64,000 nucleotides of DNA, taken from Artemia franciscana (Eukaryota > Arthropoda > Branchiopoda > Anostraca > Artemiidae). How positions within the stretch are numbered: the first letter of the stretch is position 1; the number at the start of each line of letters is the position of its first letter. This document shows positions 1-64,000 of this stretch, one piece after another. The position numbers and the translations under genes were made by a program. The DNA is taken from the NCBI RefSeq assembly GCF_032884065.1, contig NC_088881.1, forward strand, positions 864,001 through 928,000. Direction: 5' to 3'. A model generated the notes under the pieces. It ran no database searches, was not told the DNA's origin, and worked only from the letters and a program-made list of their open reading frames with translations.

Positions 1-621
1 TCATTATGTTCCAGAGCCCCCTTGACTCAGAAACATAATGATAAAAGTTTTACAACAATTACAGAAGGGATTTGGTCCTGGTTCTTTCGCACGAAATAGA
101 TAGAAAGTTTTACCTGATGTTCAATAGGACTCGTTTGTGCAAAGGTGGCTTGGTTCTAAGTTTCACACTTATTAGAGATAAAACTTTGTTTTTAACTATT
201 ATGGGCCTTCATAAAGTTATTCCTGCCTTAACAAGATATGATCTACTTGTGGGAAAACAATCCTCGAAAGTTTCAAGCAAATCAAAATTAAACGTAGCAG
301 TATTTTTCGATTAAATCATTTGTCTTTTAACATTGGAAAATTGTATAATTTACGGTCCTTGCTCGTGGGGCTGTGCGAGTAACGTTATCCTTGGAGGTCC
401 ATATATTCGATATATTAACTATTCTGAGAAAAACATGAATCGGTAAATGTTGGCCTATTGCAATGGATAGCACAAGGGTAAATAGAGGAGGGAAGTCAGC
501 TGCCAAGGGATACTAACAGTTTCAATACAAACCAAATATACCCACTGCACATGTTTCTACAGCAATTTCTTCAATACGATATGTCCAGAAAAAAAAAGTG
601 TAATTAACGCTTGGCTCTTTT
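1..621. other. No gene seen; small terminal hairpin
   Basis: No convincing coding or repeat structure. Bases 2-16 and 26-40 form an imperfect hairpin (arms begin cattatgtt and end aacataatg). An 80-codon plus-strand open frame (72-314) has no recognisable motif and I do not call it a gene. The region lies just past the 3' end of the minus-strand LRR gene, but no clear AATAAA signal was found on that strand here. Confidence 0.4.
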
Positions 622-791
622 TTAACTATTACCTATGCTTGACTTTAACTGATAAGATAATTGTTTTGTATCTCTTATCTCTTTTCCTAATTTAGATCGA
701 TGATCATAGAAAAAAAAATCAATAGCTTCACTGGTCAGGGTATAAGGCAATCGGCGTGACTTTACCGTGAATGTAGCTTCGGTAGGACAGA
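622..791 (-). CDS. Probable last coding exon of the LRR gene
   Basis: This is an inferred 3' exon of the leucine-rich-repeat gene whose large exon lies at 865-1999. The large exon can end before a good donor (gtacgt, reading down from 864). An acceptor (cctatag) ends at 792. The intron is then 73 bp and the phases agree: one base left over upstream, two bases taken up here. The exon encodes about 56 residues, starting near CPTEATFTVKS and ending KSSIGNS at a stop at 622. It shows no domain of its own; it is moderately charged and probably caps the LRR solenoid. The alternative is that the donor is not used and translation runs on a few codons to the stop at 839. Splicing is my reading; a transcript would settle it. 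Confidence 0.35.
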
Positions 792-864
792 CTATAGGAC
801 AAAAAAACTGCATAGGATTTTCACTCACTTTGGCTGAACTACAATAAAAAATGAAAATACGTAC

Positions 865-1999
865 TTTTCAAATGGCGAAGCGGAGGTGTGGAGGCGTCAA
901 TTTCCAGATGTTTGAGTCCAGTTAAGGCATCGTCGCTTATATTACAGTTTTCCACTCTAAGAACAACCAAATTGACCAAATTAGTAGTTATTTCTCTAAA
1001 CAAGTTTTCATCCAGAGGACACGACGATAAACGAAGAAATGTCAATTTTAGGAGTCGTGAGGCAATCAATCTGAGGCACTTCTTGGCATTGTTAACAGCG
1101 GTTTCGGAAATTAGGTCAACATCAAAACTATAGTCTATGTCTAAGTGTGTCAAATGTATATCCCGTGGTTTGTCTAAAAATCTTTGCAAAATTGTTGGCT
1201 CAGGGAAATTACGGAGATTATCATGTAAATCAAAACCTTTTATTTTAAGAGTTCTAAGTTCCTTGAAGAACATTAAAGACTCTAGCCAACAAGAATCGGA
1301 TAATGTACCATAAAAATGGAACGTTTCTAATTTTTCCAGGTGACGACAGAGCAAGTTGAAATGTTCAGTAGAAATATAATTGATGTTCATAAATAGATGG
1401 ACTATTTCGGTTTGGTGAGTAGCGATGGCGTTGATTACAGCGTCACCAATTGCAGACTTGTTGATTACAAGGCCGTCCGGTAGATCCAATGATGTTAGCC
1501 GCAAATCTGGTACTTTTAGCAAACAAACCAATTGGTCCCTGCTTATACAGTTTTTGTCAACTTTAATGGAAACAATGGTGGCAAATTTTGGTTCAACTAT
1601 GCGTCGTACTAGGGGTAGCATTCGACCTTCTTGGTTATATTCAGGTATGAAAAGTAACGTACACAGAGAAAGGTGAACTAGTTTTGGCATGAAATTGGTC
1701 AATTTTATTAGTGATTTATAAGTGGAATAAGGACTATACTCATTTTCACTTCCCTTAATTTCAAGATGAGTTACGCTTACTAAATTTATTAAATCACAAA
1801 CTGAATCCGTGTCACCATCAGCACAATCACAACGATCCACAGTGAGGCTCATTAAGGAAGTACAGTAACAGAGGAAACTCTCAATTTGTCTTTCATTTAA
1901 TTTACAGTTGTAAAACCTTAGATGATTTACATGATCTGAAAAAAGCTTCAAACAGTCCAATACTTGTTCCCATTCTTCTGTAGTATCCCAACCAAAGTC
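865..1999 (-). CDS. F-box/LRR-type protein, large LRR exon
   Basis: Long open exon of about 378 codons, entered through a strong acceptor (pyrimidine tract then gtgtgcag, ending at 2000) and left at a gtacgt donor. The translation is a run of irregular leucine-rich repeats of the FBXL kind: HLRFYNCKL, SLTVDRCD, HLEIKGSEN, HLSLCTLLF, SLDLPDGL, TLKIKGFDL, HLDIDYSF, FLRLSSCPL, VLRVENCNI, HLEIDAS, each about 25-40 residues apart with N/C at the turn. FBXL proteins use such a solenoid to select substrates for SCF ubiquitin ligases. No F-box is present in this exon, so it must come from an upstream exon if the assignment is right. The exon begins in phase 0 (first residues DFGWDTTEEW). No stop or frameshift interrupts it, which argues for a living gene. 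Other LRR families without an F-box remain possible. Confidence 0.6.
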
Positions 2000-2092
2000 C
2001 TGCACACAGAAAAAAAAATTAGACAAAATAGGACACTAAAGATGTAAAACATCTAAAAGAGCAGGTTCGTTTCAAAACAGTCCAAACAAGTC

Positions 2093-2250
2093 ACGGATAG
2101 CAAAATTTGCAATAACATAGAAAACTCAATTTTTCTTCCATTTATTTTAGACTAGTTGAATCTAAAATGATTGACCTGACGTTATGAAACATTTCAGTGA
2201 TCTGAAACTTATACTCTTCGGCTCCTGAAATCCTAAAAGGTCCCATTTTT
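2093..2250 (-). pseudogene. Decayed duplicate of the start of the LRR exon
   Basis: On the minus strand this stretch aligns by eye to the first about 150 bp of the exon at 865-1999. Shared landmarks, in order, are an acceptor-like cctatag, a gacctttt... start corresponding to gactttgg, a tttcagatcac..gtcaatcat block, and aaatggaagaaaaattgag matching aaatgaaagacaaattgag. It holds in-frame stops and indels, so it is a relic exon from a local tandem duplication, not a working exon. It ends about 93 bp upstream of the live exon. Confidence 0.5.
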
Positions 2251-2637
2251 TGCCTATAGGAACACAGTGAGTCAATATTGAAAATGTTTAGTAAAGATCA
2301 GAATTAGCCACATACTGTCGTAATTTTCAAATTCACTTTTTTTGTCAATAATAAGTTTTATAAAAAATAAAGTTTAAAAATGTAAATATTAATACGAACC
2401 CATCAATATAATTGGCTATATTCTATCTTTACAGAATACCTGTTGATAGGCAATCCTTTTATTACGTCGGTGATATAATAAAATTTTGATATACTGATAT
2501 AATACAATTTTAAAATTTATTATTAATTAATTAAATCTATTAACAAATTAACTAACATCATAATTATACAATCCTAATAAGGGGGTTAATGTCAGATTTG
2601 CCTCTCACTTAATCGTACTATCTGTACGATAGTACTA

Positions 2638-2640
<3 letters not shown>
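2251..2640. other. A+T-rich intronic sequence, nothing recognised
   Basis: Plain A+T-rich DNA upstream (in gene direction) of the relic LRR exon, running into the (TA)n tract. A short palindromic motif (gtacgatagtac-like) sits just before the tract at about 2617-2640. Confidence 0.4.
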
Positions 2641-3096
<456 letters not shown>

Positions 3097-3099
3097 TCA

Positions 3100-3660
3100 G
3101 ACTATGTCAAATTAATAAGCTTAATGATACCTATCGAAAGTTGAAAGCCTAAGAAAATTTGTCCAACTTTTGACAGAGAGGGGAAACACCCTCAAAAGAT
3201 CAAGTGATCATAATTAAAATCACACCATCACATTCAGCATATCAGAGAACCAAGCTGAAGAGGTTTAAAGCTCCTATATATAAAAACATGATTTTAGCAT
3301 TCTTTTGCCAGAAACAAGATCATGGATGCATGTTTTTTTTTGTTTCGGTTTTTTCCCAATAGGGATCGCATCGAATCAGTTATCTACTCTTAGAAAATCA
3401 AGAGATGGCTCATTTGATCAGGAATAAAAAATTATATTGTCCTTTTTGAATAACGAAAGATATTGAAAGGCAGCTAGCCCACTCCCACCCCAATTTTTCC
3501 CGAAGTATTTTGATCAAAATTATTACATAGTCGTTTTGTTCACAAAAATGAAAAAGCTCACAACTATGTATTTGAGGACGATTTGACTCCCAAAGCCCCC
3601 GGTGTAAGGGACACAAGTTGTTGATTTTTGTCTACATATATTATTGGCTATTATTATACA
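3100..3660 (+). repeat. Dispersed repeat A, interior portion
   Basis: Diverged copy of the sequence at about 4500-5060: shared landmarks are the aagttg..agcctaagaaaattt block, the attcagc.tatcagagaac block, the gctcctat.tataaaaa block, cccaatttttcccgaag and a final gagtttgactccc..gtgtaagg. It begins directly at the end of the (TA)n tract and has lost both termini. Confidence 0.75.
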
Positions 3661-3724
3661 GGTCCATTTAGGAGGGGGGGGAGGCTGAATTTCCCGGCAT
3701 TATTAAATACGATCAGAAATGAAA

Positions 3725-3860
3725 TAAAAAACAAAAATTTTCAACTGTAAGTAAAGAACAACATGATAATTTAAAACGAACAGAAATTGTTTCGACTATG
3801 AAGGTTGTTACCCCTCCTCAATACCTCACTCTTTACGCAGAACTTTTTTTGAATTTTTAA
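3725..3860 (-). repeat. Repeat A terminus, inverted
   Basis: Reverse-complement match to the right end of repeat A at 5100-5255: ttttcaactgtaagtaaag, aaaacgaacagaaatt, and the cctcctcaatacctcactctttacg block. With that end it forms a pair of inverted termini about 130-150 bp long. Confidence 0.7.
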
Positions 3861-4374
3861 AAAGCTTATTATTCTATTTAATGTGTGCCTTTCAGACATA
3901 TATGGCTGATCATGGCTATCTTCATTAAAAGCTCAAAGAAATATCAAAGAAATAGAATTTACTTTTTCACATGTTTACAAAGAAATTATACAAAATACGA
4001 AGAAAATTACGTTCTTATGAGGACTGTCCGAAATAACCTCTCAATTTGATTAAATCACATTATTGTCTTCAAAAAATATATTCCAATAAGTGAAAGCTAG
4101 TCCCCGAAGGCTATTAATAACGACATCCATTAGATCAAAGCCCATTACCAATGAGACCTGATACCCCCTAAATTTGTATTAAGTCGAAGTCCACTAGCAT
4201 GAAACTTGTTAAAAATGTTTATTCTACAACATTGCTGTTAAAAATAGCAGACTATTGCGCTGTTCGGTGACTCATTCTTGAGTGAAAAATACCTTTATGG
4301 TTTTTGCAAATTATTTTGCAAAAAAAATCAAACAGATACAAGCGTGAGAGATGCTTTTCGTCACAGAATTATAT
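3861..4374. other. Unassigned sequence between repeat A termini
   Basis: A+T-rich, no coding potential seen. It lies between the inverted terminus at 3725-3860 and the full-length copy of repeat A starting at about 4375, so it may be part of a larger fold-back element or simple spacer. Confidence 0.35.
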
Positions 4375-5255
4375 TTTATCAAACAGTTCGTGGTAACGAA
4401 CTGTAGAAAGGAGCGACCCGGCTCAATAGTAACCAAAACTCTAAAAAATGGAATTTTGATACCAATAGCTACATCAAAAGAATCGCATTTTAATGCTGAT
4501 TTTAAATATATAAGTTTAATCAAGTTTAGTCTTACCCATCAAAAGTTACGAGCCTGAGAAAATTTGCGTTATTTTAGAAAATAGGGGGAAACACTCCCTA
4601 AAAGTCATAGAATCTTAACGAAAATTACACCATCTGATTCAGCGTATCAGAGAACCCGACTGTATAAGTTTCAAGCTCCTATCTACAAAAATGTGGAATT
4701 TTATATTTTTTGCCAGAAGGCAGATCAGGGATGCGTGTTTATTTGTTTGTTTGTTTTTTTGTATTTTTTCCCAGGGGTGATCATATCGACCCAGTTGTCC
4801 TAGAATGTTGCGACAGGGCTCATTCTAACGGAAATGAAAAGTTCTAGTGCCCTTTTTAAGTTATCAAAAAAATTGGAGGGCACCTAGGCCCCCTCCCACG
4901 CTAATTATTTTCCCAAAGTCAACGGATCAAAATTCTGAGATAGCCATTTTATTCATCATAGTTGAAAAACCTAATTACTATGTCTTTGGGGACAACTTAC
5001 TCCCCCACAGTCCCCGTGGGAGGGGCTACAAGTTACAAACTTTGACCAGTGCTTACATATAGTAATGGTTATTGGGAAGTTTTTTACTGTTTTAAAAAGA
5101 AGAGTTGAGAGAAAGAGTCAAACTGTAGTGTAATGAGCGGGGCGTTGATGAGGAAGCAGCCCCTTTCATATACGAAGTAATTTCTGTTCGTTTTAAGTTT
5201 TAATGTCGCTCCTTACTTTCAGTTGAAAAAACTTGTTTTTTTTTATTTAATCCTA
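4375..5255 (+). repeat. Dispersed repeat A, near-complete copy
   Basis: Best copy of this non-coding family in the window, about 880 bp. The left end carries a small palindrome, cagttcgtggtaacgaactg (about 4385-4404). The middle holds the ggaaatgaaaagttctagtgccc..attttgagatagcc segment that is amplified elsewhere. The right end reads ctttcagttgaaaaaacttg followed by a T-rich run. There is no protein coding and no clear target duplication. Other copies or parts are at 3100, 14250, 36360, 51389, 53740, 54597 and 55890. Most likely a non-autonomous DNA element; the class is uncertain. Confidence 0.75.
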
Positions 5256-6519
5256 AGAAGCAATGAAGAAACTTTTTTGCAAGGTGAATGCTTTAATCCC
5301 ACTGAAACTTTGAAGGGTTTCTAAGATTAAGAGAAACCAGTTAATAGTTGGAAAACTTTGACTGCCTTCGGAATAATCCAATCTCTCCTGATTTGCATAA
5401 TTCTACACAAAAAAATTTAAAAACCTTTGAAATTTATTGCTTAGAACAATCCCAAAACGACGGATTAACTGCTATTCTAATTAGCGTGTCATCTATTAAT
5501 GCGTGGGACTCAGATTTCAATCCTAAGGCAGTCAAATATTTCGTAAAGAAAAAAAATTAGAGGTCTTTTTTTAAACTGTCCCAGTAGCATCTGCCAGAAA
5601 TGACAAATTGAAAAATGGAGCGATTGTAGTACCTGTATAGGCTAAATATAGCGGGTCAAGAGATATGTAGGGCTATGGGGAGGAATATAGTAAACAAACT
5701 GACTAAAGGAACGGAGATGGCAGCAATAAGAGGTGATGTCCGGATGTATCTACCCAATACTACTGGCAATAGGTGGAAGCTACTGCTGCCACTCCTACTA
5801 ATACTACTACAACTACTACTAGTACTGCTAGAACAACTACTGCTTCTACCAGCACTAGTCTTTGGAGGTGACAAGTGGTGGGACCACGACAGGTCCCAGG
5901 CCTACCGGGGCCCCGCTCTGACAGTGCCAAACATGTTACGAATTACAAGCACGTAAGTGATTTTGGAACTTCACAAGGGGCTTTACAGAAAAACTGTGGA
6001 ACGATCGGCTGGGATTTCCAAATGTGAGGCCTCCTTAATGTGGAGCAGGGTCAAATGTTGTAAAATTCAAACGCCCCAAAACTCTCTTTCTTAGGGCCTT
6101 TTGGTCTTGCTTATCAGATAAATATCCTTTTCTGTAGTTTCTTTAATTAAATAAACTTATCCTTGCTCTAGGCTTCCCTGTGGCATCCTAAGGTGTTAAG
6201 TTGAAAATGTCACTAGAGGAGGAAGGAATGTTGACCTAGACCGAAGGGCACAAACGAACACTATTGCAACTTACTACGGATACTACCGCTGGTATCTCTA
6301 ATACTACTATTGCTTCAAATGTTACTTCTGCTACTATACGTACTATTATTGCTAATGAAAAGGGTATTATTTAAACTGCCAGAGAACAGTGAGGGCGAAG
6401 GGCCTTCGACATTGTCAAGATATATAGAGGCGAAATATCTTAGGAGCGGAATAGAGTATAGAGTTAAAACTTTCAAGGAAAGTTTATCTGATGAGAATAT
6501 GTTTATAAAGCCCATATGG
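5256..6519. other. Non-coding, with ACT-rich low complexity
   Basis: No gene recognised. Bases about 5770-5860 and 6255-6355 are rich in ACT/TAC triplets, giving long Thr/Ser or Leu frames on opposite strands that look like low-complexity artefacts. Between them lies a G+C-richer patch (about 5875-5935) unlike its surroundings. Confidence 0.4.
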
Positions 6520-8310
6520 CATTTGTGACGAAGCCAGAAGAGCCAAGAGCTCATATGGCATGAGCTCTAGCAAAATTTTAAGAATCAATAGATTGATTTA
6601 AAAGGAAATCAGAGGGTTAATGCCGGTCGGGATTTAAAATAAGAACTCGGGGTCACAAGGTCCTTCTAAATATCAAAATTCGTTATGATCCGATCACCCA
6701 CTCGTAAGTTAAAAATACCTCATTTTTTCTAATTTCTCCTCTCCCTTCAGCCCCCCAGATGGTCAAATCGGGTAAAACGACTTTATCAAGTCAATTTGAG
6801 CAGCTCCCTGACACGCCTACCAATTTTCATCGTCCTAGCACGTCCAGAAGCACCAAACTCGCCAAAGCACTGAACCCCACCCCCTAACTCACCCAAAGAG
6901 AGCGGATCCAGTCCAGTTACGTCAATCACGGATCTAAGACATTTGCTTATTCTATCCACCAAGTTTCATCCGGATGATTCCACTCTAAGCGTTTTCCAAG
7001 ATTTCCGGTTTCCCCATCCAACTCCCCCCAATGTCAACAGATCTGGTCGGAATTTGAAATAAGAGCTCTGAGACATGAATTCCTTCTAAATGTCGAATTT
7101 CATTAAGATCCGGTCACCGGTGCTTAAGTTAAAAGTACCTAAATTTTTCCAATTTTTCCAAATTAAGACCCCCCAGCTCCTCCAAAGAGAACGGATCCGT
7201 TCCAATTATGTCAATCACGTATCTAGAACTTGTACTTATTCTTCCCATCAAGTTTCATCCCGATCTCTCCACTCTAAGCATTTTCCAAGATTTCTGTTTC
7301 CCCCCTTCACCCCCTATGTCCCCGGATCCGATTCAAATTAAAAATGGAGCATCTGAGATATAAAATATTTCTATAAATCAAGTTTCATTAAGATCTGATC
7401 ACCCATTCGTAAGATACTCATTCACCCATTCATAAGATTATGACGAGGTTGGAAGAGCCAAGAGCTCATATGGCATAAGCTCTAGAAAAATTCTAAGAAT
7501 CAAGATATTGATTTAAAAGGAAAATCAGGGGCTTAATGCCGAACGGGATTTAAAATAAGAGTTCTAAGACATAAGGTCCTTCTAAATATCAAAATCCATT
7601 AAGATCTGATCACCCACTCGTAAGTTATAAATACCTCATGTTTTCTAACTTTTCCTCTCCTTTCAACCCCTCTAGATGGTCGAATTAGGAGAAAACATCT
7701 TTATCGAGTCAATTTGTTCAGGTCCCTGACACGCCTACCAATTTCCATCGCCCTAGCACATCCAGAAGTACCAAACTCGCCAAAGCAGAGGGCCCACCTA
7801 ACTCCCCCAAAGAGAGCGGATCCAGTCCGGTTACGTCAATCACACATCTACGACATTTGCTTATTCTACCCACCAAGTTTTATCCCGACCTCTCCACACC
7901 AAGCGTTTTTCAAGATTTCTGGTTTCCCCCTCCAACTCCCCCGAATGTCACCAGATCTGGTAAGGATTTAAAATAAGAGCACTGAGACATGAATTCGTTC
8001 AAAATATTAAATTTTATTAAGATCTGGTCACCCGTTCTTAAGTTAACACCCCCCAGCTCCCCGGAAAAAGAACAGATCCGTTCCAATTATGTCAATGATG
8101 TATCTGTAACTTGTGCCTATTTTTCCCATCAAGTTTCATCCCGATCTCTCCACTCTAAGCGTTTTCCAAGATTTCAAAGATTTCTGTTCCCCCCCCCCCC
8201 TCCTAGCCCCTATGTCCCCGGATCCGATTCGAATTAAAAATGGAGCATCTGAGACATAAAGATATTTCTACATATCAAGTTTCATTAAGATCCGGTCACT
8301 TATAACAAAC
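6520..8310 (+). repeat. Dispersed repeat B, two tandem units of about 0.9 kb
   Basis: Two copies, starting near 6527 and 7443, each opening with a gacgaa/ggc.agaagagccaagagctcatatggca block and running through the same order of landmarks (gatttaaaataagagc, tccttctaaatatcaaa, aagatc.gatcaccc, gactttatcaagtcaattt, ccctgacacgcctaccaattt, agagagcggatccagtcc, tttcatcccgatctctccac). Within each unit the gatttaaaataagagc...gatctggtc segment itself recurs two or three times, so the family has a nested tandem structure. Short open frames across it are not genes. Confidence 0.85.
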
Positions 8311-11300
8311 GAAATTACAGCTTAGCAGTTTATACAACCAATTTTTGAACAGATGTTTCACATAAACTGAATAAATATTTTCCTAAGTTTGTAGAATTCT
8401 GAACTGACAGCAAAACAGGATTAGGAGCAGGAAAAGTTCTTACTTAACCTTAAGAAATTGAAAGTAACATCATTGACGAGCTGTGACATCAATAGATTTT
8501 ACAATACAATTTTATTCTCCAATAAACTTGAGCAAGCCCAGTTTTGAATATAGTGCTTTATTTTCAGATTTCTACAAACATACAAAACAAAAAATCGAGA
8601 GCCGCTTGGTTTGAAAGAGTTCTTCAAAAATATTCAACAAATAAGGCAATAAAGCAATTTACGTTTCAACTTTGCTCTTTATTTTCATGAGAAAAACTTC
8701 GGTTTTACAAGTTATCTTTTGTAGTAATTCTCCAGTAAGATTCTCTGTAAATTTAAATTTCATTTTTTTTCAGCTATAGATTCAGTTATTTTTTGCAGGT
8801 ATGGAGGCTCTTAATGGACTTTATAACCAGTCTTAACTCAAAATAAATAATACAGCATGACATCATCTACAAAAGTTGTTTGTCTTTGACATAGTTGCAT
8901 CATGTATTTCTATCAGCCAAGGTATATTGATACATATAGTAAGACAAATCGCTTGGATTCATTTTTATTTCTCTTAAGGAAAAGCCCAAGTGTTGCCCTA
9001 TCTTTAATTTCAACTTCATAATTTAAAAATAGCTGGTATTTCCTATGTCCAAATGCAAGTACACAAAGCCTTGTGTGATGACTCATTTGTCTTCATTGAT
9101 TATATTCTTTGTTGATCAATGATGTTAACACATCAAACAGCTTAAGCATAACTTCTCAATCTGTTTTCATTTAAATGGCCAATAATAGCATATAGTCTTG
9201 ATTTTGTCCTGAAGCAGTTGTAAAGTCCAGGAGAGAGGGATCTTTGGCCAATCCTTAAAGGGGATTACTCCACTATTGTCCTGTGATATATGTCAGGTAA
9301 AAATTTCCATTAAAGTACTTTACCCTAATTGTAATCCTTTTGCAGCGACTAGGATATCTTGATAAAGCAGCTAGAGCCTGACTATGGTTTCAGTGGATTA
9401 CAAATTCAACGTTGTTATGAATCTTACTGTTGTTGATAAATGCTGCATACCAGCTTCTATAAGTCTGACTGGCGGCTTTGACATCTCTTAAGTTTAGGTA
9501 TTCATAGAATGTGCATATAACCTAGAACGGTATAAACTAGACCAAGAATTTAGATATAACCTAGAACAGTATAAACTAGACCTAAAAGAATTTGGGTGCA
9601 GTGTGTGCTTTGCTTTCTTTGTTGAATTAATGTTGACAATTAGCCTTCAGAAAGGTAAGTGATCAATGCCACCTACCACTTATATTTGAAAACGTCACAT
9701 AGTTTAATCATATGTTATATACACTATTTAGCAATAACACAACAAGTGGTGTTATTACTTGTGGTACATTCAATCTGCTTTAAGAACTTTTACAGTAAAG
9801 AGTTATATACCTTTTAGATGTCTTCTATTTATTTATTTTTCCCTTTGCCCAATTTATCTGGAAAAGGTGATCATAAAAACATCACAGAGGGCTCACTTGA
9901 CTGGGCAAATTTTGAAGATAGCCATTTTTTGCTAATTTTGATAGGATAAAAAGACAGAGTTGGGTCTCTGCTTGGCTTGAAATTTAAAGGGTATTTTTTA
10001 ATATTTGCTTACAATGAATACCCAAAATCCTTCAGTTAAGGGTATCCATCAACTAAAATATCAACAGCATTAAAGGAACAGCTAGGGAGATCAAGCTGAA
10101 ACTTTAGTGACCTGTTGAGGGGTGAAGTCAACCTCAAATTTTGGTTTGCAGAAGAGGCTGGGAGTAAATATAAACCCCTACACTTATCATAACTATTGAA
10201 ATCATTTTCTTTGTTATACTACCCATAGGAGTAATTACATCAATGTACTGCCACTGACATCTTAATTTAAGAGAGATGTTAGGTTTTTTTTGTTTTGTTT
10301 TTTTACAATGGACACCAACTTTGTATTTACTATGAACACTTAGATCTCCTTCTCAAAAATAAAGAATAAAACAGAAGGAAAAAATTTTCTTTCTGTAGCT
10401 TTTTTTTAATATATAACCAACACAAATCTAAAGATGTAAATGAAAATATATTTCTTTTATATAAATCAATCAATATTTTTATACCCCAAAGATTCAAACA
10501 AGGGTTAGAAAACAAAGTACAAGAAAATGCACAAAACACAAGGAATAGAGAAGAGAAAAAGAATAAACACATTTGTCTTATCCTTACACAGAAAGCAAAC
10601 AGCAACACTCTGGTGTTACTAATAATGAACTGATCAACCCATATTGTGTGGCAAAACATTTGTTTCTGGTCTATAGGGGCATATAAAAGAAAAACTTCCC
10701 TAAACAATAAAATATAGACTGGATCCTTTTCAATAGGTAATAATAAAAAGATTCTGAAATGGAGTTAGTGTTGGGACATGAGGCATTGCAAAAGGATTAT
10801 AAACACTGGCAAGAACAGACCTGTTATTGCAGTCTTTACAACTGATTACCATGCAAACCACATTTCTAATTTTTATTTTTTAGATGTGTGATGAGACCCT
10901 TGTTAAATTGAAACCTTCTCATCTTGGAATAACAAGGTACTTAATGCTTGCAGATAACTGTATATTCTGATCTCCTAGTTTTATGCAGTTGGTATCATCT
11001 AAAAGGTTACTAGAAGCAAGAACCTTGCTCTCTAGTCAGACTTCAGACCAGTTTTTAGTACATTACCTGTTAAGTTTTATAAAAAGAATTCTCCCAAATA
11101 CACAATATGGTTCTACTTAAATTTATAACATTATCAGCATAATTGAGCATAAGAAAGTCCAACCCTTATAAATAAAACTAATTTTAATCTTTCTTATGGA
11201 GGGGGGGGGGGTTCCAACTGTTAAAGATTCCTTCAAACTGGCACTTCAGGTTTTTAGATAACAAAATCATTATGGGAAGGAGCTTTCACAGAAACACATA

Positions 11301-11399
11301 GCCTAGCATACATATTTTTAAACTTCAGTACACCAAAACTGAACAATCAAGACTTCTGGTAGTAATGGCTTCAAAGGGTTTCTTCTGTTGCTTGATTTC
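8311..11399. other. Long non-coding stretch, probably intronic
   Basis: About 3 kb of A+T-rich DNA without a convincing gene. It contains a two-copy tandem repeat of about 36 bp (atataacctagaacggtata... at about 9511-9580), a short fragment related to repeat A (about 9850-9970, gagggctcacttgactgg..gaagatagccatttt) and one exon-like island described separately at 10884-10936. If the F-box/LRR gene extends to 13225 this is intron sequence. Confidence 0.4.
10884..10936 (+). other. Exon-like island (weak)
   Basis: A 53-bp segment bounded by a pyrimidine-rich acceptor (tttttattttttag) and a donor (aag|gtactt). One frame is open and reads MCDETLVKLKPSHLGIT with two bases left over. Short segments like this occur by chance in A+T-rich DNA. 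No partner exon was found and the protein is not recognised. Confidence 0.15.
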
Positions 11400-11672
11400 T
11401 GTAATGTTACTTCTTTATTTCCTGCTTTGCCTATACCATGTTTTGCATGCGTAATGCTTGAGCTGTGCTTATACAATGCTTTATTTTATAGTTTGCTTGG
11501 GTCAATAAGCCTTATTAATACAAACATAGCCTGGTGTCAGAAGTGGGATCCATAAATCACCATGGAGGTCCAGCAACCAACCATAAACTGGGATGATGGC
11601 TCCCTTGCTGAAGAGTGGAGTCACTTTGAACAGCATGTCCAGCTGATGTTCATTGAAGCTGTTGCAGAAAAA
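11400..11672 (+). mobile_element. Fossil fragment of a Gypsy-type LTR element
   Basis: Holds the end of a left LTR (the boundary just before 11532 is visible; its start is not), a primer binding site tggtgtcagaagtgggat at 11532-11549 and the first 30 or so codons of a gag gene (ATG at 11562, opening MEVQQPTINWDDGSLAEEW). That opening and the PBS type are familiar from Ty3/Gypsy elements. The rest of the element is absent and repeat B follows directly. It is a different family from the large element at 17294-32348. Age cannot be judged from one end. Confidence 0.7.
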
Positions 11673-12765
11673 ACAAGAGCTAAGAGCTCATATGACACTT
11701 GTGACAAGGCAAGAGGAGCTAAGAGCCAAGAGATCATATGATATGAGCTCTAACAAAATTCTTTGAATCAATAGATTGATATAAAAAGGAAAATAAGAGG
11801 CTTAATGCCAGTCAGGATTTAAAATAAGAGCTATGAGTCATGATGTCCTTCTAAATATCAAAAGTCATTAAGAATTGATCACCCACTTGTAAGTTATAAA
11901 TATCTATTTTTTTCTACTTTTTCCCCTCCCTTTAGCCCCCAGATGGTCAAATCTGGAAAACGACTTTATCAAGTCAATTTCTGCAGCTCCCTGACATGCC
12001 TACCAATTTTCATCATCCTAGCATGTCCAGAAGCGCCAAACTTGCCAAATCACTGAACCCCTCCCCCAACTCCTCCAAAGAGAGCAAATCCAGTATGATT
12101 CTGTCAATCATGTATCAAGGACATTTGTTTATTCTATCCACCAAGCTTCATCGTGATTCCTCCACTTCAAGTGTTTTTCCAACATTTCCTCCTCCAACTC
12201 CCCCCAATGTCAAAAGATCTGGTTGGGATTTGAAATAAGAACTCTGAGACATGAATTCCTTCTAAAAATCAAATTTCATTAAGATCTGATCATCTATTTG
12301 TAAGATAAAAATACCCCAATTTTCATGTTTTCCAAGAATTCCAGTTTCCCCTCCAACTCCCACCAATGTCACAGGATCTGGTTGGAATTTAAAATTAGAA
12401 ATTTAAAGCACAAGCTCCTTCTAAATATCAAATTTCATTAAGATCTGGTCACCCTTTTGTAAGTTACAAATACCTCAATTTTCAAAATTAACCCCCCCCC
12501 CAATTCCACCAAAGAGAGCAGATCCAGTCCGGTTATGTCAGTCACATATCTTAGACAGGTTTCTATTCTTCCCATCCAGTTTCATCCTGATCTCACTGCT
12601 TTAAGTATTTTCTATGATTTCTGGTCCCCCCCCCCAACTGCCCCTCCCCCCAATTATGCTTGATCCAGTTGAGATTTAAAATAAGGGATCTGAGTTACAA
12701 GGTCCTTCTAAATATGAAGTTTCATGAAGATCTGATCACTCCTTTTTAAGTTAAAAATACATAAA
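11673..12765 (+). repeat. Dispersed repeat B, third copy
   Basis: Opens with the same agagctaagagctcatatg block as the copies at 6520-8310 and follows the same order of landmarks, with two or three internal repeats of the gatttaaaataag..gatctggt segment (about 11815, 12225, 12385, 12670). More diverged than the left-hand copies. Confidence 0.8.
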
Positions 12766-14249
12766 ACATAACCTAATTGGTAAAAATTGTAGACCATATT
12801 AAATCAAGGATTTACCTGTCAGTTGGCTTGTATAAGGAAATATTTGACATTAAATGCTAGAAACAAGCTTGAATCAATTGATGTACCCTGAAAAAACCCT
12901 CTTTGATTTGAAATTTGAGGGGATTATTAGCAGCCATATTAGATTTGTAAATGGTATTCTGATAATAGGGTCGATATAGTCAATAGTAATGATTTATTAA
13001 CAAATGGGTTTGTCAGTTGTATATCATTTGAAGGGTTGATTGGACAGTGGGTTGTTAAATTGAGAAAAAGTACAGACTAAAATGAAGGATTTGTCATACA
13101 ACTGACTATAAATTATAAGCCAAAATTAGAATTTTACTATAGACTCTAACCTCTTCTGGTAGACAACTCCAAAGTCCTTCAAATCTTTCTTGCTGAATTC
13201 TTCCTGTTTCCATGCTTTCTTCCATTTTTGAAACAGGATGAAAACGTGCTGGGAAAACACGGTTGCGGCCAGGAAAAAAAAATGCTAGAGACTGGAAATA
13301 AAAATAACTAAATCAGCATGTAAATCCTTAGATAATTGACTAGAGATCTTTATAGTTATAATTTTCTTTATCATTGAAGTTAATCGATTTTTTGGTATCT
13401 TTACCATATTTTATACATAAGCATCTATAGGAACGGGATAGAATTACCCCCAGATGCGGAAAAATATCTTTAGATGAATGTTTTGTTTTTTCTCAAGCAA
13501 AAATTGCCCTTGAAATTTTGAAACACCTTTTTGCATATTTTAAACAAAAACCTTGCTTCCTCCCTGTATTTTCCCTAACCGGTACCCTTGGCTTATACCC
13601 TGCTCACTGAAAATCGGTTATTGGTGATCTAATTGAAATACTTGTTTTGCAGTGTTTTTTTTTTTTTCCTTATCAACCCAAAACAACAGTTTTAATCCCA
13701 AAAAGTATTAATACTACTTTTCTTTTTGCTTTATTTGAGCTAGTGTAATTATTGAGACACCAGCGACAATTTTGGAAATAGCACTTTTCTATTTTTATGA
13801 ATAAAATGTGCCTCACTCTTCACAAATTTCGGTAATGTATTGCTTCTTTAAAAAAAAAGAGGTACTTGTTACCTATACGGAACACACCCAAAATGTAAAG
13901 TTATGTTAAACCTAATAATGTAAGCCAAATATGATGAAATTATAATTCTTTAGTTTATATACTAATATATTTTCGTATGTATATTTGAACATTAAGGAGT
14001 GTGGAAGTAATTTAATCTAATCTAAAATTACCCCTTCCCCAAAATGTGCAAATACATAGCCCAAGTTAAGAAAAGGCCAATGCATTTCGTCAGCTGTTAT
14101 TTGTCTTTGTGAAAATGAAACTGGTTTTCATAGATTGTATATGATCCATTTTATGCTTCGCAAATTATCCTTAGCACACTTTCATCCCCAGACCTATCCC
14201 AAGGGGCTGCATGGGTCATGTTAAATATAAAGGTATAGTTTTAGAACCT
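12766..14249. other. A+T-rich, no gene except one exon candidate
   Basis: Apart from the possible exon at 13151-13225, I see no coding sequence or recognised repeat. The position is consistent with the 5' end and flank of the minus-strand LRR gene. Confidence 0.35.
13151..13225 (-). CDS. Possible first coding exon of an F-box gene
   Basis: On the minus strand an acceptor (tttcccag) is followed by an ATG in excellent context (tcaaaaATGG, starting at 13225). The exon then reads 25 codons, MEESMETGRIQQERFEGLW then SCLPEE, before a possible donor (gag|gttaga). The W..LPEE ending is how many F-boxes open (LPEEV..I). The exon ends in phase 0 and the LRR exon at 865-1999 begins in phase 0. I therefore suggest it as the start of that F-box/LRR gene, with one or more missing F-box exons in between, which I could not find. 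Spacing of 11 kb and the weak donor keep confidence low. Confidence 0.28.
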
Positions 14250-14805
14250 TTCAACTAAGCTCTACAAAAACGGCTATCTCACGATTTTGTTCGAACAATT
14301 TTTTTAGGAAAAAGGGACGTGGAAGGGAGGACTTGCAGTCATCCAATTGTTTTGTTCAAATAAAAGGGATACCAGAAATTTTAGTTTCCATGAAAATGAA
14401 CCCTCTTCCAAAATTCTAGGACCGTTGGTTCGATACAATTACCCCTAGAAAAACAAAAAATTATTATGCCTCCGTGATTCTTTTTTTGGCAAATAATTCA
14501 ACATTCAGAACTTTTGTAGATAGGGACTTAAAACCTATAAAGTAATCTAATGGTTTGATCTTAATAAGAATTATTTTACTATTAGTGGGTATTTCCTCCC
14601 TCTTTCAAAATCAGGCAAATTTTCGCAGTTTCTTAGCCTTTTAAGGATTAAAGCAAGTCTAAAATGTCTTATATATTTGGAATCAACCAAATAAGTCGAT
14701 GACATATCAATTGCCATTAAAATTTAGTTTTCAGAGTTTTGTTTACTATAGAGCCTTGTAGCTCCACTTTTAAAGTTCATTAGCACAAACTGTTTAATAT
14801 ATTAG
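14250..14805 (-). repeat. Dispersed repeat A, inverted copy
   Basis: Reverse-complement match to 4375-4960: on the plus strand it runs from the tgttcgaacaa..gggacgtggaaggg block through gtagatagggacttaaaacc, gggtatttcctccctctttc and gcaaattttcgcagtttc to ttagcacaaactgttt, the complement of the left-end aacagttcgtg. The copy lacks the right terminus. Confidence 0.75.
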
Positions 14806-16040
14806 CACATTAATCCAAAAACTTAAGGAATAACACATTATCTGCGCTTATTAGGTGTTTTCAATTACAAATAAGAGAATTTGGATGGTTATTAGAGTTT
14901 AGATTAGAAATCCAGGTTGCAGCGGTAGCTAGCAAACTAGCAAGAGACGATCATGTCCCAAAGTAAAAACAAAATAGACCATAACGCCTAAAACTAGAGT
15001 CAGATAAAAAAAAAGAATTACACTATTAGGATCGCCTTGTAAAATACCCCAACAAATCAAACTAACTGTTCCTTGGCTCCAATAGCAAAAAATATATCGA
15101 TTTGAAAATCAAGAAAAGTGGCCACAACCCCGATATTATGCATCAAAGGTATATTTTCTTTCTATTTTTTTTTCAACTCAGATAGCTGGATAATGAAAAC
15201 CATACAGAGTAATGGCTTATATTTAAGGAAATTGCTACATCTAGTGCCTTTTTTCATTGACAAAAACAAAAAGTGTTTAAAATAGAATCACTTTTTACAA
15301 AAAGCTGCATTTTTATGCAAAAGCTTGATGATTATAATCTATGACGTAAAAAGTGAATGCAATGCTTACACACGCTTATCTTTCGAAAAGATAATTTTAT
15401 TCTTAATTATTAAAATTATTCTTAAAATTATTATGTAAACTGCAAAAATACTTATGGTGTCTGAGAAATAATTTAAATTTTTTCTTTAAAACTAGAAAAA
15501 TATCTGAAAATTTTAAGGTTATTTATATTTTTGTTAGATTCTAACTACCCGACGTGTACTCTAATGGGTATTTCCATAAGAAAAACCATCTTCTTTATTT
15601 TAAGTTTTGGGCTCAAGATTGCGTTAGTTCTTTTGTAAACAGAAAATATATTTATGATCTCTGATCAATAATTTTATTTTTTTTTAATTTATAGTAAAAA
15701 CTAACTCTAGACTGTAGAAATAAATGGTGATTATTATAGCCATTAAGTTTCATCTGTATCATGGCTGTAGAGATTGCTGAAACCTAATGATGAACAAACT
15801 CTTGCAAATATTGGACTTAGTTAGCCGCCTGATTCTCTGAAGTTTGTCTCTTACTATTCCAAATGAGAAAAAGCTTTTTCTTTTTTCCTGATTTTTATTC
15901 TTAAATAAGTTATAGTAAAGAATGATCTCTAGCAAATATTAAGTGAAATATTAAAATAAACGGCATTTTGTACAAAAATTAAATCATTATATGTGCGATG
16001 ATGCAGCACACTTACCCTTTGACAAGATAAAATAACACAG
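14806..16040. other. A+T-rich, no gene; short shared repeat tail
   Basis: Bases about 14825-14985 (attaggtgttttcaattacaa..aaatccaggttgcagcggtagc..gagacgatcatgtc) recur in part at 36800-36890 and 35150-35215, so they belong to a dispersed repeat that tends to flank inverted repeat A. The remainder shows nothing recognisable. Confidence 0.4.
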
Positions 16041-17293
16041 TTTATTTTTATTTATTTATTATTTATTTTATTTTTCACCTACACGATACATGCAGTAAAT
16101 ATGGTGGAGTAACAATAAATATAAAAAAACACAAAGAGAAAAATAAATACGCTCACAAAATAAAAAAAAACGGGGAAGACACTGGTGAGGGGGGGATAAG
16201 CGCGCAAAAGCTATACTGGAGAGTTTCCTATGGAGGATCTCCAGCATTAAAGTTGTATCAGGAACTAAAAATTTTCTAACAAGAGTCTTGTTTTTTTTCC
16301 AAGGTGGAAGATACAGAAGAAATTTGCAAAATTTGAAATAATTTATCCAAATTCTTTTTAATTTAAGGTTATTAAGAAGGAGAAAAGCCCTGAAGCATAA
16401 AGGACAGAATTATCACAGAAAGTATAATAAATTTCGGGCTCTACACGTCTATTATACTACCGTCTATTCGCAACAATCTCTGCGTAGTTAAGCTGAATCT
16501 TCTTACCTTTATCACGAACAGTACACTGACGCAAGCTCGAAAAATTGTTAGTAATAGAGATACCAAGAAAACAAATACAATCAACAAGAGAGATATTGAA
16601 TTTATTACAGTGAAGGGGAGTAGCAGTAATAGAGTTATAGGGAAGATACTCACATTTATCTATATTAAGTGAAAGGTCAATATCAGAGAAAGGATTAGAA
16701 ATTACATAGACCATTTGGGAGTGACCCTTTTTGGAACAGCTAATCAGAAGCAAGTCGTCAACATACACAAGATAAGAAACATCCGCAAGACCAGAAAGGC
16801 ATATACCTGAAATCTTATTCAGCACACTAGAAATACAAATCTGAAAAGCGTAGGGGACAGAACACCGCCCTGCCAAATTCCTCTCCGTACCCTCATAAAA
16901 GAGTCTTGTGTAGCTCTTAATTGAAGAAAAGAATTTAAATACGAAAACCTAAGAAGTATTATAACTGAAAGATTGACCCCAGAATTATACAGAGAAAAAA
17001 GGAGGTGACTATGGACCAAACTGTCAAACGCTTTCGAAGAATCCAAAGTATAAAATAAAGAACATTTCCCTTGGAAGAAATATCAGCCAGTAAAGAAGAC
17101 ATAATCCTATGCACATGGCAACAACCAACCCCATGCTGAAAACCAAATTGGTTCTCACCCTCATTAATATTATAGTCAAAAACGGTAGAAGGATATACTC
17201 AACATCCTTGTTAATACTACAAGAGACAGTAATAGGTCGATAGCAGGAAAAATCAGTCAATGACTTTCCCCCTTTTAAAATTGATGAAACAGT
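16041..17293 (-). mobile_element. LINE, 3' half (RT), split by the LTR element
   Basis: Minus-strand non-LTR reverse transcriptase. In order: SILKGGKSLTDFSCYRPITV (fingers), SSKAFDSLVHSHLL (palm, the FDS region), RRGIWQGGVLSPTLF, the catalytic YLVYVDDLLL, and LDKCEYLPYN-like sequence; then a 3' UTR ending in an aaataa-rich tail (plus-strand 16041-16078). Stops and frame changes occur near 17024, 16876 and 16457, so it is dead. The upstream half lies at 32349-34620. The sequence at 17290-17293 (cagt) is the target duplication of the LTR insertion. The clade is not certain; the order ORF1, endonuclease, RT fits the Jockey/CR1 group. Confidence 0.8.
17290..17293. repeat. Target-site duplication, left copy
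   Basis: cagt directly before the tgttac end of the LTR element; the same four bases follow its other end at 32349-32352. A fifth base (a) also matches on both sides. Confidence 0.75.
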
Positions 17294-17528
17294 TGTTACG
17301 GGTGGGGGGGGTTCTTATTTATTAAAGTATTGGATGTGCAAATTGGAACATGGGAGCTTAGTAGTTAAGGGACATAGACTGAGAGGGTTCTATTGACAAA
17401 TCTCTATAACCATGGAGACAGAATCATTATCGTGATGTTCAAGTCTCCCGAGTTGGGCAGATTCCCTTGGGAACGATCCAATAGACAATAGGAACTGTAT
17501 CTGATACCTTGACTCATAGACTAACACA
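17294..17528 (-). repeat. Terminal repeat, outer 3' copy (U5-like part)
   Basis: 235 bp from tgttacggg to ctaacaca (plus strand). Matches 17596-17834 and 31515-31751. It includes the tgggagcttagtagttaag and accatggagacagaatcat blocks. It corresponds only to the part of the 5' terminal region lying after the polyadenylation signal. Confidence 0.85.
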
Positions 17529-17595
17529 ATTATTGAAAAATATTAACAAAAAAAACAAAAAAATATTTCATTTGTTCTCCTACAGGCCGCGCCAC

Positions 17596-17834
17596 TGTTA
17601 CGGGGGGGGGTGTGTGTTTCTTATTTATTAAAGTATTGGATGTGCAAATTGGAACATGGGAGCTTAGTAGTTAAGGGACATAGACTGAGAGGGTTCTATT
17701 GACAAATCTCTATAACCATGGAGACAGAATCATTATCGTGATGTTCAGGTCTCCCAAGTTGGGCAGATTCCCTTGGGAACGATCCAATAGACAATAGGAA
17801 CTGTACCTGATACCTTGACTCATAGACTAACACA
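17596..17834 (-). repeat. Terminal repeat, inner 3' copy (U5-like part)
   Basis: 239 bp, nearly identical to 17294-17528 and separated from it by 67 bp. In element direction it is followed by gtggcgcggcc, the same primer-site-like word that follows the 5' copy. The unit of repeat plus spacer therefore looks doubled at this end of the element. Confidence 0.85.
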
Positions 17835-18304
17835 ATTATTGACAGTATTAATATAAGATGTAGAGGCCAGATAATTGTGAAACCATCCACATCACACATA
17901 ATATCTAGACTTTCGCTAATTAGTTCTACTATTAGGGGGTAATTCCTCTTGGTGACTTTATCAAGTATTGCTTTAAAAGTTATTGATGAAAATTTTCTCA
18001 TATACTCAAAACCCTCCCTGATTACTTCTTGTGAAAATTGACAATCTAATATTATATTCATTACATCACTAATTAAATAGCTTTTAATAATGATTGGCAT
18101 TCTCAAAAATTTATAATCTATATTTATCACTGCTTTTATGATCAAGCTTTTTCAAGTTCCTTCGTTGAATTCGTAATTAAATCTGTATAAATTAGGTAAA
18201 CTATAGTAGTCCTCATGAGAACCAGGTTTTATGTGGTCTAAGAGGTTATATTCTGTTTCATCGTTTTTGAGATTTGGGTTACTGACCGTTCTTCTTATAT
18301 GCAT
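17835..18304 (-). pseudogene. Second, partial copy of the SOCS-box cargo gene (fossil)
   Basis: Part of the LTR element's cargo. Its translation resembles the N-terminal half of the SOCS-box gene at 22485-23533: both have a helical block with an LR.P.II...LI pattern, FS.EV.R and then YPLI. It starts 20 bases after the shared intergenic motif at 18324-18350 and runs into the inner terminal repeat, so only the front of the gene is present and no SOCS box is seen. It is broken. The two copies are well diverged, so this is not a recent duplication. Confidence 0.55.
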
Positions 18305-18323
18305 TTTGTTAGTTTTTTTATTT

Positions 18324-18350
18324 AAGCGGTATATAATCTATAATTACCTG
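18324..18350 (-). promoter_or_regulatory. Shared intergenic motif, copy 1
   Basis: Minus strand caggtaat...accgctt: a splice-donor-like caggtaa followed after about 15 bases by accgctt. The same arrangement occurs before two other cargo genes (19712-19739, 23550-23578). The surrounding about 110 bp (18318-18440) also resembles 19700-19835. Confidence 0.45.
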
Positions 18351-18455
18351 TTATTGCGGGATTAACTTGAGGATTATCTGGATATAGTATTATATTAATT
18401 CTTTTAGGTTAAACGAATTTAAGTTATTTTATTTCTATAGAGTATCTAAAAGTTT

Positions 18456-19594
18456 TTAACAAAGTCTTTTATTTTTTTTTTCGCAATTCCAACGAAATTT
18501 TGCTTCAAGGTGATAGTGGCCTGATCCATTTTGACTATTAGGCAATGAATCTATTTCTAAGCAGTCCTTATTTGTTGGGAGACGAAGCCTTTCTAATAGT
18601 ATTAGTTCTTGTGTTTCTTGTTTATTAAATTTTTCGTCAATATTACTATAGAGAATATGGTCAATTAAGTTGTGATTAGTCGAATTTAAACGAGCTTTTG
18701 GAAATTTATCTGAATTATAAACACTTTTGAAGGCAAATATATGTGTTAATGTACCGGATGAAAAGATTGCTTCTTCAATGCAATTTTTTTGTTCTAGTTC
18801 TTGTAAGTGTTGACAAGAATCAGAAATATATAACTCCTTTGGAAGAAAGGTCTTCCCTATTTTCTTTGAACTATAGATAGTTAGTTTTATTATATCTAGA
18901 TGTTCATACTTAAGCTTTCCTTGGCTTAAAAAGGAGTATAATTTGCTTGAAGGAGTTAAATTTAAATCATCACGAAGAATAACTGGAAAGTAGTTAGTAT
19001 TTTTGCAAGCAACGCGATTAATTTCTGCTAGAAGTATTTGGAGCTGGGCTAAACGTACATCTTCTCTTTTACGGTTGTATAACAAATGCGTGTTTACAAT
19101 GCATATCTGTTTATCCGGGTTCTTAAATGGGGTGAGAATAGAAATAAGTGCAATGTTATCTCGATTAAGGATATTTATTCCATTTTTTCGCATTTCTAAG
19201 GAATGATCTTCTTTTAGGCTAAATTTACATTTCTTAAAAAAGTTGCACATCCATCAATCTTTCCTTGGGTTTTTTGTTTAAATACGCCATCATACCCCTG
19301 ATATTGAAAATAAGATAAGTAGGTATTATAATAATAGTCAGCTTCCACTTCCTGTAAGCATACAATATCTGCGTTTGACATTTTGAATTGGTTAAAAAAT
19401 CTTTGCTTCCTATCTGGCCACTTCAAATTTTCTTCGTTACAGTTGTATTACAAATAAGGCATTGTTTCAAGATACCTTTGAGCTAGCACATTATATGACA
19501 CAATCGTAAAATCTAAAGATTGATTTTCTTGGTTTACTTTTGGCCTTTGACAATTTCTTGGATTTTCCCACTTTCTGATTTCCGTCAGATTCAT
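18456..19594 (-). pseudogene. ANGEL-like EEP-family enzyme, cargo of the LTR element (fossil)
   Basis: Translation matches the ANGEL branch of the CCR4/nocturnin endonuclease-exonuclease-phosphatase family along its length. N-terminal SYNVLAQ; then VCLQEVEADYYY with the metal-binding Glu; GYDGVFKQKTQGKIDGCA; LNRDNIALISIL; NTHLLYNRKREDVRLAQL; a DLN..P.S.LY motif; and near the C-terminus LIDHILYS and GSGHYHLEAKF. NTHLLYN-RR-D-LAQ and GKIDGCA are specific to ANGEL rather than CCR4 or LINE endonucleases. Human ANGEL2 is known as a 2',3'-cyclic phosphatase of RNA. It has no introns, lies between shared intergenic motifs and is on the element's coding strand, which fits capture from a host mRNA. 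It is slightly broken. What it did for the element is unknown. Confidence 0.8.
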
Positions 19595-19711
19595 TTTCTT
19601 AAAATTTTTCCCTTTTTTGAATTTTGAAGTATTAGTGCCGATTTGTTTTTTGACTGTTTTGGATTTCCTAGTGTTCTCTATAAGGGCATGTTATTAATTG
19701 GTTTTACTATT

Positions 19712-19739
19712 AAGCAGGATATAAGTTTAAGGTTACCTG
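19712..19739 (-). promoter_or_regulatory. Shared intergenic motif, copy 2
   Basis: Minus strand caggtaacctt...cctgctt, matching copies at 18324-18350 and 23550-23578. It lies about 118 bases before the ATG of the ANGEL-like gene. Confidence 0.4.
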
Positions 19740-21343
19740 TTTGGCTTGGTATTTGGTTGATGATAATCTGGAAATATTATGGTGTTAATTTCTTTAAGTC
19801 AGAAGGATTTAAGTTATTTTATTTCTATATGCAATTCTTTTCTTATTCAAGTACGGCAAGAGAAGAAAAAATTGTCTTATGCGGCGCATTATACCCTTAA
19901 GAGAGTTTTTATGCATTGCATTATTTATTTTATACAATAAATTAAGTACTTTTTTGTGATTCTCAGATTTTTTTATTGTTATTATTTTGCGGCGCATAAT
20001 ACGGTACAATATGGTGTAAGGAACAGCGCATTGAGTGTTTTTCCAATCAGCGCACCGTAATCATTCAATGGAAATATTCGTTACATATATAACGGTGTTT
20101 TGAACTAGTTAACCCTTTTTAATTTTTAACTAGATTATGTTTTAATTTAGATAAATAATTAGGTAAACGTAATAGTTTCAATTTAATGAATATAAAAATG
20201 ATTACTTATTTTTATTTTTTCTTGAATATAAACAAAATTGGTTGTTAAGTTAATTTGTAATTTTTCTAGTCTTGTATAATTTTCTATTATAATGTTGCAA
20301 AGGAAAAAGGTTAAAATTATAGCGTTTTAGTTTTCCTCGAGTTGTTTGTCATAATTATCTAGCTTGCGATAATTACATAGATGAACAGAAATTATTTGAC
20401 AAAATAATTGGGCTTCAAATAAATATATATCTACCACTGAGATCTAGCACTGTGATTGGTTATTTCTTTAAATGCCTTCGGGGATCCTGCATTGTAATTG
20501 GTCAATTCAAAATATGGGTGGTAACTTTTCATTACTTTGAAATCCGCTAGGCGGTCTTTTGGTTATAATTTAAAACTCTTTTAAAAACGCTACAGGTTTT
20601 TTACAAGTGTAATTATTTATTTACACTCTTGTTATGCGAAAGGCACTTGTTGGGTGTTTTAATTGAAGTACATTTCTGGGTCGTAAAAATCATTCTTCCA
20701 TTAGCAGACGTTCCTCAAGGGTTATTTATTATACAATGCATACATTGTACGTTTTATGTGTTACAAGTCTCTTAGATAAAATGCCTATTCGTGATTTTCA
20801 CTTTCGAACGTCACGGCTAGCAATTTTGCCCTTCAGAGTTTTGTTGTTTTGCCAGGTACGAATTTTTGTCTTATTGTTCATACGCACGGATTTAAGCGTT
20901 CATATTTTAAGTTTTCAGGATGTATATTTATTACAGAATTGACATTTTTTAATGGCACGACGAAGCTAAAATTTGGTAAGATTAAAATTTTTGCGCTTTT
21001 ATTTTTCCATGTTGCTCCCCTTTATTTTATTTTTTTTAATTCGTGTCTGATTTGGTGATAAACTGTCGATTGAACTTCAAATTGATTTCGTAAACATATA
21101 TACTATTTAAAAAAATAAGAATTTTTATCCATATACATAAAAAGGAGTTCAATTTAAAAGATACTCTAAGTTTTTTAAGGCTGGCTTTTATAATAATTAG
21201 GTTGGCCAGTCTTATTTATAGACGTATTTGGTTTGCGAGATGCTTATTTTTATACTTGTAAACAAAATTTTATTGTATTAAAGGACACACATAGGTTAGT
21301 TACTATGCCATTAGTGACGTCAAGAGTTATTAAGCTTATAGCA

Positions 21344-21344
21344 A

Positions 21345-21408
<64 letters not shown>
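21344..21408. repeat. (TA)n microsatellite
   Basis: Pure dinucleotide tract of about 65 bp inside the LTR element, just downstream of the 2H phosphoesterase gene. Confidence 0.95.
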
Positions 21409-21410
<2 letters not shown>

Positions 21411-21494
21411 ATGTTATAGCTAATCCCCATATATAGTTACCTGCTAATTGTATTATCTATTATATTTCCTCGTTCCAAATTCTTCCAGATTTCT

Positions 21495-22157
21495 TTAGTT
21501 GGTTTTTTTGTCGAATTTAATTTCGGTTAATATTTCATAATAATTTTCTTCGTTTTTTGGACCTTGCATAGAACAAAATTGGATACTTCCTGCGAATTCG
21601 ACTCCAAATTTCATATTTTTAAAAACAGATGTTATGGATGGGTGAAGTTTTTTCGCCATCCTTCTTAACCTAGCGACTTTTCTTATGTTTATTAAAGTCA
21701 AGTGAGGCTTCCAGCATTCCTGGTTGGCGAGTTGTATCCCGCTTTTACTGACTTCTTCAGTAATTTTTTCTAAAACAGGACTTAAGCGAGCTTTAAATTC
21801 TTCCTCATTATTTAACTGGGCATATAAAATTTGTTCATAAAATTCTCCGACACCTTGAAAGTCGAGTAGTATTTGATTCTTGCTAAGTTCTTGCTGAAAA
21901 GCTGATATTGCCCTTGTGAAAGCATTTTTCATTAATTCACCTTCACTATTATTTTTTAGGTGGATAACCTTTAATGTAACATGGAAAGTGCTATGTCGAA
22001 TTAGAGCCTGTGATAGACTAGGATCGATATTAATCAAGTAGTTTTGTATCTCTGAGGCCTTTCTCTTTATTTGCGCGCTTTTTACTTGAATTGTGAAAAA
22101 AGAATTTGGTGGATGGTTACTCATTTTCCTTGACTTTCCTTGACAGATATAACCCAA
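21495..22157 (-). CDS. AKAP7-like 2H phosphoesterase, cargo of the LTR element
   Basis: Uninterrupted 220-codon frame; the likely start is the internal Met of MSNHPPNSFF (about 22124). It has the two H-x-T-x motifs that define the 2H phosphoesterase superfamily: FHVTLKVIHL at about residues 60-70 and WKPHLTLINI at about 147-156, in the usual two-lobe spacing. LLDFQGVGEFYEQ and SIQFCSMQGPKNEENYYE match the AKAP7/AKAP18 central domain, not the LigT, USB1 or CNPase branches. Known family members hydrolyse 2',5'-oligoadenylate or cyclic RNA ends; coronavirus and rotavirus 2H proteins do so against RNase L signalling. It has no introns and lies on the element's coding strand. Both His-Thr pairs are present. 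Role in the element is inference. Confidence 0.8.
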   Translation of the reverse strand: MGYICQGKSRKMSNHPPNSFFTIQVKSAQIKRKASEIQNYLINIDPSLSQALIRHSTFHVTLKVIHLKNNSEGELMKNAFTRAISAFQQELSKNQILLDFQGVGEFYEQILYAQLNNEEEFKARLSPVLEKITEEVSKSGIQLANQECWKPHLTLINIRKVARLRRMAKKLHPSITSVFKNMKFGVEFAGSIQFCSMQGPKNEENYYEILTEIKFDKKTN

Positions 22158-22484
22158 TTTCTAAAAAAAATTTAAGTTATATTAACTTAATGGTTTTTAG
22201 GTTGATACTTTAATCCAATTTTTTTTTGAACTTCCAATGCATAATTTGTCGAAAAGTAATACATTTTGTATCATATCCTTTCAGTCATTATGCATTGGAA
22301 TATTTTCAACTTGGAAATAGAGTAGTAAAATTACAGAAGACGATCTATTAGATCTCTTACACATAAGAAAAGAAAGGAACGAATTTTTTCGTGCTTGTTG
22401 GAGGTCTATATTTTTTTGTTATGAAAGATTTACATTTACCGTAAATTAATTTATTATTAACCTACTGTTTAAAAGTAATAGTAG

Positions 22485-23533
22485 TTAGATTAAATTTGAA
22501 CAGTCTAATTCATGGTCATTTGGAATACTTAATATTGGCCCTTGGCCTGAAGTCTGGTTTATTTCAGATTTTAATAGGTGTGGAGTCATAAATGTCAATC
22601 GATATTCTTGGCTGCTATTTCCATGAATATCTTCTATGTGTAGTAAACACCGTTTTAGGGTTTCGGGGAGTGTTAGATTAGCCAAAGTGTAGTGAATGTC
22701 TGTTTTTCCCATCATTAAACGTATGTTTTTTCTACACAACTCCTTTAAACTTGGGTTATTTGGAGTAATACGAACTCTTTTGAAAATCAGTTGTTTATGG
22801 AAACATAGCGGACTTATGCAGTTTATTATTTTTTCATATAATAGAATATCTTTTCCTTTTACTAATTTTGACCCAATGTTTTCATCTATTGTATAAAACT
22901 TACTAATTAAACGTTTTAATTCTTCGTACTGTCCTAGATATAAGTAAAGAATCGAGTTATTAATCCAGTAATAATTGTGTATATTGTTATTTTCGTAGAT
23001 TTTAAAGAGAAGATTTTTGTCAAATATCCTATAATCTACCTCCATTAGCATTGTTAAGAATTTTAAAGGCCAAGGCAACTCGAAATTTTCTTCTGCAAGT
23101 GGTGTTAATTAAAAATTTTCACATATTATAGACGCAATTAACGGATATTTCTTTGAGGGAGTTGAACAAAGAAGTACTGCAAAATTGTAGAGGGCGAATC
23201 TATGCCTGTATCCATAGTCTTTTCTCATTACCTCTGGCGAAAAGGTACCTATTAGTAATATAACCATTATTTCAATTATCAAATTATCACTTAGGATAAT
23301 CGGAACGCGCAGCAAGGAACGGAGAATATCGTAACGCAAGTTTCTTACTGCATTTTTTATAGCTGATTCTAAGATATTTTCGTTTGCCTCATGACTTATT
23401 TTTGAAAGATCTGGTAAGCTCTGGGTTTTATTTGGAACCAAAAGTCTCGTCTTGTAGGTGCTTGGTTTTGGACGAATTCCAAAGGTCTTAGAACATTAGG
23501 ATCTGTATTGTATAAGGTTCTTTTATACGACAT
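22485..23533 (-). pseudogene. SOCS-box protein, cargo of the LTR element (fossil)
   Basis: Helical protein ending in a SOCS box. The box lies about 60-95 residues before the C-terminus: SLKELCRKNIRLMMG (BC box, the elongin B/C contact with the L...C pattern) followed by LANLTLPETLKRCLL (the L.LP region that contacts cullin 5). The upstream about 250 residues are helical and may be degenerate ankyrin-type repeats, but no repeat is clear. SOCS-box proteins present substrates to elongin-cullin E3 ubiquitin ligases. The gene begins 17 bases after the third shared intergenic motif. It is broken in one or two places. A diverged partial copy lies at 17835-18304. The substrate cannot be inferred. Confidence 0.65.
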
Positions 23534-23549
23534 TTCCCCTGGTTAGTAT

Positions 23550-23578
23550 AAGCGGTTAGTTGAGTGGATTTTTACCTG
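23550..23578 (-). promoter_or_regulatory. Shared intergenic motif, copy 3
   Basis: Minus strand caggtaaaaat...accgctt, 17 bases before the ATG at 23533. It is less similar to copies 1 and 2 outside the two anchor words but has the same spacing. Confidence 0.4.
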
Positions 23579-23867
23579 ATTTGGTTTCCTTCTGGTTACG
23601 GATCTAAAAATAATATTTTGTACTTTAGAATTTAAAATCTTTTGGAAGGCAACACGTTTTTATATGCGTCTTTTTTTTATTGTTTGTTTTTTTTTTCGTT
23701 TTAAGAAAATTTTATCCCTATTTAAGGCATATTCTTGTGCGCTCGGGTCGTATAAAAACTTTGCGTAATGCCGGATTTCCTCTAATGCCGGTGTACCCCT
23801 TCGTATTTAGTACAATTTATATTTTCTTCGAATTTATAGCATATTTTCTGGTTTTTATATTTATCAA

Positions 23868-24224
23868 TTAATAGGAGGTCTGTTTGGATTGGTCCTTTGC
23901 AAAACCAATAGCAGATATTAAATTTTTTCTGTAATTTTTTATTGTTAATTGTAAAGTTGTCATGTTCTTCCCTTTTTTGCTTTTGTTCGAGTATTTGTTT
24001 CTTACTTCTCCTCTTGCGGGTCGATATTTTGGGCTGTTTGCTAATTTTAGCCCAAATTTATGCGTGTGAGGTTTAAATTTCGTTAAATCATAACTTAGGT
24101 ACCAGCTTTCTGCGAATACTTCTTTACCATTTTCGTCTTGAACTAACATTGCGGCCGAATAGATTATATTTTCTTTAGCATGAATAATTGAAATAAATTC
24201 TGTGTCTATAATTGTTTTAGCCAT
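23868..24224 (-). CDS. Orphan 118-residue protein in the cargo block
   Basis: Open frame starting MAKTIIDTEFISIIHAKENI and ending SKQTSY. I do not recognise it. The first half looks globular (YSAAMLVQDENGKEVFAESW); the middle is basic (KYSNKSKKGK). The IIDTEF start recalls the first D-x-E motif of DEDD-type 3'-5' exonucleases, and the following strand pattern would suit such a fold, but the later motifs are absent or not recognisable, so this is only a thought. It is on the same strand as gag-pol and the other cargo, between pol and the SOCS-box gene. Confidence 0.4.
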   Translation of the reverse strand: MAKTIIDTEFISIIHAKENIIYSAAMLVQDENGKEVFAESWYLSYDLTKFKPHTHKFGLKLANSPKYRPARGEVRNKYSNKSKKGKNMTTLQLTIKNYRKNLISAIGFAKDQSKQTSY

Positions 24225-25154
24225 AATTACGGAGCAAATTAGATAATTAATTAATAAAGCTGGAATTAGTAACTAAGAAAATTGATATTGAAAAAGTATT
24301 TAAAAGCGACCTTAATATTGCGGGGAGGATTGGATGGGGTTTTTAGGAAATTTTTAGTGTGAATAATAAGTTGTTTTTACTTTGTCGGGTAAATTATCAG
24401 ACAATAATTTCAAAAGGTCTTATATTCGAGAATTACGAGTCTTAATCTTACTTGAACAAAGTAGATTCGATGCCAAATGTAAATGCCTGTTAGGTATTGC
24501 AAGTTATAGCTGCATAAAAGACGTTTTTAGTTAAAAGTTAAGTTGTCTGATGTCACTAAATTTATTCAATAGCAAGAAACGAATCAAGAATATGCCAAAA
24601 AGGAGTGTGGGAATGATAATTAAAAAGTATTGCAAAGTAAATTGGAACAAATTTGGCTTTGACCACAATTCACGAGGACGCTTGTTATCACTTGACTATT
24701 TGTAATTTATTAATAATTATTTCTTTTTGTTTAAGGCTACTAATGAGTTTTAATTGACTATTGTTTGATGGTTATCTCTATAAGCCTTTATGGTTTGCAA
24801 TATTTAATTTTTACGTTAGATAAGAGGACAGCTATTTCTGTAGGGCAAGTGTTAGTTATAGTTTTGTTAATAAGCTTTTGCGTTAAGGAATTATTATTGT
24901 GGTAGACTATGTTAACAAAATAGTAGCACCTTTTTTGATTATTCTTGTTAAAAAAAAATAATTCGGGACCTACTCACAATATTGAGCGCTTTTTGATAAA
25001 GAAGGCCAATTTTTCAATTTTTGATTAGGCAGACTTCCTGAAAAGTATTTTCTTTAGGGATATTTTATTACGGGGTGGTTTCTTAGTGAGACCAATTAAC
25101 AATTAGTGAAAAAAATGACTATTTTTTTTATTTTACCCCAGGCTGATAGATTGC
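24225..25154. other. Spacer between pol and cargo block
   Basis: About 0.9 kb of A+T-rich DNA inside the LTR element with no gene seen. A tattgcggggaggatt word near 24320 faintly resembles the sequence next to the shared motif at 18351, but the match is short. Confidence 0.35.
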
Positions 25155-27340
25155 TTATTAATAATCTAATTTATCTGGTTTTTTGACAACCCGGCCGGAT
25201 CTGGTTGTTACCTTTTCTTCTGTAGGCACTGTTTTCTTCTTCTGTTTTGCTAGCGATAATAAATCAAATTTTTTATATTGTTTCTTAAGGAATTTTTGAC
25301 CGTTTAGTTGTGCCTTTTTTGCTTGGGCCGTTGCACTGTGTAGTCTTATTCCTTCCGAGTCCTTGAATTTATCTGCGTCTGATTCACTGTCCGTATCTGA
25401 GGAACTAGTACTCGTGGATTTATTGCCTGGTTCTTTTGAAGTAGAAGTTTGAGATATAGGTGTTGACCCTGCTTGTCCTTCGTAAATTTCTTCTCCTCGC
25501 GAAGTAGAGGGTTTACTGATTGATTCGTTCTGTTGATTTCTTGGCTCGGGAGAACTGAAGGATTCTTAGGAGCTTTGGGAGGATTCAAATGTTTTCTTGG
25601 GGTGCCTCCATTGCTTGAAAGTCATATCTTCCGGGAGGTGCGGAACTGATTGCATTAGGGTTACCTTCCAAGATACTCAGTCCTTTGGTTTTGCTTTTGA
25701 AACGGTTATATCGTGATACTAGTGTTCATCAGTAGTGTTCATGGATTAGTATTAAATGTACTTTGTCTAGTCTTAATTGGGTAATTAATAAGATCCATTG
25801 TCTCTCGTAATGTTTGTCTTTGGGGCTGGTTGACCCTTTCTGACTCTATGTCCCCAGGAGTTTGTATAACCTTATTTAATTCATCGTGTAACGATAAAGG
25901 TCTGTCTATCGGTGAAATAGGGTTTACTAAATTGTCGGGGAAACGTTTTGGAGGGTAAGGTGTTGAAATTGTATCCGGGAAAAAATGCGTTTGTGGAGAA
26001 ATCGTATAGTCCAATGCTTCTAACTTCTCACTTGAAGATGAGTCGCTTTTCTTCCGTCTCCGCGTGAAGGGGGTACTTTTTTGGGGGGTAACCATATTTG
26101 TCATCGTTAGAAATAAATTAAATTTTTCTTCGTCACTACTATTCTCAAAATATCCTTGTTTAAAATTTAAAGGTTTAAGCTCACTTAGTCTAGAGCGAGG
26201 TGGTTCATTTTCATCCTCCGAGGTATTTGATGTTGAAGGTTGAGGGGTCCATGTTTCTTTGAATTTTGCCCTTTTTATACGACTGACATGCGTTTTATAG
26301 ATTTTTCCCGTTTTTGGTTTTAATCGTTTAAATGTAACATTATCATATTTCTTAATTATTCTGAAGGGTCCTATGTATCGGTCAGAAAACTTTTTGCCGT
26401 CCGATTTGTTTTCATTTTTTAAGTAAACGCAATCTCCTACTTGAAAATCGAGTTTACCCTTAACATTCTGGATATTTTCGGCCTCTTGTTTCCTTTTTGA
26501 TTTTTCTATTTCTTGTTTCACAAGTTTATAAGTTTTTCTCATTCTATTGATAAATTCTTGCTTATAATCTTCAGAGTCATTATAGTATTGTCTTGACTCT
26601 ATAATTTCATTATACGGGATTCTAAAGTCTCGTCCGAATAATATATAAAATGGGTTATCACGTATAACTCGGGAATAAGCTGTATTAATCACATTTGTTA
26701 AATAAGGTAAAGTTTCGTGCCAATCTCTCCGATTTTCTTTTGTGTAAATGCTTAGAATATTAGAGAATAGCTTGTGTCTGTTCTCGATTTTTCCATTGGC
26801 CTGGGGGTGATAGGGGGTCGTTACCAATTTACTTATTTGAAGAAAAGACATTAAAGCCTTGGTTACTTTTGATACGAAATTAGGGCCATTGTCGCTTAAT
26901 ACTGTATTAGGAATACCGAAATTAAGGAAAATTTTAGCAAGAGCTTTTGATGTCGCGTAAGCGCTTTAATTTTTTAATGGCTTAGCAAATGTGAAACCGG
27001 AAAAGTGATCGATTACTGACAGTACGCAGGTTTGTCCTTTATTAGACGTGGGTAATCCTCCGCTAGTACCATATAAATCAAACGAAATTATATCAAATGG
27101 AAACCGGGCCGTAGGCGTTCTTCCTATCGTTGGATTAGGGTAGACTTGAGGATTTTTTCTTAAATTACATGTTTCACAATTATTAACATAATTCTTTAAC
27201 TTCGTTAAGGCTGAAGTAACGAAAAAATATTGTTTTAATCTATGGAAAGTCTTATCTATTCCCAGATGACCTCCCACTTCACAATGAAAAAAATTCAAAA
27301 GCGGGTTTTTCCAAAATTTGGGGTAAAATTGGTACAATGG
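25155..27340 (-). pseudogene. pol: integrase part of the LTR element (fossil)
   Basis: Integrase in element order: HHCC-type zinc region (HLGIDKTFHRLKQYF then NNCETCNLRK), catalytic core (DIISFDLYG, SVIDHFSGFTF, and TTPYHPQANGKIENRHKLF carrying the last acidic residue), then a GPY/F-like module (SDRYIGPFRIIKKY) and a long Ser/Pro-rich tail ending near TTRSGRVV. This order and the GPF module are those of Ty3/Gypsy integrases. Broken in a few places. Confidence 0.8.
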
Positions 27341-29945
27341 AAGTTTGATTTCTGATATCGCTATTGGTCATTATTCTACATAGTATTTTTTCATCTAAAT
27401 CATAATAATAATAATCAATTTCTTTTTTAAAAGATTTCATTTCATCAGGTAGCTCTTTATCATATAAGAAATATTCTATTAGAGCAGCACAAGTATTGTC
27501 TTTCTTTTGATATATTTTTATAGAATTTAAGGAAAGCGGGCTGTCTTTCTGTTCTTTCTCAACCGAATTATTGGTTTTTATTTTTAAACCCTTATTCTTT
27601 GGAACATATTTTGCTTTTATTGTGTTCACTTCTTCGTTTTCATTTTCTGCGGGGGTATTATCTGGAAATCTGCTTAGATAATCACATGGGGCGTTTTGTT
27701 TTCCCTTAAGATGTCCAAACTCATAATCTAAATTCTGGATTTTTAGCATCCATCTTGCGAGTATTCCCGTTGGCTTTTTGAAAGTCTGTAGGTATTGAAG
27801 ACTTTTATGGTCGGAACGCAGTTTAAATTTTCTTCCTATCAAGTAATGTTTAAATTTTTCTAAATGGTGGATAATCGATAATAATTCAAGCTGTGTCGCA
27901 GAGTAATTGCTTTCTTCGGGTGTAAGGGTACGAGAAGCGTATGCTATAACTTTTTCTTCCCCGTTTATTATTTGGGAGAGAATCGCCCCAATCCCCTTGG
28001 TTGAGGCATCCGTTGTAACAACGAATTGTCCTGTTTGGAAGTCGGGTAATAATAAAACAGATTCTGAAGTTAAAGCCTTTTTTCAAATGATCTAATGAAT
28101 CTTGAGCTATTTTAGACCACGTAATTTTTTGTGGGTTCCCTCTAGTGAGGTTCGTTAGAGGTTTCGCTACTTGTGCGTAATTTCTTATAAATTTTCTAAT
28201 ATAACTCATTAAACCTAAGATTCCTCGTAATTGTTTAATGGTTTGGGGGGGTTTTACATTTTTAACAGATTTTATTTTTTCAGGTTCTGGGGAAATTTGT
28301 CCTTGTGTTACGACTACTCCTAAAAATTTTAGTTTTGTTTGAAACAGATTTACTTTTTCTGGTCTACATTTTAAATTACCTTCTCTAAATTTCTCAAATA
28401 CTTTTGCTAGGGTTACTAAATGGTCTTCCGTATCTGTGTCCATAGCTATGACGTCGTCAACAAAATGAATTATGTTATTTAGACCTCTTAATAAATGAAG
28501 TAGGGGTCTACATAATGCACTTGAGCTAGTTTTTAGTCCCAACGGTACTCTTAAATATTCATAAGAGCCACATTCTGTCGTTGAAAACGCTGTTTTTAAA
28601 ACATCCCCCTCTGCTATTTTTACTTGATGATAGCCTTGTGTCAAATCTAGGGAAGTAAATATTTTATTTTTATTTGATATGGAATCTAGAATTTCGTCTA
28701 TTCTATGTAGGGGAAATTTGTTTAACTACCTGTAACTACCTGTTTATTGAGGGCTCTATAATCTACCACAAGTCGAAGATCAGTATTCTTCTTCGGCACA
28801 AGTATAACGGGGGCAGAATATGGACTTATGCTCGGTCTTATGATTTGGTTTTTTTCGAGTTGCTGTATTTTATTTATTAACCATTCTTTATGTTTATAAG
28901 GAATACGGTATGGTTGTTTTGCCACTGGCAGCCCCGTAGTTTGGATTGCATGTTCATAAAATGGGAAAAGTCCTATGTCGTCTTCAGATGTCGAAAAGAC
29001 ATCTCTATATTCCCATAATAGGTCGCATAATTTTTGTTTCAATGAAATGTCGGTTATGTGACTTAGTTCGAATTTTTCAAGAAATTGATGTCTTGTTAGG
29101 GCGTATTCCTTGTTAACTTGAATATTGATATTATTAACTAAGTTTTTTTCCGAATTTTTCCAATTATTAATATCGGTTTCCGATACTATTTGTATCTCTA
29201 CTAAGCATGTTCCTTTGCTTAGGGTAATCAGATCATTTTCGTGAGTGTTTGTTACCCAAATGTAACCTTCACTCTTTTCGTAATTTATAATTTGTTCTTC
29301 ACAGATTACATTTTTCGGGAGATCTCCCAACGGTGAAGCTATCCAAATTTCATTTTTATCATTAACTGGTTCTAACATTTGTGATATTTGGACTCTCTGC
29401 ATTGATTTGGGAGGAATCTTAGTTTTTCGTACTACAAATCCATAATATTTTTCGTTATTATTTTCTTTTATTGAATTTAGAATATTATTCGCTAGTGTTT
29501 TTCCGGGAGTTTCTATATTTGCTAGTTTTCTCCATAAATAGGAAATTTCTTGAATTTGTTTCTTTCTATACCCCTTTAAGTTGCCTATGTTTTCCTTTAC
29601 CTTGTTTGCTTGTATGTTATTTATTTCTGATTTGGTTCTTGTCGGATAGATAAACTTTGAATTTGCTACATCTAATAATATTCTATTGGCTTTTAAAAAA
29701 TTAGCGCCTATTATCACCTCGTATGGAAAATTCTTACAAACTATAAATCGAGTAACGAAATATCTGTTATCTTTGCGCAAGGCTAGGTACACAGTACCCT
29801 TTACATCCAGATTATGTTCGGTTACGATTGATAAATTGGGACAGATATTGCTCATTCGTCGTTTAATATAATTGGGTAATTTCTTAAATATGGATGTATT
29901 TATCACATTTACTGTTGCCCCTCAATCTATAAGGGCTGAGAAATA
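27279..29945 (-). pseudogene. pol: protease, reverse transcriptase and RNase H (fossil)
   Basis: Reading in element direction: an aspartic-protease region near 29600-29945 (ATVNVINTSIFKKLPNYI; FPYEVIIGANFLK); RT with EKNQIIRPSISPYSAPVILV, LRLVVDYRALNK, GYHQVKIAEGD, YLRVPLGLK, the catalytic IHFVDDVIAM, and LGVVVTQGQISPEPEKI; then RNase H and its connection (KFKLRSDHKSLQYL; ILARWMLKIQNLDYEFGHLKG, NAPCDYLSR). The wording is typical of Ty3/Gypsy pol. Several breaks are present. Confidence 0.85.
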
Positions 29946-30298
29946 AATATTTCCTGCATTAAAATTTCCAAATACTGGTAACATATTATTATTATTTGAA
30001 CTCAAAAATGGTATAATCACTGGTGGGGACCTATACATTATTTTGCCACCAAATTTTGGTCCTATGAATTTTGGAGGCTTGAGTCGTTTCCCTGGGGTTC
30101 CCGGATTTCAAGTATAGAGTTTTCATTTGTTCTACTTTGCTTTTCTTGATCATTAATTGAAATTGAGTTGTTATATTGGTTCCGTCGGCTGATATAATTA
30201 CCTCTTATGTTCCAATTGTTACTAGGTTGATTTGTTCTTCCGCGATACCCTCCGCGATACTGATACGTATTGTGTGCAAAATTCTGATTTTTGGTTGG

Positions 30299-31237
30299 CT
30301 AATTACCTCTTGTTAAAAAGGTGTTCCCTCGATTGCTTCTAGGGGCAAACCCACTATAGTTTGTCCCCCTGGACAAACGGTTGCTCGATCCCCTAAAATT
30401 AGGGCGATAATTATTGTTTGTAAAACAATTCCTTGCAATATGGCCTAACCGGTTACAGGTGTGGCACCTTAGGGTTTCATTATTGGTTTGTGCCCTCAAT
30501 TGATTATTGGGGGCAAAACGTACTTGTCTTGGAGGTGTGGTGGTTCAAATTTGATTTCGAAGTGGTTTTGGCAATGATTCTCTGGAGAAAAATCGCGGAG
30601 AGGGATCTCTTGATTTTATAGCTGTTTTGCTTTCTACTGCATTTATTGACAATTTTTGATGCTGTAGGACTATTGAATCTATTTCCACGGCTCTTTCTAT
30701 TTCCTGAATTGCCAGTTCTAAGTTGTTGATATTTTTGGCAATTAATAAACGATATAGTTTTGGGTTGAGTCCCTGTTTAAATGCGTTTAGTATTATTTTT
30801 TCATATAATTCTCCTTCGCCTGAACCGTATCGCGCTTCTGTTGGGATTCCAATTTTATTTAAATATTCTCTGACGTTTTGGGTCTGTTCGAATGTTACTA
30901 ATCCATGTTTTAGTTTGTTCAATGAACTAGTATCGATGAATCTCTTCTGAAAAGCCTGTTGCAATAACTCTAATGAGTTAATTGTCGAGGTGGCTTCTGT
31001 TCCTACGGTATTTTCGATTTGTTTTAAAAACGTCAATGCCTGTCCTTTTAGTCTTAAGAGTAGCATGTTTTTTAATACTTTTAAGTCAATTTTAGTCATT
31101 TCCACAAATTGTCCTAAATGGATGTTTAATTGATCCACATCCGTATCCCCTTCATACTCAGGTAATGATTTGGCAATTTCTGCCGAAGTTGCAATAATTT
31201 TTTGCGCTTTTAATAATTCATCTTGTTCCTGGGCCAT
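30299..31237 (-). pseudogene. gag with nucleocapsid zinc knuckle (fossil)
   Basis: Starts MAQEQDELLKAQKIIATSAE and shows the Gypsy-type retrotransposon capsid pattern (LLRLKGQALTFLKQIE; FQKRFIDTSSLNKL; VREYLNKIG; LNAFKQGLNPKLYRLL). It is followed by an Arg/Asn-rich nucleocapsid part with one CCHC knuckle, CHTCNRLGHIARNC. The leader between the 5' terminal repeat and this gene is about 280 bp. Broken at least once. Confidence 0.8.
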
Positions 31238-31503
31238 ATTTGTTATTTCAGTTTTTCTTTAAAGAATTTTTAAAGGTTTTTTTTAAATTTTATTGGTATT
31301 TCATTTTAACTACTAGGTTCTAATTATTTTTAGATGGGTACACAAAAAACACATAAATAGAAATAAAATTATACTGCACTTAAATAATTTAAAATTAAAT
31401 GCACTTAAAAATCAAAAAATAATCTGTAAATAATCGTATTTGTCTGGGGTAGCAGGCAGTCATGTTGCCAGGTATATACAGTTCCTTTAATGTCTTTATT
31501 GAA

Positions 31504-31514
31504 GGCCACGCCAC
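31504..31514 (-). other. Possible primer binding site
   Basis: tggcgtggcc starts one base after the ca end of the 5' terminal repeat, where a tRNA primer would pair. The same word with one change (tggcgcggcc) follows the inner 3' copy at 17595. The tRNA was not identified. Confidence 0.4.
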
Positions 31515-31847
31515 TGTTACGGGGGGGGGGGTTTCTTATAAAGTATTTTTAAGTGGATGTTCGGATCTGAAAATGGGAGCTTAGTAGTTAAGGGACATAG
31601 ACTGAGAGGTTTCTATTGACAAATCTCTATAACCATGGAGACAGAATCATTATCGTGATATTCAGGTCTCCCGAGTTGGGAGGATTCCCTTGGGAACGAC
31701 CCAATAGACAATAGGCACTATACCTGATACCTTGACTCATAGACTAACACAATTAGGTCAAACTTTATTTTCTTACTTCATACACCACTTCAGATAAAAT
31801 GACTTCAATATGAAATAGCAGTATAATGCGCATCGAGGAGCGAGTTT

Positions 31848-31885
31848 GACTGAATACACTCCTGGCTTTTGGTCTACCTTATATA
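31848..31885 (-). promoter_or_regulatory. TATA box and initiator of the LTR element
   Basis: TATATAA followed at the expected distance by tcagtc, the arthropod initiator consensus. No downstream promoter element was obvious. Confidence 0.5.
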
Positions 31886-32113
31886 TCCAGAATCAACCCG
31901 GATTTCTAAATTAAGCACTGGGTAGACTGACCTCTGAGATGTTGCAATACAACTGTTCTTTTAATTATCCAACATATGGCCTAACCTCCTTACAAAAGAT
32001 TTATTACAACGAGGATTTTCACCTCTAGTTTGTTGACCAGACCAGAAATAGAAATCTGGTTTCTAATTGGCTTTAATCAAAAGTTACATTTTTGAATCCA
32101 ATTTTGATAGTTT

Positions 32114-32199
32114 AAAAAGTATCATTTTTTGCTTGCTGTAAGACTTGTGCCAAAGGTAAAAAGTATCATTTTTTGCTTGCTGTAAAACTTGTGCCAAAA
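32114..32199. repeat. Two tandem 44-bp units in U3
   Basis: aaaaagtatcattttttgct...cttgtgccaaa occurs twice in direct succession with one or two changes. LTR enhancers are often built this way. Confidence 0.85.
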
Positions 32200-32348
32200 A
32201 GCACAAATCCTATGAGATGATGAATTTACACTTTAAAATCTTTAGATGTATACGAGATTCTTATTTTAAAACTTTCTAAAGTGAACGAATGAGGGATTTG
32301 GTTCCGAGTTCTGTAAGGGGGAGGGGGGCTGCTGGTCCATATATCACA

Positions 32349-34620
32349 CAGTGCCACACAGAAAAATCTCAGGTACGCTTGAAGTACATAGACACATGTG
32401 AAAAAGAAGTTGAAAGTGAGATATAAGGAGGGTGCAATGAATCGGTATATGCATCTTAGAAATACCATCTTTATCTATTGAATCAGATTTTAAGCTTTTC
32501 ACAGCATTAATTACGGAAGAAAAAAATACGGGCACCATGTGGCGTTGGGAAAGCGTTGTACTAGAAGGGGGGGGGTAGGAAGGTGAGTGTACACAGATTG
32601 CACTGAATAGTTAATCACCGAAAAAATCGAAGAATGATGTTTATACCAAGCTGAACGTGGAAGACAATTACTTGTCATAGTATCGTCATTGAACTTGTCA
32701 GAATTGATCACTTTTCGCCAATCTTTCCTACTCACAGGGAAGTCCATACCGCGGTAACGTGCTGACCTCAGATAACGTTAATATTTGGTTTTTGTTTTGC
32801 ATTTGAGATCAGCCACACACCCAAAACTTGGCTGACCACATTCATTGCTAGAGCCATAGTTTCGCTTTAATTTTATCGACTTTAAACAAGGGGTACATTG
32901 ACCAGATATGTTTTTGTGTTCATCTACGAATACGTTGCCGAGGTATGGCAGCCTTTTCTGCCTTTTCATACATATCAAAAGCTGGTTATCATAACAGTAA
33001 ATATCAGCTTTACCATTCATAGGTACCTGGCGCTGAAGAAGATGATATGGAACACATACGGTAGAAAGAAGTGCTGTCAAAGTAGAGATGTTGTGCGGTA
33101 TAATTGCTATGCTCCAGCTGCTTTTTTCAAACCACTTTTATTTTTCTAACTAGAAATTGGTTTCCGATAGATCAATATCCATTGTAAATGTCGTTGAAAT
33201 TGGAATGTGGTCAGTATCTTGGCTTGTTAACATGAACAGAAACAGAAGAAGAGATAATAGCAGGTGAGTAAATAATATGGTCAATATCACTTGTACTTCA
33301 AGAGTGATGAACATTAGAAAGTTTGCGGGATTCGGGCAAACCGCAGTACAACGGGAGACACTCAAAAAAATGAACACACAGAAGATCGTGAACTCACAAA
33401 AAGTGAACTCACAGATGATCGATTAATATCAGAATTAAGGTCCCCATTCATTATATACTGTAGAGAGTTTGAAAGTAACTTGTTCACAAGATTCATCAGC
33501 AGACCACAAGCCTTTGCGAATTTAGTCAAGGATCTGATCGAGTATCCTTCACATGGAGTTCTGCAGGTGGTCTTGTGATCGGCATTTAAAACAGCATTAG
33601 GGTAGGTCCTTAAACTCGTAAACAGGAGAATTTTCATGGTCCACCCTGAGGCCATGCTTGAAAATCGTAGATTGAACAAAAGAATCCGAGAATTCGAGTT
33701 TCATAAACTTTGATAGGCCCAATCTTTTATAATCTTTGATACCTTGTTGGCTTTCGAGTACCGTAATATCAACATCGGTCGGAATATTACATGTAATACC
33801 AAAAAACAACTTGGAAGACACTTTTGTTGTAGTATCGAATATTACATTCTGGATTGACGAGTAGAAGTCCTCCGAAGCAGACTTGTCCATATTGATATAC
33901 CACTTGTCAATGACGGGCTTTACGCTACGTGCTTGTCCATGTCCAGTAATCTGCTCTATAGCAGATTTTTGCTGAAGAGGGTCAGATGAGGCGTCCGGCA
34001 CCTTTGAGACGATAACGGTTGCATGTAAATCTAGCACTGAAGCCACCTTGGGTAATTGTGGGAAGCTCAATTTATAATTGTCAAACTTTAAAGACAATCC
34101 CAAGACAACTTGATGGAGCTCGTTAAATTGTGAGAATAGAGAGGTGTAGGCAGTGGCAGGGAGGAAGGGTACTTCCGTAGGTCACTTTATGACGAATGTC
34201 AGAACAGCAATGTCAGTCTCGTCAAGAGATTTCAATAAAATAATTATGATACTGGATTGACTAACCAGTGCGTTATTTCCTTTCCTAATAGAACAATCTT
34301 CATGACCAGGACAAAGTTGCCACAGTAACGTCTTTGCCACTTTGACCGAAGTAGTGTCAAAAAATTCCACTCTGTGCCTTTTAATTACGTCATTCTGTGC
34401 GCCAATTAGCAAATATCTCTGTATAAAATTCAGTACCGGCAAATAAACAAGGACAGGATTTTCGTCACTACTGGTAAAAGACATCACGCCTGAAACACGC
34501 CATATTTATATACCAAATACAAAAACTACAAACGTAGGTTTCTGCTACCTATTCCCTACAGTTTAAGGGAGACACCACTCTCGGCAGGTACTACCGTCCT
34601 TGCGACAGAAACCACCCCTC
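32349..34620 (-). mobile_element. LINE, 5' half (ORF1, endonuclease, start of RT)
   Basis: Upstream half of the LINE that continues at 17293. ORF1 at about 34487-33597 (RHRVEFFDTTSVKVAKTLLW, CPGHEDCSIRKGNNA; then a helical linker). An EEP endonuclease follows with MNGDLNSDI and a TDHIPIS end (about 33680-33150). The RT then begins with INAVKSLKSDSIDKDGISK and ends at VPEIFLCGTV where the LTR element cuts in. Several stops and frame changes break both ORFs. The G..C-rich 34561-34627 is probably its 5' UTR. Confidence 0.75.
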
Positions 34621-36359
34621 TTCTGCTCGCTCACTGGTAAAATAAAATGATTCTCGCTTACTATTTCAAATGATTCAATAATAATAGCTCAACAGTTCTG
34701 TTCTACAGTTCATGCACAAATAATTATTCTGACAATCTTCTTATGTAGGTCAGGGTTACACGTCACTATTACCCTTAACCAGTTATTGCGAAACCTTGAA
34801 TTATAATGGACTAGTTTTGATTAGATCAAAGCTTATAGCCGAGTGTTGAAATAATTCGCAATTCTTGAGCTGAAAAGGGCCAACTGAACTAATATGTTCA
34901 TAAAATATCCAACTTAATCCAGGTGTGTTCAACCTGGATTAAAGATATTAATCCAGATATATCAACCAGATTAAAGATATTATTCAACCATAATAGATAA
35001 CTCATTAGAATGAAAAGTCAGAATCAGTATTGATTCTGACTTTTCATTCTAATGAGTTATCTAACCTATGAAAAGTGAAAAGTCTAAATATAGAATTGGA
35101 TTTGTAAAGATGACATTTAGAGGCAAATTTACTCACAGGATCAATAGAAGAAAAGTAAAAATCCGGTTGCAGTGGTAGCAAGCAACCTAGTAATAGACGA
35201 TCACGTCTCTTAGGACTAGTAGAAAAAATTTAAATAATTTATACCATTGCTATTCTTGGATGAGAAGCCCCCCCTTACTCCGTACTTCAGTCATCAAACC
35301 ACGATCTATTTAATCTATCTGTTTATATTACAAATCCTATTATAACAAGCACCAAGTCCTATTTTCTTTTTCAATGATTTCTTTTTTCATGTAGAAAATA
35401 ATATTAAATGTACATCTGCCTTCTTATTTTTCAATGCTTCCATTTCTTTTCTATTTGCAGATGTAGACGGCGTATTCATATCCATTGGTTACTCCTATTT
35501 CAAAGGTCACAACAGCAGAAAATCTAATTTAGGAGTGATACTTTAAAGAGAAAAAACTCGTATGAAGACAAAAATTCAACCCGAGCAAATGCTGTTAAAT
35601 AGAAAATATAGAAAAATTTTGCAATACAGCGATTAAATAGTTAAACCAACTATCTTGATGATAACACTCTGGGGTTTATATCTGCTATGGATATATGGTG
35701 GGAAGTCAGAAGTTTCAAAGGCAGTATATTTGCAAAAATTCAAATCTGGAACATTAGGAACTGTTGTGAATCACAATTTTGCATTGTTTTAATTTTTATC
35801 TTCTTGTATGATTTATTCGATTGAATCATGAATCTAAGAGCTATATCGATAAAAACTGCTGAGTTTTGAAGGCATTACTAGTTTTAGAACAAAAATCACT
35901 TTATATAACTAGCTAGAAGAAAATCATCAGGTTACATAAAAAATGACTAGAAATAGTGATAGATCACTAAGGGATGGCGACCATGAGAGAGATTTCTAAA
36001 ATAGTGAATGCTTAAATGATGGTAGTGATATAAAATAAGGTAAAAATCATTCGTGCAGGATCTCGTTCTCTGATCTTTTACCTTATTCAGTGTGCTCACG
36101 GTATATTGCTCAGCTGTAACTTTATACATAAGAAACTCAGTGTCCTCACTTAATTTATGAAACTCCACAAACTTCAGGATTTTAAAGATGAGAACCAGCT
36201 AAAGAGCAATTGGAATAATTAGGCCCAATCGGTCTCCGCATTTGTAAAGATCCAGTGCTCCCATCAAAATACACAAAACAAAATTTCCAAGCTGTGGAAT
36301 ATTAATTTTCCTAGCTAAAACAAATAAAATCTATCTAATATCAATAATGGATCAGAAAA
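34621..36359. other. Non-coding, with hairpins
   Basis: No gene seen. Notable are an 11-bp perfect hairpin (ttaatccaggt at 34914-34924 with acctggattaa at 34932-34942), the 68-bp palindrome listed separately, and a short dispersed repeat at about 35150-35215 (atccggttgcagtggtagcaagcaacc) related to 14915-14985. Confidence 0.45.
34995..35062. repeat. Perfect 68-bp palindrome
   Basis: Two 32-bp arms with no mismatch around a 4-base loop (gtat). The left arm begins agataactcattagaatg and the right arm ends cattctaatgagttatct. A perfect structure of this size is usually unstable, so it is either recent or maintained. Confidence 0.97.
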
Positions 36360-36890
36360 TTTAAATAGTTTAGCAGTTATGTTGATCGAAAGTGAAAAGC
36401 GTAAGGACATTAGATCTTAAAGAGTTTTAGAAGAATTTATAAATTAAAACTTAGAAACTTGTAGGGGCTTGAAACTTCTGCCGTAAGGTTCTCTGATGCT
36501 TATAATGTAATGGTCCGATTTCAATTAGAATTTTTCGACTGTTAGTGGGTATTTCCTCCCTCTTTCAAAAATCAAGCAAATTTTCGCAGTTTCTTAGCCT
36601 TTTATGGAATAAACTAAATCTAAAAAGTTTTATGTATTTGGAATCAACATAATAAGTCGATGACATATCAAGTGATGTTAAAATTCCATTTCTAGAGTTT
36701 TGCGTACTATTGAGTCTTTTAGCTTCATTCTTACAGTTAATTAACAGAAACTATTTGATACTTTAGCACGTAAATCCAATGATTTAAAAAATAAGATATT
36801 ATCGGCGCATATTAGGTGTTTCAATTACAAATAAGGGAATGGGAGAATCTTTGAAGTTTCAATTAGATATCCAGGTTGCATTGGCCCACA
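36360..36890 (-). repeat. Dispersed repeat A, inverted copy
   Basis: Close relative of 14485-14930 in the same orientation: gggtatttcctccctctttc, gcaaattttcgcagtttc, aataagtcgatgacatatca, then attaggtgtttcaattacaaata and atccaggttgca. The two copies share the same flank, so they derive from one larger element. Confidence 0.75.
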
Positions 36891-36989
36891 AATCGCTTTT
36901 GACTCTTAAAAAGGTTACTAGAATCTCAAATAAAATTCCCCATCTGAAGTTATTATAATCAGCTATTTCATTAAAACCTTATTTGCACC

Positions 36990-37745
36990 AAGGGCATAAC
37001 TTAAAAGCTTTGCTCTAGTGATCTGGTTGGTTGTGTCAACCCTCGAGTTATTGTTATATGTCCTTTGGGCTATTTTAAACAAGATGGCTATGGCACAGTT
37101 TTAATCAGATGCATTTGAGAAAAAATGGTGCATAGAGGGGGGGGGCTAATCACTCTCCATCACTTTGAATCTTTGAAATGTCACTAGAACTTCATATTTC
37201 TAATCAAAGGAGTCCTTTCCAAAGTTTATACGACCTCCCTTCCATGAAGCCTTTACATACCGCGGGAGCATAACTTATATTTTTGCCCTGAGAGCTGCGG
37301 GAAAGATTTTTGTCCTTAAAGACATAGTTACAGGACCTTCAAACTATGCTGAAGAAGGAGACTGCTTCAAAATTTTTATTGCATGGGTTTGGAAGAGTGA
37401 TATGCGTGAAGGGGGGCTGGTTGCCCTCAAATCACTAATGACTATAAAAAGGGCACAAGAACTGTCAAGCTCCAATTAAATAAAACCCTTTCATAGTAAG
37501 ACCACTATTTTTATAAGACAACTTATATATGCCCGGAGCAGAGTTTACAACTCTTTCCCTGAAGAAATATTTGGGGGTGTAATCCTCCAAGACATAATTT
37601 TCGGATTGTTTAACTACCTTGAACAAAATGGCTATCTCAAAATTTTGAGCGAATGCTTTTATGGAAATGATAGGCGTGGGGGATGTTACCCTCTTATCAC
37701 TTTTGAATATTGAAAAGGGCAATAGCCCTTTTCATTTCCAATCGA
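36990..37745 (-). repeat. Short tandem array of the repeat A segment, inverted
   Basis: About 2.7 diverged units of roughly 270 bp. Anchor points at about 37208 (aaagtttatacgacc), 37480 (ccctttcatagtaagacc) and 37740. Same segment as the array at 55890-58060 but in the opposite orientation. Confidence 0.65.
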
Positions 37746-38927
<1,182 letters not shown>

Positions 38928-38939
38928 CATAGATATATC

Positions 38940-41165
38940 TGGTACCCCTTTAAGACCTGTAAATAGCTCTATAAGTAGTGTTTCCATTTGTGATAGTACT
39001 AGTGAAGTTGACTCTACGAAATATACAGAAACTGAATCGTATGTTAGTGCTAGATCTGATAGCAGATATTATGAACCACTATGCATACCATTTCTTTTAA
39101 ATCGTTTGATTCTGGATCAAGCGAAGCTGCTGATGACAAAACTATTATTGAAGGACTTATGGTAGTATATAGTAATGTAGACTGTATTACTTCAAAGATA
39201 AATAAAACTAAGTCGGTGATGTCAAAAAGGCACGAAGTAAGTGTTTTTGCCTTCACTGAGGTGAAACCAAAACATACTGCATTTGATTCTACTGAAATAC
39301 AAATTCAAGTACCTGTATTTGAGCTACTCACCAATCTATCAAAGTCAAATGGTAGAGGGATAGCAGGGTACGTCATATCTACGCTCCAGGTAAGAGCTCT
39401 TACGGTAAATTCAGATTACGAACCTTGTGTTGAGCAAATATAGATAACGATTCTGCAGCAAAGTCTCCCTGCAGTCATAGGCTACTTACATAAAAGTCCC
39501 AGCTCCCCTTGTCGGACAAGTTCCCTTCTAGCAACTGCATATAATTGTGACGAAGCAATAATATAAGAACGTTTTTATTGTTGGAGATTTTAATTCACCA
39601 GAACTACAGTGGATTGATGGGTTTGCTGTTACAGAAGGAGTTGATCACCCAAATGATCCACTTCTAGATTGCCTTCATGAACATTCACTATACCAAGCAA
39701 TGGATTTTCCGACCAGGCATAAAAGTGGGCAGAACCCAACCCTACTAGACCTTTTGTTTATTAATGACCACAATATGCCCACTAGTGTCGATTTGGAATT
39801 ACCATTTGGAGCGATTGACCATGTTGCAATTACTTGTAGGCTTAGGTTGTACCCACAAAACGATAATTAAGTTAACATTTGTAAACAAATTACAAGCAGG
39901 TCAGAATGAAAAGGGTTTTAGTTAAAGCAATAGAAAAACATACAGTAATATCCTGGAAAAGAAGACCCAAAACCTTACCGTTTATCACTCGTGATGTCAA
40001 GCAAACTGTATGTAAAAAGAAGAAGTATTGGAGCAAATACAAAAGTAACCCCTCCCATGAGAATGATGAGAAAATTAAGCAAACCCAAAATATAATTAGG
40101 TATCTTACGAGAAAACTTACGACAGAATATGAAGAGGGATTGGCATTGTATTCAAGATCTAATCCTAGAAGATTTTGGAAGTATGCTTCATCTCGGAAAC
40201 TAGGGAGACGCTCAGTTACGGAACTACCTGTGAATGGCAATACAGTTAGCACCCCGAAAGATATAGCAGCTGAATTGAGTAGTCAATTTAAGTCAGTGTT
40301 CACACCTCCAGACGACGCTCCCTTACCAGAAGCCCCAAAAAATTCAACTGCGGAACCTTTGCAAAAGATAACTGTGGCTGCCTCTGATGTAGCGAGTCGT
40401 CTGAAGCTGCTTAGTCCTAACAAATCTGTTGGCCCTGATCAAGCTCACCCACGAGTATTGAAAGAAGCTCTTGCAGAAATAGCCCTTCCTCTTACGAACA
40501 TGTTTCAGAAATCTCTTGATACTAAGCAGATTCCTCAGGACTGGTGGAATACTAACTTTACACCTGTACACAAAGAGGGTAGCCGCAAAAGCATTTCCAA
40601 TTGAAGACCCATTAGTCTTACATCTATAGCTGGTAAAATCTTAGAAGGAATCGTGAATACTCATATTGTCAGACACCGTACCACCAATGAGCTGCTCAGT
40701 GATAGTCAGCATAGCTTCAGACATGGACCCTCGGTTGAGACTAACTTGATTGATCCGTATGATTATATTACTGAGGATCTAGATCAAGCAATCCCTGTCA
40801 ACTTGATTCTATCAGATTTTATGAAAGCCTTCGATAAAGTATGTTACCGTCGACTAAGGACCAAGTTATTTGCAAATGGATTACATAATGAAATTGTAGA
40901 GTGAGTACTTCAGTTTCTTTCCGGGGGAAAGCAAAGGGTTAAAATACTTGGAAAAAATGGACACGTATCCTTTTTAGAAGAAGTAGAAGTATTAAGTGGA
41001 TTGCTCCAGGGAACCATCTTGGGACCAACGTTATTCAACATTTATATTAATGAAACACCAACCACAGTCAAAAATAAAACAAATACTTATGCTGATGACT
41101 CCAAACTTATTGGGCATGTTGATACACCCGATAAGACAGCCTCTATGCAGAATGACCTAGGGTAA
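38940..41165 (+). mobile_element. LINE a, broken
   Basis: Plus-strand non-LTR element. An acidic ORF1-like tail is followed by an EEP endonuclease (VVYSNVDCITSKINK; VGDFNSPELQWIDG at about 39580; AIDHVAITCRL). The linker and RT follow: RRFWKYASSRK; SPNKSVGPDQAHPRVLKEAL; WNTNFTPVHKEGSRKSISN; SQHSFRHGPSVETNL; SDFMKAFDKVCYRRL; SGLLQGTILGPTLFNIYIN; TYADDSKLIG. Frame breaks or stops lie near 39443-39560, 40604, 40904 and 41163. The RT resembles the CR1/L2/Rex group. It is cut off at about 41165 by another LINE and its 3' end is missing. Confidence 0.8.
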
Positions 41166-41169
41166 ATTG

Positions 41170-42435
41170 TTATTTTATTATAGAAAATTCTCTGCGTGTG
41201 GTAAAGACATTAGGAAGATATGGCAAGTAATCAGTTCTGTAATTAGTTCTCTTTTATCAGTGATTAGTCAAATTCTTGAAAAAGCTATGCTTTCTCGACT
41301 TCTTGATTTTCTTAATTCTAAACACTTTTTTCCTGATTTTCAGTTTGGTTTTAGGGCAAAGCACTCAACTGAGCATGCATGTGCACCTCTCTTGAATTAT
41401 TTACATTAATCGTTTGACTCTGGTATGATACCTGCTGCTCTTTTTCTTGATGTTGGAAAAGCATTTGACTCATTAACACTTACGATTCTTCTTTTGAAAC
41501 TACCCCATACTGGTATAAGAGGGAATGCTTATTCATGGTTTCTATCATATTTATCTGGTCGAGTCATCTCGGTTGATCCGCACTTTTCTAACCCCTCTGG
41601 AATAGAGTTTGGCGTTCTATAAAGATCTTTCATTGGGTTGATACTCTTTTAATCTACCTCAATGACCTTATGGTTGTGGTTAAAAATTTAGAAACTATCA
41701 TTTGCTGTCGTCTTTGTCAACCAGTATCCGTCACTAATTGTGACAAGAGTTTGTCCTTAGCGGATATACTTATTGCTTTTGCTGATGACAGCACTCTAGG
41801 CACAACGGGTAGAGCTGACTCTGATCTTCGATCAAAGATGATACCCCTTTTTGAAAGAGTTATCCAGTGGTTTGATGTAAATTATTTTACCTTAAATGTC
41901 AGAAAGTCATGTTTTTTCACTTTCTTCAGAGTCTCAAAGGCTTGCCCTGACTTAAATGAAATACACATATCAAAAGGCTCTCTAAGTAGACCTGAAGATC
42001 GTTACGTTCTTCCTAGGCATCTTGCAAGACGAAAATCTTTCTTTCAAGCATCATATAGACATAATTAAACTGAAAGTCTCGAGGAGTCTCGGAATCCTTA
42101 GAAGCTGAAATACATATTTCTAGGGTCGATTCTTAGAATCTTGTTCTGCAGCCTAGTTCAGTTTTATGTTTCATATTGTTCTGTTATTTGGATGTCAACT
42201 TCAGTCTTCATTCAGAGTTCATGGTATGAGGATCTTTTTTGGATGTAACATATTACTAAAGGATTATAGTCTCTACCTGACCTACAGCTAATTTTCAATT
42301 CAGTAACCAATTGATTATAATTTGAATAAGCAAATTATTTTTCTTCTTGAGTGAAATTTCCCTTGGGAACTTTGATTTAGACTTAACCCGAGTGATTTCC
42401 CTAGAGTCATTTAATATCCGATTGTTTAGATTTAT
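41170..42435 (+). mobile_element. LINE b, 5'-truncated and broken
   Basis: RT of a different LINE family: ISQILEKAMLSRLLDFL, FGFRAKHSTEHACAPLL, ALFLDVGKAFDSL, LKLPHTGIRGNAYSWFLSYL, the IYLNDL block, IAFADDSTLGTTG, LNVRKSCFFTFF. There are stops near 41409, 41622 and 41650. The first 60 bp look like an upstream piece joined after an internal deletion. Jockey/CR1-like; the 3' part decays after about 42070. Confidence 0.7.
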
Positions 42436-42499
42436 TTGCTACTGACATTTTTGCAATTTGAACTTGGTGTACCCAGAAGCGATATTTATTACAGGCCTG

Positions 42500-43838
42500 G
42501 AACAGTGTGGTATCTGTTTAAAAAGAATTACAAACAAAACAGTCAGCATGCAGTGTATCAAATGTAATAGATGGTCTAATTTAGTTGTGGAAACACTAAG
42601 TACTCTAATAACTTGAAGAAGACCTATGTGTGCGTAATTTGTACACAAAAAGATTCCCCAAAAACCTTTACTCTGAAAAAACTGGGGTTGAAAATAATAG
42701 TCCGAAACAGCAAAGTAACAACGAAAAAAATCCAGGATCAACTCAACAAGAGCACTATCTTCCCAAAAGAAAACTTGTCATTTAAATCTCAAGGCACTCC
42801 TGGTGGTGCACTGAGATCTATGGATGCTATAGAAAATATCACCGTGGAAAGAAATGACTGCTCATGTCCTGATCTGAGCTGCCTCATATGTGACGACCGA
42901 ACAAAAGACAGCCCTTCGTTCAATTGTCATCTTTGCTATTAACGCATCCATGCCGCCTGAGCTGCAATCGATGCAAACATAGTCCTTGCTCTGCAGAAAC
43001 CCTTGGGACGTTTCTTTCTTTTTACCTGTGGGAAGCGCTTAAACAGCTCTATAATATAATCAGCTCTAAAGTTCTCAGTAATAATGTATCTGTTCAATGC
43101 AGTAGCTTAGTTACTAGTCAAACCGCACAAACAAACATAGAGTATTCTCAGTCTCCGCATACCGATGAAAAGGGTCATACAACAGATCATATTCCTGAAC
43201 TACGTGTCTTCAGATTTCACATAAGGCGAGGCTGTAGAAAGGCGGAGAATTGTACGTTTCTCCATATTTACTTGGATTATTTCAAAGGCATCTGCCGTGA
43301 TGAGTGTTGTATTCTGCCTCACAGATCTCTGTCGAAAAAATTTGCCCGTGGCCTTTGTTTCATGAACTGTTGTCCTAATGTGCATCTCACTTCCCATAGA
43401 AGGAAAAAGCTACGTTCCAATACTGAATTGCGAAGTTCAAAAAACGGGGAGCGAAAAAGTTCACCTCTGTTAAAACGCCAAAGACAGCAATTTACAGTCC
43501 TGCTTATGAGCTTGAAGCTCAAACCACCTGTCTTAAATCAGCCAATACAGATCCCTCTCTCCTCATACCTACCACTCCTCGTGAAACCTTGGAGAAACTG
43601 GCAAGAACCAAAATCTGCCAGCCTTCCGACCATATATCCTGTACTAACAAAAACCAGTTTGGAATTTAAAGGAAATCAAAGATTCACCCACCCCTCCAAC
43701 CATGTCTTCCGAGTATCCCAACTTGGAACCGATTCAATGTGCTGGCAAGGAGATTCGAGACCGCAGTGTAAAGCCCTTCTTTCATCCCTATATATTTCAA
43801 AAAATACTATTATCAAATGTCCGGTCACTTATGAATAA
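42500..43838 (+). pseudogene. LINE c ORF1 with PHD-like and CCCH-like fingers
   Basis: N-terminal PHD-like cysteines: CGICLKRITNKTVSMQCIKC then NRWSN (about 42510-42585), followed after a stop by CVICTQKD. Downstream (about 43210-43395) three similar blocks, GCRKAENCTFLH, GICRDECCILPH and GLCFMNCCPNVH, look like tandem CCCH zinc fingers; their expected leading Cys is not seen, which may be decay. A basic, Ser-rich tail follows. PHD fingers are known in CR1-type ORF1 proteins; I do not recall tandem CCCH fingers as usual. The coding frame overlaps the start of ORF2 near 43702. Confidence 0.65.
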
Positions 43839-46380
43839 ATTAGAAGAGGTTGAACTTCGTTTTAATAATGAACTGGCTGATATAGCTTGTATCTGTGAAT
43901 CATGGTCCACGACTGAACAGGATGTAAAATTTGAGGGATATGACACCTATTTCAAACATAGCATTACACCCAATGACATTACAGTAGAACACGGTGGTGG
44001 TGTTGGTATTATTTGTCAATCATCTATAAGAAATCGAGTTCTCACCTTCAGTAGCATACCAAATAACCATGGTTTTGAAATATTATGGCTGTGGTGCAGG
44101 CCTAAGAAGCTTCCCAAGGAAGTGGCATCACTAGTGATATATGTTTTTACTATCCTCCTCGTGGCCCCTATCGTAAAGACCTTATGAATTACTGACAGAA
44201 TTGCACTGACAATGTACGATCCTTGTATCCTAACACTGGTATCATAATGTGTGGTGACTTTAGTGACTTAGATGTCAAATGGCCAAGCAATTCACTATCA
44301 CTTAAGCAGGTTGTCAATGTGCCAACAACAGGTAACCGTATGTTGGATCTCATTTTTAGTAACTGTCCTGAATATTATAATACTCCGGTTACATTACCCA
44401 CCTTAGATTTGAGGGATCACCTTGGTGTTGCTTGGACACCCAATCATTTTATCCCAAATAGACAAAAAAATACTGTGGTGTATAGGCCTTTCACACTTGA
44501 ACTAGTAAATCTCTACGAGAAATGGCTCACAGATCGTGACTGGTGTGATATTCTTTCATTGTGTGACGGTGACAAAATGGCAAGTTTATTCTGTAAGGAA
44601 CTGTTCGAAAACTACTGTGAAATTTGACCTGAAAAAAAAAATTATGTGAAATCTAATTATAAACCATGGATTACTCAAGAGATTCGAAATCAGATAAAAG
44701 TGAGAAATGAACTGCATTTAACTGGACTCGTAAAAGATTGCAAAAGAGTAAGAAATTTAATTGTATATAAAATAAGATGTTCACGCAAGCAGTATGGGTC
44801 TAAAATAATAAGCGAAATATATAAATCCAACCCAAGGAAGTTCCATGACTTAGTTCAGAACATTATCGGCAAAAAGTAACCAAAGTTGAAGTGAGAGATG
44901 TCAATGTTAAACCCCTGTTACCTAGTGAAATTAATTACTTTTTTCCATCAATTTGTAAAATTCATCCGCAACTAAGAAAATTACCACCGACTGATTCAGT
45001 TTCAAATATCTCTATACTAGAAGTTTGTTCAGTTGCTAAGAAGGTGAAGGCACTTGTTTCTCGTAAATCTAGTTATCCTAGTGAGAAACCGATTAAATTG
45101 ATTATTGAGTCTGCTGATCTTTTATCTACTCCTTTAACGACAATTTTTAACCAATGGTCTCTTGATGGTGTTTTCCCATGAATTTTTAAACAGGCGTATG
45201 TAACGCCAATCCCCGAATGCGAGGCACCTAAAGATATTATCAATATGAGGCCAATTTCAAAAACACCAGCTGTTTCAAAAGTATTTCAAAGTTTTATTTT
45301 TGATTGTTTATTTGAGGACATAAATGATAATATTGATTCCCAACAATTTGGATTTAGATCTGGGCATAGTACTGTTCATTATTTGGTTGCATTGTTAGAT
45401 ACTATGCTTAAGCACTTAGAAAATAATGGGGCCTATGTTGATGCATTATTTGCAGACATAGTTAAGGCTTTTGATAGTCTTGATCATAATGTAGTTGTGG
45501 AAGAAACAAAGGTTATGGGAGCCCGTCCATTTGTTATACGAATGCTCGCTACTTTTCTTTTTGAAAGATCTTAGTGTGTCCAACTCCCTTACCTTGAGCC
45601 ACCTGAGTTTGTAAATATTTCTTGTGGTTCGCCAAAAGGGACTAAATTAGGCCCGCTTTCTTTTCTTATTGTTTTTAACCGTATTTTAACAACAATTCGT
45701 GAGCGTTTTAAATTTGCTCATGATTTAACTGTTTTACCACTGCGACTAAGCCCTCCGACTACTGAACAGTCTGACTTGATCGAAATCTACCATGATCTAA
45801 AAGCTGAAGTAAGAAAGGTAAAACTGACGGTCAGTGAAACTAAGAGCTCTTATATGACGTTTTCCTTCCTAAAGAGTAACAATCACTCTTCTCCTAATTC
45901 CTTACTGCCGACAAAGAAAACTGTTAAAATACTTGGGATACTTTTGGACGATGATTTAAGATGGAATTCACACGTTGACTATCTGACTAAAAAAGGTGCC
46001 TCGCTTTTACATTCATTTTCCAACCTAAACGATTTGGTATGTCAACTGAGGTTTTAAAGTCTGTATACTGCAGCTATGTTAGACCTTCTCTTGAGTATGC
46101 ATGCCCTGCTTGGCATCCAAGATTGACAAAAGATTAAACACATAGACTTGAGAGGATACAAAAAAGAGCTGTAAAAATTAAACATGGACAAAACTACTCA
46201 ACATAGGAGGAGGCATTGAAACAACTCAATTCGGACTCATTTGATAATCGTAGACATGGCTTAACATATAGATTTGAACTAAATTGCTTAAATTCTCCAA
46301 CTCATTGTCGTCTACTACCCAACCTTTTAGGTAGTAGTCCCCCAACTGAAGGACCAGTTACTAGACTCTGACAAATAAAA
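43702..46380 (+). pseudogene. LINE c ORF2: endonuclease and reverse transcriptase
   Basis: EEP domain with LLSNVRSLMNKLEEVELRF, IACICESWSTTEQ, HGGGVGIIC, CGDFSDLDVKWP, NRMLDLIFSNC. The linker is KSNYKPWITQEIRNQIKVRN. RT follows with MRPISKTPAVSKVFQSFIFD, QQFGFRSGHSTVHYLVALLD, YVDALFADIVKAFDSLDHN, a G-PKGTKLGP block near 45640, ETKSSYMTFSF and VKILGILLDDDLRWNSHVDY, then the C-terminal YVRPSLEYACPAWHPRL. Frames change or stop near 44187, 44627, 44879, 45181, 45574 and 46057. The catalytic F.DD position near 45718 has changed to FAHD-like sequence. Confidence 0.8.
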
Positions 46381-46659
46381 AAGAATTGTCCACAGTTACT
46401 GACTTACTCAGTCTATAGTTCTGAGAGATATCGTAAATGATATGTCCCATATTTTACCCGTCATTTTAATAATATTGACATGACTAACATTTAATGTTTG
46501 ATTAATATTTGTTTGATTAATATAATGTCTGATTAATTTTTCCTGTGAGTGTTTTTGAAGGTATAAATTATTTTTGTCATGACATGCTAATGCTAGCTCC
46601 GCCTATTGTAGTGAATAAATATATTCTATTCTATTCTACTCATACAGGCCCTATTTCTC

Positions 46660-49450
46660 AGCCCTCTTGCAACAGACAAGAAACTGAAAGCTCACAGAAT
46701 TCTGGAAGCGCTCAGAAGAAGAAAAAGCATATTGATCGACAATAGGGATACCGGTGAAGGAGACAAAATTCAATATTTCGACAAATATTAGAGACTGATC
46801 TTCTCATTTCACTGTGAGGAGGGCGGTTGCAGACTCAGAGGTGAGATAGTCTGTAAGTACTGGCATAGAAAAAGAAACAGAATGTTACCCAGAGACATAA
46901 GCTGTAGACACTGTTATTTTTAGTCTCAGCAGCACTTGCTAAGATGAAGAACCTTCAGTTGCTAAAGAATCGGTTGCAGAGGCTCAACGTCAAAAAGCTT
47001 CTGTATCGAAGAAGTGTACCAGAAGTAAGAAATTAGACAAAAGAACATTGACATCTAACTGGAATATTGACTCCAAGGGTAAATATTACATCGGTAAAGG
47101 GTGCACAGGAAAGCCGCGCTGCATGTTGTGTAATATTGGCTTGTGAGGCAGTAGCATCCATATTAGGTGCCATTTTAGCAAAACTACACACTTGAAAAAA
47201 GTTTCTTTGACTCTTTGTGAAGTTTCTATAGATTAGTTTCATAAGGATGTTCTTGGAGCAAACGAGGACATACTTTCGAGTAACCAGAAAATCAGTCAGG
47301 CAGAATTAATTTTAAGTGGATTTGTCATGTGCCATAACTTGCCAGTCAGAATCATGAAGGAGCTTCCTGAAACCTTGAAGAGGGCTTTTCCTGACTTTGA
47401 AATTGCAAAGGGAATCCAGATTGATCGCACAAAAACAACATACGTGATCAATTTAATAATTGGAAAAGTTGTATTTTTCCAACGTGGAGTAATTTGAAAA
47501 GCCAAGTGATTGCAATTCATCATGTCTATGAAGTGGAGGAAGATCAGAGTCGAAAAAAGTTGTGAGAGACTCATTTTTGAATTTGATTGAAGTACATCAG
47601 TGCAGAGTCGGAGATCTACACACAGCATCAACAAACCTACTACTGAAAGAAATTGCAGTGCCAAAGCAGACTCTGATCGGTATTGCATCAGACAATGTAT
47701 CTGTCATGATAGGGGGACAAGGTGATTTGCAAGCAAAGCCTTTGCTTGACTTACCGAACCTATTTGTCCTCAGGTGGTTATGCCATTCAATTAATGTATG
47801 TGCTAGTGCACCAAGTCAGAAGCTACGTCCAGACATTGAGGAATTCTGTCAGAACATCTATAATTACATTAGCAGAGCCCCTAAAAGGGGTGGAGAGTCC
47901 AACGAAATGCAGAAGTTCATGGAACTTGACGGGCTTAGGATTTTCCGTCATGTCACAACTAGTTGGTTCTCCCGACTCCCAGTAGTTCTATGCTATATCG
48001 AGCAATGGGAGTGCTTGATACTTTTCTTACAAAGTTAGAGCTTTAAAGAAGGGAAAAAGCAAGCCAAAGCTATTCTGGATAAATTGATGTTAACGATCTT
48101 CAAAGCCTATTTTACTTTCCTAGCATACATGCTACTGTTTGTCACAGACCTGAATAGACAATAGTTGTCGGAGGAGATACCAATTCACTTAGTGAGTTGT
48201 ACAAAGCAATTGACAGTCATTTTTTTAAACCATCGTACGTGGAGAAAACCAAAGCATTTCTGGTATAGCTCAGGAACGCACAGCATTTCTGAGATATGAA
48301 AGAAGTAGATTGTGGCAGTCGTGAAGAGGTCCTGTTTGTAAACGAAAAGATTTTGTTATCAGCTGCAACTGCTTTCAAAACATCATGCACAAAATTCGTG
48401 ATAGAATTGAGTGACGAAATAAGGAAAAGGTTTTTCAGTTTAAAGTACTCGTCCATTAAAAACCTGGATAGACTAGACCCAAAGATAGCAATGTCTCCTG
48501 ACGATGGGGACTTGAGAATTGTCCTCCTACTCACCTGGTCTCCAAATTTGACAAAGGAAAGTGATGTAGAAAATCTTGCCAAGGAACGGAAACGCTTGTC
48601 ATTTTACTCTTATGTCAAGGAATATGTAGACTCTGACCAATTCATTTCTGATGTGAAGTAGTAGAACGGTGTGATAGTCCTCAAATAAAAAGTTTTCCGT
48701 TCTTGGGTGAATGACAATGCTGATCATGCCTCATTCTGGACTTTTTCTGATGTCAATCTCATCAAGACCAAGTTGAGAAACGAACTCAGCTTTACTACAC
48801 TGAGTGCTCTTCCGGGTGCTAAGATAGTTGGTACCAAGGACTGGAAATCCCCAATAAGCATGGTGACACACCCTAACTGGAGAAGTACTGGAAGAGAATA
48901 TAAGAAATCTACTACTGCAAATGACGCTACAGTTTCTGACTTGGATGATGACCTTTAGTACCATATAGGGTTTCGATTGCAGTTTATGTCCACCCGTCAG
49001 TCTCTCCGTGTTTTACTTGCAGTTATAGTTTCTGTTTGTTTTTGTTTTTTATGTGGAATAAGTCAATGTTCCTCGAATGTACTTAATTGGTTGTATTTCG
49101 TATGTTATACGTAAATTTGAGTCTATTTTTTGAAATGTCAGTTCAGTTTTGAAGATAAAAAACTAAAGTTGTTCATTGTTCGTTATTGAATAGAAATTCT
49201 ACTATTTGCAGAAATGACGCCAAAATGGTCCCCGCAGGGAAAAAGAGATCTCCCAATATCATTGAAAGAAGATATCTGATACTTTATTCTCTTTATTATA
49301 ATGTACTTTCTTATCCTCTGCGTGTTGCGCGTAGCACAAGAGAATTTTGTGTCTTGTGCTTAGTGCAACACGCAAAATTATACACTTTTGGAATCAGTGA
49401 TACAACTTTCGGGCGTTTTATGGTACTTTTTTTTCGAAAGTGTTGGTAAC
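46660..49450 (+). mobile_element. hAT-type DNA transposon, broken transposase
   Basis: A DUF4371-like hAT transposase is scattered over three frames. Near 47040-47220 a BED-like finger (CMLCN...HIRCHFSKTTHLKK). At 47562-48038 the RNase H-like core: LIGIASDNVSVMIGGQGD, LFVLRWLCHSINVCASA, EEFCQNIYNYISR, TTSWFSRLPVVLCYIEQWE. At 48296-48661 and 48707-48958 the C-terminal region (IELSDEIRKRFFSLKYSSIK; ALPGAKIVGTKDW). Multiple stops make it dead. The end tggtaacactg at about 49444-49454 resembles a hAT terminal inverted repeat; no matching left end was found, and LINE c abuts the left side. Confidence 0.7.
49320..49373. repeat. Imperfect hairpin near the hAT end
   Basis: gcgtgttgcgcgtagcacaa pairs with ttgtgcttagtgcaacacgc across a 10-base loop, with three or four mismatches. 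Could be subterminal structure of the transposon. Confidence 0.7.
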
Positions 49451-49524
49451 ACTGTTACTAGCTTAAAGAAGAAACGAATATACAAAATAGCCTGATTTGC
49501 TAGAGATTTAACACTTTAAGTAAA

Positions 49525-49603
49525 ATGGGAAGACAGAATAAGTTTAAAGGACAAAGAAGGCCTGAGCGTTCAGGTTTTGACGAAGAAGAACGTCGCTTAG
49601 TTT
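49525..49603 (+). CDS. Candidate first exon, basic protein (NXF1-like?)
   Basis: ATG in very good context (agtaaaATGG) opens 26 codons, MGRQNKFKGQRRPERSGF then DEEERRLV, with codon composition unlike the surrounding repeats. The exon can end at 49603 before gtatga, leaving one base. The exon at 61999-62231 needs exactly one base, and its similar basic/acidic character makes the pair a reasonable start of one gene. Metazoan NXF1 begins with such an arginine-rich RNA-binding region. Reading on without splicing gives a stop within 12 codons. The 5' flank carries hAT remains, so the promoter is not clear. Confidence 0.35.
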
Positions 49604-50600
49604 GTATGAATAATTTACTGACTTTCTTTAGTACTTAAAGGGTAATTTGTAAGAATGCTAGGCTAGCTTACTGCATTTGTTTTGGAAGTAGGCTATGCAC
49701 CAGGATTCTTTATATGATTCCAAGATCTTTCCTAAACTTGGAAATTATTTGTTTATATAGTTGGGATGGGCTATTACAGAGGACTGAAAAAGGCTACTTG
49801 GGATTGGATGATTTTAATCTTGGAAAACTTTTCTTTGCATTTTGTAAAGGTATAATTCTAGTTAATTGACTTCTTGCTATCTTGGAAAGGGTTTAGGTTA
49901 GGAAAATGAAATTTTCAGTGATGAATCTACAGACTAAAATATGTCCTGGGAAGGTATTTGAAGGGAAATTCTAGTTAATTGACTTCTTGCTATTTTGGAA
50001 AGGGTTTAGGTTAGGAATATGAAACTTTCACAGATGGGTCTACAGGCTAAAGTATGTCCCAGGAATGTATTTTAAAGTATCCACCTCCACTCCTTCTCCC
50101 TCTAGAGGGCCCTGAAATTTGCCTACATGACAGGTCTATACCTATTGAAATTTTGACAAAACAACATTTTACCTTAATTTTCAGTTTCTTTTTCTCTACC
50201 TTTAGTTCTGAAAATGCAATTCCTGTTATTTGAGTAGAATTTTGAGCCATATCAATGTTTTTTTTTTCAAAATTTAGGAAATGTAATTGCTTATCTTTAA
50301 AACTTAATAAAATGAAATTGAGCAAAGTTATGAAGCTGAAAACAGTTTTGTTGTACTTCAATTAAGCAGAAGATCTATTTTGTAAGGTTTCACTTTTATA
50401 ACACATGTATTTCAAAGGTCAAGGCCCTCTAGAGGGAGAAGGAGTAGAGGTAGTTACAGTAAAATTCTAGTCCATTGACTTCTTGCTATCTTAGAAAGTT
50501 GTTGGGCTAGTGAATTGAAACTTTCAGGGATGTGTCTACAGGTTAAAATATATCCTGGGAAGTTATTTTGAGGTCCCTAACTATACCCCTTCCCCCCTCC
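49604..50600. repeat. Dispersed repeat D copies and fold-back
   Basis: Three related units begin at about 49856, 49970 and 50463 (tctagttaattgacttcttgctatc... tctacaggctaaaatatgtcc). Between the second and third, 50081-50113 and 50422-50453 are inverted copies (ctactccttctccctctagagggcc), giving a stem of about 32 bp with a 308-bp loop. No coding. Confidence 0.75.
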
Positions 50601-51099
50601 TCTATGTAACACAGCTATGCATTACAGCTTATATTTTGGTCAAATTTGATCCTATATTACTGTTAAAAGTGTAAATCCTTGCTTACCTTCAAAAAATTCA
50701 ACTTTTCACTGTTTTTTTTAAGCTACTATATTCCATAATTAGTTCATAAGCATTGAAAAACAATTATTACCTTTTATGGTATAGTTCAAAAAGGAATGTA
50801 GGCATTTAAACAAACCCCATGTTTGAAACATCTTATCTTTAAATGGCTTTACACAGGGGTAATAGAGGTAAGCCATTGAACTTTTAAGGGATTTCTCACT
50901 CAAAATTATGATTAATTGGATACGGCTTATGTTATATGTGTGTCAATAACATCTATTTTGTAAATCATAACAGCATAGAGAAAGTCATTTTCTTCAAGAA
51001 GGCCCAATAATGATTCTTAGAAACCTGAAGAGAGGTGAAACAAAAATTTAGTGGAAAAAATAAGCACAAGTCCTATATACATGATTGACATAACTGTAA
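50601..51099. other. A+T-rich, nothing recognised
   Basis: Non-coding sequence, presumably intronic for the putative plus-strand host gene. Confidence 0.35.
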
Positions 51100-51388
51100 A
51101 AAATATGCTCTCTTTGGGGGATAATTTGAAAAAACTAGAAAGATGTATTTGTAACTTACAAACAGGTGATCAGATCTTAATGAGGTTTGATATTTAGAAG
51201 GATCTTGTGCTCCAGAGCTCTTATTTTAAATCCCAACCAGATCCAGTGACATTGAGGGGAGTTGGCTGGGGAAACTGGAAATCTTGGAAGATGTGAAAAT
51301 TGAGGTATCTTTATCTTGCAAATGGGTTGTGAATCTTAATGAAACTTGATATATAGAAAGATCTTATGCCTGAGATGCTTATACAGAA
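51100..51388 (-). repeat. Dispersed repeat B fragment, inverted
   Basis: Reverse complement of the repeat B segment: ggtgatcagatcttaatgag, tatttagaaggatcttgtgc, ctcttattttaaatccc, then a second partial unit (aatgggttgtgaatcttaatg). Confidence 0.8.
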
Positions 51389-51630
51389 ATTACTCTGTAT
51401 ATGAAAGAGGTTTTTCCTCCTCAACACCCCGCTTTTTACGCTAAAGTTTGACTCGTTCTGTTAACTTTACTTTTTAAAACAGTAAAAAAACTTTAGCATA
51501 AAGAGTAGGGTGTTGAGGAGGAAAAGGCCCTTTCATATATAGAGTAATTTCTATTCATTTTAAGTTTTAATGTTGCTCCTTACTTTCAGTTAAAAACACT
51601 TGTTTTTTTTTATTTAATTTATACCATAGT
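51389..51630. repeat. Fold-back made of two repeat A termini
   Basis: aaattactctgtatatgaaag..cctcctcaacaccccgctttttacgc on the left is mirrored by gcataaagagtagggtgttgaggagg..ctttcatatatagagtaattt on the right; arms of about 65-70 bp around a central about 40-bp spacer. The right end continues with the same ctttcagttaaaa..acttgttttttttta terminus seen at 5255. Confidence 0.85.
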
Positions 51631-52547
51631 TTTATAAATATATATTTAAAACTAGCAAAATAAGCCCTTAATAAACATTAATTACAACACAACTGTCCAG
51701 AAAAGAAGTTTTACAAAGGAAAGTAAAGAACCATATTAAACTTAAGACAAGCATCAACACATTTCTATAATATTTAAAGCTCAATGTTTTGTGAGAAACC
51801 AGGAAAGAAAAATATATAATTAATGAAAAAAATCAAATAGTTGAGAAAATGAAAATTTTGTCAGCCAGTAGCAAAATATGAAGATGAAAATCAAGCAAAT
51901 ATTTTGACAAGGACCTCCAAATAATGGAAGTGTTTTCAAACAAAATGAAGTGGTGAGGGTTATTGTGCACATGTTGGGCCAAGGCAGAATCAAAATTCTT
52001 GGGTCTTTGGTGCAAACTATGACTTTGTTGATTGAATATTTGTGTTTCAACAACCCCTTCTCCCAATTGTTGGCGTTTTACCAATATAGAAAATTTAGAA
52101 ATGTTACACACCCCTTAAAATTTGACAACTGGTATTTTTCACATTTCTAAATCTCTTTCATAGGGTGGTATCAAGGAAATTTTCAGGGGGGAAGGGGTAT
52201 TAAAGATTTTTTTGAGGAATGTTTATAAAAAAAAAAACTCTGAAATGCATGAAAGACTTGTTTATATTCATTTTCGTTATGTTTATACAAGTTGGAGAAA
52301 GGTTTCAGACCTTTCTCCAACTTCATACCCTTTAGCCCTCCTGGATATGGCTTGTTTTTTCCTAGCCTATTTGAATTTAAAGAGAAAAGATTGTATTAAT
52401 TTTCTCACAACCTCCCACATATTTACATTCTCATTTAAACAAACAGTCTTCTCAATATTTGAACTCTACATTAATTACTCTTTTGAATACCAGATGACAC
52501 ATGGAAAGGTAATTACAAGTGACATAACAATTCCCCCAGAAAGCCAG
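51631..52547. other. A+T-rich, no gene recognised
   Basis: Short open frames on both strands, none with a recognisable motif. A ggagaaaggtttcagacctttctcc palindrome lies at about 52293-52319. Confidence 0.35.
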
Positions 52548-52634
52548 AACAGCTTTCTGGGATCTGAAAGGAGCTTTTGATGAAGTTATAAGGTAATTTA
52601 GCATTCTTATTTTAATATATTTGTGAAAAATGTA
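52548..52634 (+). mobile_element. LINE RT scrap, inverted partner of 52981-53070
   Basis: acagctttctgggatctgaaaggagcttttgatgaagtt and the following attcttattttaatatat are a near-identical inverted copy of part of the LINE RT on the opposite strand. The translation contains DLKGAFDEV. Confidence 0.8.
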
Positions 52635-52980
52635 TAATGATGGAAATATCATTAAAGACTGCTAACAAATCTGTAAGTTGTTCATAAGTCTTCTTTGTGT
52701 ATTTGTTGTTCTCTTTCAAAGAAAACACAAATAAAGGCATTTTCAATGAAAATATAGAAAAAAAATCTAGAGGGGGAGTATGGGGTGTTTCCCTTGTCCC
52801 TCCTGTAATTGACACCACTGGTCTCAGATTTCTGTTTTGCCTTTCTTCAGGTTTTTAAGAATCATTATTGAGCATGATCAACATTGCTACAGAATTTGCA
52901 ATTGCTATATGTCACTTGGTTAATATGAAGTGCCATAAAAACGGATTATTCAAGTGAAAACAAAGAAGCAAAGTTAAATT
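52635..52980. other. Spacer between inverted LINE scraps
   Basis: A+T-rich loop between the inverted repeats at 52548-52634 and 52981-53070; no gene seen. Confidence 0.4.
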
Positions 52981-53640
52981 TTTTATAAATGTTTCATAAA
53001 CATATTAAAAATAAGAATGCTAAAATATCTTACAACTTCATCAAAAGCTCCTTTCAGATCCCGGAAAGCTGCATGTAACCTATTTTTCATGCCTCTGGTA
53101 TATTTTCCAAACAACACTTGCAATATAAATAGTTCATCTATTGAAATATAATCCTTCCTGAGCCCTGCCTGAATATCTATCATATTACTTTGTGAATCCA
53201 ACCATTTGTCTAACCTAGAACACAATTCCTTGCTAAAAAGCTTACTTACACTGTAACCCAAATTAATTCCTCTATAACTACTGTACAATGCCCTGGCACC
53301 TTTCTTATAAAATGGAACTAAAATAGATCTAGACCAATCCACAGGTCAATTAGGTTTACACAACAATTCCAAAAATATTAAACTCAAAATTGGAGTAATA
53401 CTCACCCTACACTACTTCCATGCCGTGAATGGAATTCCATCAGTTCCAGGCAACAACCCTCCCATCATGATTTTTCATTTCGTCAAAATATCCTTCTCTT
53501 TTATTTCTGCTATCAACTTGAATCAACTTCTTTCAATGGTAAATGAATTAACTGTTTAAAACCTCAAACATCTCAACCCTCTGTTACTGACATTAACTTC
53601 CTCAAATTTATCATCCAAATATGCAGGACAAGTTTAAACT
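52981..53640 (-). mobile_element. LINE RT fragment
   Basis: Minus strand. PGTDGIPF near 53440, then WSRSILVPFYKKGARALYSS, YRGINLGYSVSKLFSKELCS, IDIQAGLRKDYISIDELF, and RLHAAFRDLKGAFDEVVR (the first catalytic Asp region). The NYRG.NL wording differs from LINEs a-c and suggests another clade (RTE- or I-like). It lacks the YADD half; a plus-strand piece at 54230-54595 could be from the same family. Confidence 0.7.
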
Positions 53641-53739
53641 GCTGGGAAGAAAAAATCATTATTCAAAGTTTCATTTATTCATATATCAGACAGATTGTGG
53701 GCAACACCATAGTACTGCCTAAGTAAAGAACATTATGGG

Positions 53740-54020
53740 CACATCATATTTTTTTTTGTCAAGGTGTTTTTTTATGGAAGGAGTTATTGGAACTTTAGGG
53801 TCCTCATTTAATTGGAAAATAAAAACTTTAGTGTATTTTTATAGTCAAGCCCTGCTCCCATGCAACATTTCCCCCCAAAGACATCCAATCAAAATTTTGA
53901 GATAGCCAACATATTCAGCATAGTTAAAATGTACAATAACTATGGATCTGATTATGACAGCTCCCCTGTAGTTGTTGAGACAAGGGCTCTGTAATTTTCT
54001 CATTGTGTAAATATAGTATT
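53740..54020 (+). repeat. Repeat A interior fragment
   Basis: aaggagttattggaac..ctcatttaattggaaaataaaaactt, ccaatcaaaattttgagatagcc and aactatggatctgattatgac match the repeat A segment that forms the tandem array further right. Confidence 0.65.
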
Positions 54021-54179
54021 TTTAACTGTAAAAGGGGGACATGTTCTATGATATGTTTTAAGAAGGCCAAGGACATTCAGGTGAAGGTTTCAGGGAATGT
54101 TGAGGGGAGTGCTGAGTCAAATCAAAACAAACTATGTACATGTGGGTATATTGCCTTTTGACTTTGTGTAGGCTGCATT

Positions 54180-54595
54180 AAATGTAGTACCACTACTATA
54201 TTTAATACTCCTGCTGTGGCTTAGGTAGGAACTTAGGTTAGTAGTTGTTTGTTTTTAAATCAGGAGTTAAACAAGGTTGTGTTCTATCCCCTTTTAAATG
54301 GATTATTTTGATGAACTTGTCCTAAGAAGAATGGCACTGGCAAAGGGAGAACACAAAATCAAATAGGGAAGTAAAGCTCTCCTAGACTTATATAATTGTT
54401 GATTTTTAAGAATTCTAGATGAATGTGTTAGAAAAATGAGTGAACTGTTAAAAGGTTATGTTAGTTAAGGGTGCAAGGGTAGGTTTCAAGATTAATATCA
54501 ATGCAACTTTAGTTGCTAAAAACTTAAACAAAAATGAGCTGGTAATGGTGGATAACAAGACGATTTATCAAGAAGACATTGTGACTTAGGTAGTA
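54180..54595 (+). mobile_element. LINE RT fragment (second half)
   Basis: SGVKQGCVLSPF (RT motif 4), then RRMALAKGEHKIK, SKALLDL, ILDECVRKMSELL and a downstream LVMVDNKTIYQEDIV. Stops occur within the YADD region and elsewhere. It ends where repeat A begins at about 54597. Confidence 0.7.
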
Positions 54596-54596
54596 T

Positions 54597-55300
54597 CAAA
54601 CAGTTTGTGGTCACAAAGTGTAAATAAGGAGCAACTCAGATCAGTAGTAGCAAAAACTCTGAAAAACATAGCTTTGATAAAATAAAATAAATAAATATAA
54701 ATATAAATAAATAATATTATAAATAAATAATAATATTATATTATAATAATATTATAATTTTATAATATATTATAGTTATAATATATAATTAAATAATATA
54801 TTATATTATATTATTTATATTATTATATATATTATATTATTATTATATTATATATTTATATATATTATATTCTATATTATTATATTATTATAATAATATA
54901 ATATATTATAATTAAATAGTATTAATATATATTATAATAATATTATATTATAATATTATAAATAAATAAATAAAATAAAAACATAACTTTGATATCAATA
55001 AAGCCATCACAAGAAAGCTATTTATGATGTATCAAATATATAAGATTCATTAAGTTTGGTGTTACCTATCAAATGCAATGAAAAAAAAGAGGGACATCCC
55101 CAAAAAGTCAAAGAAGATTTATGAGAATTGCACCATAAGATTCAGCTTCTCAGTGAATCCTACTGTAGGGGTCCGAAGCTCCCACCTGCAAAAATGTTGA
55201 ATTTCAAATTTTTTGCTAAAAAAAAGATCACGTGTGTATATATATACATGTTTTTTTTTTTTTTTTGGGGGGGGGGGTCTGATGGTTGTAGAATATGAAG
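54597..55300 (+). repeat. Repeat A copy split by A+T-only sequence
   Basis: Left end tcaaacagtttgtggtcacaaa..gagcaactcagatc..aaaaactctg matches 4380-4450. It is interrupted at about 54690-54965 by a run of taaata/atatta, then resumes (aacataactttgatatcaat, taagtttggtgttacctatc, attcagcttctcagtgaatcc, gctcccacctgcaaaaatg). Confidence 0.75.
54690..54965. repeat. A+T-only low-complexity tract
   Basis: About 275 bp with almost no G or C, made of interleaved taaataaat and attatattat words, lying inside repeat A. Confidence 0.9.
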
Positions 55301-55889
55301 AACTAGGAACAAGAAACTTCAACAAACATGCATATAATGCACAACCGTTAACAGCAAAACAATCAGATTAGGGGGTGGAAACAATCCAGAAAAAAAAGTA
55401 TCATCAGCTAAAACAGTGCTTAATCTGTTCAATGAGTATGAAATATCTGTAGCACCATATTTACTAACAATAGCTTGATCACAGTAAGACTAAGGCAAAT
55501 GAAGCAGGTATATCAGGCACCAAAAATACATCAATTTAAGTTCCTTCTTCTGGAGCAAAGGATACATACCATAAATAAATAAAGCATGGCGATTACAGAA
55601 GGTACTATAAATATGGGCTAGTGCTCAACATAAAGCAACAACCACAATTAGTGGCAATTTTCCTGTAGCCTATTTGAAGCTTTTGTCTAATGTTGACAAA
55701 AGCTTTGGCACTGAGCCCTGACAGCATGTTTTAAGTATGGGTGCCAAGCCACTTAGTAACATTAGAACAGCAGATGGAAAAAGATCCACATGACAGTGCA
55801 AAATCTGTAGATGGTGATTTCAGAGGCAACACTATTGTGTTGTATATAGTAAAGGCCATTTGGCTCTAATGTTATATTAAATTTTTTTT
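55301..55889. other. No gene seen
   Basis: Spacer between the split repeat A copy and the tandem array. About 55650-55710 holds an inverted pair (agcttttgtc..gacaaaagct). Confidence 0.4.
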
Positions 55890-58060
55890 TTTCTCAGAGG
55901 CACTTGATATGGAAGGGGGTGTTCTAAACTTCAAAGGGGGCTCATTTCGTTGGAAATTAAGAGTTCTTCTGCCTTTTTCAAGAGTCATAAGTGATCAGAG
56001 GGCAACTACCCCCCCCCTCCTCCCCCGTGCTCCTTTTTTCCAAATGGATCCAATAAAAATTTTGAGATAACCATTTTGTTAAAAATAGTTCAAAAATGTT
56101 ATAACAAAAACTTCAGTGTCAACACAACCCCCAGGGCATGGGGGGCAGGCATTGTAAATTATGCAATAAGGGCATATATGGTTTTTATGGAAGGGATGCT
56201 TGTATAAACTTCAGAGAGGGCTCATCTGATTGGAAATCAAAAGTTCTAGTTCACTTTTTAAGAATAAAAAGAGATCAGAGGGCAACTATCCTACCCCTTC
56301 CACGCCCTTTTTTCCTCAAACACATCCAATAAGAACTCTGAGATAGCCATTTTTTTTTTTAAATAGCTCAAAGGTCATATATAAAAAACTATAGGGTCAA
56401 CACAACCCCCCAGGGCTGGCAGCAGGGGGATATTTTAAGTTACGCCTTGGGGACATACATCATATGGTTCTTATAGAAGGGATGCTTGCATAAACTTAGA
56501 GAGGGCTCATTTGATTGGAAATTGAAAGTTTGGTTTTTGAGAGCCAAAAGAGATTGGAGGGCAACTAGCACACCCCTCCCCCTTGTCTCTTTTCTCAAAT
56601 GCATTCAGTAAAAACTATGAGATAGTCATTTTTCTTAAAAGAAAGTTCAGAGGTCAGATAGCAAAAACGGTTGTTTCAAAACAACCCGCCAGGGTATTTG
56701 GGCAGGTGTTGTAAGTTATGCCCTGGGGGTATGTATGGTTCTTGTGAAAGGGGTGCTTGTATGAGTATTCAGAAAGGGCTCAATTGACTGGAAATTGAAA
56801 GCTCTATTTCACTTTTTAGGAGTCAAAAGATATTTGGGAGCAACTACCCCCCCCCCCATGCCCTTTTCCCCCCAAACATATCCAATAAAAATTTTGAGAT
56901 AGCCATTTTGTTAAAAATAGTTCAAAGGTCAGATAAGAAAAACTCAGGTAAAAATACAACCTTCAAGGGGCGAGGGGGCAGGCATTCTAAGTTATGCTCT
57001 GGGGGCATATATGGTTCTTATGGAAGGGATGCTCATATAACCTTCACAGAGGGCTCATTGATTGGAAATAGAAAGTTCTAGTTCACATTTTAAGAGTCAA
57101 AAGAGATTGGAGGGGAAATAGCCCTCCCCACGTCATTTTTACCCAAACCCATCCAACACAAATTTTGAGACAGCAATTTTTTTAAATAGTTAAAAGTTCA
57201 GATAAGAAAAACTCTTGTGCCAATGGTTCTTATGGAAGGGAATCTTGCATAAACTTTGGAGAGGGCTCTTTTGATTGGGAATTGAAAGTTCTAGTTCACT
57301 TTTGAAGATTCAAAAGATTTTGATTGGCAACTAGCGCCCCCCCCCCTTCATGCCCTATTTTCCTCAAACCCATTCAATAAGAACTTTGAGATAGCCATTC
57401 TTTAAAATATAGTTCAAAGATCATATAACAAAAACACCAGGGTCAACACAATCTCTTGGGGCCCAGGGGAAGGCATGGTAAGTTATGCCCTGGTAGGATA
57501 TATGGTTGTTGCGGAAGGGATGCTTGTATAAGCTCAAGAGAGGGCTCATTTGATTGGAAATTGAAAGTTCTAGTTTAGTTTTTAAGAGTCAAAAGAGATT
57601 GGAGGGCAACTAGTCCCCACCCTTGTGCCCTATTTCCCTCAAACCTATCAAATACAAATTCTGAAATAGCCTCTTTTTTTTAATAGTTCAAAGGTCAGAA
57701 TGTAGTGTTTATGGAAGAGATGGTTGCATAAACTTCAGAGAGGGCTCATTCGAATGGAAATTGGAAGTTCTAGTTCACTTTTTAAGAGTCAAAAGAGATT
57801 GGAGAGCAACTAGTCCCCCCTCATGCCCTTTCCCCCCAAACCCATAAATCCACCCACCCACCCCCATGCCTCTTTTCCTAAATATGTCTGATAAAAATTT
57901 TGAGATAGCCGTTTTGTTCAAAGTAGTCCAAAATTCAAATTACTATAAATCAGTGGTTGAGAAATCCTCCATAACACCTGGAGGTGTCATGTTTTTTCCT
58001 AATGCAACCTTTTCCCTAAAATTATTCCTGTTCATAATTTATCTTAGTACAATGAAATCA
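55890..58060 (+). repeat. Tandem array, about 8.5 units of about 280 bp
   Basis: Units are marked by (g)agggctcattt.attgg at about 55941, 56221, 56506, 56779, 57054, 57266, 57545 and 57745, giving spacings near 280, with two shortened units (about 212 and 200 bp). Each holds aaagttctagttcactttt, agattggagggcaactag, a C-run, ttttgagatagccatttt and a ggcaggcattgtaagttatgcc block. The monomer is the interior of repeat A (about 4820-5060). Confidence 0.92.
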
Positions 58061-58109
58061 TTTAGCTAAGTATTAAACCTAAAGTACTCCCCTGTCCCTA
58101 TAATATCAT

Positions 58110-58570
58110 GGCAATAGCTGTCTTCTATTGCTTGCCTAGCCAACATATTGATGCACAATGCAAATTTCTCCAGCAGTTGCAGACCAGTGCTGATTTTATT
58201 ATCTCAAAGTACCCAAACACCTGACTTTTTCTGGTTGGTGATGCCAATGAACTTAAGATGAATTCAATGTGCTCCTCTCTAAAAGTTAAGCAAATAGTTA
58301 AAATACCAACAGCTAGGAGAAATACCTCTCTAGATGCCATTTTAACTAATCTGAATAATTTTTACAGTCCCCCCTCAGCTTTGCCTACATTGGGTGGGAT
58401 TTATTATTTTTCCCTCCTCCTGCCCTCCTCTTTTAATTATAAGCATACATTCTCAGTAACTTATGGCTCTTTTCGCCCCCTTCAAAATGCTGGCTGTCTT
58501 TCTTGTGGAACCGGGCTGATTACTGAAGATTGGTCTGATATTTATAAAGGATTGGTTGTTAGACCATAGT
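58110..58570 (+). mobile_element. LINE endonuclease fragment
   Basis: End of an EEP domain: FLVGDANEL near 58235, then MCSSLKVKQIVKIPT, SLDAILTNLNNFY, SALPTLGG, and TGLITEDWSDIYKGL. The wording parallels LINE c at 44240-44580 (LKQVVNVPT, LDLIFSN) but it is a separate, shorter copy. No RT follows. Confidence 0.7.
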
Positions 58571-59364
58571 CGTTTTCACAGGGTAGTTGTTATGTACTTT
58601 TACTGAATGTTGTCTTCACTACAAACAAGAGTGTAGCTACTGCCTGTTTCTTGAATGGTATATGGCCTACTGCATATTTGGCACTTTACCAAAAAGAATT
58701 ATTCGACAAATATTTTCTTTGGTTCTTTTTACAATATTGAAAAGCTTTCTAAAGAAAAGTAAAGGCTGTATTTAACTTAAGATGAGAAGAAATAGAAAAC
58801 TACAATAAATCAAACTCAAAACAGCTAGAAATCATTTGTGCCTCAAAAGAAAAGTATATTTGTTCATTTTAAGCTTGATTTGCATATTCAACCTAAGCTT
58901 TACTTGTTTTAAGATTTATTTATTCATTTATTTAAGTACCTGTTGCATGTTTTTTGCTATGATTGTTTATTTAATTTCTGTTTGTTTTGGGTTTCATTTA
59001 ATTTTTAGTAGTGATTTCTAGCTGTTTTGAGTTTGAGCTATATAGGTTTCTATTTCTTCTAATCTTAAGTTTAATATGACCTTTACTTTTCTTTCGAAAA
59101 CTTCTATTTCGTAAAGTTTGTTTTTAAATTAATTCCATTAACTGCTAGGTACTAATATCCATCAACATTCATAGCTGAACCAATATTAGAAAAAAGACAA
59201 AAAACAAGTTCAACTAAGCAGACTAGGCCCAATCTCATTTCTCATTCTACTAATCAACAAGAGATCATCTGCATAAGCAACATATAAAATATTGGTGTAG
59301 CCTAGAAATCAAGTAGATTCAATATTAGTCAACTCATGATTAATTTACCTTCCGCCTTGGCAAA
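58571..59364. other. A+T-rich, no gene recognised
   Basis: About 800 bp without coding signal. Two stretches, near 58780-58850 and 58990-59090, are imperfect inverted copies (tttaacttaagatgagaagaaatag and tctatttcttctaatcttaagttta). Confidence 0.45.
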
Positions 59365-59690
59365 TGCTTGACCTAACAGGGATATTTCCAAAAACACCTT
59401 ACTTCATCTCCAGTCAAACAGAGGATTCTGTTATATTTTTTTCCCAGAAAGGGAAAAGAAGGGGACTAAAAGTTTTTTTTCTGATTAGGTCAAGCAAATG
59501 TATGACCTAACAGGGATATTTCCAAAAACACCTTACTTTATCTTCAATCTAACAGAGGATTCTGTTATACCAAAAGGGGACTAAAAGTTTTATTTCCCAG
59601 TTAGGTCAAGTAATTGCTTAATTTAACAGGGATATTTCTAAAAACACCTTACTTCATCTTCAGTCTAACATAGGATTCTGTTATAATTTT
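59365..59690. repeat. Three tandem units of about 115-130 bp
   Basis: cctaacagggatatttccaaaaacaccttactt begins units near 59371, 59502 and 59615; each continues through cagaggattctgttat and aaaaggggactaaaagttt. Units differ by a few bases. Confidence 0.88.
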
Positions 59691-59944
59691 TTATTTGAGC
59701 TGTTTTTTAGGAAAATCAGAGCTCTTATAGCAAAAACTGCATAAATACAGTTTAAAATCCAGTTTAGACATTTGCTAGATGTTTTCAAGAGGAATTGCCA
59801 ACAGATTTTTTTGGGTACCCAACTGACTGACCCTATTTTAAACAGTAAGTTGTACCAAAAAAAAATGAGGTACTACCCCATTTACTACAGTTATAATGAG
59901 AGGAAGGTTGAGATGGCATCTACACATTCTGTAGATTAAGGATG

Positions 59945-60115
59945 ACATATTGCCAAAGATTTTCCTTGTTGGCCAACTGTCTGTGGCCAAACAAAAAGCA
60001 GGTTGTCCCCGGATGGGCTGGGACAATGTTGTAAGAAAAGATTCAAGGAAATGGGAGGGTGTAAAAAGGGAGGCTTTTTTAAGAGACCTAGGATGGAGGA
60101 GGAACATGCACACCC
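59945..60115 (+). mobile_element. LINE C-terminal tail fragment
   Basis: RMGWDNVVRKDSRKWEGVKR followed by EAFLRDLGWRRNM is the kind of tail found at the C-terminus of RTE-type LINE proteins (RW.D.V..D......W). Nothing of the RT precedes it. Confidence 0.55.
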
Positions 60116-60229
60116 ATCCCCTGGAATTTTCCCCAACTTGTAAAAGTGAAGCAAATTTGCATATAAACAAATTTTCGATGTGTTTTTTTTATTGTAGCCC
60201 CCCTTCCCCTGAAGAAAATCCTAGCTAGA

Positions 60230-61500
60230 GTCCTGGGATTGCTGATGAACTTGTTCAAACACTAACAAAAAAAACGGTAACTCTAGATAGACTGCTTTTT
60301 CCACTTCTAGTTTTTCCTCCACTTTTTCTAGAAAACAGATGATCTGCAATGTGTTATAGATATAGAAAATGCAATTACATTATCTGTCTCACATCAAAAT
60401 ATGTTTCAGTATTTATTATGCATGACACTAATCTAAATACACTTAAATACGATCTTTGCATGTGTATTTTCCCATTCAACGCTCTGGTCAGCTCAGGATC
60501 CATTTTTAATTCTATTACAATAGAAATACCTCAAAAAGGGCAAAATTGAAAAAAAACCAAAAACAAATTAAGTACACTCAAACGGAATGTGCGTGTGTTG
60601 CTGTTAAAGATGTGATAGATGCAATTTTTTTTTACTTTAGCACTTCAAATTTCTACATAACACGTAAATTTGGGCAATTGTAGCACTCAAGCAACTGTCA
60701 ATCATTATCTTCAGTAATGCTTATGGGCTTCTGAGAGAGAATAAAGATATTAATTAAAAAATTGCTTGTCTTACATTTTAATTTAGTATTTTCGTCTGTA
60801 AAATAGAAACTGATGCAGAATGGTATAATTGTGCTTCAAAGAATTTGTATGCACAAAATGGTCAAAAAACCCCTGCAATTTATGACAAAAAGCTGTCAAT
60901 ACTAATCCTGAGATTTGTGGAAATAGAAGACAATTTTTTTTTTAGAATTTACATTTGACAATTGCTTTTTGCCCATATAACTTGTTTTTGTAGTTTTTTA
61001 ATTTTATAGCCAACAACAGAGGCGGAATAGTAAAAAAAAAAAATCTTCCCTAGAAGAAATTGTATTTAGTATTGTTCTGCAACTGTAATCCCTGGACCAC
61101 ATCTACTGCAACAAATCAGATGCTTTACTTCAACACAGATAAAAGACCAAGAACAACACTCCATTGAGTCTAGTTATTAGATGTCTACTTTGTAATATGT
61201 GTTAATATTTCACTATTAGCATGTGCTATCTTTTAATACTTTTTTATCAGTTTTTTCCTCTGATTTCTTTTTCGTTGATATTTTATTGTTGTTTTTTTGT
61301 AATTTAAACGTATTTTCATCCAAAATGGACTATTGAGTCGTCTGAGAATACTCATTGTGATTATTTACTATTCACAATAAACATTGGTGTGCACTTTTGA
61401 ATAGGTTGGATTTGAGGATTTTCTGGGGTAAGGACAAGGTAAAAAACATCAACAAAATGTTTATTCCAAAATTTTTAATTCTGGCTCTTTGTCCCACCTC
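60230..61500. other. A+T-rich, no gene recognised
   Basis: About 1.3 kb of plain intron-like sequence without recognised repeats or coding signal. Confidence 0.4.
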
Positions 61501-61519
61501 CACTCCCTGCTGTAATAGT

Positions 61520-61845
61520 AGTAAAAGTAGTAGTAGTAGTAAGACGGCACTAAACCCTTAAGGTCCAAACTGGCGGTACTGATCTCTGTTTCATTGCCCT
61601 TCAGCCAGGAAGTGCAATGGGGGGCTGGGGGCCAACCATCCTGTGCTTTTACACACCCTTCCTGCTTACCTTCCTCATATTTCCCCAGGTACCCATTTAG
61701 AGCTGGGTTGACTCTGGCTGAGCTTACAGAGTCACGCCACTGACCCCCATCCCAAACTAAATAACTAGTCACAACTGGGATTGAACCCGTGCCCCTTGGA
61801 CAAAGAATTCCCACACCAGTGCGCCAACCACTCAGCTGTAATAAT
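61520..61845 (-). mobile_element. tRNA-derived SINE
   Basis: Minus strand. A tRNA-like head with A box tggttggcgcactgg (61830-61816) and B box ggttcaatccc (61787-61777), 29 bp apart, followed by a non-tRNA body (ctcagccagagtcaacccag, aaatgggtacctggggaaat, tggctgaagggcaatgaaac) and a short tail of act triplets (about 61505-61540). The A-B spacing and missing cloverleaf 3' half argue against a real tRNA gene. The 140-codon open frame across it is accidental. Confidence 0.8.
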
Positions 61846-61998
61846 AAGAGACCCACCCTGTATATAATAATACAACCCACCATGCTGTAATAATAAGAGA
61901 TCTACAAGTACAAGAATATCTGATTATATGATATGATAAAAACGGGGAGTTTTTCTATGTTTATTTTACTGAGTAAAGTAATTTGTTTATTCTCTCAG

Positions 61999-62231
61999 AT
62001 TCAGAGGAAAGCTATGATCAAAGGATGCATCATAGAAGAGAAGATTTTCCTCGGTTTCGGGACGGAAGAATTGGTCGTCAGAAGAAAAAGGGGCAGAAAT
62101 ACAATTTTGATAGACAGCTACAAGAAGATTTAAGTTATGCTAAAGAAGAAAGGCAAGAGCCAAGGCGTGACTATAGAAGAGGAGGACCAAGGCATATTCC
62201 TAGTGGGGTTGAACTTTGGAATAGAATAACT
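61999..62231 (+). CDS. Internal exon of a basic protein, possibly NXF1
   Basis: A good acceptor (tttattctctcag) ends at 61998 and a perfect donor (act|gtaagt) follows 62231. The exon takes one base from upstream and encodes 77 further codons: SEESYDQRMHHRREDFPRF, then RDGRIGRQKKKGQKYNF, an acidic/basic linker, RRDYRRGGPRHIPSG and VELWNRIT. An Arg-rich region leading to a W..IT just before the splice resembles NXF1, where the basic N-terminus leads into NWFKITIPYG of the first RNA-binding domain. The rest of that domain would lie in exons beyond this window or not recognised here. NXF1 exports mRNA through the nuclear pore. Exon confidence is fair, identity low. Confidence 0.45.
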
Positions 62232-62289
62232 GTAAGTTACAATGAGGCTACTGACAAATTTGATATCAACTGTAATTGTAGTTTAAAAG

Positions 62290-62945
62290 ACAATAATTCT
62301 AATTAGGTGGTGGGGAGCTGTCCACCTTAGTTTGGTGATTTTATTTCATAGTTATTTGCTTCTACATGCTATATTAAACAAGAAAAACTGGCTTTTTTCA
62401 CTCTGCAAAACTTGCTTTTTGAATTCATGACATAAATACCTTGCAAGATAAATCATGAAAAAGCTATGTTTTGCTTTTGACACGGATAGACTCCATGATA
62501 AAAAGTTGAGAAAAGCTTTTCAGGAACAGTTAAATGCTACAGTGGAGAGTTTAAAATTGGACAATGTAGAAGCTCAAAACAGAACAGACCTGTATTATGT
62601 TTTACGGATTATGAATAGCTTAAAAAACAGTGATTCTAATTAGGTGGTGGGGAGTTGTCCACCTTAGTTCGGTTATTTTATTTCATACTTGTTTGTTTCT
62701 ACATGCTATACTAAACAAGAAAAACTGTTTTGTTTTTTTTTAACCCTGTAAAACTGGCTTTTTTGAATTCATGACATTAATACCTGTCAAGATAAACTAT
62801 TAAAAAGCTATGTTTTGCTGTTGACACTGATAGACTCCATGATAAAAAGTTGAGAGAAACTTTTCAGGAACAGCTAAATACTACATTGGAGAGTTCAAAA
62901 TTTGACAATGTAGAAGCTCAAAGCAGAACAAGCTGTTTTATGAAT
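62290..62945 (+). mobile_element. LINE inter-domain fragment, tandemly doubled
   Basis: Two units of about 350 bp (from about 62290 and 62635): attctaattaggtggtgggga, catgctatattaaacaagaaa, then a coding-like piece FDTDRLHDKKLRKAFQEQLN followed by ESLKLDNVEAQNRTD. The F..QLN..ESL..DNVE wording is that of the linker between endonuclease and RT in RTE-like LINEs. The second unit is broken off at about 62945. It lies just after the donor of the putative NXF exon, in its intron. Confidence 0.6.
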
Positions 62946-63479
62946 GATCTTGTCAGGTATTTCTACATATTATGTCTTTAAAAAACAAACAACTCCAACA
63001 AGGTTGAACTTGGAGAGATTCTAACTTGTGTTTCACCCCATGATATTGTCTCATATTTGTAGAATACTGAAAAACTGAGTACGGAAGTTCAGTTGCACAA
63101 GGTTCAAATAAATGAGGGTTCAGTTATCCTCTATTTGCAATTGAATTGTTTATTTTAACAGGTACATCCAATTTCTACTTCAATATATTTGTTTCTATTG
63201 AAAAATAAATTAAGGAAAGCACTTGTTAAAATTAAGAGTAAAGAACAATGTATTTTTGGTGCTGGTGTCCTCCTTAAATATAGCATACCATCCATTAGTC
63301 TTAGTTAGTTTGGTTGTTCTTTGCAGGAGCCGGTATTTCTTCCCTCTTCCCGGAAAATTTTCCAACGCCCAAAATTGAGCAGTCGCAAATAGGTACCAAA
63401 TAAAGTACCAAATAGGTACCTCAAAATTTCTACTATATATCTCAAGGGGCAACAAAAGGGCCGTGTATCAAAAATAGTT
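62946..63479. other. No gene recognised
   Basis: Plain sequence, grading near 63290 into inverted repeat A-like material. Confidence 0.35.
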
Positions 63480-63990
63480 TTAGAAAAGGGGCTGGTTGGT
63501 ATCCAATCACTTTTGGCTTATAAAAAATGACTAGAAATCTTAATTTCCGATCGAATGAGCATCCTCCAAAGTATCTACGATCATAACGGGGAGGTTGGGG
63601 ATGAGGAAGGGGCAGCACCCCCTACTATACAGAAGTAGGCTAGTTCTTCAAAAGGGCACTGCAACTCTCGATTTCCAATTGAACGGGCCCGTCCAGAGTT
63701 TATACGACTACCCTTTTTATATAAACCTTTTATCTTAACAATAGGCAACTTGCATAGTTTACAGCCCTTGCCCCGGGGGCTCGAAGGGAGGTTGTCAAAC
63801 TTGGAGGCATGGTTATTTGACCTTTGGACTATTTTGAAAAAAAAATTTGCTTGTTGCTCTCCAATCATTCTTGCCTCTTAACAAGGGCACTATAACTTTT
63901 AATTTGCAATCGAATGAGCCCCCTCCGAAGTTTATGCGACCATATGAAGTGCCTCTGGCAAAAAATAAATGAAAAGTAATGCCTTGGACT
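63480..63990 (-). repeat. Repeat A segment, inverted, about two partial units
   Basis: cgatcgaatgagcatcctcc near 63550, gaacgggcccgtccagagtttatacgac near 63680 and cgaatgagccccctccgaagtttatgcgacc near 63910 mark successive partial units of the array monomer in reverse orientation. Runs to the window edge. Confidence 0.7.
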
Positions 63991-64000
63991 CTCATGGCTC

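What the first reader, a model, noticed from the sequence alone, without database searches (positions are those of the whole stretch)
17294..32348. A 15-kb Gypsy-like LTR element carrying a block of host-type genes
Seen: gag, protease-RT-RNase H-integrase in Ty3/Gypsy order, then about 7 kb of same-strand cargo with sequence signatures of ANGEL, AKAP7-type 2H phosphoesterase and a SOCS box, all without introns and inside one target duplication. Known: LTR elements sometimes pick up single host genes. Inference: three RNA- or ubiquitin-related genes together suggest a captured set aimed at host control of the element, by analogy with viral 2H enzymes and with viral proteins that recruit elongin-cullin 5. 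I know of no described element with this combination. The copy is a fossil.
Basis: partly seen in the sequence, partly recalled or inferred. Interest (0 to 1): 0.92.

Follow-up and report, generated by a model that had tools for sequence, protein, structure and literature searches.

The report
Giant retrovirus-like element carrying host genes
This is a decayed copy of a roughly 20-kb retrovirus-like element that recurs many times in a brine shrimp genome and carries an envelope gene plus host-type genes (a 2H phosphodiesterase, ANGEL, SOCS-box proteins) kept under selection, probably to manage or counter its host.

Summary
Cargo: AKAP7-type 2H phosphoesterase, SOCS-box protein, ANGEL-type enzyme, and a truncated second SOCS-type gene.

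The cargo recurs. The assembly, most likely Artemia franciscana, gave 151 2H matches. Ten of ten sampled close 2H sites keep SOCS1-2H-ANGEL-SOCS2. Anchored on the envelope gene instead, 33 of 43 sites have 2H upstream on the same strand (opposite-strand control 0 of 43). Two copies measured 20.2 and 20.5 kb between LTR ends. Such copies also encode an envelope fusion protein of about 1,050 residues, missing from the window copy, and a DEDD-exonuclease-like protein. LTR pairs of three copies are 95.6-99.6% identical. Cargo dN/dS was below 1 in all bootstrapped pairs. Two subfamilies share pol and env at 89-90% but cargo at only 45-54%, so cassettes seem to be shuffled.

I read it as an envelope-bearing Gypsy endogenous retrovirus with a host-derived accessory set: a new variant of the giant-Gypsy kind (planarian Burro). 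The anti-host role is inferred, not shown.

The parts
17290..17293 (.). target-site duplication (downstream copy)
   Evidence: ACTG on the minus strand, same as 32349-32352
17294..17536 (-). 3' LTR remnant (about 240 bp of the LTR end)
   Evidence: repeat D1; blastn 89% to the 5' LTR
17606..17842 (-). second partial LTR copy, followed by a short leader-like stretch
   Evidence: repeat D1, 97% to the terminal one
17858..18337 (-). SOCS2, N-terminal part only (residues 2-158 of 340)
   Evidence: tblastn 67% to the open SOCS2 frame of L019
18348..18377 (-). leader mini-exon-like motif before SOCS2
   Evidence: read by eye; repeat D2 with the ANGEL leader; the scan did not list it in the window
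18456..19594 (-). ANGEL-type endonuclease/exonuclease/phosphatase gene, broken
   Evidence: 81-83% to the 393-aa frame of L019; PDB 6rvz match
19737..19767 (-). leader mini-exon-like motif before ANGEL (acceptor, 31 nt, GTAA)
21495..22160 (-). AKAP7-type 2H phosphoesterase, frame open over 221 aa
   Evidence: PF10469 9.7e-33; AKAP7 PDB match 1.4e-23
22485..23542 (-). SOCS1, SOCS-box protein, broken
   Evidence: PF07525 1.7e-05; 85% to the 347-aa frame of L018
23576..23603 (-). leader mini-exon-like motif before SOCS1 (acceptor, 28 nt, GTAA)
23702..24331 (-). ORFd, DEDD 3'-5' exonuclease-like protein, broken
   Evidence: 57-79% pieces to the frame of L018; leading fold hits are mostly DEDD nucleases, on a weak model
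25158..25565 (-). ORFx: C-terminal tail of the pol frame in other copies
   Evidence: one 1649-aa frame with pol in L016, L018, L020, L021
25739..29921 (-). pol: protease, RT, RNase H, integrase, broken into several frames
   Evidence: frames; Pfam on the open frame of L018
30065..31258 (-). gag, broken
   Evidence: PF03732 23.7 bits, just under 24.1; 26.0 in L037; zf-CCHC in relatives; tblastn
31515..32348 (-). 5' LTR
   Evidence: 83% over 784 columns to L023; ends read
32349..32352 (.). target-site duplication (upstream copy)

Best explanation
The window holds a decayed, deleted copy of a giant (about 20 kb) Ty3/Gypsy endogenous retrovirus of brine shrimp. Shown: less damaged copies have LTR-gag-pol-DEDD-like ORF-SOCS1-2H-(ANGEL-SOCS2)-env-LTR; the cargo recurs at tens of sites, is open in many copies and under purifying selection; ANGEL is an intronless relative of a gene that matches the same genome in separate exon-like pieces. 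Inferred: the LTR drives one genomic RNA, and cargo and env are made from spliced RNAs using acceptor- and donor-like signals seen before SOCS1, 2H (acceptor only), ANGEL and SOCS2. The cargo proteins act as accessory factors: the 2H enzyme hydrolyses 2'-5'-linked signal nucleotides, as viral AKAP7-like enzymes do; the SOCS-box proteins bring host factors to an Elongin-Cullin 5 ligase, as HIV Vif does; ANGEL and the DEDD-like protein act on RNA ends.
For: Recurrence: 10 of 10 sampled 2H sites keep SOCS1-2H-ANGEL-SOCS2, 9 of 10 with integrase in the fetched stretch. Of 43 env places, 33 have 2H and 33 have SOCS upstream on the same strand, and 38 have at least one listed cargo gene; opposite-strand control for 2H 0 of 43. 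LTR pairs of 95.6%, 98.4% and 99.6% (partial) and a CGTG/CGTG duplication. Open frames: SOCS1 347 aa, 2H 227, ANGEL 393, SOCS2 340, env over 1,000 (6 of the 10 copies). Env to PDB 9w4d 'fusion protein' at 1.6e-14. dN/dS upper bootstrap limits below 1 in 16 of 16 pairs. Exon-like ANGEL gene 64-71% identical. Leader motifs before SOCS1, ANGEL and SOCS2.
Against: No expression, protein or infection data. Many copies are broken or rearranged (for example SOCS1 interrupted in L011/L012; a 551-bp repeat in L009/L010). SOCS2 is below the Pfam cut-off (19.4 against 23.5). No Pfam env family matched. The DEDD call rests on a weak model (mean pLDDT 60.7; best Foldseek E 2.5e-3) and a profile search of PDB sequences found nothing (best E 0.3). 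The leader pattern was set after I had seen the leaders, the scanned copies are related, and base shuffles reached 3 at most, the window's own count. Close ANGEL and SOCS1 pairs reach dN/dS 0.72-0.74. The ten sites were chosen by their 2H hit; the gag search that would count cargo-free copies did not complete; 5 of 43 env places have no listed cargo.
Confidence: 0.75

Rival explanations
1. The cargo serves the element's own replication (RNA end processing, RNP assembly) rather than countering host defence.
For: ANGEL and DEDD-like proteins are RNA-end enzymes by kinship; the rotifer study proposes such auxiliary roles for DEDDy ORFs (PMC5408684, passages). Purifying selection fits this equally well.
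Against: It gives no ready role for two SOCS-type paralogues, and gene content varies (ANGEL absent, an extra SOCS in one copy of subfamily 2), which is more typical of accessory than of core replication genes.
Confidence: 0.3
2. Passive capture: processed host transcripts picked up by template switching and carried as neutral passengers.
For: ANGEL is intronless and related to an exon-split gene. The rotifer paper found no significant departure from neutrality for its ORFs. Some pairs are weakly constrained (ANGEL 0.48, upper limit 0.81; close pairs up to 0.74).
Against: dN/dS well below 1 for 2H and SOCS1, open frames in diverged subfamilies, fixed order at tens of sites.
Confidence: 0.06
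3. Assembly chimaera or nested insertions that only look like one element.
For: Repeats of this length are hard to assemble; raw reads were not available.
Against: Same architecture at many separate places, matching terminal duplications at the window and the C14:4.52M copy, an empty site that gives an open frame, and homologues of 2H, SOCS1 and ORFd on other ENA and JGI contigs.
Confidence: 0.02

Closest known systems
Burro / GYPSM1 giant Gypsy elements of planarians (PMC6431247, passages)
   Same: Giant Gypsy-like LTR elements with env homology and accessory or host-type domains (BIR, BCL2-like, MATH-TRAF, ankyrin); thought to represent integrated proviruses
   Different: Burro exceeds 30 kb with a huge polyprotein; the Artemia element keeps separate genes and a different set (2H, ANGEL, SOCS box)
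Bdelloid rotifer LTR elements Vesta/Juno/TelKA with extra ORF3 (PMC5408684, passages)
   Same: Extra ORFs incl. DEDDy exonuclease and, in another lineage, a fusion env; ORF types shared between element lineages
   Different: Chiefly one ORF3 per element there; here DEDD-like, SOCS, 2H, often ANGEL, and env occur together
Insect Gypsy endogenous retroviruses with env (PMC12992720, search listing only)
   Same: infectious-type LTR elements that encode an envelope (abstract start)
   Different: Usually under 10 kb and without such accessory genes (recalled); RT phylogeny not tested here
Viral AKAP7-like 2H phosphodiesterases of nidoviruses and rotaviruses (PMC10835031, passages)
   Same: Recurrent viral capture of an AKAP7-like enzyme; two HxS/T motifs
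   Different: RNA viruses opposing OAS-RNase L; here a retroelement of an arthropod, target pathway unknown; the paper has no occurrence of 'retrotrans', 'arthropod', 'invertebrate' or 'crustacea' in its main text
HIV-1 Vif (PMC2597746, abstract start in the listing)
   Same: recruitment of Cullin 5-Elongin B-Elongin C
   Different: No sequence kinship tested; a works-like comparison only

Membership tests
Ty3/Gypsy (Metaviridae) | protease-RT-RNase H-integrase order | tested here: met
   L018 pol frame: RVP (18.3 bits, below 20.7), RVT_1 93.3, RNase H 112.8, H2C2 49, rve 43.3, in that order
Ty3/Gypsy (Metaviridae) | LTRs with TG...CA ends and short target duplication | tested here: met
   window ACTG/ACTG, C14:4.52M CGTG/CGTG; C7 ATAG/ATAT is imperfect; C14:4.06M seen on one side only
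Ty3/Gypsy (Metaviridae) | RT phylogeny within the group | not tested
   no tree built
Env-bearing Gypsy endogenous retrovirus | envelope fusion protein gene after pol | tested here: met
   1045-1079 aa frames; PDB 9w4d 'fusion protein' 1.6e-14; no Pfam env family; absent from the window copy
Env-bearing Gypsy endogenous retrovirus | infectious particles | not testable with these tools
   no experimental data
AKAP7-type 2H phosphoesterase | AKAP7_NLS domain over cut-off with two HxT motifs | tested here: met
   114.2-133 bits against 24.4; HVTL and HLTL read in the translation
ANGEL / CCR4-type EEP | EEP domain with closest match to angel homolog 2 | tested here: met
   PF03372 58.7 bits; 6rvz 7.8e-60 over residues 38-390; the broken window frame has no Pfam match
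SOCS-box protein (Elongin-Cullin 5 receptor) | SOCS box over cut-off | tested here: met
   SOCS1 25.4-29.8 bits against 23.5; SOCS2 and the extra SOCS fall below it (19.4, 19.7)
SOCS-box protein (Elongin-Cullin 5 receptor) | Elongin C / Cullin 5 binding | not testable with these tools
   motif reading only (LCRxxIR and LPxxL; names recalled)
DEDD 3'-5' exonuclease | DEDD fold and acidic motifs | tested here: inconclusive
   IIDTEF, QTDL and HPLxEI largely conserved; top fold hits Orn, RNase AS-like, Exo I, CRN-4 with E 2.5e-3 or worse; no Pfam match at E 0.01 and no PDB profile hit

The most novel reading that the evidence does not exclude
A complex, lentivirus-like accessory strategy evolved independently in an invertebrate Gypsy retrovirus: a swappable, splice-ready cassette carries Vif-like Cullin 5 adaptors plus a 2H enzyme (and ANGEL) that erases 2'-5'-linked immune nucleotides, implying that brine shrimp restrict retroelements through such a nucleotide signal and through degradable restriction factors.
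Probability: 0.35. Interest if true: 0.93.

Novelty: new variant of a known kind. Interest (0 to 1): 0.83.

Why it matters
LTR elements are usually seen as lean. Here one lineage keeps several host-type genes and an envelope gene under selection, in copies with LTRs up to 99.6% identical, with cargo that differs between subfamilies far more than the backbone does. That makes a testable claim about which pathways an arthropod uses against its retroelements, and it would extend viral capture of AKAP7-like enzymes from RNA viruses to retroelements.

Tried and rejected
Led nowhere: viral-contig scans with 2H and env, which reach close relatives only, found none. The SOCS model was too poor to interpret (mean pLDDT 39.7). 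NCBIfam gave nothing usable for env, ORFd, SOCS1 or SOCS2, and PHROGs nothing for env. Rfam found nothing in the window. A profile of ORFd found no PDB sequence (best E 0.3). Paper searches: LTR retrotransposon with 2H phosphoesterase, and retrotransposon with AKAP7 and SOCS box, found 0 papers each; Artemia with LTR retrotransposon and Gypsy found 3, none of them about such an element by title; LTR retrotransposon with SOCS box found 9, 6 listed, none by title or abstract start; ANGEL2 with retrovirus found 1, unrelated by title. PMC10827361 was read in passages and has no occurrence of Gypsy or LTR.

Considered and rejected: passive capture and assembly chimaera (see rivals); an LTR of only 237 bp (my first reading), replaced by about 834 bp.

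Not answered: the gag search of the own genome, so cargo-free copies are not counted. Source genes for 2H and SOCS were not found; no search of their own was made for them.
Full report
What is in the window. On the minus strand at 17294-32348 lies one LTR element. Its ends are exact: the 5' LTR starts at 32348, the 3' LTR remnant ends at 17294, and both are flanked by ACTG. Removing the insert and one ACTG gives a 175-codon open frame across the site. By eye it resembles LINE reverse transcriptase, although Pfam gave it 0 families; a nearby frame at 16457-16948 matches RVT_1. Gag, protease, RT, RNase H and integrase stand in Gypsy order. Downstream come a DEDD-like ORF, SOCS1, an open 221-aa 2H frame, ANGEL, and a SOCS2 cut at residue 158, just where the LTR remnant begins.

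The genome. The assembly has 1,270,528,402 bases in 6,468 contigs. PMC11492255 (passages) reports a 1.27-Gb Artemia franciscana assembly with 6,486 scaffolds and 21 chromosomes. The size fits and the scaffold counts differ by 18, so the species is likely A. franciscana. Of 15 protein relatives of 2H, the 3 that bear a name are all from that species, at 51-79% identity.

Counts. Matches given: 2H 151 (150 listed), ANGEL 108, SOCS1 119, env 45; the tool calls counts of repeats lower bounds. Four SOCS rows and two env rows were merged as pieces of places already typed. Of the 108 ANGEL rows I merged pieces and left out the weak ones, among them rows at C909, C18:21.2M, C5186, C21:2.9M, C1:5.9M, C7:17.7M, C19:3.8M, C250 and three rows of 28% identity, so ANGEL counts are for the stronger matches only.

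Order. I fetched ten 2H sites of the close kind (80-85% identical to the window over 2H), two pieces each. All 10 carry the DEDD-like ORF, SOCS1, 2H, ANGEL and SOCS2 in one order and strand; some are rearranged (SOCS1 interrupted at C18:34.2M, a repeat at C4:32.6M). 9 of 10 show integrase; C6:18.5M does not within about 5.1 kb. These sites were chosen by their 2H hit, so env is the fairer anchor. Of 43 env places, 33 have 2H within 10 kb upstream on the same strand, 33 have SOCS within 12 kb and 18 have ANGEL within 6 kb. Opposite-strand controls were 0 of 43 for 2H near env and 0 of 150 for SOCS near 2H. Of 150 2H places, 86 have SOCS within 5 kb upstream, 36 have ANGEL within 6 kb downstream and 33 have env within 10 kb; 15 have all three and 15 have SOCS and env but no ANGEL. 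Of the ten env places without a listed 2H, five have SOCS or ANGEL upstream and five have no listed cargo, one of these with only 652 bases of contig upstream.

Fuller copies. In 6 of the 10 copies a frame of 1069-1079 aa follows SOCS2; in L019 it is broken to 699 aa, in L009 a 502-aa frame runs to the edge, and in L011 and L023 none is that long. The two subfamily-2 copies have 1045-aa frames. Two of these frames were compared with PDB and match 9w4d, labelled 'fusion protein', at 1.6e-14 and 2.3e-14 over about 360 residues, with no Pfam env family. I recall that Gypsy envelope proteins resemble baculovirus fusion proteins; the call does not name the organism. LTR pairs: C14:4.52M 98.4% over 1377 columns, C7:6.5M 95.6% over 900, C14:4.06M 99.6% over 759 (cut by the end of the fetched piece); C12:34.8M gave none in its pieces. 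Lengths between outer LTR ends are 20,476 and 20,203 bp. Six ANGEL frames on six contigs, the query's own among them, are identical and without stops.

Two subfamilies. Against the C7 copy, the C14:4.52M copy has pol at 90.5% and env at 89.0% amino-acid identity, but SOCS1 at 44.9% and 2H at 53.6%. Neither it nor the C15:22.65M copy has a significant ANGEL match, and the C15 copy has an extra SOCS gene. Uncorrected synonymous difference is 0.30 for pol, 0.475 for env, 0.68 for the DEDD-like ORF, 0.74 for SOCS1 and 0.73 for 2H. In windows it runs from 0.04 to 0.62 along pol and 0.19 to 0.79 along env. One history with an even rate does not readily give this pattern; I infer mosaic elements and cassette exchange by template switching.

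Selection. Nei-Gojobori dN/dS with codon bootstrap, 16 pairs: 2H 0.16-0.24 over six pairs, highest upper limit 0.65; SOCS1 0.20 and 0.24; SOCS2 0.35; ANGEL 0.26, 0.33 and 0.48 between copies and 0.17 against the host-like exon; env 0.26; pol 0.13; DEDD-like 0.07 with saturated dS. All 16 upper limits are below 1. Close pairs that I did not bootstrap run higher: SOCS1 0.74, ANGEL 0.59 and 0.72, 2H 0.41. So 2H and SOCS1 are clearly constrained over longer distances, ANGEL less so.

Origin. An ANGEL gene at C7:58.29M matches in three pieces (residues 41-98, 98-337, 337-391) at 64-71% identity, while the element ANGEL is uninterrupted. I take it for the host's own spliced gene; there is no transcript evidence. 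Capture from a processed transcript fits. dS to its large exon is about 1, so capture is not recent. Sources of 2H and SOCS were not found.

Proteins. Open ANGEL aligns with angel homolog 2 (6rvz) over residues 38-390 at 7.8e-60. 2H keeps both HxT motifs and matches AKAP7 structures. SOCS1 passes the SOCS-box cut-off in the window and in both subfamilies; SOCS2 and the extra SOCS do not. The DEDD-like protein has conserved IIDTEF, QTDL and HPLxEI stretches and fold hits led by oligoribonuclease, RNase AS-like proteins, Exo I and CRN-4, on a weak model.

Expression signals. A motif of acceptor, 26-33 nt and a GTAA donor stands before SOCS1 in both subfamilies, and before ANGEL and SOCS2: 8 sense matches, all at these genes, against 2 antisense in eight related pieces; in the window 3 against 0, one of the 3 lying inside ORFx; 0.23 on average and 3 at most in 200 base shuffles. 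I set the pattern after seeing the leaders, so this is suggestive only. In the four 2H leaders printed there is an acceptor-like stretch only; before env it is seen in two of three, and before the DEDD-like ORF I saw none clearly. I read this as splicing for separate cargo messages.

How it probably works. Viral AKAP7-like enzymes inhibit OAS-RNase L and were captured repeatedly by nidoviruses and rotaviruses (PMC10835031, passages). HIV Vif recruits a Cullin 5-Elongin ligase (PMC2597746, abstract start). By analogy, the 2H enzyme would erase a 2'-5'-linked immune nucleotide and the SOCS proteins would direct host factors to degradation. Arthropods lack RNase L but make 2'-5'-linked cyclic dinucleotides (recalled), my favoured substrate. 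None of this is shown.

Compared with what is known. Giant Gypsy elements with env homology and accessory domains exist in planarians (PMC6431247, passages), and rotifer LTR elements carry DEDDy or env ORFs (PMC5408684, passages). The kind is therefore known. The set of 2H, ANGEL, SOCS box, DEDD-like and env in one element was not seen in the titles and abstract starts listed by the searches (20 of 322 listed; 6 of 9 listed); the library omits most subscription journals.

Noticed in passing
window 16457-16948 and the flanks of the element: The element sits in or beside a LINE-like reverse transcriptase (RVT_1 8.7e-11); the empty site gives a 175-codon open frame.
   Followed up: partly
G000 C13:28.21M and C13:28.23M: Two 2H sites 16,355 bp apart on one strand; in L014 a second protease-RT start follows the first env, so this looks like a tandem pair of elements.
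   Followed up: no
G000 C3608:246-315 kb: Ten listed 2H matches on one strand within about 68 kb, many of them partial or with stops.
   Followed up: no
window 839-2035 (-), 39885-40604 (+), 42894-43838 (+): Long open frames outside the element; only the first has a weak, below-cut-off leucine-rich-repeat match.
   Followed up: partly
G000 C8:43436650, C1:23211425, C5:16832758: ANGEL-like matches at 45-56% identity with stops and no listed 2H nearby; possibly older or different element families.
   Followed up: no
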